This document shows positions 1 through 43,540 of a DNA stretch of 43,540 nt, piece by piece. Within the stretch, counting starts at the first letter, position 1, and every line of letters begins with the position of its first letter. The DNA is from Acholeplasmataceae bacterium (GTDB taxonomy: Bacteria > Bacillota_I > Bacilli_A > Acholeplasmatales > Acholeplasmataceae). Both the position numbers and the translations under genes were made by a program. The notes under the pieces were generated by a model, which worked only from the letters and a program-made list of their open reading frames with translations, was not told the origin of the DNA and searched no databases. The stretch covers positions 1 through 43,540 of the forward strand of contig JAUSOA010000098.1 in NCBI GenBank assembly GCA_030656435.1, read 5' to 3'.

Positions 1-527
1 CGAATGTCGTTGCCATGAATATCTTGAATGACTGCATTCTTGTCTCCCCATATTCTTCTAAATGTAATATTTCTTGCTCCATTGAATGGAACTTCATTGT
101 TAATTTTTAATGTTCTTTCAATAATTGAACTCTTCCCCTCATATGGGTAGTAATTCATGATTAGGTTATAATATCCCGCTTCGGGAACAGAAAAAGACCA
201 TGTCACTGACCCAGCTTCCTGGGTCAGTAGGACATCGTTTTTATTTTCATAAGAATCTAAAACTACTTGATCGCCAGTTATTAAATCATAACTTGCTGCG
301 TGAATTGAAATGTTTTGACCTTGAGGGAAATTTTCCTCATGAAAACCCAGATACTTATAGTAATCTGCAGTATCAAAATACTCCAGATCAGAAACACTAA
401 TTGTTTCCCCTGGTTCACTATTAAAATCTAGATAGTCTTTCTTGTATTTGACAACGATGCTATCAACAATCGCGTAAATCGTGATTGCAAGAACTATCGA
501 AATCGATATGATTGCAAATTTCTTCAA
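1..527 (-). CDS. Exported/membrane-anchored protein, 3'-truncated by the window edge; possibly the N-terminal carbohydrate-binding-like part of a large extracellular protein
   Basis: Hand translation of the minus strand from a TTG start (complement of caa at 525-527) preceded by AGGAG: MKKFAIISISIVLAITIYAIVDSIVVKYKKDYLDFNSEPGETISVSDLEYF...NGARNITFRRIWGDKNAVIQDIHGNDIR, open to base 1. Absent from the ORF track because of the TTG start. Confidence 0.7.
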   Translation of the reverse strand, partial: MKKFAIISISIVLAITIYAIVDSIVVKYKKDYLDFNSEPGETISVSDLEYFDTADYYKYLGFHEENFPQGQNISIHAASYDLITGDQVVLDSYENKNDVLLTQEAGSVTWSFSVPEAGYYNLIMNYYPYEGKSSIIERTLKINNEVPFNGARNITFRRIWGDKNAVIQDIHGNDI

Positions 528-546
528 AGAAAACACTCCTTTTCAT

Positions 547-580
547 ACAATCCCCCCCTTTTTTGTGAAAGGGGGATTGT
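547..580. other. Strong intergenic stem-loop between the SBP gene and the truncated downstream gene
   Basis: ACAATCCCCC (547-556) is perfectly complementary to GGGGGATTGT (571-580). An alternative register, CCCCCTTT/AAAGGGGG, also pairs. No clear U-tract follows on the minus strand. Confidence 0.55.
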
Positions 581-589
581 CAATAATTA

Positions 590-2209
590 TTATCCGTTTA
601 AGTAAGTTTCAAGTGCTGCCTCATATATTGGCTTAATCTGATCCATAACGGTTCTAGCATTTCCTTCACGAATTGCTATATTTGCATTTCTTCTCCAACC
701 ATTTTCGCCGTACGCACTAATGCCTACTGCATTAATAAGGTCTCTATAAACCTTGTCATAAATAGCTAGGTATGCTTCAACATATTTTTCTTGATCGAAT
801 TTAGTCATTAGTGATAATTCAAAGCTTAATTCCATTTGTGCATCTGTTTGCCAAATTTGAAGTTCATTCCAAACCTGGAAGACAAGCGCTTCTTTAGCTG
901 GAGTCATCCCACTAGCAATATGATATACTGCCACACCAGCAACTGGTGAAACATAGTCTCCTGTATAAGTGTTTGATCTTGGGAAGGGTACAAATCCAAG
1001 TTCAAAAGCCAATCCACCCCATCTATTTTCTGCATTCACAAACCATAAATTACCTGGATGCATAGCTACTTTCCCAGCCTGCCATTGTGGACTACCAGCA
1101 TCATATAGAGGACTTAGTTCAAATAAACCCTTCGTATAGAGAGATGATAGAAATGCATAGGTTTCAAGAGCTGGGTTTTGTGCAAATGCAACACGCTTTG
1201 TGGTTGCATTAATCAAGCTTCCGCCATTGAGTGGAATCATGTTTTCTGCATAAAGTGCAACAATACCACCAAGTGCATACTTATCATCGCCTTGAGCAGT
1301 TAATGCTGTTTGTACTTGTGTAGCCCATTGGTCAAATTTAGACCATGTCCACTGTCCTGCTAGGAATAAATCGGTTGGATTATCAACACCAAGACTTGCA
1401 ACGAGTTCAGCATTATAATAAAGTCCTGTGTCTACAGTTAATTTACCTGCACCAAAACCATAAACTTGTTCCTGGAATGATCCAACTTCCTTATAGCTTG
1501 AATGAATATTTGCTCCAGTCGTTGTTAAATACTTATCCACTGGTACAATTGCATCACCCTTAGCAAGAGTTTGAATCCAGTCACTAACTGACCAGTAAAT
1601 GTCGGCCAAATGAGCACCTGCTACTGATGATTGAATAATTGCAGTCACACGGTCTGGACCCCAAGCTGCATTTGAAGGATAAGCGCGATATTCAATTTTA
1701 ACATTGAGACGTTGTTCTACTTCTAATTGTTTTTGTTGTCTTTCAAGTTGTTCAGTACCACTAAAGTTAGCATGGAATGGGTTGACTTCATAAGGAGCAC
1801 CATGCATGATTACGATAGTTGTCGGTGGAATCGGAACACAAATTCCATTCACCTTTTCCTGATTCACAGGACATCCAGCAGCCGTTAACACAGTGATCGT
1901 TCTAGTTACAGATACTAATTTGCCATCACTTCCTGTAACCTTGTATGTCAATATATAATTACCTGCTGAGTTTAAGTTTAATGCACCAGTCACAGTAATA
2001 CTAGATGTGATATCTCCATTCACTGTATCTGTTGCTGTAATACCCGTTAGTGGATCAAATGCATCACCAACAGTAACCGTTGCTGGAGCTATTCCAGTAA
2101 TTGAGGCTGTATTTCCTGTTGGAGCAGTTGGAACGGTATCATCTCCGCCACATGCCACTAATCCGAAAAATAATGCGAACATCAATAAAAACCCTAGGAT
2201 TCTCTTCAT
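590..2209 (-). CDS. ABC transporter extracellular solute-binding lipoprotein with an N-terminal Ig-like (DUF5011-like) domain
   Basis: Lipobox FGLVACGGD; Ig-like segment ITGIAPATVTVGDAFDPLTGITATDTVNGDITSSITV; CPVNQEKVNGIC mini-motif; SBP-like body (MHPGNLWFVNAENRWGGLAFELGFVPFPRS). Confidence 0.75.
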   Translation of the reverse strand: MKRILGFLLMFALFFGLVACGGDDTVPTAPTGNTASITGIAPATVTVGDAFDPLTGITATDTVNGDITSSITVTGALNLNSAGNYILTYKVTGSDGKLVSVTRTITVLTAAGCPVNQEKVNGICVPIPPTTIVIMHGAPYEVNPFHANFSGTEQLERQQKQLEVEQRLNVKIEYRAYPSNAAWGPDRVTAIIQSSVAGAHLADIYWSVSDWIQTLAKGDAIVPVDKYLTTTGANIHSSYKEVGSFQEQVYGFGAGKLTVDTGLYYNAELVASLGVDNPTDLFLAGQWTWSKFDQWATQVQTALTAQGDDKYALGGIVALYAENMIPLNGGSLINATTKRVAFAQNPALETYAFLSSLYTKGLFELSPLYDAGSPQWQAGKVAMHPGNLWFVNAENRWGGLAFELGFVPFPRSNTYTGDYVSPVAGVAVYHIASGMTPAKEALVFQVWNELQIWQTDAQMELSFELSLMTKFDQEKYVEAYLAIYDKVYRDLINAVGISAYGENGWRRNANIAIREGNARTVMDQIKPIYEAALETYLNG

Positions 2210-2374
2210 TCTTTACCCTCTTTTCTTTATTCAAATTGAACAATACTTCTTTGGTTTGTATACTTTAATTATACTATAGTTTTATAGTCCCTTAATACCT
2301 TAACCCTTGTATTTTCACAATTGAAAAATTATTTTCAGTAAAAACTAACTGATTATATCAGTTAAGTCTTGAAA

Positions 2375-2410
2375 GACAAAGCGCCCGATATCTCACGGGC
2401 ACTTTTTTCA
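2375..2410. terminator. Putative (possibly bidirectional) Rho-independent terminator
   Basis: AAAGcGCCCG-atatctca-CGGGCaCTTT hairpin followed by TTTTT on the plus strand, in the gap between two minus-strand genes. Confidence 0.5.
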
Positions 2411-2441
2411 TATCAAGGTTTTTTTGGTATGTGATTATAAC

Positions 2442-4901
2442 TTAGCTTCTTTTTCTAATAATGAAAACTAATGAAGCGCCTAATACTAGGCTTAATGTAA
2501 TAAACATTACGCTACCAATATTAAGTGATGATCCACAACCAGTTTCTGGAATATCAGCTATTGATGCATCAATCATTGCTTGAATTTGTGCTTCAGTATA
2601 GACTTGTGCAGTGATTAAAGCGTTGATTTGTGCTTCAGTAAGTTTACTTGCATTAATTAATGCTTGAATTTGAGCTTGAGTAAGCACTTGAGCATCTAAT
2701 AAAGCTTGTACTTCTGCTTGTGTTAATTTTGGAGCAACGACTGTAACTTGGAAACTTTGAACAGTTGCATTACCTGCTTTGTCTTCAACAGTAACTTCAA
2801 CAGTATAAGTACCAGGAACTAAAGTCATTCCACCATTGTTTGAAACATACATAGATAGATCAGCAATACTGTCATTGTAATCAAATGCTACAACGTTAGC
2901 AAGAATTGCTTGGTTAACAGTTGAGAAGGCATTTGCTTCAACCTTATAATTGTTATTAACAACCATCAGTTTTGGAGCAGTTACATCATCAACAGTTAAT
3001 GTGTAAGAAGCTGGAGTAACGATGTCATAATTGAAATCTGGATAACCAACTGTTAATGCAATTGTGTCACCAAACGCTAAGTTAGCAGCTCTTAATACTG
3101 GAGCATGAACACTACCATGTGCAGTAAGAACGTATTCACCTGGAGCTAGTGTTAATGCAGCTTTCCAAGCAAGGAAAGTAGCTTCAGATCCTACGATTGT
3201 GCCTGTAGAAGTTGTATAATTCCAATTGTATCTGTCATATCTTTCCTTCATTGTACCATCAGCAGCAACAACAACGATAAGTGATCCATAACCTGTTAAT
3301 GCTGGTGTGAAATGCTCAAGATCAGTAAATACTGCAAGTGAAGGATGTGTTGTAACATCAATGTCTGCATTATATGAGGTTTGCTCATTAAAGTTAACTG
3401 TAGTTACACCCTTGAATACAACTTTGGATTGTACGCCTGGGAAATGTACATGGTGTGTAAATGATAATCCAATTTGGTAAACACCTGGAAGTGGGCTGTA
3501 TTGATTGAAGTTATTTGGTAATGTGACTTGAATTGAACTTGTCTTACTATTTCCATAACCATCATCAGCAGTGATTCCTTGTAAAACATTGACATATACG
3601 CCTTCATTGACATATCTGTTTGCTACGCCAGCAAATTTAGGAGGCATAACCCCGATAACGATATCAGCTGTAACTTCAGTGACATCTTCTTCTGGAGTTT
3701 CTGCTCTATAAACTGCTTTATAGCCACTACCAAACACGCTTGAGTCAATTTTAGTGACTGGGCCGCTTGCTGTGTAGGAATTCGCGACTGAATTATAAGT
3801 AAACGTTATTGTTTCTAGAACGACTTCATCTTGAACAATGTCTACTTCGTAGTTAAGCTTATCAGTCTTGTTGATAATCTTACCATTCGTATCAAACATG
3901 TTAATCCATGAAGCTGATACTGTATTGCTTAAATCAAATACGCTATTGTAGTTAACAACGATGTTGATTCCTGGAGTTACTAAGTCATTGTCAAGAGCAG
4001 TTAATCCAGCAAATGTAGCAGGTTGTGGAGTATAAACTGTCTTAAATGGAGCAACAGTATTGTCTAACATAGCAGTTGGTAAACTTTGGATAAAGTCTGT
4101 AGTTTTTTGGTTTAATGTGCCTCTATCGTTTGTACCAAAAGTTACAAGAGTCCAACCTGCAGGAATTGTTACAAGATTTGGATTACCAGGAATAATTGTT
4201 GACCATTTGGTAACATCTGTTTCAACAGCTGTATCAACATCAGCATTAGTCCAAGTCAAGCTCTTAAGTGGCTCAATTTTATATCCCTTTGGATCTGCAC
4301 TATCTAAAACCATTCTGATTGGAGATAATCTTGTTGTTACTGGTTTTTCATTAGCTGGAGCTGCAATGAAAGCATCCTTTTCTGCTGTAGTTGCCATTCT
4401 CCAATTTGCATTCGCTGGAGTTGCATCACTACCAGTGTTAAAAATGTAATATGTTAGGAAGTGGTCTTCAAACATTTGAAGTTTTCCAGCAGCATCGAAG
4501 TATGCATACATTCTATGCACAACAGTAGTTAAATCTGTACGAGCACTTGTAGTTGTTAAAACAACCGCTTCATCCGTATCATTGATGTTCAATGAAGCGA
4601 ATGCGTTCCATGATAATACTGGCATTTCAAGTGCACTTATAAATCCATCCGAGTTTGCATCATTAAATTCGGTAACATATCTAGCACCACCTCTAACGAC
4701 GTGATAACGGTGACCGTAATATTCAAAGTCCCAATTTGAGTCACCAAGTTTGGTCTGTGTACATGCATTTGTGCCTTCTAAACATGCAATTTGATTGTAT
4801 GGATACAGATCAACTAAATCGCCTTCAGCAGCTTGCGCACTTGACATAAAGCCTAGTGCTACAGTAAAGCCTAGCAATAAAACTAAAATTAATTTTTTCA
4901 A
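2442..4901 (-). CDS. Large secreted surface protein with Ig-like modules, four 14-residue helical repeats and a C-terminal Cys-Gly-TM-basic tail
   Basis: Likely TTG start at 4901 after GGAGGAAATGAA, giving LKKLILVLLLGFTVALGFMSSAQA signal peptide; C-terminus PETGCGSSLNIGSVMFITLSLVLGASLVFIIRKRS. The ORF-track start at 4967 adds an implausible N-terminal extension. Confidence 0.75.
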   Translation of the reverse strand: MKKLILVLLLGFTVALGFMSSAQAAEGDLVDLYPYNQIACLEGTNACTQTKLGDSNWDFEYYGHRYHVVRGGARYVTEFNDANSDGFISALEMPVLSWNAFASLNINDTDEAVVLTTTSARTDLTTVVHRMYAYFDAAGKLQMFEDHFLTYYIFNTGSDATPANANWRMATTAEKDAFIAAPANEKPVTTRLSPIRMVLDSADPKGYKIEPLKSLTWTNADVDTAVETDVTKWSTIIPGNPNLVTIPAGWTLVTFGTNDRGTLNQKTTDFIQSLPTAMLDNTVAPFKTVYTPQPATFAGLTALDNDLVTPGINIVVNYNSVFDLSNTVSASWINMFDTNGKIINKTDKLNYEVDIVQDEVVLETITFTYNSVANSYTASGPVTKIDSSVFGSGYKAVYRAETPEEDVTEVTADIVIGVMPPKFAGVANRYVNEGVYVNVLQGITADDGYGNSKTSSIQVTLPNNFNQYSPLPGVYQIGLSFTHHVHFPGVQSKVVFKGVTTVNFNEQTSYNADIDVTTHPSLAVFTDLEHFTPALTGYGSLIVVVAADGTMKERYDRYNWNYTTSTGTIVGSEATFLAWKAALTLAPGEYVLTAHGSVHAPVLRAANLAFGDTIALTVGYPDFNYDIVTPASYTLTVDDVTAPKLMVVNNNYKVEANAFSTVNQAILANVVAFDYNDSIADLSMYVSNNGGMTLVPGTYTVEVTVEDKAGNATVQSFQVTVVAPKLTQAEVQALLDAQVLTQAQIQALINASKLTEAQINALITAQVYTEAQIQAMIDASIADIPETGCGSSLNIGSVMFITLSLVLGASLVFIIRKRS
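2559..2726 (-). repeat. Four tandem 42-bp / 14-aa repeats encoding LTxAQIQALIxAx
   Basis: LTQAEVQALLDAQV / LTQAQIQALINASK / LTEAQINALITAQV / YTEAQIQAMIDASI, contiguous, just before the C-terminal tail. Confidence 0.9.
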
Positions 4902-4951
4902 TTCATTTCCTCCTATTTTTTGGTTCCATTTGTAAGGTATTTTATATCCGA

Positions 4952-4966
4952 TTGAAAGCGCTGTCA
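4952..4966. promoter_or_regulatory. Candidate cre (catabolite-responsive element)
   Basis: TTGAAAGCGCTGTCA matches WTGNAANCGNWNNCW at every position. It lies just downstream of a candidate minus-strand -10 (TATTAT, 4984-4979) and upstream of the TTG start at 4901. Confidence 0.65.
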
Positions 4967-5040
4967 ATTACCTTCGGTATAATAACCTATCAAATGCCCC
5001 GTTTTTACACATTGTGATTTTTTTTTTCAGTTTCGCCCTA

Positions 5041-8000
5041 TTAATGGACTGTTCCTGGTAAGTAAGTGAAGAAAGTTCTAGATGTGGAAATACCGCCATC
5101 TGTTACTGTAATTGTGTAGCTAACAGTCATTGGACGGTCTGGCATTTGAATGACTCTACCTGTTTGGTCTACATATTCAGGATTGTTAGATTCGAATAAA
5201 ATCGTGCGATCTCCTTGTGCATGTCTAACTGCAAACTCTGCATCAGCCATTGCCTGGAAGGTTGGAACCATTCCACCTCTTAGCATGCCCTGTGGACACC
5301 ATTTCCCTGAGAAGTCTTGATGGAATTTAATATGTGATCTTGGAAGATTGTATCTAAATAGTATGTCAGCAGAAAGCTTAGCTGTTCTTTGGAATGTTAA
5401 ATACATGTCTTCATCCTGTGCAACTGACATTTCAATTCCTATACCATTTCTATTTCCTCCACCAAGATAGGTAAGACTAGTTCCTGGAAGTGATGAACCA
5501 TCACCAGCGTGATAAGCGATTTCATTTTCAGGTACATGTTGATAGGTAACTCTAGCATCATTTGTGTAATGCCATGAAACATTGAGTACAGTTCCCGCCT
5601 GTGCAGCGTTCCACAAATAGTTAGCGTGTGATAGCGCGCCAGCTCCTGGAGATGTGTTCGCTGTTTCATGAACTACTACCCAATAAACATTTTGTGGGTT
5701 ATAGGTAGTGATACCATCTGGATGTGCAGGCTTTAAAATACCTGGACGAATCCCTGAACTAATTGGTAGCATCTTGGATAGGTTAACATCGATATTTTGG
5801 AATAAATATTTAGAAACACTATCGTATCTGATCTCTGTATAGTTGAAGGTGACTCCATACTGTAGCCATTGACGTTCGTTTGAATAGGCAACTTGATAGG
5901 TCGTTAATAAATCTAGTAAGTTATTATTGTCAAGTGCTGAATATATACTCATCGTGTAGGATGTTTGTACACTTGGATCATCTTTAAGTGATGCTGTAAA
6001 TGTGACCTCTCCAGCTGCTAAAGTTGTAACTAGACCTACTTCATTGATTGTTGCAATCAATTGGTTAGATGATACAAATTCGACCTCTGCATTTGAAATA
6101 TTGAATGGATATGGAGATGCAGTTAGCGTTAGGGTATCTCCTACGATTAAATCATTGGTTTCATATGAGGGTTTGAGTTCAATTCCTGGAGTTGTTGTGA
6201 CGGTAATTGTGATGGTAACATTAATATTTATATCCACTGTTGAGCGTAGAGTCAGTGTAACAACTCCACTCTTTTGTGGTGACAACAAACCAGATACTGT
6301 ATTCACTAACATTATTCCTGGATCACCAGTAATCCATCTAACGCGGTCTGTTACGAGTTCCATAGGAAGTATTTCATAGGTAAAGGTATGATTATCCCCT
6401 AAAATAATTTCAGAAATAGGATTGGTAATAATAAATGTCACTGGTAGGTTTTTATTATAGTTTGCTTCTAAGACAATATCTGTCTTCGCTTGATATGCTC
6501 CTCTTAGATAATAAGAATCAATTCCAGGGAATAGTGAAGGATTTACCTCATCTTGACCCCAGTGGTTTAGTGTGAAGTCCACTGTTGAATTGGTTTGAGA
6601 CTTTGCAGCATATAATGTTGAATTGGTTACTGAATTGAATCTTGCATAGGCTAAGATATTCTTTTCTGCACCTGAATATTTTTTATTGATTTCAATTCCA
6701 ACTGTAGCTTGGTTTATGGTATTTCTTGAGACAATGACCTCTGTTATATCATCATATTCAGAAACAGCATTAACCTTAATCGCTTGATGGACATTGGTTA
6801 TCGTATTCTTTTCAACAAGTATAGTTCCACCTAAATAGTCTTCAATAACAATCGCATCCGTATTTAGATTTGTAATTGTATTCGATGCAATGGTTACTCC
6901 TGTCGCCTTCTCTATATTTAGGAAAGCATTTCCAGATAGAGTTAAATCAACTGCTTGATTATTTTTGAACGTAAATGAACTCATTCCAGTATTAGAAAAT
7001 ACTCTTGAATTTTGAATAAAGCTAAATCCATCAATTGTTGTGTGATCACCTTTAACTTCGATGGTGCCATTGATGGTTGCTGCAGTCACTGATTTTAAGG
7101 TTAAGTGATGGATATCCATGACGATATTTTCTGCATAGGTTCCAGCATAGACAAGGACTGTTGCATGATTAGTTGCTACATCTAAAGCATCATTGATACT
7201 AGCAAATAAATCGATACCAAACTCGAATTCAACACCTAGGTAGGTGACTGAATCTCCTAAGATTTTAGATTCATCAACTAATAGATAATTGATAACTTCA
7301 AGTGTGAATGTATCCTTGATTGAATCATCATATAGTGAAGTAGCAGTAATCGTAATTGTACCTGGTTTAATTGCGTTAATTAAGCCATTTTCATCGATTG
7401 TAGCTACTTCTTCATTACTGCTTTCCCAAGAAACAAATGCATAGGAAACATCAGGAGAAACACTAATAGATAATGCTTTTTCTGATCCTACGTTTAACTT
7501 AGCATCACCAGTAATCATAATCGATTGCGTTAGGTTATAAACTTTAACTGTAACCTCTTCAAAAACATCTAAGTCGTAGCTTGAGCGGATGATGACTTTG
7601 ACATCACCTTGGCCAACAGCTGTAACTACTCCCGCACTATCGACTGTTGCAATTAAAGTATCACTTGATTCATAGGTAACATCCGCATTACTTTGTAGTG
7701 AGATTTGTTTAGTTGCTCCAATCCAAAGTGATTCTTCTAATGTATTGACTTCGAGTGTAACAATTTTTCTAACATCGATTTCTACAGTTACAGAAAGACT
7801 TGGCTCTTTAACGGATTGAATCGTTAAATTTGCTTTACCTTCAGCAACCCCAGTAATCAATCCTGACTGGTCTACTGTAAAAACATTTTGGTTCGCTGAA
7901 GTCAATGTCACCGTATCATTGGCTGTAAAAACCACTTGCTTAGACTCACCAACCTTGACTGCGACTGCAGTAGAGGGTACTGTAAGTGTATAATTTTTAC

Positions 8001-8301
8001 TCACCTTAACGGTTATCGTAACCTTAATTTCAGGGTCATCCTTAGAGCTCACAACGACTGTAGTTTCACCTTCAGCAACTGCGGTTACTAATCCTGAAGA
8101 ACTTACAGTGATGATTGATAAATTCTTAGATTCAAAGTTGACTCCCTTAGCGTCATTGGTATCAAAATCAATTTGATAGGTTCCCCCTTCAATCATTTCA
8201 ATATCCAAATCTTCAATACTAAGTGTTATATCGGTGCCGCATGCAACTAGGCTGATGACGATAATGCCGATTGCAATCACACCAAATATTCTTTTAAACA
8301 T
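5041..8301 (-). CDS. Lipoprotein N-acetylmuramoyl-L-alanine amidase (amidase_2) with BIG2 domains and an internal parallel beta-helix region
   Basis: Lipobox VISLVACGTD; about six BIG2-like modules (SSNEEVATIDENGLINAIKPGTITITATS); beta-helix-like repeats (TIASNTITNLNTDAIVIEDY); amidase_2 features VVVHETANTSPGAGALSHANYLWNAA, WHYTND and HQDFSGKWCPQG. Likely ATG at 8301 after GGGAGG. Confidence 0.85.
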   Translation of the reverse strand: MFKRIFGVIAIGIIVISLVACGTDITLSIEDLDIEMIEGGTYQIDFDTNDAKGVNFESKNLSIITVSSSGLVTAVAEGETTVVVSSKDDPEIKVTITVKVSKNYTLTVPSTAVAVKVGESKQVVFTANDTVTLTSANQNVFTVDQSGLITGVAEGKANLTIQSVKEPSLSVTVEIDVRKIVTLEVNTLEESLWIGATKQISLQSNADVTYESSDTLIATVDSAGVVTAVGQGDVKVIIRSSYDLDVFEEVTVKVYNLTQSIMITGDAKLNVGSEKALSISVSPDVSYAFVSWESSNEEVATIDENGLINAIKPGTITITATSLYDDSIKDTFTLEVINYLLVDESKILGDSVTYLGVEFEFGIDLFASINDALDVATNHATVLVYAGTYAENIVMDIHHLTLKSVTAATINGTIEVKGDHTTIDGFSFIQNSRVFSNTGMSSFTFKNNQAVDLTLSGNAFLNIEKATGVTIASNTITNLNTDAIVIEDYLGGTILVEKNTITNVHQAIKVNAVSEYDDITEVIVSRNTINQATVGIEINKKYSGAEKNILAYARFNSVTNSTLYAAKSQTNSTVDFTLNHWGQDEVNPSLFPGIDSYYLRGAYQAKTDIVLEANYNKNLPVTFIITNPISEIILGDNHTFTYEILPMELVTDRVRWITGDPGIMLVNTVSGLLSPQKSGVVTLTLRSTVDININVTITITVTTTPGIELKPSYETNDLIVGDTLTLTASPYPFNISNAEVEFVSSNQLIATINEVGLVTTLAAGEVTFTASLKDDPSVQTSYTMSIYSALDNNNLLDLLTTYQVAYSNERQWLQYGVTFNYTEIRYDSVSKYLFQNIDVNLSKMLPISSGIRPGILKPAHPDGITTYNPQNVYWVVVHETANTSPGAGALSHANYLWNAAQAGTVLNVSWHYTNDARVTYQHVPENEIAYHAGDGSSLPGTSLTYLGGGNRNGIGIEMSVAQDEDMYLTFQRTAKLSADILFRYNLPRSHIKFHQDFSGKWCPQGMLRGGMVPTFQAMADAEFAVRHAQGDRTILFESNNPEYVDQTGRVIQMPDRPMTVSYTITVTDGGISTSRTFFTYLPGTVH

Positions 8302-9352
8302 GTTTGTTTTCCTCCCATTCACTAAAAATCATATTTCCTATTTTATTTCTAAGCTTAATGATTTGATTCATATCTCTTCTTGGATGTACTGCATTACTCA
8401 GTAATACAAACCCAAGTTGATTCTTTTTGTCGATAAACATATTACATCCTGTAAAGCCTGTATGAATAATTGAATCATATAAAGATAGCTTATCTCCAGC
8501 TGAACTTCCCTTTTGAGGTTTATCCCACCCAAGTGCTCTTGTTAGGATATCGTTATTTAAATTGGGTTTTTCTTCTCTTAAAGGAAATAGTTCATCTAAG
8601 TATTTGGTATTTAGTACGAATTTGTTTTGTAGGACTGCTAATATAAATTTTGAGATATCTTTGGCTGTAGAAAAAAGTCCTGCATGTCCTGCCTCGCCAC
8701 CTAAGGCAAATGACTTTTCATCATGAACAATACCTTGGAGCATACCGTGATAAACATCATCTGCTCTAAACTCTGTAGGTGCGCATCTTTCTCTATTCGG
8801 ATGATAGCTTGTATCATTCATCTCTAGAGGTCTAAAGATCATTAAGGATGAGTAGGTATCTAAGCTCATTTTGGTTAATGATTCAATAATCCATCCTAAT
8901 AAGATAAATCCGATATCGGAATAAACAATATTTTTCCCGGTTGAATAGATTAGCTCCATTTCATAAACTCTATTTAAAACTTCATCTTTCCCTTTTAATC
9001 TAGATGCTCTTGATATATCTGCTGGAAGTCCAGAAGTATGTGTGAGTAGATGATAAATCGTGATCTCCTTATGCTTAAATTCAGGTAGTATTGATGATAC
9101 CCTTGTATCTAGAGATAACCGTCCATTTTCAATAAGTTTCATCACCATGGTTGTCGTACTGATCACCTTGGTTAATGATGCAACATCATATATTTCATTC
9201 CCTTGATTCATTATTTTCTCAGGAATTAAGCTTTTATAGCCTACAAAGTCGCAAAACACTTCCCCGTTTCCATGAACTATACAATAGGATGCACCAGGGA
9301 ATAGGTTTTCTTCGACACCTCTTTTTAATAATTCTTTAATCTCGCTATACAT
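8294..9352 (-). CDS. Beta-lactamase-fold serine hydrolase (class C/esterase type), predicted cytoplasmic
   Basis: SLTK (SxxK) motif in DVASLTKVISTTTMVMKL; THTSGLP; YSDIGFILLGWIIE; no signal peptide. Confidence 0.85.
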   Translation of the reverse strand: MYSEIKELLKRGVEENLFPGASYCIVHGNGEVFCDFVGYKSLIPEKIMNQGNEIYDVASLTKVISTTTMVMKLIENGRLSLDTRVSSILPEFKHKEITIYHLLTHTSGLPADISRASRLKGKDEVLNRVYEMELIYSTGKNIVYSDIGFILLGWIIESLTKMSLDTYSSLMIFRPLEMNDTSYHPNRERCAPTEFRADDVYHGMLQGIVHDEKSFALGGEAGHAGLFSTAKDISKFILAVLQNKFVLNTKYLDELFPLREEKPNLNNDILTRALGWDKPQKGSSAGDKLSLYDSIIHTGFTGCNMFIDKKNQLGFVLLSNAVHPRRDMNQIIKLRNKIGNMIFSEWEENKHV

Positions 9353-12300
9353 TAGATTCTTATGACTAGTTTTTTAACGATGAGTGCGATGATACCAAGT
9401 AAAGCAAGCGATGATCCTGCAGCAATTGCTACAATCACAGGTGTAGAAAGTCCTTCACTCGGAACTTCAATTAATACACACTCTCCATCAATAAACTCAT
9501 AGCCATCCTCACAATTTTCTATTGGAATTAAAATACATTCTCCATCCACCAATTCGTAACCAATTTCACAAGTGATAGGTTCAGGAACACAATTGCCATC
9601 GACAAGTATTTCACCAATTTCACAAGTGATAGGTTCTTCTACCTTTTTAACATCACTTTCCCAGGGGAATCCTGGATAAGTTGTCCAATAAATAGTATTC
9701 AGTCTATCGAGTGTTTGGGTAACCTTCGCATTCGGACTTAGCAATGTCTTATAGGAAAATAAGGAGACTCCGATCACACTTTCCTTGGTAGAAATATAGC
9801 GTATTTGTTCAATAAGCTCATTATCATCTGTCCAAGTGCCTTCAGTATATCGATAGAAGCCTTGACCAATAATTAATCCAACACCATTGGCTTGGGTTAA
9901 ATCAGCCCACCAATCCACCAAATCAGCAAATGGTGCAGCAGAATGGTCGAATTGCCAGTAAAGCTGTGGAAGGATATAATGAACCCATCCGTTTTCAACC
10001 CACTTTTTGCTATCTGCAAATTGATCCTTATAGCTTTGAAGAGCGTATGGCGAAGTATTGGATCCTTCTTCACCACCGGATAGCCAAATGCCAAATGGAC
10101 TAATACCAAATTTAACATTCTTTTCTTGAACGACATTCCATGTTTCAATCGTGTAGAATAAATCTTCCATTAATAAATCAATGTTATTTCTTCTCCAATC
10201 GGCTAATGTTTGACCAGTATCCTTGGTATTGTTGTAGGTTTGTGCATCCTGAATGTCTTCCATTCCTGAATAACTATAGAAATAGTCATCAAAATGAATG
10301 CCATCCACATCATATTTCGCCATTAATTCTTGAATTACATTTTTAATATAGGTTCTGACTTGGTTTTCACCCGGGTTAAGAATTAGTTTCCCTCCCTTGT
10401 CTTCTAAAACTAGATGAGGATTTTGTTTAGCAAAGTTATCATCGTGTAATAGTGCCAATTGTTGTGCTTTGGTTAAATCTCCGTTATTCGATACACGATA
10501 TGGATTTAACCAAGCGTGGAATTCAATTCCTCTTTTATGTGCTTCTTCAATGATAAAGCCTAAGACATCCCAACCTGGGTCGACACCTTCAATACCTGTT
10601 AAGTATCTTGAAAAAGGTGCGTAATCAGATTCATAGAATGCATCATTCATTGGTCGAACCTGGAAAAACATCGTATTGAAGTTATTGGCTTCAAGACGGT
10701 CTAACATCACGATAATTCTACCCTTATAATCTGCTTCAGATGTATGTAGAGGTATATCAATATTCGCTACAGTTGCTACCCAAACCGCTCTAACTTCTTC
10801 TGATTTTTCAGTATAAGAGGTTGGAAGCAATATAGGATTGTTCGTATTGTAATAGTTAATAATTTTACCGTTTCTAATAACGTAGAGATTATCCTCAGAA
10901 AGTGGCATATTTAAGCGAATTCTTTGGTCTAACGTTTCTGATACATTTCCTGCACGGTCTATAGCATAATATTCAACCGTATAGGTAGCATTCAATACAA
11001 ACTCTAAGACTTCGCTATAAACCAACCAAGAAGACCATACAGAACCATTATGAATTTTATACATAATCTTATCATTTGGATTGCTTGGTGTTAATGTTAC
11101 GCTAGTTTCATTTGTGTAGTACCAGCCATCAAATTCACCAACTATTGAAATCGTTGGATCGTCTGGTTCTATATTATCGATATAAACAGTTTTGGTTGTA
11201 ACAATTGATGCTCCATCGTTATTTCGATAGCTAATTATATAGGTTCCATCTGTAGTTAATGAGATGGGTTCCGTATAAACTGTCCAAGCACCATCATTAA
11301 TCTTGTAGGAATAACTTGGTGCAGTTGAGGTTAACGTGAATGTCAAATTTTTGTAATATGGATCTGTTCCACTTCCTGTTATGTTAAGAACCGGATTTGG
11401 ATAGGTTTCTGCGACCACTGAAATAGTTCTTGTCACTTCACTGGATTCAATACCTAAGGAATCAATAGTTTTCGTTCGAATAAAATAGGTTCCTGTTTCA
11501 TTCAGTACCAAAGGTTCTGAATAAGGATTCCAGGCTCCTACTGAGCCCTTATTGACTGCAATCCAAATGGTATTGGATGAACTCGTTACAGTAACTGTAG
11601 ATCCTAATACATAGCTAAGGCCAATTTGAGTACCACTGACTGTAATGATAGGCAGCACACTATTGATTCTAGTGATTTGAATATCTACTGCAGATATCAA
11701 GGATTCTTCATCTAAATTATTGATTGCTTTCATATAAAATGTTTCTAAACCTTGATGAGTGAGTACAACTGGAGCAGTATAGATTGTCCATTCACCTCCA
11801 CCAATCTTATAATATGCTTGATCTGTACTAGTCAAAGTGACGGTTACATCACTTCGATAGGCTCCATTTGAATAGGTTCCTGATAATTGGTAGGTTGGTT
11901 TTTCTACATTACTCGTCGCCCAAGTACCTAGTGGATCATTTTGCCAATAATTATTGACGACCTCTGTCATATTCGTGCCATTTAAAAAAGCAGCTGAGTA
12001 CATCACAGAGCCCTTAATCTCGGGATGTTTTTGATTATATTTAAGCTGGGTTGCAATTTCATCAGAAAGCCAACCCGCAGCATTTGCTATGGAGTGTCCA
12101 ATCAATAGATCAACATCTGTTCCTCTGACTACACTAGCCCACCAGTCGACAACATCCGCGTAAGGTGCTGTTGAATGCTTGAAATTCCAATAGATTTGCG
12201 GGTTAATGTAATGTACCCACCCCTGTTCAACCCATTTTTTACTATCTGCGTATTGACTCACATAGGATTGTGCAGTCGCACCTGTATTGGATCCGTCAGG

Positions 12301-13221
12301 CATTGTATTTTTACCTGCCCAAATACCAAAGGGTGATATACCAAAGCGTACATCCTTACTATTGGTATCGTTATGTAGGTCAACATCCTCTTTGACACCA
12401 CGGACAACATCATTGACGTTCTCTCTTCTCCAATTGGCGAGTGTTTGACCTGATAGTTTATAGGCATCATAGGTAGCTGAATCTGAACTTATTCCAGAAT
12501 ATGGATAAAAATAGTCGTCAAAATGAACGCCATCTACATCATAGAGAGTAATCAGTTCTTTTACAACATCACGAATATACTCTTTTACTACTGGTTCACC
12601 TGGATTTAGGATATAAGGAATCAATCCATTTCCATCTGGATTTCCTCCAACAACTAAATCAGGATTTAAAGATGCAAAGTTTCCTGGATGAAGTGTTGAG
12701 ATAAAGTTGGTTTTGCTTAATGTGGAATTACCGACACGGTAAGGGTTTAACCATGCATGAAATTCTACTCCTCTTTCATGTGCACGAGTAACCATATACT
12801 CCATGACATCCCAGCCTGGGTCGACACCTTCAGTGCCTGTTAACCATTTTGAGAATTCTGCATAATCTGATTCATAGAATGCATCATTTTGAGGTCTAAC
12901 CTGAAATAGGATTGCATTCATATTTTTAGCAATCACTCGATCAAGTAATTCATTATAAGCTGCCTTATATTGCGTTTCACTGGTGTGAAGCGGCATATTT
13001 AAGCTAAATACAGTTGCAACCCAAACCCCGCGGAATTCATGGGTTTGTTCTGCATATGTTGTTGGAATCATGACTGGATCTGTGGAATCATAATGGTAGA
13101 CGTTGGATCCACTTCTTGTCAGTATTTCAAGTGGTGAACTTGCATCCAACTTTTGTGCTTGAAATACTCCAAGGGTAATCACTGCAAGTAATAATATGAA
13201 TAATAGTTTTATTTTTCTCAT
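9352..13221 (-). CDS. Secreted, C-terminally anchored protein with two GHL10 (DUF187/DigH-YddW-like) domains, Ig/chitobiase-C-like linkers and three Cys mini-repeats
   Basis: Signal peptide MRKIKLLFILLLAVITLGVFQAQ; domain 1 FRGVWVATVFSLNMPLHTSE...VDGVHFDDYFYPYSGISS...WVHYINPQIYWNF; domain 2 VRAVWVATVANIDIPLHTSE...VDGIHFDDYFYSYSGMED...WVHYILPQLYWQF; C-terminal TM TPVIVAIAAGSSLALLGIIALIVKKLVIRI. Confidence 0.88.
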   Translation of the reverse strand: MRKIKLLFILLLAVITLGVFQAQKLDASSPLEILTRSGSNVYHYDSTDPVMIPTTYAEQTHEFRGVWVATVFSLNMPLHTSETQYKAAYNELLDRVIAKNMNAILFQVRPQNDAFYESDYAEFSKWLTGTEGVDPGWDVMEYMVTRAHERGVEFHAWLNPYRVGNSTLSKTNFISTLHPGNFASLNPDLVVGGNPDGNGLIPYILNPGEPVVKEYIRDVVKELITLYDVDGVHFDDYFYPYSGISSDSATYDAYKLSGQTLANWRRENVNDVVRGVKEDVDLHNDTNSKDVRFGISPFGIWAGKNTMPDGSNTGATAQSYVSQYADSKKWVEQGWVHYINPQIYWNFKHSTAPYADVVDWWASVVRGTDVDLLIGHSIANAAGWLSDEIATQLKYNQKHPEIKGSVMYSAAFLNGTNMTEVVNNYWQNDPLGTWATSNVEKPTYQLSGTYSNGAYRSDVTVTLTSTDQAYYKIGGGEWTIYTAPVVLTHQGLETFYMKAINNLDEESLISAVDIQITRINSVLPIITVSGTQIGLSYVLGSTVTVTSSSNTIWIAVNKGSVGAWNPYSEPLVLNETGTYFIRTKTIDSLGIESSEVTRTISVVAETYPNPVLNITGSGTDPYYKNLTFTLTSTAPSYSYKINDGAWTVYTEPISLTTDGTYIISYRNNDGASIVTTKTVYIDNIEPDDPTISIVGEFDGWYYTNETSVTLTPSNPNDKIMYKIHNGSVWSSWLVYSEVLEFVLNATYTVEYYAIDRAGNVSETLDQRIRLNMPLSEDNLYVIRNGKIINYYNTNNPILLPTSYTEKSEEVRAVWVATVANIDIPLHTSEADYKGRIIVMLDRLEANNFNTMFFQVRPMNDAFYESDYAPFSRYLTGIEGVDPGWDVLGFIIEEAHKRGIEFHAWLNPYRVSNNGDLTKAQQLALLHDDNFAKQNPHLVLEDKGGKLILNPGENQVRTYIKNVIQELMAKYDVDGIHFDDYFYSYSGMEDIQDAQTYNNTKDTGQTLADWRRNNIDLLMEDLFYTIETWNVVQEKNVKFGISPFGIWLSGGEEGSNTSPYALQSYKDQFADSKKWVENGWVHYILPQLYWQFDHSAAPFADLVDWWADLTQANGVGLIIGQGFYRYTEGTWTDDNELIEQIRYISTKESVIGVSLFSYKTLLSPNAKVTQTLDRLNTIYWTTYPGFPWESDVKKVEEPITCEIGEILVDGNCVPEPITCEIGYELVDGECILIPIENCEDGYEFIDGECVLIEVPSEGLSTPVIVAIAAGSSLALLGIIALIVKKLVIRI

Positions 13222-14436
13222 CTAAAGCCCTCCTGTTAATAATTTCTTGACTTCCTTCATACCCGCTTCAGACTTATCCTTATTGATAAAAGTCTTATAA
13301 GTAAAAAACACATTGCCCTTAACGACTGGGTATTGATTTGCATATTTTAATTGGTTAACGATTTCAAGTGCATTTTCGAATTCGCCATCATTTCCTAATC
13401 GGTAAGCACCATGACCGATATATAAATCAACCTTTGAGTCTTGAAGGAGCTTAACCCACCATTCCAATATATCCCCAAATGGAGCAATCGAATGACCGAA
13501 CTCCCAATAGATTTGAGGAACGATATAATCTAGGAAACCTTCTTTGACCCATAAATATGCATCCGCATATTGATTGTCATAGCTTTGACTGCATTTCGGA
13601 TCGGTATTCGATCCCTTTGGGTCACTTGCTTTATTCTTCCAAATACCAAATGGACTCACTCCGAATCTTAGGTTTGGACTGACCTTCTTTAAGGCTTCAT
13701 AAACACCCTTGATAACATCAGTTACATTTTGTCTTCTAAAATCTCCGAGGTCGTGAGCATGATTATCTCTTTGAGCGAAATCTGCTAAATCATTTCTTTC
13801 ATCACTTAATCCTGCATAGGGATAGAAATAATCATCAAAATGAATTCCATCAACATCATAATGTTCTGCTAGTTCAACCATGGAATCGATAATAAACTGT
13901 TTAACTTCTTTTTTTGCTGGATTCAAAATGATTTGACCATTCTTATCGAGTACGGTTAGCTCTAGATGTTTTTTTGCAAAGTTTAGGTCGTCGCAATCCT
14001 CTAAATATTCTTCGGGTGTGATCGATATCTTCATCGATACACGGTATGGATTGCACCATGCATGAAATTCAATATTTCTATTTCTTGCCTCTTCGATAAT
14101 CCATTTTAATACATCAAATGGAGGTTTTTTTCCTTCTTTTCCTGTTAAAAATCTAGAGTAAGGATTGAGTATCGATTCATAGAATGCATCATTAGTTGTT
14201 CGCACCTGAAAGAAAACTGCGTTGATATTATAACTTACGCAAGTATCAAGCATTTCAATGACTTTCTCTTGATAAGTGTCGATATTTTCAGTTGTAGGTA
14301 AATCAATATTTACGACATTAGAAACCCACATCGCTCTAAAGTCTTTAGAAACGTAGGTTTCAGGAATCTCAATTTGAGTATTTGTTTGATAATAACAAAT
14401 AGGCTCACTAGGATTCTTATATTTAAATAACTTCAT
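13222..14436 (-). CDS. Stand-alone GHL10 (DUF187/DigH-like) glycosidase, no signal peptide
   Basis: FRAMWVSNVVNIDLPTTENIDTYQEKVIEML...FQVRTTNDAFYES...VDGIHFDDYFYPYAGLSDE...LDYIVPQIYWEFGHS, same conserved blocks as the neighbouring two-domain protein. Confidence 0.88.
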   Translation of the reverse strand: MKLFKYKNPSEPICYYQTNTQIEIPETYVSKDFRAMWVSNVVNIDLPTTENIDTYQEKVIEMLDTCVSYNINAVFFQVRTTNDAFYESILNPYSRFLTGKEGKKPPFDVLKWIIEEARNRNIEFHAWCNPYRVSMKISITPEEYLEDCDDLNFAKKHLELTVLDKNGQIILNPAKKEVKQFIIDSMVELAEHYDVDGIHFDDYFYPYAGLSDERNDLADFAQRDNHAHDLGDFRRQNVTDVIKGVYEALKKVSPNLRFGVSPFGIWKNKASDPKGSNTDPKCSQSYDNQYADAYLWVKEGFLDYIVPQIYWEFGHSIAPFGDILEWWVKLLQDSKVDLYIGHGAYRLGNDGEFENALEIVNQLKYANQYPVVKGNVFFTYKTFINKDKSEAGMKEVKKLLTGGL

Positions 14437-15752
14437 TATTTTTTCTCCTCATAATATCCTAGATATTTCTTATGTGCAATGACAAGCTCATTAAACACCT
14501 TTTCTGCAGTTACAATCGATGTTGTTTGTGGGTGTATTTGAAGGGCGAGTAGCGCTTTATTCAAGTTTCTTTCATAAATCGCGTCAGTGAGTAATTCTTC
14601 AAATGCCTTCATGGATTGTATCAAACCTCTAATTTGAACTGGAAGTCTTCCAATATGGACAGGCACAGGACCATCTTTTGTGATTCTGCAAGTGATTTCG
14701 ATTGCACAACCATCAGGAAGATCGGTGATATGTCCATTATTAACGGTATTGACCACCTGATAATCTCTTTTATCATTATAAAGTGAGCTGATGATGCTGC
14801 AAGCAACATCACTATAATAGGCTCCACCACGACTTTCTAATTCCTTAGGCTTCTCATTTAAACTTAAATCCTTATATTTCTCAAAGAGCGTTGTTTCTAG
14901 CTTCTTAACGAGCTCAGCTCTAGTTTCTCCAATTTCACAGGCTTTAATGAATTTATCATACATTTCCTGATAGTGGTAATAATACTTATGATAAGGAGAT
15001 GGATAAACGCCAAGCTCCTTGATAAATTCATATTTCCACGCGAGTGGGTCGATATTATTCATCGTCATTTGTGAATCCTTAATCTTTTCAATAATTTCAG
15101 GAAGTCGGTCTTTATTCTTATGAAACAGACTTAAAACATAAGACATATGATTCAGTCCTGCAAAATAAGGGATTAATTCCTTTGATTTAACGTTTAAAAC
15201 ACTAGCGAAATGATTGGTCATATTAATTGGAACGTTACATACACCGATGTAACGGTCAAATTCAGCATATCTAAATACAGCTTCACTGACAATTCCAGCA
15301 GGATTGGTAAAGTTGATTAACCATGCATTTTCACAAAGCTCCTTGATGTCTTTAATAATATCAAAAATGACTGGCACAGTCCGTAATGCTTTAAAGACTC
15401 CACCTGCACCATTGGTTTCTTGACCAAGCATACCGTATTTAGCTGGAATTCTTTCATCTAAAACTCTAGCATCTAAAAGTCCAACACGGAGTTGGGTGGT
15501 CACAAAATCGGCATCTACTAAGGCTTCTCTTCGATCTAGGGTTAAATGAATGGTGATTGGAAGTTTCGCTTTTTCGACCATACGCTTCGCTAAAGCTCCA
15601 ACAATTTCAAGTTTTTCCTTACCTTCTTCGATATCGACTAACCAGATTTCAGCAATAGGTAATTCTTTATATCTTTTAATGAACCCTTCAATCAGTTCTG
15701 GTGTATAGGATGAACCTCCACCAATAGTTACTATTTTGATTCCATTTTTCAT
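14436..15752 (-). CDS. GH4 family NAD+/metal-dependent 6-phospho-glycosidase (CelF/ChbF/LicH-like)
   Basis: KIVTIGGGSSYTPELIEGFIKR, QETNGAGGVFKALRTVPV, LINFTNPAGIVSEAVFRY, GVCNVPINM. Confidence 0.9.
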   Translation of the reverse strand: MKNGIKIVTIGGGSSYTPELIEGFIKRYKELPIAEIWLVDIEEGKEKLEIVGALAKRMVEKAKLPITIHLTLDRREALVDADFVTTQLRVGLLDARVLDERIPAKYGMLGQETNGAGGVFKALRTVPVIFDIIKDIKELCENAWLINFTNPAGIVSEAVFRYAEFDRYIGVCNVPINMTNHFASVLNVKSKELIPYFAGLNHMSYVLSLFHKNKDRLPEIIEKIKDSQMTMNNIDPLAWKYEFIKELGVYPSPYHKYYYHYQEMYDKFIKACEIGETRAELVKKLETTLFEKYKDLSLNEKPKELESRGGAYYSDVACSIISSLYNDKRDYQVVNTVNNGHITDLPDGCAIEITCRITKDGPVPVHIGRLPVQIRGLIQSMKAFEELLTDAIYERNLNKALLALQIHPQTTSIVTAEKVFNELVIAHKKYLGYYEEKK

Positions 15753-16729
15753 AAATGCACACAGCTTTCATCAAGATTATTTTCTATTTTTTCATCTTGC
15801 TTAATACCCAGTTCATCTAATGCAAATAGATATGCACCAACAACTGGTTGATATTTTGGTTTTACAATATAGCTTTTAGGACATTCTTTTTTTAATGTAG
15901 CTTCAAATGATTCTAGGTAGTACTTGGCTTCACCTGAAAATACTTTTCCACCAATCACTACAGGGACGATCTCTTGATCAATACCGACCTTTTTCATTAC
16001 ACCAGCGGTTTGTTCTCCCACAAACGATGCAAGTCTTGAAAGTATTTCAATCGAAACAAGGTCACCTAATACTGCACATTTGTTGACTAAGGCAGTAATC
16101 GTTCCGTATTCCTTTTTAGTAACCCTCGTTACTGGGTAGAATAAGTCAACAACCTCACTCATTTCTTTTAGGTTAAAGATTAATGGAATTTCATTTTTCA
16201 GCATCGTGTCCATATGTGTCATTTCATCTGCACGAAATGCATAATGAAGTGCTTCTCTAGCTATATCTAAGCCACCACCATAAATACCTAAGGTAAATCC
16301 CAACGATCTTAGGATAGCTTTTTCGCCTAAGTGATTCATCGCTGCAGAATTGGTTCCTGTTCCAGATATTGCAACCGCAACATAGGGTGATTTGAGTCCA
16401 CTACGCATAACAATCCAAGCATCATTAACGACCTTAAAGGGGATTTCATGAAATATGCTTTTGCATGCTTTGTTCAGCTTAATAAAATCTGATTCAAGGT
16501 CAGCACCAGATAATCCTAAAAAGATAAAGGATATTTCATCATTTGAAATAGATAATTCGTTTTTACCTTCGTTAAATAGGTTTTCAATCACACTTTGAAA
16601 TAGATGTCCATCTGTGGATGCATGATTGCATCCACTTCCAATCTTTTCATATTTAAGATTTCCATAGTGATCAAAGATTGTAAAATGTGTTTTCGTTCCG
16701 CCGCCATCATAGGCAATAATATATTTCAT
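15749..16729 (-). CDS. BadF/BadG-type ASKHA sugar kinase; GlcNAc/MurNAc kinase-like (MurK-like)
   Basis: MKYIIAYDGGGTKTHFTIFDHYGN, FLGLSGADLE, AVAISGTGTNSAAMNHLGEKAILRSLGFTLGIYGGGLDIAREAL; 4-nt ATGA overlaps with both neighbours. Confidence 0.85.
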   Translation of the reverse strand: MKYIIAYDGGGTKTHFTIFDHYGNLKYEKIGSGCNHASTDGHLFQSVIENLFNEGKNELSISNDEISFIFLGLSGADLESDFIKLNKACKSIFHEIPFKVVNDAWIVMRSGLKSPYVAVAISGTGTNSAAMNHLGEKAILRSLGFTLGIYGGGLDIAREALHYAFRADEMTHMDTMLKNEIPLIFNLKEMSEVVDLFYPVTRVTKKEYGTITALVNKCAVLGDLVSIEILSRLASFVGEQTAGVMKKVGIDQEIVPVVIGGKVFSGEAKYYLESFEATLKKECPKSYIVKPKYQPVVGAYLFALDELGIKQDEKIENNLDESCVHL

Positions 16730-17883
16730 ATGTTTCCCTTGAAGTAATAATTCACTTGACCTAGGATTACATTCTTTTTTGCACCTGTCGCTTGTTTAAG
16801 ATTCGATGGGTTTAAATGAAGTGTTTCATTTCCTAGGATGATGAATGCTAGTGCTTCTTTAGAACTGCTATTCATCCCAAGGTCTTCTAGCTTCTTTATT
16901 TGAATTTGGGGAAGTTCTCTTGAAATGCATTCAAGTAAATAAGTATTATAGGACCCTCCACCACAAAAGATAATTTCATCTAGAACTACTTTAGGTAAAA
17001 TAAAGTTTTTATAGGAGTCTACAATCGATTGGACTGTAAACATTGTAAATGTATGAATGATATCTTCTCTTGAATACTTTTTATACTTTTGAAGTAGCTT
17101 TTCAGTGAATTGATCACCAAATGTTTCTCTTCCTGTTGATTTTGGAGGAAGTAGGGATAAATAGGGATGACTTAAGAGTTCACTCATTAATTCATTAATT
17201 AAGTGGCCACTTCTCGCTTTTTCACCATCTTTATCATATGTCTGATGATAAAGTCTTTTCATTGCGTAATCAATCATCATATTTCCAGGACCTGAATCAA
17301 ATGCAAAAACGTCGTCAGCTTGACAACCCTTTGGCAAAACAGTCATATTTGCAATCCCACCGATATTATGAATCGACCTACTTACCTCTTCACTTTGAAA
17401 CAAAATGAAATCTGCGTAGGGTACCAGTGGTGCACCTTGTCCACCAACTGCAAGATCAGCTGCTCTAAAATTAGAGACGACAGTGGTTTGACATAAACTA
17501 GAGATTACCGCTCCTTCTCCAAGCTGGAGTGAAGATCTCACCAAATCCTTATAGGGAGTCCCTATATGAAAGATAGTTTGACCATGGGAAGCGATAAAGC
17601 TAATATCATCCATTTGAATATTTTCTTCCTCACAAAGACTTTTGGCAGCGCTTGCAAAGACTTCGCCTAATTCAAAGTTCAGACTGCATAACAGCTCTGA
17701 TGAACTTTCATCGATGGAGAATCCCTTCTTGATTTTTTCAAGAAGTAGGGGTTCAAATGGATAGGTTTTGAATGCAATGGGATTAACTTTTGTTTGAGTG
17801 AATGTCCCTTCGATCTCCGCAATTAGGATATCGATGCCATCTAAGGAGGTTCCACTCATCATGCCTATAGCAAGTTTCTTCAT
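16726..17883 (-). CDS. anmK: Anhydro-N-acetylmuramic acid kinase
   Basis: MKKLAIGMMSGTSLDGIDI, SHGQTIFH, NFRAADLAVGGQGAPLVPYADF, NIGGIANMTVLP, FDSGPGNMMIDY. Confidence 0.95.
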   Translation of the reverse strand: MKKLAIGMMSGTSLDGIDILIAEIEGTFTQTKVNPIAFKTYPFEPLLLEKIKKGFSIDESSSELLCSLNFELGEVFASAAKSLCEEENIQMDDISFIASHGQTIFHIGTPYKDLVRSSLQLGEGAVISSLCQTTVVSNFRAADLAVGGQGAPLVPYADFILFQSEEVSRSIHNIGGIANMTVLPKGCQADDVFAFDSGPGNMMIDYAMKRLYHQTYDKDGEKARSGHLINELMSELLSHPYLSLLPPKSTGRETFGDQFTEKLLQKYKKYSREDIIHTFTMFTVQSIVDSYKNFILPKVVLDEIIFCGGGSYNTYLLECISRELPQIQIKKLEDLGMNSSSKEALAFIILGNETLHLNPSNLKQATGAKKNVILGQVNYYFKGNI

Positions 17884-17915
17884 ATTTCACCTATCAACAC
17901 TCTTATTATAGAGCA

Positions 17916-17934
17916 TATAGTTTTTAAAACTATA
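17916..17934. promoter_or_regulatory. Perfect 9-bp-arm palindrome, candidate RpiR/MurR-type operator upstream of anmK
   Basis: TATAGTTTT-T-AAAACTATA, about 33-51 nt upstream of the anmK ATG. Confidence 0.4.
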
Positions 17935-17994
17935 GAAAGCTAACCTTTAGGTTGTTTTTTTCAAATTACAAAAAAATAAGGCATTTCTAGAAAA

Positions 17995-18030
17995 ACGAGA
18001 AAAAAAGCATATGCAATTTCCATATGCTTT
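17995..18030 (-). terminator. Rho-independent terminator downstream of the RpiR regulator
   Basis: Minus strand: AAGCATATG-gaaattg-CATATGCTTTTTTT. Confidence 0.75.
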
Positions 18031-18043
18031 CATGGATTCATGA

Positions 18044-18898
18044 TTATCTTTTGAATTTCTTAAATGTTTTATAGGTCATTTCGAGTGTTCTGACCGAACG
18101 ATCGATATCCGTATATGCACAATGTGCAAATAAAGCATCCACCATACAGAACTGTGAAATTCTAGAAGTCATTGCTGCACTTCTAAACTCTCCCTCTAAT
18201 GATGATGTATAAATGACAACATCAGATAGCTCAGCAAGCATCGAAGCACCTAGCTTCGTTATACTAATAATCTTCGCTTTATTTTCCTTAGCAACCAAGG
18301 CTGCACTAATAATTTCCTTTGTTTTTCCTGAATTGGAAATAAAGATAATAACATCCTTTTGATTAATGAAGGATGCATCGACCAATTGCTCATGGCTTTC
18401 GCCCTGTGCAATACAAAACTTATTAATTCTTCTTAGCTTCATCTCTAGATCCTTACAAACCAAATAAGATGAACCCTTACCAAAGATTAAGATCTTTCTT
18501 GCATTCATGATGATTTCAGCAGCCTTCATAACAATTTCTTCATCATAAAGCTTTAAGGTATCCTCTAATACTCTAATGTTATTTTCAACAGCGGATAGCC
18601 CACAATGAGAATCCTTAGCTAAAATAACATCCGCATATTCCCTATTTTCAGGTATTTCTACCTTTGCATTCGCTAAAATAAAATCAATCTTGAAATCCTT
18701 AAATCCTTTATATCCTAACTTCTTACACATTCTAACCACAGATGCTGGAGACGTATATGCAGCCTCAGCTATTTTTTCAACAGAGAAATCCTTAAGAACG
18801 CCCTTGTTTTCGATTAGGTAATCTAAAACAACACGCTCGGCCATGCTTAGGTCTTCTTTGTATTTTAACATATTCAACATGACGCTAATTTCAATCAC
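18044..18898 (-). CDS. MurR/RpiR-family regulator with N-terminal HTH and C-terminal SIS domain
   Basis: SVEKIAEAAYTSPASVVRMCKKLGYKGFKDFKIDF (HTH_6) and ARKILIFGKGSSYLVCKDLEMKLRRI...DVIIFISNSGKTKEII (SIS). Apparent GTG start at 18898. Confidence 0.9.
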   Translation of the reverse strand: MIEISVMLNMLKYKEDLSMAERVVLDYLIENKGVLKDFSVEKIAEAAYTSPASVVRMCKKLGYKGFKDFKIDFILANAKVEIPENREYADVILAKDSHCGLSAVENNIRVLEDTLKLYDEEIVMKAAEIIMNARKILIFGKGSSYLVCKDLEMKLRRINKFCIAQGESHEQLVDASFINQKDVIIFISNSGKTKEIISAALVAKENKAKIISITKLGASMLAELSDVVIYTSSLEGEFRSAAMTSRISQFCMVDALFAHCAYTDIDRSVRTLEMTYKTFKKFKR

Positions 18899-18921
18899 CT
18901 CTATACGATTCTATTAAAAAC

Positions 18922-18936
18922 TTGTAAGTGTTTTCA
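18922..18936. promoter_or_regulatory. Candidate cre-like site upstream of the RpiR regulator
   Basis: TTGTAAGTGTTTTCA matches WTGNAANCGNWNNCW at 14 of 15 positions; adjacent minus-strand -10 TATAAT at 18947-18942. Confidence 0.4.
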
Positions 18937-19049
18937 TACACATTATATCATTAAAAGAACTATTAATGTATACCTTGAACTTTCACATAATCAAAAGGGC
19001 TAAGATTAGCCCCTTAAAAAATGATGAACAAATTTATTATGTATAAAAA

Positions 19050-20447
19050 CTAAATGACTTTACCTGGATTTAAAATATTTTTAGGGTCAAATGTCTTTTT
19101 GATACCCTTCATAATTTCGATTTGTTTATCTCCCAAAAGCTTAACCATATATTCTCTTTTAGCAAATCCAATGCCGTGTTCTCCTGAAACAAGACCACCA
19201 TAGGTAAATGCTTTCTCATACATTAGATTAAATCCTTTAGAAACCTTTGATTTCCACATCTCATCAGATAGCTCATCCTTACAAAAATAGATATGCAAAT
19301 TACCATCACCAACATGACCAAAATAAGGAATTCTAATCTCTAATGTTTTAGAAAGTTCTCTTACATATTCCAAAAATGCTCCAATACTTGAGCGAGGTAG
19401 AACCACGTCACATTCATCAATTGCAGAAGTCGATGCCTTAATGGCTTCTAGGAATCCGCCTCTTACATTCCAAACAGCACTTCTACGTTCTTCTGTATCG
19501 ACTAAGAATACATCGATTGCGTTATATGAGTTGATGCATAAAGAAGATGCAATTTCAATATCCTCTTGAATTGCGATTTCATTATTTCCATCATAGCTAA
19601 TCAGTAAATAAGCTTCAAAATTATTATGGGGTATTTTCTTTCCCAAAAACTCTTCACTATACTGAAGGGATTGTTTTTCTAAAAATTCTACAGCAGTAGG
19701 AATCACATGATCCATAATGAGTCTTGGTGCTGCTGAGATTGCATCTTCTCTATTCTTAAATGGAACCAGTAAACTAATTGTTTTCTTAGGCTTTGGTATT
19801 AATTTTAAGGTCGCCTCTACAATGATACCAAGCGTTCCTTCACTGCCGATAATTAGGTCCTTTAAGCCATATCCAGTGGAATTTTTAACAACCTTTCCAC
19901 CAAGCTTGATCAGTTCACCATCTGGAGTAATGACTTCAAGTCCACGTACCCAGTCTCTAGTCACACCATATTTTACTGCACGCATTCCACCAGCATTCGT
20001 GGAAATATTTCCACCTATGGTCGCGGTCTTTTCACCTGGGTCTGGTGCATAAAATAGACCTTCTTTTTCTACACATTCATAAATATCTAGAAGTAATACT
20101 CCTGGTTCAACACGAAGCGTTAAATTGGTTTTATCGAGTTCAATAATTTTATTCATCTTGGATGTATCCAATAAGATTCCTCCAAATAAGGGAACACATG
20201 CACCAACTAAGCCGGTACCACTTCCTCTTACCGTGACAGGAATATTATATTCAAAGGCATATTTCATAATCATTTGGATTTGATCTTTATTTGCTACAAC
20301 AACATGTGCCTCAGGAAATGCGAAAATTGTATTAAGCTCATCATGTGAGAAATCGTGTTCGATTTCATTTAATACTGTAACATGTTCTTTTCCTACTAAA
20401 GCCTTAAGAAAGCTAAAATCTTCTTCACTCATTTTTTTATAGTTCAT
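19050..20447 (-). CDS. glcD: FAD-linked oxidase, D-lactate/glycolate dehydrogenase (GlcD/LctD-like)
   Basis: VTVRGSGTGLVGACVPLFGGILLDTSKMNKI, GEKTATIGGNISTNAGGMRAVKYGVTRDWVRGLEVI, GSEGTLGIIVEATLKL, PYFGHVGDGNLHIYF, SGEHGIGFAKREYM. Confidence 0.9.
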   Translation of the reverse strand: MNYKKMSEEDFSFLKALVGKEHVTVLNEIEHDFSHDELNTIFAFPEAHVVVANKDQIQMIMKYAFEYNIPVTVRGSGTGLVGACVPLFGGILLDTSKMNKIIELDKTNLTLRVEPGVLLLDIYECVEKEGLFYAPDPGEKTATIGGNISTNAGGMRAVKYGVTRDWVRGLEVITPDGELIKLGGKVVKNSTGYGLKDLIIGSEGTLGIIVEATLKLIPKPKKTISLLVPFKNREDAISAAPRLIMDHVIPTAVEFLEKQSLQYSEEFLGKKIPHNNFEAYLLISYDGNNEIAIQEDIEIASSLCINSYNAIDVFLVDTEERRSAVWNVRGGFLEAIKASTSAIDECDVVLPRSSIGAFLEYVRELSKTLEIRIPYFGHVGDGNLHIYFCKDELSDEMWKSKVSKGFNLMYEKAFTYGGLVSGEHGIGFAKREYMVKLLGDKQIEIMKGIKKTFDPKNILNPGKVI

Positions 20448-21643
20448 GATTTTTCCTCCATGATTGAATCGATTAAGAGATTTAATTCAGGTAACACCTG
20501 ATAAATATCTCCAACAATCGAGTAATGACTAATATCAAATAGTTTATTGTTGATATCGCTATTGACTGTAATGATTAACTCCGCTTCTTTCATGCCTTCA
20601 ATATATTGAACTGCACCACTAATTCCTAAATTGATAATCAACTTTGGTTTAACGGTTCTTCCGCTCAGTCCGATTTGTTTTCTTGCATCAAACCAACCAT
20701 TTTCAATTAATGGTCTTGTGCATCCAATTTCTGCATTCAATCTCTTTCTTAAAGGCTCAATTAATTCTAAATCCTTTTGTTTCTTAAATGCTCTACCAAC
20801 TGCGATAATGACCTCTGCATCACTTAAGTCAGAGACCTTAGGCTTATGCATGATTTCAAGTAAATGGATTGTGGTATCCTTGACGATGGCGTCTGTCTTC
20901 TCATGGTGAATGACTCCATAGGGGGTAACCTTTTTAGGAGCATTAAACATTTTATAGCGAATCGTTGCCATTTGTGGACGGTGATTCGGTGTATTGATCT
21001 TCGCCATGATGTTACCACCAAAGGCAGGTCTAATTTGAAGGAGCTCACCCTCACTAGTAATATCTAGCATCGTGCAGTCTGCAGTAAGTCCTGTTTTTAG
21101 TCTTGCAGCAACTCGAGGTGCGAAGCTTCTACCACGTGGTGTAGAACCATATAAAATGACATTATTTTGATATTTTTTGTAGAATTCTTCAAAGATATTG
21201 GTATATATTTCTACATTGAATTCCTTAAATCTAGGGTGATCATATAAATAAACTTCATCGACACCATAGGTTAAGGCTTCTTCTGCAATATGGGAAACCT
21301 GATCCCCAATCACTAAAGCAATTACTTTTTCGTTTGTTTTTTCTTTAAGTTCCTTTGCTTTACCGATCAATTCCCAGGAAACATGATGGGCTTCTTGATT
21401 ATGTATTTCTACATATACTGCAATTCCCTTATATTTAGATTTATCGATTTGAACCTTTTGAGATTCAATAAACTCACAAGCACCCTCTGGTCCTTTTTTT
21501 ACACAGATTTTGCAGATTTTGCAGGACGCGTTAATGGAAAGATACGCATCCGTATACTCAAATGCGTTGAATGGACAAATATCGATTAACTTTTTGGCGA
21601 TTTCATCATTGATTTTATCTTGATTGACTTTAATATATGACAT
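20444..21643 (-). CDS. etfA: Electron transfer flavoprotein alpha subunit with N-terminal ferredoxin-like segment (LctC-like)
   Basis: N-terminal CPFNAFEY and CKICKICVKKGPEGAC; EtfA C-terminus ADCTMLDI, AVGRAFKKQKDLELIEPLRKRLNAEIGCTRPLIENGWFDARKQIGLSGRTVKPKLIINLGISGAVQYIEGMK. Confidence 0.92.
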   Translation of the reverse strand: MSYIKVNQDKINDEIAKKLIDICPFNAFEYTDAYLSINASCKICKICVKKGPEGACEFIESQKVQIDKSKYKGIAVYVEIHNQEAHHVSWELIGKAKELKEKTNEKVIALVIGDQVSHIAEEALTYGVDEVYLYDHPRFKEFNVEIYTNIFEEFYKKYQNNVILYGSTPRGRSFAPRVAARLKTGLTADCTMLDITSEGELLQIRPAFGGNIMAKINTPNHRPQMATIRYKMFNAPKKVTPYGVIHHEKTDAIVKDTTIHLLEIMHKPKVSDLSDAEVIIAVGRAFKKQKDLELIEPLRKRLNAEIGCTRPLIENGWFDARKQIGLSGRTVKPKLIINLGISGAVQYIEGMKEAELIITVNSDINNKLFDISHYSIVGDIYQVLPELNLLIDSIMEEKS

Positions 21644-21653
21644 GATTTTTCAC

Positions 21654-22445
21654 CTATAAAAATCGACTTTCTTTTAGAATATCAAACATGTCTTTAGCAA
21701 GCTTTTCCTTCTTGCCTTCAACCATAATTGCTTCTGTTCTTTTAAGAGGTGGAAATATTTCATCCACTTGAGTTGGTGAACCACTGAGCCCGTAATTATC
21801 TGGGTTTTGATCCTTTAAATCCTTTAGGGTTACCATCTTGATTTTGTAGTCCTTAAATAAGACCTTTCTTCTGTAAGATGGTAATCTAGGAACATTTGCT
21901 CCCTTATCAATTGTTATTAAGCATGGATAAAAGACTTCAACCAATTCATCATAGGTATCGTATGCACTACGTAAGATAATAGATTTTTCCTTAACTTCAA
22001 CGATTTCTTTGACATAGGGAACATGAGGTATCGATAAAAACTCAGCCATTTCAGGACCGACTTGTGCAGTATCTCCATCTGTAGTTTGTTTGCCGCAAAT
22101 AATTAAGTCGTAGCCTCCGATATGAGTCACGAGCTGAGATAGTGTATAGGAGGTCGCAAGTACATCCGCACCTGCAAATCTTCTATCACTAATTAGAGTT
22201 GCTTCATCAGCACCCATATGAAGAGCTTCACTTAAAGCACTATTTGCTGAAGGTGGTCCCATCGTGATGGAATAGACCACTGAATCTTTTCTCATGGCTT
22301 TGATTTGAAACGCAGCTTCTAGAGCATAAAGATCATAGGGATTCATTTTGACATTATTTCCATCTCGAATCAAAACGCCTGTCTTTGGATCGACTTGAAC
22401 GTTTGATGATGCTGGTACTTGCTTGATACATGTGATAATCTTCAT
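21654..22445 (-). CDS. etfB: Electron transfer flavoprotein beta subunit (LctB-like)
   Basis: MKIITCIKQVPASSNVQVDPKTGVLIRDGNNVKMNPYDLYALEAAFQIK, MGADEATLISDRRFAGADVLATSYTLS, CGKQTTDGDTAQVGPEMAEFLSIPHV. The ATG at 22445 is more likely than the ORF-track start at 22481. Confidence 0.92.
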   Translation of the reverse strand: MKIITCIKQVPASSNVQVDPKTGVLIRDGNNVKMNPYDLYALEAAFQIKAMRKDSVVYSITMGPPSANSALSEALHMGADEATLISDRRFAGADVLATSYTLSQLVTHIGGYDLIICGKQTTDGDTAQVGPEMAEFLSIPHVPYVKEIVEVKEKSIILRSAYDTYDELVEVFYPCLITIDKGANVPRLPSYRRKVLFKDYKIKMVTLKDLKDQNPDNYGLSGSPTQVDEIFPPLKRTEAIMVEGKKEKLAKDMFDILKESRFL

Positions 22446-22494
22446 TTTCTCTACCTCAACAATAATATACGATTCTAACATATCATAGATATTA

Positions 22495-22533
22495 GATTAA
22501 AAAAAGAACATGCGCCAAAAGACGCATGTTTTG
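22495..22533 (-). terminator. Rho-independent terminator after the phosphodiester glycosidase gene
   Basis: Minus strand: ACATGCG-tcttttgg-CGCATGT followed by TCTTTTTTT. Confidence 0.8.
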
Positions 22534-22567
22534 TCATCATTAGATAATTTTTTTCAGTAATTGACCC

Positions 22568-24130
22568 TTATGGAGTCACATTTTGACTCGCAAAGCTTCT
22601 TAAGAGTTCAAGGAACTTATTGATATCTTGAGGGTATACATTATAAATAATGTTTGCAGTATAATCAGAGGATTTATAGAGTGCGCCACCCTTTGCACGA
22701 ATAGATATTTCATGTGAACCAATAGGGAGTGCTAAGGATAACTGATTATCATTAACAATCGTTTCTTTTCCATCCACTAAAACACTGTAAGATATAGCAC
22801 CTTCAATACCATTAAAATGTAGGATACCACTACCATCAACAAATACATTACCTGGCATTGATAACTGACTTCTTGTATCTGGCCAAGCAGGGATTGGAGC
22901 AGGAGTTTCTTTATGTTCACCCTTGACGAAGAATACTCCGTTTGCTACACTTCGAATACGTAAATCAGAGGGCGTATTTAAGATGACATATTGTTCTGTA
23001 TCTAAATCCTTTAGGGCCATTGTAGAGGATCCGCCACCATCTAGGTTATACGCTCTATCCGCACCAAAGTGAGCCATAATTTCACCAAGTTCTCTAAGCT
23101 TGACACCATCCATGCCTTCAGGCTTATTTCTACCATCCACAACTACAAAGAATACTGTACCATCGGTTTTAATACCAATCGCAGTTCTTGGAGCTGGAAA
23201 ATCCCAGCTTGCTCCTGCATTTAAGGAAAGGTTTGCTTGTCCGTTGATGACTAATGCTTGCGCATCAGAACCAATCGCAAATCTTACATCATCCCAAATG
23301 CCGCCTAAACCTAATTGAACTACAGCATAATCATTTCCTGAAATCAATTGATCGTTATTGAATTCATGACCAACAATAATGAAATGATTGTTTTGAATGG
23401 TCACTGCATTCGAGGTTGTTTCAACTAAAGATCCCTTACCGAAATAACCTGATTTATTTTTGTTAATTTTGGTTTCAATGCCACTCATAATAACCTTATT
23501 GAATGATTCAGGAATAGCAACTAAGGAATCATCAAAGAATACTGAAACTTCGCTATTACTTTGAGGTACTTGATTGATTCTATTGATAGGAACTCTTTTT
23601 TTAAGCTGTCCTTCATCATTATAGACAAGTAACTCGTATCCATCAAACGTAGGAATACCATGAACTACATCACCGTTATCCTTAAAGCCTACAGCATTTC
23701 TATTTCCACCATAGCCTCTTTGAATGACTTCAAAGTCTCTAACATGTAGTGATAATGGTTGACCAGTGTCGTTAATGTCATAAAAGTCGCCATTCACACC
23801 TGCGATGACTCTAAAGTTTTCATATCTTTGGTGAACCTTATCGATAATAATTGGTAATCCTGACATTCCCCAGCCATGCGCTTGGAAATTATCAGCTACT
23901 ACTAGATTGATATCACTATAAAGCTTGGGGTTCGCACCTATATAATTAATAACTTGATTGGTTACAAGTCCGTCCATATCAATTGAACCAACAATCTTTG
24001 TATGTCTAACACCTTCGACAAAGACAGTTTGTTTTGTAGTTTCATAAAGTCTAAATGCTGCACTGACTTCTTGAAACTGTACAAATGATAGTGTAAATAA
24101 TAATAAGAGTAAAGCAATTATTTTTTTCAT
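22568..24130 (-). CDS. Secreted phosphodiester glycosidase family protein (NAGPA/DUF2233)
   Basis: Signal peptide MKKIIALLLLLFTLSFVQFQEVSA; RTAIGIKTDGTVFFVVVDGRNKPEGMDGVKLRELGEIMAHFGADRAYNLDGGGSSTMAL signature. Confidence 0.9.
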   Translation of the reverse strand: MKKIIALLLLLFTLSFVQFQEVSAAFRLYETTKQTVFVEGVRHTKIVGSIDMDGLVTNQVINYIGANPKLYSDINLVVADNFQAHGWGMSGLPIIIDKVHQRYENFRVIAGVNGDFYDINDTGQPLSLHVRDFEVIQRGYGGNRNAVGFKDNGDVVHGIPTFDGYELLVYNDEGQLKKRVPINRINQVPQSNSEVSVFFDDSLVAIPESFNKVIMSGIETKINKNKSGYFGKGSLVETTSNAVTIQNNHFIIVGHEFNNDQLISGNDYAVVQLGLGGIWDDVRFAIGSDAQALVINGQANLSLNAGASWDFPAPRTAIGIKTDGTVFFVVVDGRNKPEGMDGVKLRELGEIMAHFGADRAYNLDGGGSSTMALKDLDTEQYVILNTPSDLRIRSVANGVFFVKGEHKETPAPIPAWPDTRSQLSMPGNVFVDGSGILHFNGIEGAISYSVLVDGKETIVNDNQLSLALPIGSHEISIRAKGGALYKSSDYTANIIYNVYPQDINKFLELLRSFASQNVTP

Positions 24131-24142
24131 TGTTTTTTCTCC

Positions 24143-24796
24143 CTACACGGTTGGTAAAACAATATTTGTTGTTCCAATATTGTTAAACTCAATAATGAAT
24201 CGATAGTTAATTTCTCCAGCCAGTAAAAAGAAAATCATTTCAGAAATATGATTATCGACAATCGTCATTTCAAAGCCTGATAGTTCACTATCTGGAAATG
24301 AACTCTCAAAGAAGATTTGAGCATCACCTTGATTTTGTAGATTCATTAGGTATTTTCCGTTATTATAAGTAAACCATTCGATTTCAAATGCTTTAAAGAA
24401 ATCATATTCACTATTTTGGGATTGAGTGAGTGTTTGCTTCGCATAAATACTTCCCTGTGGTACGTAGTGATATAGTGTTCCACTTGAAAGCTCATAATAA
24501 TCCTTTTGTCCATCAAACTCAAATGAAGACTTTTCATCATCAAACTGAATCACGACATCATAGAGCTCAAATCCATTTTGAATGGTGATGTCTAATTGAT
24601 AATTTTTCATCGTTTCGATGTTTTTGATTGCATTCATTAAAGCAAGTTCTTCAGGTAGGTAAATAATCTGACAAACTCCATCGACATTCTCTTCATTGGT
24701 TCCACAAACAATTTCTATAGGAACTGTTTCTTCACCCTTACATGCCTGTATGAAAAATAAGCCAAAAAGCATGATTACATAAAATATTTTTCTCAT
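24143..24796 (-). CDS. Small lipoprotein of unknown function carrying the C-x10-C mini-motif
   Basis: Lipobox MRKIFYVIMLFGLFFIQACKGEE; CGTNEENVDGVC. Confidence 0.75.
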   Translation of the reverse strand: MRKIFYVIMLFGLFFIQACKGEETVPIEIVCGTNEENVDGVCQIIYLPEELALMNAIKNIETMKNYQLDITIQNGFELYDVVIQFDDEKSSFEFDGQKDYYELSSGTLYHYVPQGSIYAKQTLTQSQNSEYDFFKAFEIEWFTYNNGKYLMNLQNQGDAQIFFESSFPDSELSGFEMTIVDNHISEMIFFLLAGEINYRFIIEFNNIGTTNIVLPTV

Positions 24797-24898
24797 GATT
24801 ATAGTCCTTTCTTAGATAAACTTTTTGCTGCCATCCTATAAAATACTTCTTTACATACTCATTCTATACTTTAAAACATGAAAAAAAATGCCGAATAG

Positions 24899-24927
24899 TA
24901 AAAAAACACCTACCGAAGTAAGTGTTT
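24899..24927 (-). terminator. Rho-independent terminator after the PIG-L deacetylase gene
   Basis: Minus strand: AACACTTAC-TTCG-GTAGGTGTTTTTTT; UUCG tetraloop stem with one G-U pair. Confidence 0.85.
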
Positions 24928-24963
24928 CAATGTATAAAAAGGACATTTCATCTCCTAGGAGAC

Positions 24964-25812
24964 CTAAAGCATTTTTTGAATACGGTTTGATACGTCTTGT
25001 TTGAATCTTTCAATATACTCTAAAACATATGTTTTGATATCTAAATTGATATCTGTTACTAGTGGAGTTAAATCCATAGCAAATATTAAAGCAGTAGCTT
25101 TGTCGACTGCATGAGATGTTGAATAGGTTGCATGTGCGACACGTCTACCTGTGGTTGCAAGATCGTAGCGTTTACCACCAATGATTTGTGAATCGAAGAC
25201 TTCTACCAATGCTTGAGCAAGATTTGGATGTCCACTGACATCAAAAATCACCTTTTCATCATCAAGCATCCAATCAAGGTCTCTCCACACTTCACATCCG
25301 TAGACCTTCTTAGGTCTTAGATTTGCTGGAAGCTTACGGATTGCTTTAATGACTTTAGTAGTTACACCAATATGTGTATCATGCTTATCTGCTAAATTGT
25401 GTGTATATAGTATTTCTGGATTCGCAAGCTTGATTAACTCAGCTAATTCATCAATTATTTCCGTATTTTTAGGATCCTTTGTTTCAGCACTTGGATAATC
25501 GAGTAATGCGAGTGCTCCGAATTCTCCGATATATGCAGCCTTCTTTTGTTCAAGTCTTCTGACATTGATCATTTCTTGGTCAGTATAGTTCTTATAAAGA
25601 GAATCTCTTGCACTTCCTGAGCCACTCGTAACAACAACTCCAAAAAACGATTGATCTTCCTTCCCAAAGCATTGAAGTATACCATCATAGGCCATAATTT
25701 CAATATCATCTTGATGTGCTGCAATAGACATATGGGTAGTTTTCTTGATTGCAGTCATTACTTCTGTCTGATCAGGAATAAAGAATTCTGCTGTTTTTTT
25801 GTTTAGTTTCAT
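24964..25812 (-). CDS. PIG-L/LmbE family deacetylase (GlcNAc/chitobiose-type candidate)
   Basis: SIAAHQDDIEIMAYDGI (AHxDD zinc motif), VVTSGSGSARDSLY, LYTHNLADKHDTHIGVTTKVIKAI. Confidence 0.87.
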   Translation of the reverse strand: MKLNKKTAEFFIPDQTEVMTAIKKTTHMSIAAHQDDIEIMAYDGILQCFGKEDQSFFGVVVTSGSGSARDSLYKNYTDQEMINVRRLEQKKAAYIGEFGALALLDYPSAETKDPKNTEIIDELAELIKLANPEILYTHNLADKHDTHIGVTTKVIKAIRKLPANLRPKKVYGCEVWRDLDWMLDDEKVIFDVSGHPNLAQALVEVFDSQIIGGKRYDLATTGRRVAHATYSTSHAVDKATALIFAMDLTPLVTDINLDIKTYVLEYIERFKQDVSNRIQKML

Positions 25813-25825
25813 TTTTATACCTCTT

Positions 25826-27232
25826 TTATTTTATAGTAATATCAGGAAGACTTGCAGCAGCGACCGATTGGCCAATGCGTCTACTCTTCTCATCTGGTAA
25901 TGTGATTTCAATCTTTTCTGCTAGCTCAGGAAATTCAGTTTCAAGAACATGCTTAGCATAATTAATAACTCGGACTCCACCCTCACCCGAGGTGACTCTT
26001 CCTAGAACCAATACATGATTTATATCATAAAAATTAGCATAATTAGCTATATTATAGCCCAAATAAATACCAATCGTGTCAAATATTCTTTCTGCTGTTC
26101 TATTTCCATCATATAGTAAATGCTGAACATGCTCAAGCTTTTCCGCTGGTGATAGATTAGAATTAAGAATTAAACCGTTACTATCTGCAAGCTTAATGAC
26201 TGCGTCTTGTGAAAAGTATTTCACACCACATCCATAATCTAATGACCATTCATCAACCATGGCATCTAAATTGTAGTCCGCTGGAACAAATGCGAGTTCG
26301 TTTAACCATCCAGTGATATTTCCCTTAGCATCCACATATCCTGCGGCTTGAGAGGTTCCCATCGCAATCCCTAAAACCTGATTAGATTCTAAGCTCATTG
26401 CACCAGCAAGTGCTGTGACATCACCATCATTAGCAACCTCGATTGGAATATCTCCTAAATCCTTAGCAATCTTAATAAACATATCCTTGACATAGTGATC
26501 AAAATCCTCTTTAGGGACCTTGATGAATAGAGATGCTGCCATGACACGGTTATCAATATAAACGCCTGCAGCACTCACACCAATAGCATCTACACGAGGC
26601 ATTTTAGATGCTGCTGTTTGAATTGAACTTAAAATTCCTTGATAATGATAGTTGGGGTCTGTTTGTAATTTAGGATGCCAGATGACTTCCTCTGAATAGA
26701 TTGGTACTCCATCAACAACAGCGGAGACCTTGCGGTCTGAACCACCTGCATCAAATCCAATTCGATAGCCCTCTAAATGTCTTCCAAGTGGCTTTGATAC
26801 TTCATTAGAATCGAGTATTTGGCTTGTTGAAGTATGCTCAACAACGAATTCCTTTTCATAGATTCTAGTCATGAATTCTCGATCGAATTCACGTAAACCA
26901 CCAATTGAGTAGCATGCTTTAATATAATCAGCGATAGACTTTGGTCCGCCAAAGACTATCTTCCAACCACCTTTAATCCATAGTAAGGACTTAATCAGGC
27001 GTTCAATATAAAAAGCATTCGCTTCAAATTCGTTTTCTGATTCGTTAAAAATATAGGTTTTATATACGGAGAATATCCCTTGGTTTCTCTCAATAGCAAT
27101 TACAACAAATTCGGGATTGTTTGAGTTCATGACAGCCTTTAAGAAATTAGCGTTTGCTAAGGCGATTGGTCTGAAGTTTGGATCCAATTCAGATATGATT
27201 TTTGGTAAAACATTATATTTGAATGCATTCAT
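25826..27232 (-). CDS. ROK/ASKHA-fold sugar-kinase-like protein with about 150-aa N-terminal extension
   Basis: YRIGFDAGGSDRKVSAVVDG, AIGVSAAGVYIDNRV, IEVANDGDVTALAGAMSL, VLGIAMGTSQAAGYVDAKGNI, VLVLGRVTSGEGG. Confidence 0.75.
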   Translation of the reverse strand: MNAFKYNVLPKIISELDPNFRPIALANANFLKAVMNSNNPEFVVIAIERNQGIFSVYKTYIFNESENEFEANAFYIERLIKSLLWIKGGWKIVFGGPKSIADYIKACYSIGGLREFDREFMTRIYEKEFVVEHTSTSQILDSNEVSKPLGRHLEGYRIGFDAGGSDRKVSAVVDGVPIYSEEVIWHPKLQTDPNYHYQGILSSIQTAASKMPRVDAIGVSAAGVYIDNRVMAASLFIKVPKEDFDHYVKDMFIKIAKDLGDIPIEVANDGDVTALAGAMSLESNQVLGIAMGTSQAAGYVDAKGNITGWLNELAFVPADYNLDAMVDEWSLDYGCGVKYFSQDAVIKLADSNGLILNSNLSPAEKLEHVQHLLYDGNRTAERIFDTIGIYLGYNIANYANFYDINHVLVLGRVTSGEGGVRVINYAKHVLETEFPELAEKIEITLPDEKSRRIGQSVAAASLPDITIK

Positions 27233-27365
27233 TTTCTCATAGTCCCCTTTGTTAATATATGGATACGATTACTGTCCATTACTATCTTACTTAAAATGAC
27301 TGATAAATACAACTGCATATCCAAGGAATTCAGGTGTTTTATCACAAACGAAAAAAAACTTTCAG

Positions 27366-28103
27366 TTATATTTTTTTCTGTAGTGAAAGCATACTTGCAG
27401 CTTCTTGATCAAGAAAGAATGTAATATCTCTATGTTCTTGTAAAATCGATGCTGGACAATCGATATGAACAGCACCTTCTAGCATATCACGAACTGCTAA
27501 AGCTTTATTTAACCCTGTTGCTATCAAAACTATTTTTTTTGCATTCATGATGTTTTGAATTCCCATGGTGATGGCGTGTGTTGGCACATCGTCAATTGAG
27601 TCGAAAAATCTAGCATTATCGTGTCTAGTTTTCGCATCCAATTGAATTCGGTGTGTCTGACTTAGAAAACTTGTTCCTGGTTCATTGAAACCGATATGCC
27701 CATTTCTTCCGAGACCAAGTAATTGAATATCTAATTCATATTGATTTAATAAATCATTGTATATTTTGGCATAGTCAGCAGTGCAATCTATTTTCATACT
27801 CGGTAGATAGGTACGCTCTTTATTAATATCTATATAGTGAAAAAAATGCTTATTCATAAAGTATGCATAGCTTTGATGGTTATCTGATGATATCCCTTCA
27901 TACTCATCTAAGTTGAACGTAGTAACATCCTTATATGTTGTCTGATTGCTCTTAAAATCATGAACAAGCGCTTTATATACACCTATCATAGATGAACCTG
28001 TAGCAAGTCCTAAAACTGCTTTAGGTTGATCGTTAACGATTTTAATAATTTCCTTTGCAGCCAAATCGTAAAGCCTATCCTTCTGGTCAATAATGATCTT
28101 CAT
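27366..28103 (-). CDS. nagB: Glucosamine-6-phosphate deaminase
   Basis: AVLGLATGSSMIGVYKALV, VTTFNLDEYEGIS, HQSYAYFMNKHFF, LDIQLLGLGRNGHIGFNEPGTSFLSQTH. Confidence 0.96.
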   Translation of the reverse strand: MKIIIDQKDRLYDLAAKEIIKIVNDQPKAVLGLATGSSMIGVYKALVHDFKSNQTTYKDVTTFNLDEYEGISSDNHQSYAYFMNKHFFHYIDINKERTYLPSMKIDCTADYAKIYNDLLNQYELDIQLLGLGRNGHIGFNEPGTSFLSQTHRIQLDAKTRHDNARFFDSIDDVPTHAITMGIQNIMNAKKIVLIATGLNKALAVRDMLEGAVHIDCPASILQEHRDITFFLDQEAASMLSLQKKI

Positions 28104-28119
28104 ATTGTCTCCCTTAAGT

Positions 28120-28150
28120 AAAAATATGAGTATAAATACTCACATTTTTT
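28120..28150. terminator. Putative terminator/attenuator between the GH16 and nagB genes
   Basis: TGAGTAT-aa-ATACTCA (28127-28142), flanked by T/A-rich runs on both sides. Confidence 0.45.
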
Positions 28151-28154
28151 TTGT

Positions 28155-29468
28155 TTAATTATTGGGCATGCGATGACTTAAATTTAAATATAAGTCATCA
28201 AAATAGATGCCGTTACCTGCGGTTCCGATAAGTGAAACTTCAAGTCTTCTTGTTCCAACAGGAAGATCAATTGTCATTTCCTTCATGTAATACTCACCTA
28301 AAACAAAGTTAGGATCATTTTTATCAAATGTTAGTGAGTAGCTTTCAATTCTTGTAGTCTCGAGTGGTCTCGCTTCGATTAATACCATTCCTGCATCATC
28401 AAGATGTTCGAGTTTGACTTTCACCCACAATGTAACCTCAAAGGTTTCATCCATTCCTGTAACAAACTGGTATACTATATCATCCTTAGGGACAAATAAT
28501 GCTTTCGAATTATTGATTCCTTGATTAGAGACAATTTCAACCAAGCTTGTTGCTGTTTTTCGCCATGCATCAGGTGAACCTTCAAAGCCTGGGTTTGATA
28601 TTAAATTATTCAATGGCATTTCTATTGGTGCTGTTGGATAATGACTAGGAAAATTACTTCTTCCACCTGCAGTTTCAATATATGGATTATCGAGGTACGG
28701 TGTATAACGAATCCAATCAACAAACATGTAATCAGTTTCAAAGTCGGGAGTGCCTGCCCATCCATCTGGAAACCAGTGTCCAATCCATAGTCTTCCAGCA
28801 TAATTCGGAATATTATAATCTGACGTGTGAAGTAAAATATCATCAACATAATAATCAATTCTCGCTGGGTTTGTATGCCATTCAAATTTATATGTGTGCC
28901 ACTCTCCATCATTATGAACAATATCGGTGACATGCTGTCTATGGTCTGTATCTGTTAAAGTTACCCAGTTTGTTGTCCAAATCGATCTAAAGCTATTGTT
29001 AACATTCAATTCAATATCAATTTCTTGATTGAGTGATAATTCATGATTATAATAAAACGTCCAAAATGCACTTGTAGCACCAAAGCGAGGTAGAGCCTTC
29101 ATTCTAACCTCAAAACGACCCGGTCCAAACGCTTCATTAGATATTAGAGCTGCGCCAGTCCTTGTGCCTGAATTACTGTTATAGCCTTTATGAGGCCCAG
29201 CATAATAATCTCCATTGGCTTGCAGTACAACAACACCATCATCGGTATAATGAACATTTTGTGCGATTACACCGTTATTGGTTGTTCCCCATTTGGTATT
29301 TGCAATCTCCCAATTATTAATATCAATTCCATTTTCAAAATTATCAAAAAATATATTATCTAAATCTAGGTTATCATCTGGGTTAAATTCATCTGTCTCC
29401 TCACCCTTAGTACATGAAGCAAAAAAGATTGAACCTACCAGTATCATAACGAATACAATTTTTTTCAT
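28155..29468 (-). CDS. GH16 family endo-glycanase lipoprotein with C-terminal CBM-like domain
   Basis: Lipobox GSIFFASCTKG; GH16 catalytic EIDIEL in LSLNQEIDIELNVNNSFRS; C-terminal NLISNPGFEGSPDAWRKT module. ATG at 29468 has GGAGGTAGTA upstream. Confidence 0.88.
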   Translation of the reverse strand: MKKIVFVMILVGSIFFASCTKGEETDEFNPDDNLDLDNIFFDNFENGIDINNWEIANTKWGTTNNGVIAQNVHYTDDGVVVLQANGDYYAGPHKGYNSNSGTRTGAALISNEAFGPGRFEVRMKALPRFGATSAFWTFYYNHELSLNQEIDIELNVNNSFRSIWTTNWVTLTDTDHRQHVTDIVHNDGEWHTYKFEWHTNPARIDYYVDDILLHTSDYNIPNYAGRLWIGHWFPDGWAGTPDFETDYMFVDWIRYTPYLDNPYIETAGGRSNFPSHYPTAPIEMPLNNLISNPGFEGSPDAWRKTATSLVEIVSNQGINNSKALFVPKDDIVYQFVTGMDETFEVTLWVKVKLEHLDDAGMVLIEARPLETTRIESYSLTFDKNDPNFVLGEYYMKEMTIDLPVGTRRLEVSLIGTAGNGIYFDDLYLNLSHRMPNN

Positions 29469-29480
29469 TACTACCTCCAT

Positions 29481-30680
29481 TTAATTCTTGTTGCCATTTC
29501 CTCGTTTTCTATTTTCGATTAACACCTTAAAGGCTTGATCGATTGCAACGCTTCTTGCACCAAAGGAAATTGCTTCATCTCCACATGTTGCATATTTCAA
29601 TTCGATTTCACTCGATTGTTTTCCAAGAAATAATTTCACTTCATCTAAATACTTATCTTTAAATCCTCTAACTCTACCACTAATATAAATATGCTTACAG
29701 TCAAAAACGTTATAAAGGTTGGAAATAAGTATTCCAATATTTTTAGCGCTTTCTATTACAACAGTTTGCACTAATGGATCTTGTTGCTCAAATGCCTCGA
29801 TGACATCACTTGTTCTAAATCCATCCTTTATATTGGTTATTTCTCCAATTGTTTTATAATATGCTATTTGGTTTTTTATTGAGTTCGTGGAGCATATTGA
29901 ATCGTAATAAACAATATTTCCAAAACGATCAAATGTCTTCATCAAGCCAAATTCGCCAGCAAATCCTTGTTCACCTTCAACTATTTTTCCTTTATTAAGG
30001 ATTGCTCCACCAATACCTGTGTCGATATGGACTAAAATAGCATCTTCAATAGAAGAATCAATATAGCCTTGTTCTCTTTCACCCAGCAACCATAAATTAA
30101 TATCATTTTTCAATGAGACGTGTACGTTTAAATGTTTCTTAAAATAATCCTTTAACTTAATATGTTGAGCAGGTTTAAATTTAGGAGACTGAAAGATTTC
30201 TTGAGTAGAACTGTTAATTTTACCAGGTGCAGCGATGCAAACCGAAAGTAAAGCACGTTGGTTTGATTCGTGTTTACTTCTAAGCAAATCAATAGTCTGA
30301 GTAATTTCATTGAGTGTTTTCTCATCAATAAACTCTTGATTGGGTATATCGACTTCATCGATGGTTCCACCCTCTAAATCAGAGAAAACGATTTTGACAT
30401 GAGTTGGTGCAAAGTTAATAACACCCACCATTCCGGCGTTTGGATTAATTTTATAAAGAGTTTTCTTTCTTCCAACATTATTCTTTAGAAGATGTTCTTC
30501 CTCGGTGAAAACAACTAGATGATTCTCAATCATTTCATTCATGATTTTTGTTAATCCCGGCTTACTTAAATGCATTCTTTTGGCCAAATCACTACTTGAC
30601 ATGTGTTTTTCTTTGAGGAGCTGAAGTACCATCTCCACATTTAAATCTCTAGCAACTGTTTGATCACTACCATATTTCAT
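29481..30680 (-). CDS. ROK family transcriptional regulator (NagC/XylR-type)
   Basis: N-terminal HTH MSSSDLAKRMHLSKPGLTKIMNEMIENHLVV; ROK domain DAILVHIDTGIGGAILNKGKIVEGEQGFAGEFG and HIYISGRVRGF. Confidence 0.88.
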   Translation of the reverse strand: MKYGSDQTVARDLNVEMVLQLLKEKHMSSSDLAKRMHLSKPGLTKIMNEMIENHLVVFTEEEHLLKNNVGRKKTLYKINPNAGMVGVINFAPTHVKIVFSDLEGGTIDEVDIPNQEFIDEKTLNEITQTIDLLRSKHESNQRALLSVCIAAPGKINSSTQEIFQSPKFKPAQHIKLKDYFKKHLNVHVSLKNDINLWLLGEREQGYIDSSIEDAILVHIDTGIGGAILNKGKIVEGEQGFAGEFGLMKTFDRFGNIVYYDSICSTNSIKNQIAYYKTIGEITNIKDGFRTSDVIEAFEQQDPLVQTVVIESAKNIGILISNLYNVFDCKHIYISGRVRGFKDKYLDEVKLFLGKQSSEIELKYATCGDEAISFGARSVAIDQAFKVLIENRKRGNGNKN

Positions 30681-30691
30681 AAAATCACTCC

Positions 30692-32557
30692 TTAGTGTAT
30701 TTTAACAATACCCTCTAACTTATTTCTTAAATCAATCATGCGCATTGTAGACAATTTATAGTCACTTTCTTTATTTCGTTCATTCCAAGCAATTTGATAA
30801 TGATTCATCGCTTCATTGAAAAGCGAGAGCATCGCCTTGAACTCATCAATCTTGTGACTATAAAGATCAACTAGTGCTATGCCTAGCTTGCTTGCTACTA
30901 GAAGTATTTTCAGCGAAAATAATATCTCGTGATCGACAATTTGACGGTCAGCCATCTTATAATCTATTTTACGATAATCTGCTAACATTGAAGTAAAGAA
31001 TATTTCATAATTTTTATATTCTTCCAAGCTTAAAAGTCTTCTATCTTTGATTATGAACATTGGGTCACTTAAATTGGTGCCAAAATTGATGTGATCAGTT
31101 TGCTGAATATAGAGTAGTTTAAATAGCTGTGTAGCATTTGCAGCCTTTTCAGTTTCTATTTGATATGAGTTTCCAAGTCTTAACATCATTCTAGACATTT
31201 GCTTACTTGCGTCCATATAAATTTCGCGATCTAAATAATCTAAAACCATTTCATCTTGTTCTGTATCAGCATTCCATGCATATGCAGCACCAATTGCGTA
31301 TGGGAAATAGGATAAAGATAACTGTTGCCATGAACCACCATCACCCCAGTCTGTATTGAGTAGACCAGTAGCCATATATTTTTTTCCAACACGAGCTGCT
31401 CTTTTGATATTTTTTAACATATTGTCATGTATACCTACAATTGAATTCCACATAGATGTCCCTGGGCACACATAATATTCAAAGCCTTTATCTACATATT
31501 TTTGTAGATCTTCTTCCTTGAAATCATTTTCATCATATCCCCACTCTAAAGCGATTATATCTTTAGGTAATAGTTCAAGAATTTCAGAATGATTTTTGAT
31601 TACATCGCCCCACATCATGACTTTATAATTTTTGTCATTCATAGAGTCATATAGTTTTTTAATGAATCTTGCATATACTATTGCTCTTCCATCTTTTTCA
31701 ACCTCATGCTTACTTGCACCGAATCCTAATTCAAAGGGTTCATCTGCGCCAATATTGACAATTTTTTCACTAAAGCCTTGTAGATACTCATCAAATAATG
31801 ATTGAACAAATAGAAAGGAATCATCTAATTTAGGATTGAGTGTTGATGATGGTGAATTCACCATCCATTTATAGGTGAAACCTTCAGGACATTCCGCAAG
31901 ATGATTAAATTCTTTTTGGTTTAGCCAAAATGACATGTGCCCAAAAGAATTTTGATTCGGAATGAGTTTTATATATCTTTCTTTTGCATAGAAATCTATC
32001 TTGATTACATCTTCTTTAGTTAACATATCTGATGGATCATCATAATACGAATCCTTAGATGGATAATAGTAAGAATTGCCTTCAACATTGAATTGTAATT
32101 GATTCATTTTTAAATCACTCATTAAATCAATAATTTTATAAAATGTATCAACCTTATAGACTCTATTTCTACTAATATCAAGCATTAATCCGCGGTGTTT
32201 AAAATCAGGTGAATCATCAATTATAATGCCGTTTAAAACACCGCCAGAATTTTGCTTTAGAATTTGCTTTAATGTACAGATTGCATAATAGCATCCCGTT
32301 TCATTTTGATAGAAAAGATTAATGCTTCGATGATCTATTAAAATCTTATATTGCTCCTCAGCTAATTCGTTATCCTGTGAAAAAACAATAGGAGTTCCAT
32401 GAGCACCAAAGATGTAAGATGGAAAGTCTGTAACTAGTTTTTTTACAGATCGAGTTGTTAACAATTGACTTCCGTTGACCACGAATTGAAAGCTGCCATT
32501 AATCTTTAGTATTTCTTTTGTGTATGTTAAATGTTTTGGTTTCGGGATGATATTCAT
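30692..32557 (-). CDS. Intracellular GH20-like beta-N-acetylhexosaminidase
   Basis: HRGLMLDISRNRVYKVDTFYKIIDLMSDLKMNQLQFNVEG; NIGADEPFELGFG; LALEWGYDEN; no signal peptide. Confidence 0.82.
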   Translation of the reverse strand: MNIIPKPKHLTYTKEILKINGSFQFVVNGSQLLTTRSVKKLVTDFPSYIFGAHGTPIVFSQDNELAEEQYKILIDHRSINLFYQNETGCYYAICTLKQILKQNSGGVLNGIIIDDSPDFKHRGLMLDISRNRVYKVDTFYKIIDLMSDLKMNQLQFNVEGNSYYYPSKDSYYDDPSDMLTKEDVIKIDFYAKERYIKLIPNQNSFGHMSFWLNQKEFNHLAECPEGFTYKWMVNSPSSTLNPKLDDSFLFVQSLFDEYLQGFSEKIVNIGADEPFELGFGASKHEVEKDGRAIVYARFIKKLYDSMNDKNYKVMMWGDVIKNHSEILELLPKDIIALEWGYDENDFKEEDLQKYVDKGFEYYVCPGTSMWNSIVGIHDNMLKNIKRAARVGKKYMATGLLNTDWGDGGSWQQLSLSYFPYAIGAAYAWNADTEQDEMVLDYLDREIYMDASKQMSRMMLRLGNSYQIETEKAANATQLFKLLYIQQTDHINFGTNLSDPMFIIKDRRLLSLEEYKNYEIFFTSMLADYRKIDYKMADRQIVDHEILFSLKILLVASKLGIALVDLYSHKIDEFKAMLSLFNEAMNHYQIAWNERNKESDYKLSTMRMIDLRNKLEGIVKIH

Positions 32558-32582
32558 AATTGTACCTGCTTATCTTGTATTT

Positions 32583-35384
32583 TTATTCTTGAACTTTTAC
32601 CATAGGAATTGTTCCTTCAACGATGTTCCAAACGGAATCATCAAAGTTTGTAAATGATGATGCTGTCTTTAGGAATGCATCAGTTACTAAGAGTGCATCA
32701 AATGTAGCGTTTGCTGCGTGGAAGAAAGTAACTGCACCTGTTAATGTTTGATCAACATATTCATTTTCTATTGTTCCTTCATTTCCGATTGCGAATCCAG
32801 GTCCTTTAATACCCATAACTTCAAATCTTCCAACTGAGTTTCTGGAAATGACATTACGGATTGTTCCGTAATTGTCACCTACAAATCCTCCGACCCATTG
32901 GCCAGTTGACATGATTGTAACTTGTGAGTAAATATTTTCGATTAAACCGTAGTTTTTAGATGCGATAACACCAGTAGCTGCTCCAACATACAAATCAGCT
33001 GGACGATCAGCACCTAGAAGATTAAAGTTTTTCACTACGCCTGTTGCACCGATATGACCAAACATACCGAAATCATGCTTAGCATCTCCACCCTTGAATC
33101 CTGAGATAGTATATCCTTGTCCATCAAAGATTCCTGTAAATGGGGTAGCCTCACTACCGATTGCATTTAAGTACCAACCTTCTAATACGATATTACTCGT
33201 TAATCTATATTCTTTAGCTAATAAGGCAGGATCAGTTGATGCTGCTAGTGCATGTAACTGTGCTTCATTTGAAATTGTTTCGAATGTAGCTACGACTGCA
33301 CTTGACTTAACCATAGGAATTGTTCCTTCAACGATGTTCCAAACGGAATCATCAAAGTTTGTAAATGATGATGCTGTCTTTAGGAATGCATCAGTTACTA
33401 AGAGTGCATCAAATGTAGCATTTGCTGCGTGGAAGAAAGTAACTGCACCTGTTAATGTTTGATCAACATATACATTTTCTATTGTTCCTTCATTATCGAT
33501 TGCAAAACCTGGACCTTTTATTGTCATATTATCTGTACGACCCACTTTACTTCTTACAATTACATTTTGAATAGTTCCGAAATTATTAGCAACAAATCCA
33601 GCAACCCATTGTCCAGAGGATAATATCGTCACTTCAACATAAATGTTTTCAATTAAACCGTGGTTAACAGAAGCTATAGGGGCACCTGCTGCACCAACAT
33701 ACATGTCAGCATCTCGTCCAGCACCGAGTAGATTGAAATTCTTAACTACTCCTGTCGAACCAATATATCCAAACATTCCAAAGTTGTGTTTACCGTCCCC
33801 ACCCTTGAATCCAGTGATGGTATAACCTTGTCCATCAAAGGTTCCTGTAAATGGTGTTGCTTCACTACCGATAGCAAATAAATACCAATTTTCAAGTGTT
33901 AAATCATTTGCAAGTAAGTAAGTTTTTCCAAGTGCTTCAGCATTTGTCTGTGTTGCGAGTGCAACCAAATCAGCTTCTGTAGTGATATAAACTGTTGACT
34001 CTATTGGAATTGGATTATAAATCAATGTAAAAGTCATTGAAGCATTGATAGTTTCATCTGTAATTAAATAAGCTTCAACTGTGACTGTTGATAAATTTAC
34101 GACATCCGTAGTAAATGATAATAATCCTGTTGCGCTGAGTGTAACTCCAGTAACTGCTGTTGCTAATCGATAGCCAATTTCTGTTTCTAATGTGCCATTG
34201 ACAATAGCAACTACGACTTGTAATTCTTCAGTAGTTTCAACATCTACCGATGTTTGGTCATTTGTAATGGATAATGAGATTTCCTTTTCAGTAGGAGCTA
34301 CAAATCCCTCATGCTTGAGTAGAGGATAGAACCCATCTTCAATGAACCAAATATTTGTATTAAATTCAGAGAATGTTGCTGCTGTTTTCATTGTTGCAGT
34401 CGATCTCATAAATGATGTATTTGTAGTTGGAGTAAATGCGATATAGTTTGGAGTCGTCATCTTATCTCTATCACCATAAACTTCAATCATTTGTCCTTCA
34501 TTTGCTGCCACAAGTCCTGCAGAACGTGCTTGAAGATTTGTGTTTCCGCTCATAATTTTGCCAATTGCGTAAGAGTAACTAATTGTTCCTCTATTCACAG
34601 AAACCATTGCTCCAGCTGAAGTTCCAATAACAGTGACATCCATTTCAGAAATAACATTGGTGATTAATCCACCATTGATTCCTGCGACACCACCACTCCA
34701 ACCTGTTGCATTCACTTCACCTTGAAGATGTACATTTCTAACAATACCTGTTGAACCTATTTGTGCGAAAAATCCAACAGTAAAGCTTCCATTGACTTCA
34801 ATATTTGTTATAGAAAAACCTTGACCGTCAAATAAGCCATTAAAATAACTACCAGGAATAATATTTCCATTGTCTTCTTCTATATCAGCAGTACCTAAAG
34901 GTATCCATGCAGATGTAAGTTCAATATTATTCATCAATTTATAACGCTCATTGAGTCCGTTCGTTGCTGTCCCAATTGCACGCAATTGTGCTTCAGTAGT
35001 TATTTCAACGAAAACTTCTGGATTATTAACAGTAAAGACTTTAGTTGACGTCTTTGTTGGATCGTAAAGTGATGTAATTCTAATTGTAAACGTTACTTTA
35101 TCCTCTGCATTCACAGAAACTGTGAGTTCAGAGCCTGTTAAGGATATCCCTGAAGGAGCGCCTAGCAATGTAAATCTAACTTGTTGATTTGCACCTTCTG
35201 GAAGTGCTCTTCCCGTTAATGTGTAATTCCCAGGACTTAAATTTGTATTCGAATTTGTAATTTCAACACTTGCTACATCTGGATCAACTGGTGTTGTAGG
35301 CACTGTTTGTTCACTTGGCTTACAAGCTACCAGTAATGTAACCATAAATAATGCAATCAATAATAAATATAACGGTTTTCTCAT
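32583..35384 (-). CDS. Lipoprotein with GLUG-like repeats and Ig-like domains
   Basis: Lipobox MVTLLVACKPSEQ; repeated modules TPFTGTFDGQGYTITGFKGGDGKHNFGMFGYIGSTGVVKNFNLLGA and TPFTGIFDGQGYTISGFKGGDAKHDFGMFGHIGATGVVKNFNLLGA. Confidence 0.85.
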   Translation of the reverse strand: MRKPLYLLLIALFMVTLLVACKPSEQTVPTTPVDPDVASVEITNSNTNLSPGNYTLTGRALPEGANQQVRFTLLGAPSGISLTGSELTVSVNAEDKVTFTIRITSLYDPTKTSTKVFTVNNPEVFVEITTEAQLRAIGTATNGLNERYKLMNNIELTSAWIPLGTADIEEDNGNIIPGSYFNGLFDGQGFSITNIEVNGSFTVGFFAQIGSTGIVRNVHLQGEVNATGWSGGVAGINGGLITNVISEMDVTVIGTSAGAMVSVNRGTISYSYAIGKIMSGNTNLQARSAGLVAANEGQMIEVYGDRDKMTTPNYIAFTPTTNTSFMRSTATMKTAATFSEFNTNIWFIEDGFYPLLKHEGFVAPTEKEISLSITNDQTSVDVETTEELQVVVAIVNGTLETEIGYRLATAVTGVTLSATGLLSFTTDVVNLSTVTVEAYLITDETINASMTFTLIYNPIPIESTVYITTEADLVALATQTNAEALGKTYLLANDLTLENWYLFAIGSEATPFTGTFDGQGYTITGFKGGDGKHNFGMFGYIGSTGVVKNFNLLGAGRDADMYVGAAGAPIASVNHGLIENIYVEVTILSSGQWVAGFVANNFGTIQNVIVRSKVGRTDNMTIKGPGFAIDNEGTIENVYVDQTLTGAVTFFHAANATFDALLVTDAFLKTASSFTNFDDSVWNIVEGTIPMVKSSAVVATFETISNEAQLHALAASTDPALLAKEYRLTSNIVLEGWYLNAIGSEATPFTGIFDGQGYTISGFKGGDAKHDFGMFGHIGATGVVKNFNLLGADRPADLYVGAATGVIASKNYGLIENIYSQVTIMSTGQWVGGFVGDNYGTIRNVISRNSVGRFEVMGIKGPGFAIGNEGTIENEYVDQTLTGAVTFFHAANATFDALLVTDAFLKTASSFTNFDDSVWNIVEGTIPMVKVQE
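32600..33501. repeat. Intragenic near-identical direct repeat of about 190 bp, 711-bp period
   Basis: ccataggaattgttccttcaacgatgttccaaacggaatcatcaaagtttgtaaatgatgatgctg... occurs at 32600 and 33311, with about 2 mismatches over about 190 bp. The remainder of the 237-aa module is clearly more diverged. Confidence 0.9.
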
Positions 35385-35395
35385 TTCTCTCTCCC

Positions 35396-36709
35396 TTATT
35401 CCTTTTTAAGTTTCAAGATGACATCATCAATAAATATTAAGCTATCCTCTGATGATTCAAATCGAACTTCTATTTTTTCAGTGCCTACTAGTGTTTTAAA
35501 CTCAAATACATGTCTTAACTCATTTAAGTTATCAAACTCATAGGTAACTGTTCCATCTGTAATGACCTCATTATTAAGATTTTTCATTAGAATAACAAGT
35601 TTTCCTTGTGTACCTCTTAATATTGATGATTTAAACTCAATCGCAAATGCAAACTCATCATATACTGCTGTAATTATTTGACTTGCATATCCACCGTGAT
35701 CTACAGCTAACATCTTCTTTGAAGGAAAGTCAGTTCTTGACACAACATAAGCATCCCCTTCCAAAGACCAAGCTGTTACTCCATCTTCATAAGAACCATT
35801 CGAAATATAATTTCTTGTTAAAGGAGTATTTGTTATCTCTGGGTACATATGAACTGGTGCTACCCCAAAGGCATTAGGTATTGTAATAAGTGTTGGTTGA
35901 TCATAGGGTTCAAAGCTAATCCAATCCACTAAGAGATAATCGGTTTCAAAATCAGGGACTCCTGCCCAATTATTAGCAAACCATGCACCAACCCATAGCT
36001 GACCTTGTGCGAACGGCACGTGGTCAGTAATCTCTGATGTCAGCACATCATCGACATAGTATTTCACAATTTTTGGATCTGTATGCCATTCAAAGGTGTA
36101 TTTATGCCACTCGCCATCATTTGCTGGAGATTCTGTTTTAGCAACTACTGTTTTATGGCTGTTACGATCTACACCAACCCAGTTGGTATTTAATACATTT
36201 CTCAAGGATTTATTCCCTGGAAACTCAATATCAATTTCATGATTATAGTCTTCACCCTCATAATAAAATGTCCAAAATGCACTGACAACTCCTAGTCTAG
36301 GTAAGACTTTCATCGAAATTTCATACTTGCCTGCTCCAAAGGATTCTGTTGAGATGATTGCAGATCCTGTCAACCTTTTATTGTCATCTGGATGATACAT
36401 GCCATGTGCGTTTAATACTAGAAATCCATCTTCAGTAACCTGCACATTTTCTGCTTTTTGACCTTGACTAACAGCTGGAGACCAATTTCTTGTGCTTATA
36501 TACCATTTTTCTGGGTCTAATCCATTTGAGAAATCATCAAGTAGGTGCTCTTCTGGTGCTGGAATTCTTCTAAGGGTGTGATCGATGTCTTTAATAGGTG
36601 TAACCTCCTCGGTTTCTTCTACATCAGTTGGTAATGGTAATTCTTCTACACATGATATGAGAAGAAACATCCCGAAGATCATGAGTGTAAATAAAATGAT
36701 TTTTTTCAT
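35396..36709 (-). CDS. GH16 family endo-glycanase lipoprotein (second copy)
   Basis: Lipobox MFLLISCVEE; catalytic EIDIEF in DYNHEIDIEFPGNKSLRN; shares FETDYLLVDWI, GRFEV/GKYEI and WHKYTFEWHTDP blocks with 28155-29468. Confidence 0.88.
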   Translation of the reverse strand: MKKIILFTLMIFGMFLLISCVEELPLPTDVEETEEVTPIKDIDHTLRRIPAPEEHLLDDFSNGLDPEKWYISTRNWSPAVSQGQKAENVQVTEDGFLVLNAHGMYHPDDNKRLTGSAIISTESFGAGKYEISMKVLPRLGVVSAFWTFYYEGEDYNHEIDIEFPGNKSLRNVLNTNWVGVDRNSHKTVVAKTESPANDGEWHKYTFEWHTDPKIVKYYVDDVLTSEITDHVPFAQGQLWVGAWFANNWAGVPDFETDYLLVDWISFEPYDQPTLITIPNAFGVAPVHMYPEITNTPLTRNYISNGSYEDGVTAWSLEGDAYVVSRTDFPSKKMLAVDHGGYASQIITAVYDEFAFAIEFKSSILRGTQGKLVILMKNLNNEVITDGTVTYEFDNLNELRHVFEFKTLVGTEKIEVRFESSEDSLIFIDDVILKLKKE

Positions 36710-37599
36710 CCTTTAAGTCCTCCGACGATTGTATTTTCCATAATCGTCTTTTGGAAGATAATAAAGACAATCAGAATAGGTAAAACTGCAATAATCATAG
36801 TTGCAAACATTTCAGCGTATGCTCCACGTGCTACCATTGTAGCTGTTAAGGTTCTCAGTCCAACAGCAAGTGTTGGAATGTCCTTTAAGTAGATTGATGG
36901 TGTAATATAGTCATTCCATAGCCCAATCGCATGAATTACAGATAGAGCAATCATGGATGGTTTTGCTAGAGGAATCATCACTCTAAAGAATACTTGAAAA
37001 TCAGATGCCCCATCTACAAATGCCGCTTCAGCATAATTCCATGAAATACTCTTGAAAAATCCATACATTAATATGAAGTTAAATCCAAAGCCTCCTGAAT
37101 AAAGTACGAAGAGTCCTATCATCGTATTGTATAAACCAAGAGATTGCATTAATTGATATTGTGCAGGTAGTGTCCCAACAACTGGAACAATCATCACAAA
37201 TACTGCTAGTGAGTATAGGAATGTGCTTCCCACAAACTTATATTTCGCAACAACATACGCAACCATTGAAGAGACTAAAATATTTAAAAATGTCCCAACA
37301 AGAGTAATAAAGATTGATATTCCAAACATTGACATGATGTTATAACTTCCTGTTGATCTAACCACATGAAAGTCATTGAGTACGCTTGAATAATTTCTAA
37401 AGTTGATTTGATTTGGAAAAGCCCAAATATTACTAAAAAATTCAATATTTGTTTTAAATGAATTGACTAGCATCCAAGCAAATGGAAAGATCAGTGTAAG
37501 TGCATAAATTAAGAATATGATAAACACAATATATTTAAAAATGATTAACTGCTTAGTATCTAATAAAGATTTACGTCTTCTATGTTTGATTCTCATCAT
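36706..37599 (-). CDS. ABC carbohydrate transporter permease (MalG-like)
   Basis: Multiple TMs; EAAFVDGASDFQVFFRVMIPLAKPSMIALSVIHAIGLWND (EAA loop). The start is more likely the MMRIKHRRRKS codons near 37599; the ORF-track extension overlaps the upstream gene. Confidence 0.9.
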   Translation of the reverse strand: MMRIKHRRRKSLLDTKQLIIFKYIVFIIFLIYALTLIFPFAWMLVNSFKTNIEFFSNIWAFPNQINFRNYSSVLNDFHVVRSTGSYNIMSMFGISIFITLVGTFLNILVSSMVAYVVAKYKFVGSTFLYSLAVFVMIVPVVGTLPAQYQLMQSLGLYNTMIGLFVLYSGGFGFNFILMYGFFKSISWNYAEAAFVDGASDFQVFFRVMIPLAKPSMIALSVIHAIGLWNDYITPSIYLKDIPTLAVGLRTLTATMVARGAYAEMFATMIIAVLPILIVFIIFQKTIMENTIVGGLKG

Positions 37600-37606
37600 G
37601 TCACCT

Positions 37607-38575
37607 CTAGTAGTCAACGTCTTGATATGCCTTAGACATAGCGCGACGGATTCCCATAATAATCGGTGTTCCAATCAAGGAGACAACAATACCAAATGTT
37701 GCGAAATAAGCCATATTTCCATTTCTTATGACAGAGTTATAAATAGATAACGCAATTGTATTTGTATATGGGTTATCTGGTGTCAGTAATAATGGTTGTA
37801 AAAGTACTGTGAATACAGCGGTACACCCAAGAAGGAAAGTGGTAGTTATTGTTGGCCAAATGAGCGGAATCACTACATTCTTAAGCTCCTGAAATAATGT
37901 TATACCTTCTAATTCACCATATTCTATTAATTCAGTAGGAATACGAGCAATCGCACCTGATAATAATAAGATATTGAATCCTAACCCTGCCCATACACAA
38001 TAAACTAGTATCATGATTTGACTGGTAGGGTAGGATCCAAACCAGGAGGGAATATCTGCTGTAGGTATTGCAAACACAGATTTTAATATCGAATTGACTG
38101 GACCTAAGTTTGAATCGAAAATAAAACCAAAGGTCATTGTTAAGACTACAATCGGTAAAATCGAGGGTAGAAAGTAGACAACTCGGAAAAATCCGGATAA
38201 TGGTATCTTTTTATATAGGAAATATGAAAATATTAAAGACAGTGGAAGTATTACAAAGCTATTGATTGGCATATAGAGTAACGAATTGAAAAGCATGCGT
38301 TTCGTGGATTCATTATTAAGTATGTCATTAATCACAGATCGATAGTTTTGAAATCCAACAAAAGTATAATTCCCGGTAGTCCATGAAAAGCTCTTGAAGG
38401 TTAGAAGGATTGTGTCGAAGTTTACATATCCCCAAAAAAGGATAAATTGTAGCAATGGATAGGCAAGCATAACGATTATAAATATGCGTTTCTTTGCATG
38501 TCTATTCAGTGTTCTCCTTGGCTTTGCCTTTTTTTCTGAAAGATTGATTTGTTGTAAGTTTTGCATGGGGTTCAA
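37607..38575 (-). CDS. ABC carbohydrate transporter permease (MalF/UgpA-like)
   Basis: Multiple TMs; ELIEYGELEGITLFQELKNVVIPLIWPTI (EAA-like loop), LLQPLLLTPDNPYTNTIALSIYN. Confidence 0.9.
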   Translation of the reverse strand: MNPMQNLQQINLSEKKAKPRRTLNRHAKKRIFIIVMLAYPLLQFILFWGYVNFDTILLTFKSFSWTTGNYTFVGFQNYRSVINDILNNESTKRMLFNSLLYMPINSFVILPLSLIFSYFLYKKIPLSGFFRVVYFLPSILPIVVLTMTFGFIFDSNLGPVNSILKSVFAIPTADIPSWFGSYPTSQIMILVYCVWAGLGFNILLLSGAIARIPTELIEYGELEGITLFQELKNVVIPLIWPTITTTFLLGCTAVFTVLLQPLLLTPDNPYTNTIALSIYNSVIRNGNMAYFATFGIVVSLIGTPIIMGIRRAMSKAYQDVDY

Positions 38576-38600
38576 ATTCGTTACCTTCTTCTTTTTATTT

Positions 38601-40046
38601 TTATGGATTAATCTCGCTTAGCCATCCGCTCCAACTATTTTTTACAGTTTGATAAACTCCATCAAATGTTGAAAATATGTTTTTAACTTCAAATGTGCTT
38701 GGATTTGTTATATATGCACTTCTATTATAATGATTAAAGTAATCTGCATAATGTTGTACACCCTCTGGTGCCCACTGGATAGCAAGTTTACCATCAAGGA
38801 CTAGTAGGCTTTGTGAATATAAATCAAATTTTTGACTATTTGAATTGATCTCAAGTACAGTTTGCGAGAATAAAGTCATCTCTTCCATATTAAATTCGAT
38901 ATTCGAATAATCCATAGCAAGCATAACTCCATTTGTCTTTTCAGTGAATATCTTCATGTTGTCCTGACGCGCCATATAGAGTAAGAACTTCTTGGCTAAT
39001 TCCTTATTTTGTGAGTATTCAGGAATAATTATAGAGTCACCAGCACCAACTGCGTAATTCACACGAATTGGATTGCCTTCTCCATCTTTTTTAGCATTTG
39101 CTAAAAATGGAGCAGGCATCATTGCCATTTCAATCTTATTCGGGTCAATATTATCTAGCATTTCACTTTCAAGCCAATGCGCATTCGGAATCATTGCAGC
39201 ATAGCCATTTAAGAAGTCCATTTGTGCAGCCATATATTGTTTACCTACTGAATCTTCCATGCTTTGCTGTGGTCTTTTTGCTATCAAATCAACCCATGCT
39301 GAGAATGCCTGCATTAATTCTGGATTTGTTGTAGGATTGAAGACTTCAGCTGATGCTAGTTGAGTATATGTCTTTATTTTAGCGGTACCAGCAAGCTGAG
39401 CCCACCAGTCAAAGACTAGATAATCCCAATAATAAGTTTCTGAACTCCAAACAAATGGTTTAATGGTTGGAGCATTTGGTTTCATGTCTGTTGAATCGAC
39501 TTTAATATTTGCTGCATAGATTAAATCAGCCAACGCAAGTAGTTCGTCATAGGTTTCAGGAACATTCCATCCGTTTTCTCTAAACATTTTTGCATTATAA
39601 ACAAGTCCACCTGCACCATTTGTCCAAGGAACTTTATAATACTTATTATTGAATCTACTCATATTACCGAATGTAGGCAAAACTCTATCTTTAAATAGGA
39701 CTCCATCTTCGACTTCCATTTCATATAAATCAGAAATGTCCGCGATATATCCTTGAACTGATAGTCTTTCCCAATTGATACCGTGTGAGAAGAATAGATC
39801 GTCATCAGATCCATTTTGTAATCTCGAAGGTATTTCAGCAGCTAAATCAGGAGATGCTTCAATTTCTACAGTAACTCCTTCATTTTCTGCTTCAAAACCA
39901 CGAGCAAGTGTATTCGCCCAAACCTGTCCATATCCACCTAAATAGATAGATATCTTTAAATGACCAGGATCTTTCGTATTAGTAGAACATCCAATCAGCA
40001 ATAATACTGTAAGTATTACAACCAGTAAACTAGCAATTTTCTTCAT
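38601..40046 (-). CDS. ABC sugar transporter extracellular solute-binding lipoprotein
   Basis: Lipobox VLLLIGCSTN; SBP pattern FNNKYYKVPWTNGAGGLVYNAKMFRENGWNVPETYDELLALADLI; directly upstream of two permeases. Confidence 0.92.
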   Translation of the reverse strand: MKKIASLLVVILTVLLLIGCSTNTKDPGHLKISIYLGGYGQVWANTLARGFEAENEGVTVEIEASPDLAAEIPSRLQNGSDDDLFFSHGINWERLSVQGYIADISDLYEMEVEDGVLFKDRVLPTFGNMSRFNNKYYKVPWTNGAGGLVYNAKMFRENGWNVPETYDELLALADLIYAANIKVDSTDMKPNAPTIKPFVWSSETYYWDYLVFDWWAQLAGTAKIKTYTQLASAEVFNPTTNPELMQAFSAWVDLIAKRPQQSMEDSVGKQYMAAQMDFLNGYAAMIPNAHWLESEMLDNIDPNKIEMAMMPAPFLANAKKDGEGNPIRVNYAVGAGDSIIIPEYSQNKELAKKFLLYMARQDNMKIFTEKTNGVMLAMDYSNIEFNMEEMTLFSQTVLEINSNSQKFDLYSQSLLVLDGKLAIQWAPEGVQHYADYFNHYNRSAYITNPSTFEVKNIFSTFDGVYQTVKNSWSGWLSEINP

Positions 40047-40177
40047 GTATTGACCTCTATTCTTTTTTTAACAATGTTTGTCATTTGCAGGGTATTTTGT
40101 CCTTTTATTCGTTTTCTCTTCTATAAATCAGGGACAATAACCTGTATTTGGTTAACTTTGTTTATTTATTCAAAGCA

Positions 40178-40215
40178 ATTTTATCACATGCTTTATTGAT
40201 ATGCAAGCGTTTTCG
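40178..40215 (-). promoter_or_regulatory. Candidate promoter with overlapping cre-like site, upstream of the SBP-permease operon
   Basis: Minus strand TTGCAT (40206-40201), 17-nt spacer, TAAAAT (40183-40178); ATGCAAGCGTTTTCG (40201-40215) matches WTGNAANCGNWNNCW at 14 of 15 positions and covers the -35. Confidence 0.55.
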
Positions 40216-40237
40216 CTTAAAAAAAATAAATAGCTAA

Positions 40238-40280
40238 AATAAAGAAGACAGGCACAGTGATTCTGCGCTTGTCTTCTTAT
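40238..40280 (-). terminator. Terminator-like hairpin downstream of the diguanylate cyclase gene
   Basis: Minus strand: AAGAAGACAaGCgCAG-aatca-CTGtGCcTGTCTTCTT followed by TATTTT. Confidence 0.7.
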
Positions 40281-40324
40281 ATAGGAGGGTACTTTGATAG
40301 CAATTTTTTTTAATCTAACGAACA

Positions 40325-41758
40325 TTATCTAGTTAATTTCCTGAATCTCTTGTCATCATACATTCTTTTGTCTGCAATTCTCATTAAACCCATCAATTGA
40401 TCATCATCTTTTGGATAGCAGGCAACACCACAACCAAATTCGATAACATGCTCTAAATCTTCATATACAAAAGGTATTTGCTCAAATACTTCTCTGATTT
40501 TTTCAATTCTATCGTGACTTTCTTGAAGAGACTTGTTGGGAAACACAATAACAAATTCATCTCCACCAGTTCTAGAAAAGATATCATTTTCGCCGATATA
40601 TTCTTTAATTACTCTTGCAAAGTGGATTAAATACTGATCACCAACACTATGTCCATAGGTATCATTGACTTGCTTTAAATAATTGACGTCCATGACTGCA
40701 ATCGAGAACTCTTTCTTTTTGTTGCGGAATTCTTTATATAGATTAAAGACTATTTTTTCATGATGCTTTCTTGAATGAACACCAGTTAGTGAATCGGTTT
40801 TCGATAATGTGTATATTTCTTCCACCAATAAATGATTATTTAGTGCAATTTCGATTTGAGATGCTAAATGCTTAATATTTAGTTTATCCTGTTCATTGAA
40901 TGCTTCAAAGTCATCAAGGTTATCCAAATTGATAAATCCATAAATTTTTCCGTGTAAAATAAAGGAACAGGTTAATACAGCTTTCGCAGTTAACATATCA
41001 TTTTCATTCATTGTATCTGCTATTTCAGCCTTTAAGTTCTTTTTATTAAATGTTTTGATATCCTTAATTACTGCGGGTTCGTTAAGTAAACCCAACTTAT
41101 ATTGATACATATCCTCAAAGCATAAATCAACCTTTTTTAATTGATTGAAGTCGTATCCAACTGCTGCCCTAAATTCCATTCTATTCTCATTACGAATTAA
41201 GATACTTCCGGATTGAGCCTTTGGTATCAGTTCGATTGCTTTTTCTAATATCGTTTGCAATAGTTCATCTAGATTATCATTAATCAGCATTTGTGGAGTA
41301 ATTTCTGAAATGGTCTTTGTAATCTTTGAATTGAGTTCAAGCTGTGCATACCTGTTCATCAAGAGTAGGTAATCAACTCGCTCTGAATGAACAGCTTTTT
41401 CTAAATAATGAAGAAAAAGCAAGACAATGCCGAAAACAAAGATAAGATTCATTTGAATATCTAGCACTCTGACACTTTGAAAAATTAAAGAAGCGATATT
41501 GAAGACTGTGATAAAGGATATTGATAATATGGCTCCATATCGTTCAAAGGTATAGAATAAAACCACTGAAAGTATCAGTAAAATTGAAGTACTTATATAG
41601 ATAATCTTTGCAAATGATGATAAATCACTAAAATCTGCAAATCTTTTGATCACGATGGTAAATAGTAAAATAGCAAACGCATAAACTACAGCACCAAGCT
41701 TAATCCACTGCTTGGCACCGGGGATGATACTCATATATTTGCGTTCCTTCATAGCCAA
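40325..41758 (-). CDS. Membrane diguanylate cyclase with N-terminal TM region, GAF-like domain and GGDEF
   Basis: N-terminal hydrophobic helices; GAF-like AIELIPKAQSGSILIRNENRMEFRAAVGYDF; intact GGDEF in SRTGGDEFVIVFPNKS. Confidence 0.92.
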   Translation of the reverse strand: MAMKERKYMSIIPGAKQWIKLGAVVYAFAILLFTIVIKRFADFSDLSSFAKIIYISTSILLILSVVLFYTFERYGAILSISFITVFNIASLIFQSVRVLDIQMNLIFVFGIVLLFLHYLEKAVHSERVDYLLLMNRYAQLELNSKITKTISEITPQMLINDNLDELLQTILEKAIELIPKAQSGSILIRNENRMEFRAAVGYDFNQLKKVDLCFEDMYQYKLGLLNEPAVIKDIKTFNKKNLKAEIADTMNENDMLTAKAVLTCSFILHGKIYGFINLDNLDDFEAFNEQDKLNIKHLASQIEIALNNHLLVEEIYTLSKTDSLTGVHSRKHHEKIVFNLYKEFRNKKKEFSIAVMDVNYLKQVNDTYGHSVGDQYLIHFARVIKEYIGENDIFSRTGGDEFVIVFPNKSLQESHDRIEKIREVFEQIPFVYEDLEHVIEFGCGVACYPKDDDQLMGLMRIADKRMYDDKRFRKLTR

Positions 41759-41990
41759 TCATCCTTTCTTTCATTTTTCTTTCAGTTATATTCTATCATT
41801 TATAAAAATAGAAAATCTAAATGTAAGAAAGTTGTAATAATTAAGAGACAATATAAGTAAACTTAACTCCATATATGAAATATCAAGAACTAAATTGTAT
41901 TAAATTATCCACAATTGGATAGATAATTACATTAAAGTTGTTTAATAGATATTTGATAGGTATAATATGTAGCGTAGGAAGGTTGATTAT

Positions 41991-42632
41991 ATGAACTATA
42001 CGGAACGTTTTAAAGAATATTACAAATATCACCCAGTCACTAGCATTATTATCATCATCAATTTGGTGATGGCTCTTCTTGTAATGTTTACTGGTGGATT
42101 TTCATTACTGAACTTAATATCGTGGGGAGCAATACTCCCTCCACTCGTTACTGAAAATGGGGAATATTATAGAATCATTACTGCAATGGCACTACACGGC
42201 AGTGTATTGCATTTCGCAATGAATTCATATGTCTTATATTATATCGGTGGCCATTTAGAAAAATTTGTAGGACCTGTTAAGTATTTAATTGTTTATATGG
42301 TTGCAGGTATTGTATCCAGTCTATTTGTTGTCTTCTTTGGTGCAGCCAATGTCGTAACAATAGGTGCCAGTGGAGCAATCTTTGGTGTCATGGGTGGATT
42401 ATTTATGCTAACCATTAAAAGAGCAAATTGGTTTCATCCACAAGCAATTAGATCGATTCGTAATTTAATGTTGATCAATTTGGTATTTACATTCATTATT
42501 CCAAACATTAGTATTCCTGGTCATTTAGGTGGACTTGTTGCTGGTGTCTTGTTATTCTTTGTCATTACACCAGATGAACCACATTTTACAAGATATATGG
42601 TTCCTGATGCTAGAGATCAATACATGAGTTAA
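41991..42632 (+). CDS. Rhomboid family intramembrane serine protease
   Basis: Catalytic GASGAIFGVMGG and GHLGGLVAGVLLFF; ALHGSVLHFAMNSYVLYYIGGHLEKFVG; RBS AGGAAGG upstream. Confidence 0.92.
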   Translation: MNYTERFKEYYKYHPVTSIIIIINLVMALLVMFTGGFSLLNLISWGAILPPLVTENGEYYRIITAMALHGSVLHFAMNSYVLYYIGGHLEKFVGPVKYLIVYMVAGIVSSLFVVFFGAANVVTIGASGAIFGVMGGLFMLTIKRANWFHPQAIRSIRNLMLINLVFTFIIPNISIPGHLGGLVAGVLLFFVITPDEPHFTRYMVPDARDQYMS

Positions 42633-42647
42633 AAAAGATAAAAAAAT

Positions 42648-42676
42648 AGGGTCTTGCGCAAGCAGGACCTTTTGTT
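42648..42676 (+). terminator. Rho-independent terminator after the rhomboid gene
   Basis: GGTCtTGC-gcaa-GCAgGACC followed by TTTTGTTTG. Confidence 0.65.
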
Positions 42677-42717
42677 TGTTTATAGTGGTAAATGTCTGAT
42701 TTATATATCTTTCGACT

Positions 42718-43539
42718 CTATTTTTTAGGCATATAGGTTTGATGTGCCTTACTCATATAAGCTTCATAATTGGTGTTAATGAATGCAGTAAATAATATAT
42801 CGACTACATTAAGCGTTGATGTTCTTGAATACATCGCCCCTAAACGGTCTGCAGGCTCAGATGCATCAACAAATAAATTATATGTGCAGTGCTTAATGAG
42901 TGTATTATCTGATAGACCTGTAAGAGAGACTGTTGGAACTTTTCTAAGTGCTAATTCTTGTGCGACCTCAATGATATCTCCTGTTTCACCTGTGTAAGAT
43001 ATTAAAAATGCAATGGATTCTTCAGATGAACTTTTCGCTTTGATAAACATTTCAAGTTTATTTTCATACGCAGATGAGTCAATTCCTAAACGTAAACATT
43101 TGAGGGCTGCATCCTTTGCAACTAGGTTTGAGGGGCCAACTCCAAAAAAGTCCATGCGTTTAGCTTTTGTCATTAACTTAACCACATTTGTAAAATCTTC
43201 TTTATCATTGATATCTTTACTGTCAATAATCGATTTCGCATTGAAATATGAGACCTTTTTAATAATCTCTTCAATTGAGTCATGTTTTTTTACTGGTATA
43301 TTTGCTTCTTTAATAATCGATTCCTTTAAGTACGCCTTTAAATCAATTGATATTTGTAATCTAAAATCGATATAAGAATCAATGCCTAATTTTGCGCATA
43401 ATCTTTTGATTGTCGAAGTTGAGGTAAAAGTTTTTTGTGAAAGCTCAACGATACCAATATTGGATACTTCTTGTAAATTATCAAAAATATAGTCAACTAC
43501 ATGACGTTCAGATGGTGACAGATCCTTGACATTTCTCAT
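42718..43539 (-). CDS. RpiR-family regulator (HTH plus SIS), possibly 5'-truncated by the window edge
   Basis: LSPSERHVVDYIFDNLQEVSNIGIVELSQKTFTSTSTIKRLCAKLGIDSYIDFRLQI; SIS domain AKRMDFFGVGPSNLVAKDAALKCLRLG. The first Met abuts the window end. Confidence 0.88.
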   Translation of the reverse strand: MRNVKDLSPSERHVVDYIFDNLQEVSNIGIVELSQKTFTSTSTIKRLCAKLGIDSYIDFRLQISIDLKAYLKESIIKEANIPVKKHDSIEEIIKKVSYFNAKSIIDSKDINDKEDFTNVVKLMTKAKRMDFFGVGPSNLVAKDAALKCLRLGIDSSAYENKLEMFIKAKSSSEESIAFLISYTGETGDIIEVAQELALRKVPTVSLTGLSDNTLIKHCTYNLFVDASEPADRLGAMYSRTSTLNVVDILFTAFINTNYEAYMSKAHQTYMPKK

Positions 43540-43540
43540 T

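What the first reader, a model, noticed from the sequence alone, without database searches (positions are those of the whole stretch)
19050..22445. D-lactate dehydrogenase/EtfAB complex next to MurNAc catabolism: use of the lactyl ether?
etfB-etfA-glcD is a compact set like the lactate dehydrogenase/Etf complexes of anaerobes such as Acetobacterium woodii LctBCD. MurNAc-6-P etherase (MurQ) chemistry releases D-lactate, so proximity to anmK, a BadF kinase and GHL10 genes suggests the lactyl group from scavenged MurNAc is oxidised to pyruvate by flavin-based electron confurcation/bifurcation. No MurQ is visible in this window, so the link is incomplete here.
Basis: partly seen in the sequence, partly recalled or inferred. 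Interest (0 to 1): 0.75.

Follow-up and report, generated by a model that had tools for sequence, protein, structure and literature searches.

The report
Lactate complex for scavenged cell-wall sugar
A bacterium whose genome lacks the genes to build its own cell wall carries, inside a gene island for eating other bacteria's walls, a known type of energy-coupling lactate enzyme that very probably burns the lactate piece snapped off the wall sugar N-acetylmuramic acid.

Summary
Observation confirmed. etfB-etfA-glcD (22445-19050, minus) is a complete LctB-LctC-LctD set: the Acetobacterium woodii Ldh-EtfAB complex (7qh2) is by far the best PDB match of all three subunits. Every catalytic, metal, beta-FAD, NAD and Fe-S residue checked is kept. 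The missing link exists: murQ is elsewhere in the genome, in a namZ-nagZ-kinase-murQ cluster. Among 101 related genomes, all 29 with LctC have murQ and none of the 64 without murQ has LctC, also within five separate genera. The complex forms one clade in which 24 of 25 loci with enough flank sit among MurNAc genes; in one genome murQ ends 14 bp before lctB. In 75 other LctBCD loci, neighbours are lactate permease, racemase and GntR regulators. No lactate permease occurs in the 101 genomes. An upstream element is shared by lctB and anmK and conserved across species. The genome has PFOR, Rnf and L-LDH, no acyl-CoA dehydrogenase and no MraY; relatives are Acholeplasmataceae. Best reading: MurQ-derived D-lactate is oxidised to pyruvate by ferredoxin/NAD confurcation. 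Oxidation of MurNAc-derived D-lactate is already reported in Fidelibacter; a dedicated Ldh-EtfAB operon for it, in wall-less bacteria, appears unreported. Direction and substrate are not shown biochemically.

The parts
21654..22445 (-). lctB: bifurcating-type EtfB, 263 aa; beta-FAD motif DGDTAQVGP, NAD motif RRFAG and SPT anchor all present
   Evidence: 7qh2_B E=1e-88; motifs in the translation; conservation
20444..21643 (-). lctC: EtfA, 399 aa, with N-terminal ferredoxin-like domain for one [4Fe-4S] cluster (C23, C41, C44, C47), R205 and D189 kept
   Evidence: 7qh2_A E=1.7e-126; invariant columns
19050..20447 (-). lctD: FAD-dependent D-lactate dehydrogenase subunit, 465 aa, 57% identical to A. 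woodii LctD; all substrate and metal residues kept
   Evidence: 7qh2_C E=1.3e-185; residue map
22540..22556 (-). TGAAAAAAATTATCTAA, shared element about 100 bp upstream of lctB
17947..17963 (-). TGAAAAAAACAACCTAA, same element upstream of anmK
5013..5029 (-). TGAAAAAAAAAATCACA, weaker third copy upstream of the 841-aa gene/binding-protein operon
   Evidence: rank 2 of all window positions with the anmK-derived matrix
18044..18898 (-). RpiR/MurR-family regulator (HTH_6 + SIS), between lctBCD and anmK; candidate regulator of both
   Evidence: PF01418, PF01380; synteny
18923..18936 (-). TGAAAACACTTACA, cre-like sequence upstream of rpiR, kept in relatives
   Evidence: upstream sequences listed; cre resemblance from general knowledge
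16726..17883 (-). anmK: 1,6-anhydro-MurNAc kinase (makes MurNAc-6-P)
   Evidence: NF007142 540 bits, cut-off 435; PF03702
15749..16729 (-). BadF/MurK-like amino-sugar kinase; a second one is next to murQ on contig C5
   Evidence: PF01869; L002
14436..15752 (-). glycoside hydrolase family 4 protein in the anmK operon
   Evidence: PF02056, PF11975
13222..14436 (-). GHL10 protein
   Evidence: PF02638
9352..13221 (-). double GHL10 protein, 1289 aa
   Evidence: PF02638
8294..9352 (-). beta-lactamase-fold esterase/peptidase of the PBP4B/AmlB kind
   Evidence: PF00144; PRK03642 below its cut-off
5041..8322 (-). surface protein with N-acetylmuramoyl-L-alanine amidase (Amidase_2) and Big_2 repeats
   Evidence: PF01510, PF02368
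27366..28103 (-). nagB glucosamine-6-phosphate deaminase (downstream of MurQ/deacetylation)
   Evidence: TIGR00502 246.7 bits, cut-off 236.9

Best explanation
lctB-lctC-lctD encode a cytoplasmic Ldh-EtfAB complex of the A. woodii kind, dedicated to the D-lactate set free inside the cell when MurQ splits MurNAc-6-phosphate. Proposed route: extracellular amidase and muramidases release wall sugars of other bacteria; they are imported and phosphorylated by AnmK and BadF/MurK kinases; MurQ yields GlcNAc-6-P plus D-lactate; LctD takes the hydride from D-lactate onto its FAD and makes pyruvate; EtfAB joins these electrons with those of reduced ferredoxin (from PFOR) and passes both to NAD+. Shown here: the genes, the residues, the linkage, the co-occurrence and the shared upstream element. 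Inferred: activity, direction, substrate and regulation by RpiR.
For: Best PDB match of all three subunits is A. woodii Ldh-EtfAB. All catalytic, metal, beta-FAD, NAD and Fe-S residues shown essential or structural in PMC9232219 are kept. murQ with namZ, nagZ and a kinase in the same genome. LctC and MurQ in 101 genomes: 29 both, 0 LctC alone, 8 MurQ alone, 64 neither (Fisher 2e-18, uncorrected for kinship), repeated inside genera g1, g4, g8, g15 and g21. One LctBCD clade holds all the MurNAc-linked loci; 24 of 25 with enough flank carry MurNAc genes within 10 kb against none of 75 others with murQ or anmK. murQ-lctB gap of 14 bp in G063. Neighbours in other lineages are lactate permease, racemase and FCD/GntR regulators, whereas no lactate permease occurs in 101 relatives. 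Shared element at lctB and anmK, cross-predicted by matrices built without the window. PFOR and Rnf present, acyl-CoA dehydrogenase absent. MraY absent from this genome and its family, so the MurNAc must be foreign. SIP: free-living Acholeplasma assimilate dead E. coli (PMC4628116).
Against: No biochemistry. The reaction is near equilibrium (about +6 kJ/mol toward pyruvate, PMC5861303), so the complex could run the other way. Linkage within one island makes co-occurrence partly a matter of co-inheritance. Eight MurQ genomes lack LctBC, so the pathway works without it. G064 has LctBCD unlinked to MurNAc genes. The shared element was not seen at the murQ operon. Lactate could enter by an unrecognised carrier.
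Confidence: 0.78

Rival explanations
1. The same complex runs in the bifurcating direction during amino-sugar fermentation: pyruvate is reduced to D-lactate with NADH while ferredoxin is reduced, as an electron sink feeding Rnf or hydrogenase. MurQ and LctBCD would both make D-lactate for excretion.
For: The A. woodii enzyme is reversible and the pyruvate-reducing direction is slightly downhill; Rnf is present.
Against: The genome already has an L-lactate dehydrogenase to reduce pyruvate. A sink for pyruvate would be useful on any sugar and need not track murQ; yet LctC never occurs without murQ.
Confidence: 0.1
2. LctBCD serves growth on external lactate, as in A. woodii and gut clostridia, and its place next to MurNAc genes is incidental.
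For: Same enzyme family; elsewhere the genes serve lactate utilisation (PMC8914356).
Against: No lactate permease in any of 101 relatives, no permease, strong racemase or FCD/GntR regulator beside it; perfect dependence on murQ across genera; conserved operon with rpiR-anmK or murQ.
Confidence: 0.06
3. EtfAB acts as a canonical electron carrier from LctD to another dehydrogenase or acceptor, as in Fusobacterium nucleatum Ldh-ETF-Bcd.
For: F. nucleatum precedent (PMC12630350). Three genomes keep LctD without LctBC.
Against: The beta-FAD motif, NAD motif and Fd cysteines that mark the confurcating form are kept; the genome has no acyl-CoA dehydrogenase.
Confidence: 0.03
4. The substrate is a different 2-hydroxyacid (glycolate, 2-hydroxyglutarate) or the depsipeptide D-lactate of vancomycin-resistant walls.
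For: GlcD-type FAD enzymes vary in substrate; NCBIfam's nearest model is glycolate oxidase GlcD, below its cut-off.
Against: Substrate-pocket residues identical to A. woodii LctD and 620 bits to it against 235 for the next solved relative.
Confidence: 0.03

Closest known systems
Ldh-EtfAB complex LctBCD of Acetobacterium woodii (PDB 7qh2; PMC9232219)
   Same: All three subunits, gene order lctB-lctC-lctD, single [4Fe-4S] Fd domain, beta-FAD, NAD, SPT and catalytic residues
   Different: No permease (lctE) or racemase (lctF) partner; sits in a MurNAc island with rpiR-anmK; forms its own clade
Muropeptide-fed anaerobe Fidelibacter multiformis IA91 (PMC11652737)
   Same: MurNAc-6-P to GlcNAc-6-P yields D-lactate, oxidised to pyruvate by a D-lactate dehydrogenase; cannot make its own wall precursors
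   Different: Another phylum; the paper text read here names no Etf partner; there the wall fragments also rebuild its own wall
lct clusters of gut lactate utilisers (PMC8914356)
   Same: D-iLDH plus EtfAB
   Different: They carry lactate permease, racemase, LutR-type regulator and often acyl-CoA dehydrogenase; none of these here
Fusobacterium nucleatum Ldh-ETF-Bcd (PMC12630350)
   Same: D-lactate dehydrogenase with clustered ETF
   Different: Canonical ETF with AMP, coupled to butyryl-CoA dehydrogenase, absent from this genome
MurNAc catabolic operon namZ-nagZ-murK-murQ-murR of Bacillus/Clostridium kind
   Same: Same enzymes present on contig C5 and in the window
   Different: Those, from general knowledge, do not include lctBCD; here the lactyl part has its own enzyme

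Membership tests
Ldh-EtfAB (LctBCD) electron-confurcating lactate dehydrogenase | Three co-encoded subunits EtfB, EtfA, FAD-LDH most similar to A. woodii LctBCD | tested here: met
Ldh-EtfAB (LctBCD) electron-confurcating lactate dehydrogenase | beta-FAD motif DGDTAQVGP, NAD motif RxFxG, SPT anchor in EtfB | tested here: met
Ldh-EtfAB (LctBCD) electron-confurcating lactate dehydrogenase | EtfA Fd domain with four Cys for one [4Fe-4S], Arg205 | tested here: met
   invariant in all 30 clade members
Ldh-EtfAB (LctBCD) electron-confurcating lactate dehydrogenase | LDH residues Glu37, Glu139, Leu80, Arg328, Leu332, Glu344, Asp346, His377, His384, Tyr386, Glu422, His423 | tested here: met
   all identical
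Ldh-EtfAB (LctBCD) electron-confurcating lactate dehydrogenase | Fd-dependent lactate:NAD+ oxidoreductase activity | not testable with these tools
   needs purified enzyme
MurNAc-6-P etherase pathway | MurQ over curated cut-off in the same genome | tested here: met
   396 bits, cut-off 302
MurNAc-6-P etherase pathway | Kinase making MurNAc-6-P (AnmK or MurK) | tested here: met
   AnmK over cut-off; BadF-type kinases in window and beside murQ, substrate unproven
MurNAc-6-P etherase pathway | NamZ/NagZ wall-sugar hydrolases | tested here: inconclusive
   NagZ: PRK05337 216.7 bits, cut-off 207; NamZ had no NCBIfam match and its name rests on sequence reading
External-lactate lct operon | Lactate permease PF02652 in the cluster or genome | tested here: not met
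   0 of 101 genomes
External-lactate lct operon | Lactate racemase / LutR regulator beside the genes | tested here: not met
   neighbours listed; only weak LarA homologues elsewhere
Canonical Ldh-ETF-Bcd pathway | Acyl-CoA dehydrogenase in the genome | tested here: not met
   no PF00441 match in G000

The most novel reading that the evidence does not exclude
A distinct clade of Ldh-EtfAB, spanning walled Bacilli and wall-less Acholeplasmatales, is specialised for D-lactate released by MurQ, so that wall-less bacteria living on other bacteria's peptidoglycan gain pyruvate and NADH from the lactyl ether by flavin-based confurcation. This would be the first electron-confurcating enzyme tied to peptidoglycan catabolism.
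Probability: 0.7. Interest if true: 0.65.

Novelty: new variant of a known kind. Interest (0 to 1): 0.6.

Why it matters
The fate of the lactyl part of N-acetylmuramic acid in fermenting bacteria is seldom assigned to an enzyme. Here a known energy-coupling complex is tied to it by operon, by clade and by distribution, in bacteria that cannot make peptidoglycan at all. It gives a testable account of how free-living Acholeplasma-like bacteria live on dead bacterial biomass and extends Ldh-EtfAB from lactate fermentation to necromass and wall recycling.

Tried and rejected
The NCBIfam names for the EtfAB subunits (acryloyl-CoA reductase) and LctD (GlcD) are all below cut-off and were set aside in favour of 7qh2. 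A simple TGAA-N9-CTAA pattern is not significant alone (7 hits, 3.4 expected); only the fuller element and its conservation count, and its first test was post hoc, hence the cross-predicted matrices. LarA as a partner was rejected: weak homologues occur with and without LctC. The D-2-hydroxyacid dehydrogenase on C198 as a competing D-LDH was not supported: all D-LDH models far below cut-off. Literature searches found no paper linking Etf-type LDH with MurNAc, in the held open-access library only.

Full report
What is there. The window is contig C78 of a 2.0-Mb, 304-contig genome, about 94% complete. On the minus strand lie etfB (21654-22445), etfA (20444-21643) and glcD (19050-20447), packed as one transcription unit. 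Transcription then meets an RpiR-family regulator, anmK, a BadF-type kinase, a family 4 glycosidase, GHL10 proteins, a beta-lactamase-fold protein and a large amidase with surface repeats.

What the three genes are. Against all solved structures each protein finds the A. woodii Ldh-EtfAB complex 7qh2 first and by a wide margin: LctD 620 bits against 235 for the next, LctC 425 against 246, LctB 300 against 178. LctD is 57% identical to A. woodii LctD, and all twelve residues tested from the published active site are identical. LctC keeps the four cysteines of the single cluster, and Arg205 at the bifurcating flavin; LctB keeps the beta-FAD, NAD and SPT motifs whose loss abolishes or nearly abolishes coupling in A. 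woodii. So this is the confurcating type and not a canonical ETF. The paper's point that the Fd domain is essential for coupling applies here, since the domain is intact.

The missing etherase. A search of the own genome finds MurQ at 396 bits (cut-off 302) on contig C5. There it is the last gene of a compact cluster with a second BadF kinase, NagZ (PRK05337 over its cut-off) and a NamZ-like protein. In the close relative G003 this cluster and lctC lie on one contig about 36 kb apart, with the anmK operon between; the same island stands in the relatives G074, G052 and G030.

Distribution. Over 101 related genomes LctC (long form) is found in 29, MurQ in 37 (including two split or frameshifted copies), and every LctC genome has MurQ; none of 64 MurQ-less genomes has LctC (Fisher 2e-18, descriptive because genomes are related and the genes partly linked). 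The pattern repeats inside five genera that contain both states (with both genes versus with neither: g1 12 and 8, g4 1 and 1, g8 1 and 2, g15 4 and 1, g21 4 and 3). Eight MurQ genomes lack LctBC; three of these keep LctD alone in the same spot. So LctBCD is an accessory to MurQ, as a lactyl-processing step should be.

Linkage and phylogeny. In a tree of 100 LctBCD sets the Acholeplasmatales sequences, G063 and a Bacilli MAG (L124) form one fully supported clade of 30. Of these, 24 of 25 with enough flanking DNA have MurNAc genes within 10 kb (with G003 added from coordinates; G064 is the exception). In G063 the order is nagZ-badF-anmK-murQ-lctB-lctC-lctD-gh4-badF with 14 bp between murQ and lctB; in L124 anmK-murQ-hydrolase-lctBCD; in G026 namZ-nagZ-badF-murQ-two genes-lctBCD. 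Different arrangements with the same partners argue against mere hitchhiking. Of 75 loci outside the clade none has murQ or anmK nearby; among 86 of their neighbouring genes 14 are FCD/GntR regulators, 12 lactate permeases and 10 lactate racemases. No lactate permease exists in any of the 101 relatives.

Shared control. TGAAAAAAANWAYCTAA occurs twice in the window, upstream of lctB (22540) and anmK (17947), 0.03 expected, though the pattern was drawn from these sites. To avoid that circle, matrices were built from the anmK sites of ten other genomes and from the lctB sites of eight others: the anmK matrix ranks the window's lctB site third of about 87,000 positions, and the lctB matrix ranks the anmK site second. 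The remaining top hit of the anmK matrix is upstream of the 841-aa gene at 5013. The RpiR protein encoded between the two operons is the obvious candidate to bind, not shown. The murQ operon shows no such element.

Metabolic setting. The genome has PFOR, RnfC and an L-lactate dehydrogenase, and no acyl-CoA dehydrogenase. MraY is absent from it and from every genome of its family searched, while present in some other families of the order. Contigs of relatives match named Acholeplasmataceae records, e.g. G026:C10 and RECG01000011.1, both 85,670 bases; two complete relatives have the sizes that I recall for A. laidlawii PG-8A (1,496,992) and A. brassicae 0502 (1,877,792), which is memory only. 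The order is described as peptidoglycan-deficient (PMC10868615). The MurNAc must therefore come from other bacteria, and free-living Acholeplasma were the main assimilators of dead E. coli biomass in a stable-isotope study (PMC4628116).

Mechanism. D-lactate + 2 NAD+ + reduced ferredoxin gives pyruvate + 2 NADH (about +6 kJ/mol, PMC5861303). PFOR on the pyruvate can return the ferredoxin electrons; NADH would leave through L-LDH on sugar-derived pyruvate or through Rnf. These flows are inference. The reverse direction is the main rival, given 10%.

Known versus new. The enzyme is a member of a known family. Oxidation of MurNAc-derived D-lactate to pyruvate in an anaerobe has been reported for Fidelibacter (PMC11652737), and mycobacteria were proposed to use the lactyl group (PMC6572805). 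I found no report of an Etf-coupled LDH assigned to it, or of the island in wall-less bacteria, within an open-access library. Hence a new variant of a known kind.

Noticed in passing
L095 2830-6724 (G029), L104 (G042), L108 (G080): Genomes with MurQ that keep LctD alone in the lctBCD position beside the rpiR/anmK genes, with LctB and LctC gone; the electron acceptor of such an orphan LctD is unknown.
   Followed up: partly
window 22568-24796: A phosphodiester-glycosidase-like (NAGPA) protein and a 217-aa protein without any Pfam or NCBIfam match sit just upstream of lctB and travel with it in most relatives.
   Followed up: partly
window 32583-35384: 933-aa protein without Pfam match, between GH16 and GH20 genes of an apparently separate amino-sugar/glucan cluster (28155-40046).
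   Followed up: no
window 14436-15752: A family 4 (NAD-dependent) glycosidase is built into the anmK operon and also next to lctD in G063; a phospho-muropeptide substrate is conceivable.
   Followed up: no
window 18923-18936 and upstream of anmK in G067 and G074: cre-like sequences suggest catabolite repression of the island by CcpA.
   Followed up: no
G075, G079, G081, G083, G085, G089, G092, G093, G097 (genus g23), also G006, G014, G062: The rnfC match contains one in-frame stop codon (TAG in nearly all) in many genomes; could be recoding, a split gene or frame loss.
   Followed up: no
window 24964-25812: PIG-L/BshB-type deacetylase next to the amino-sugar genes; could stand in for NagA, which was not searched for.
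   Followed up: no
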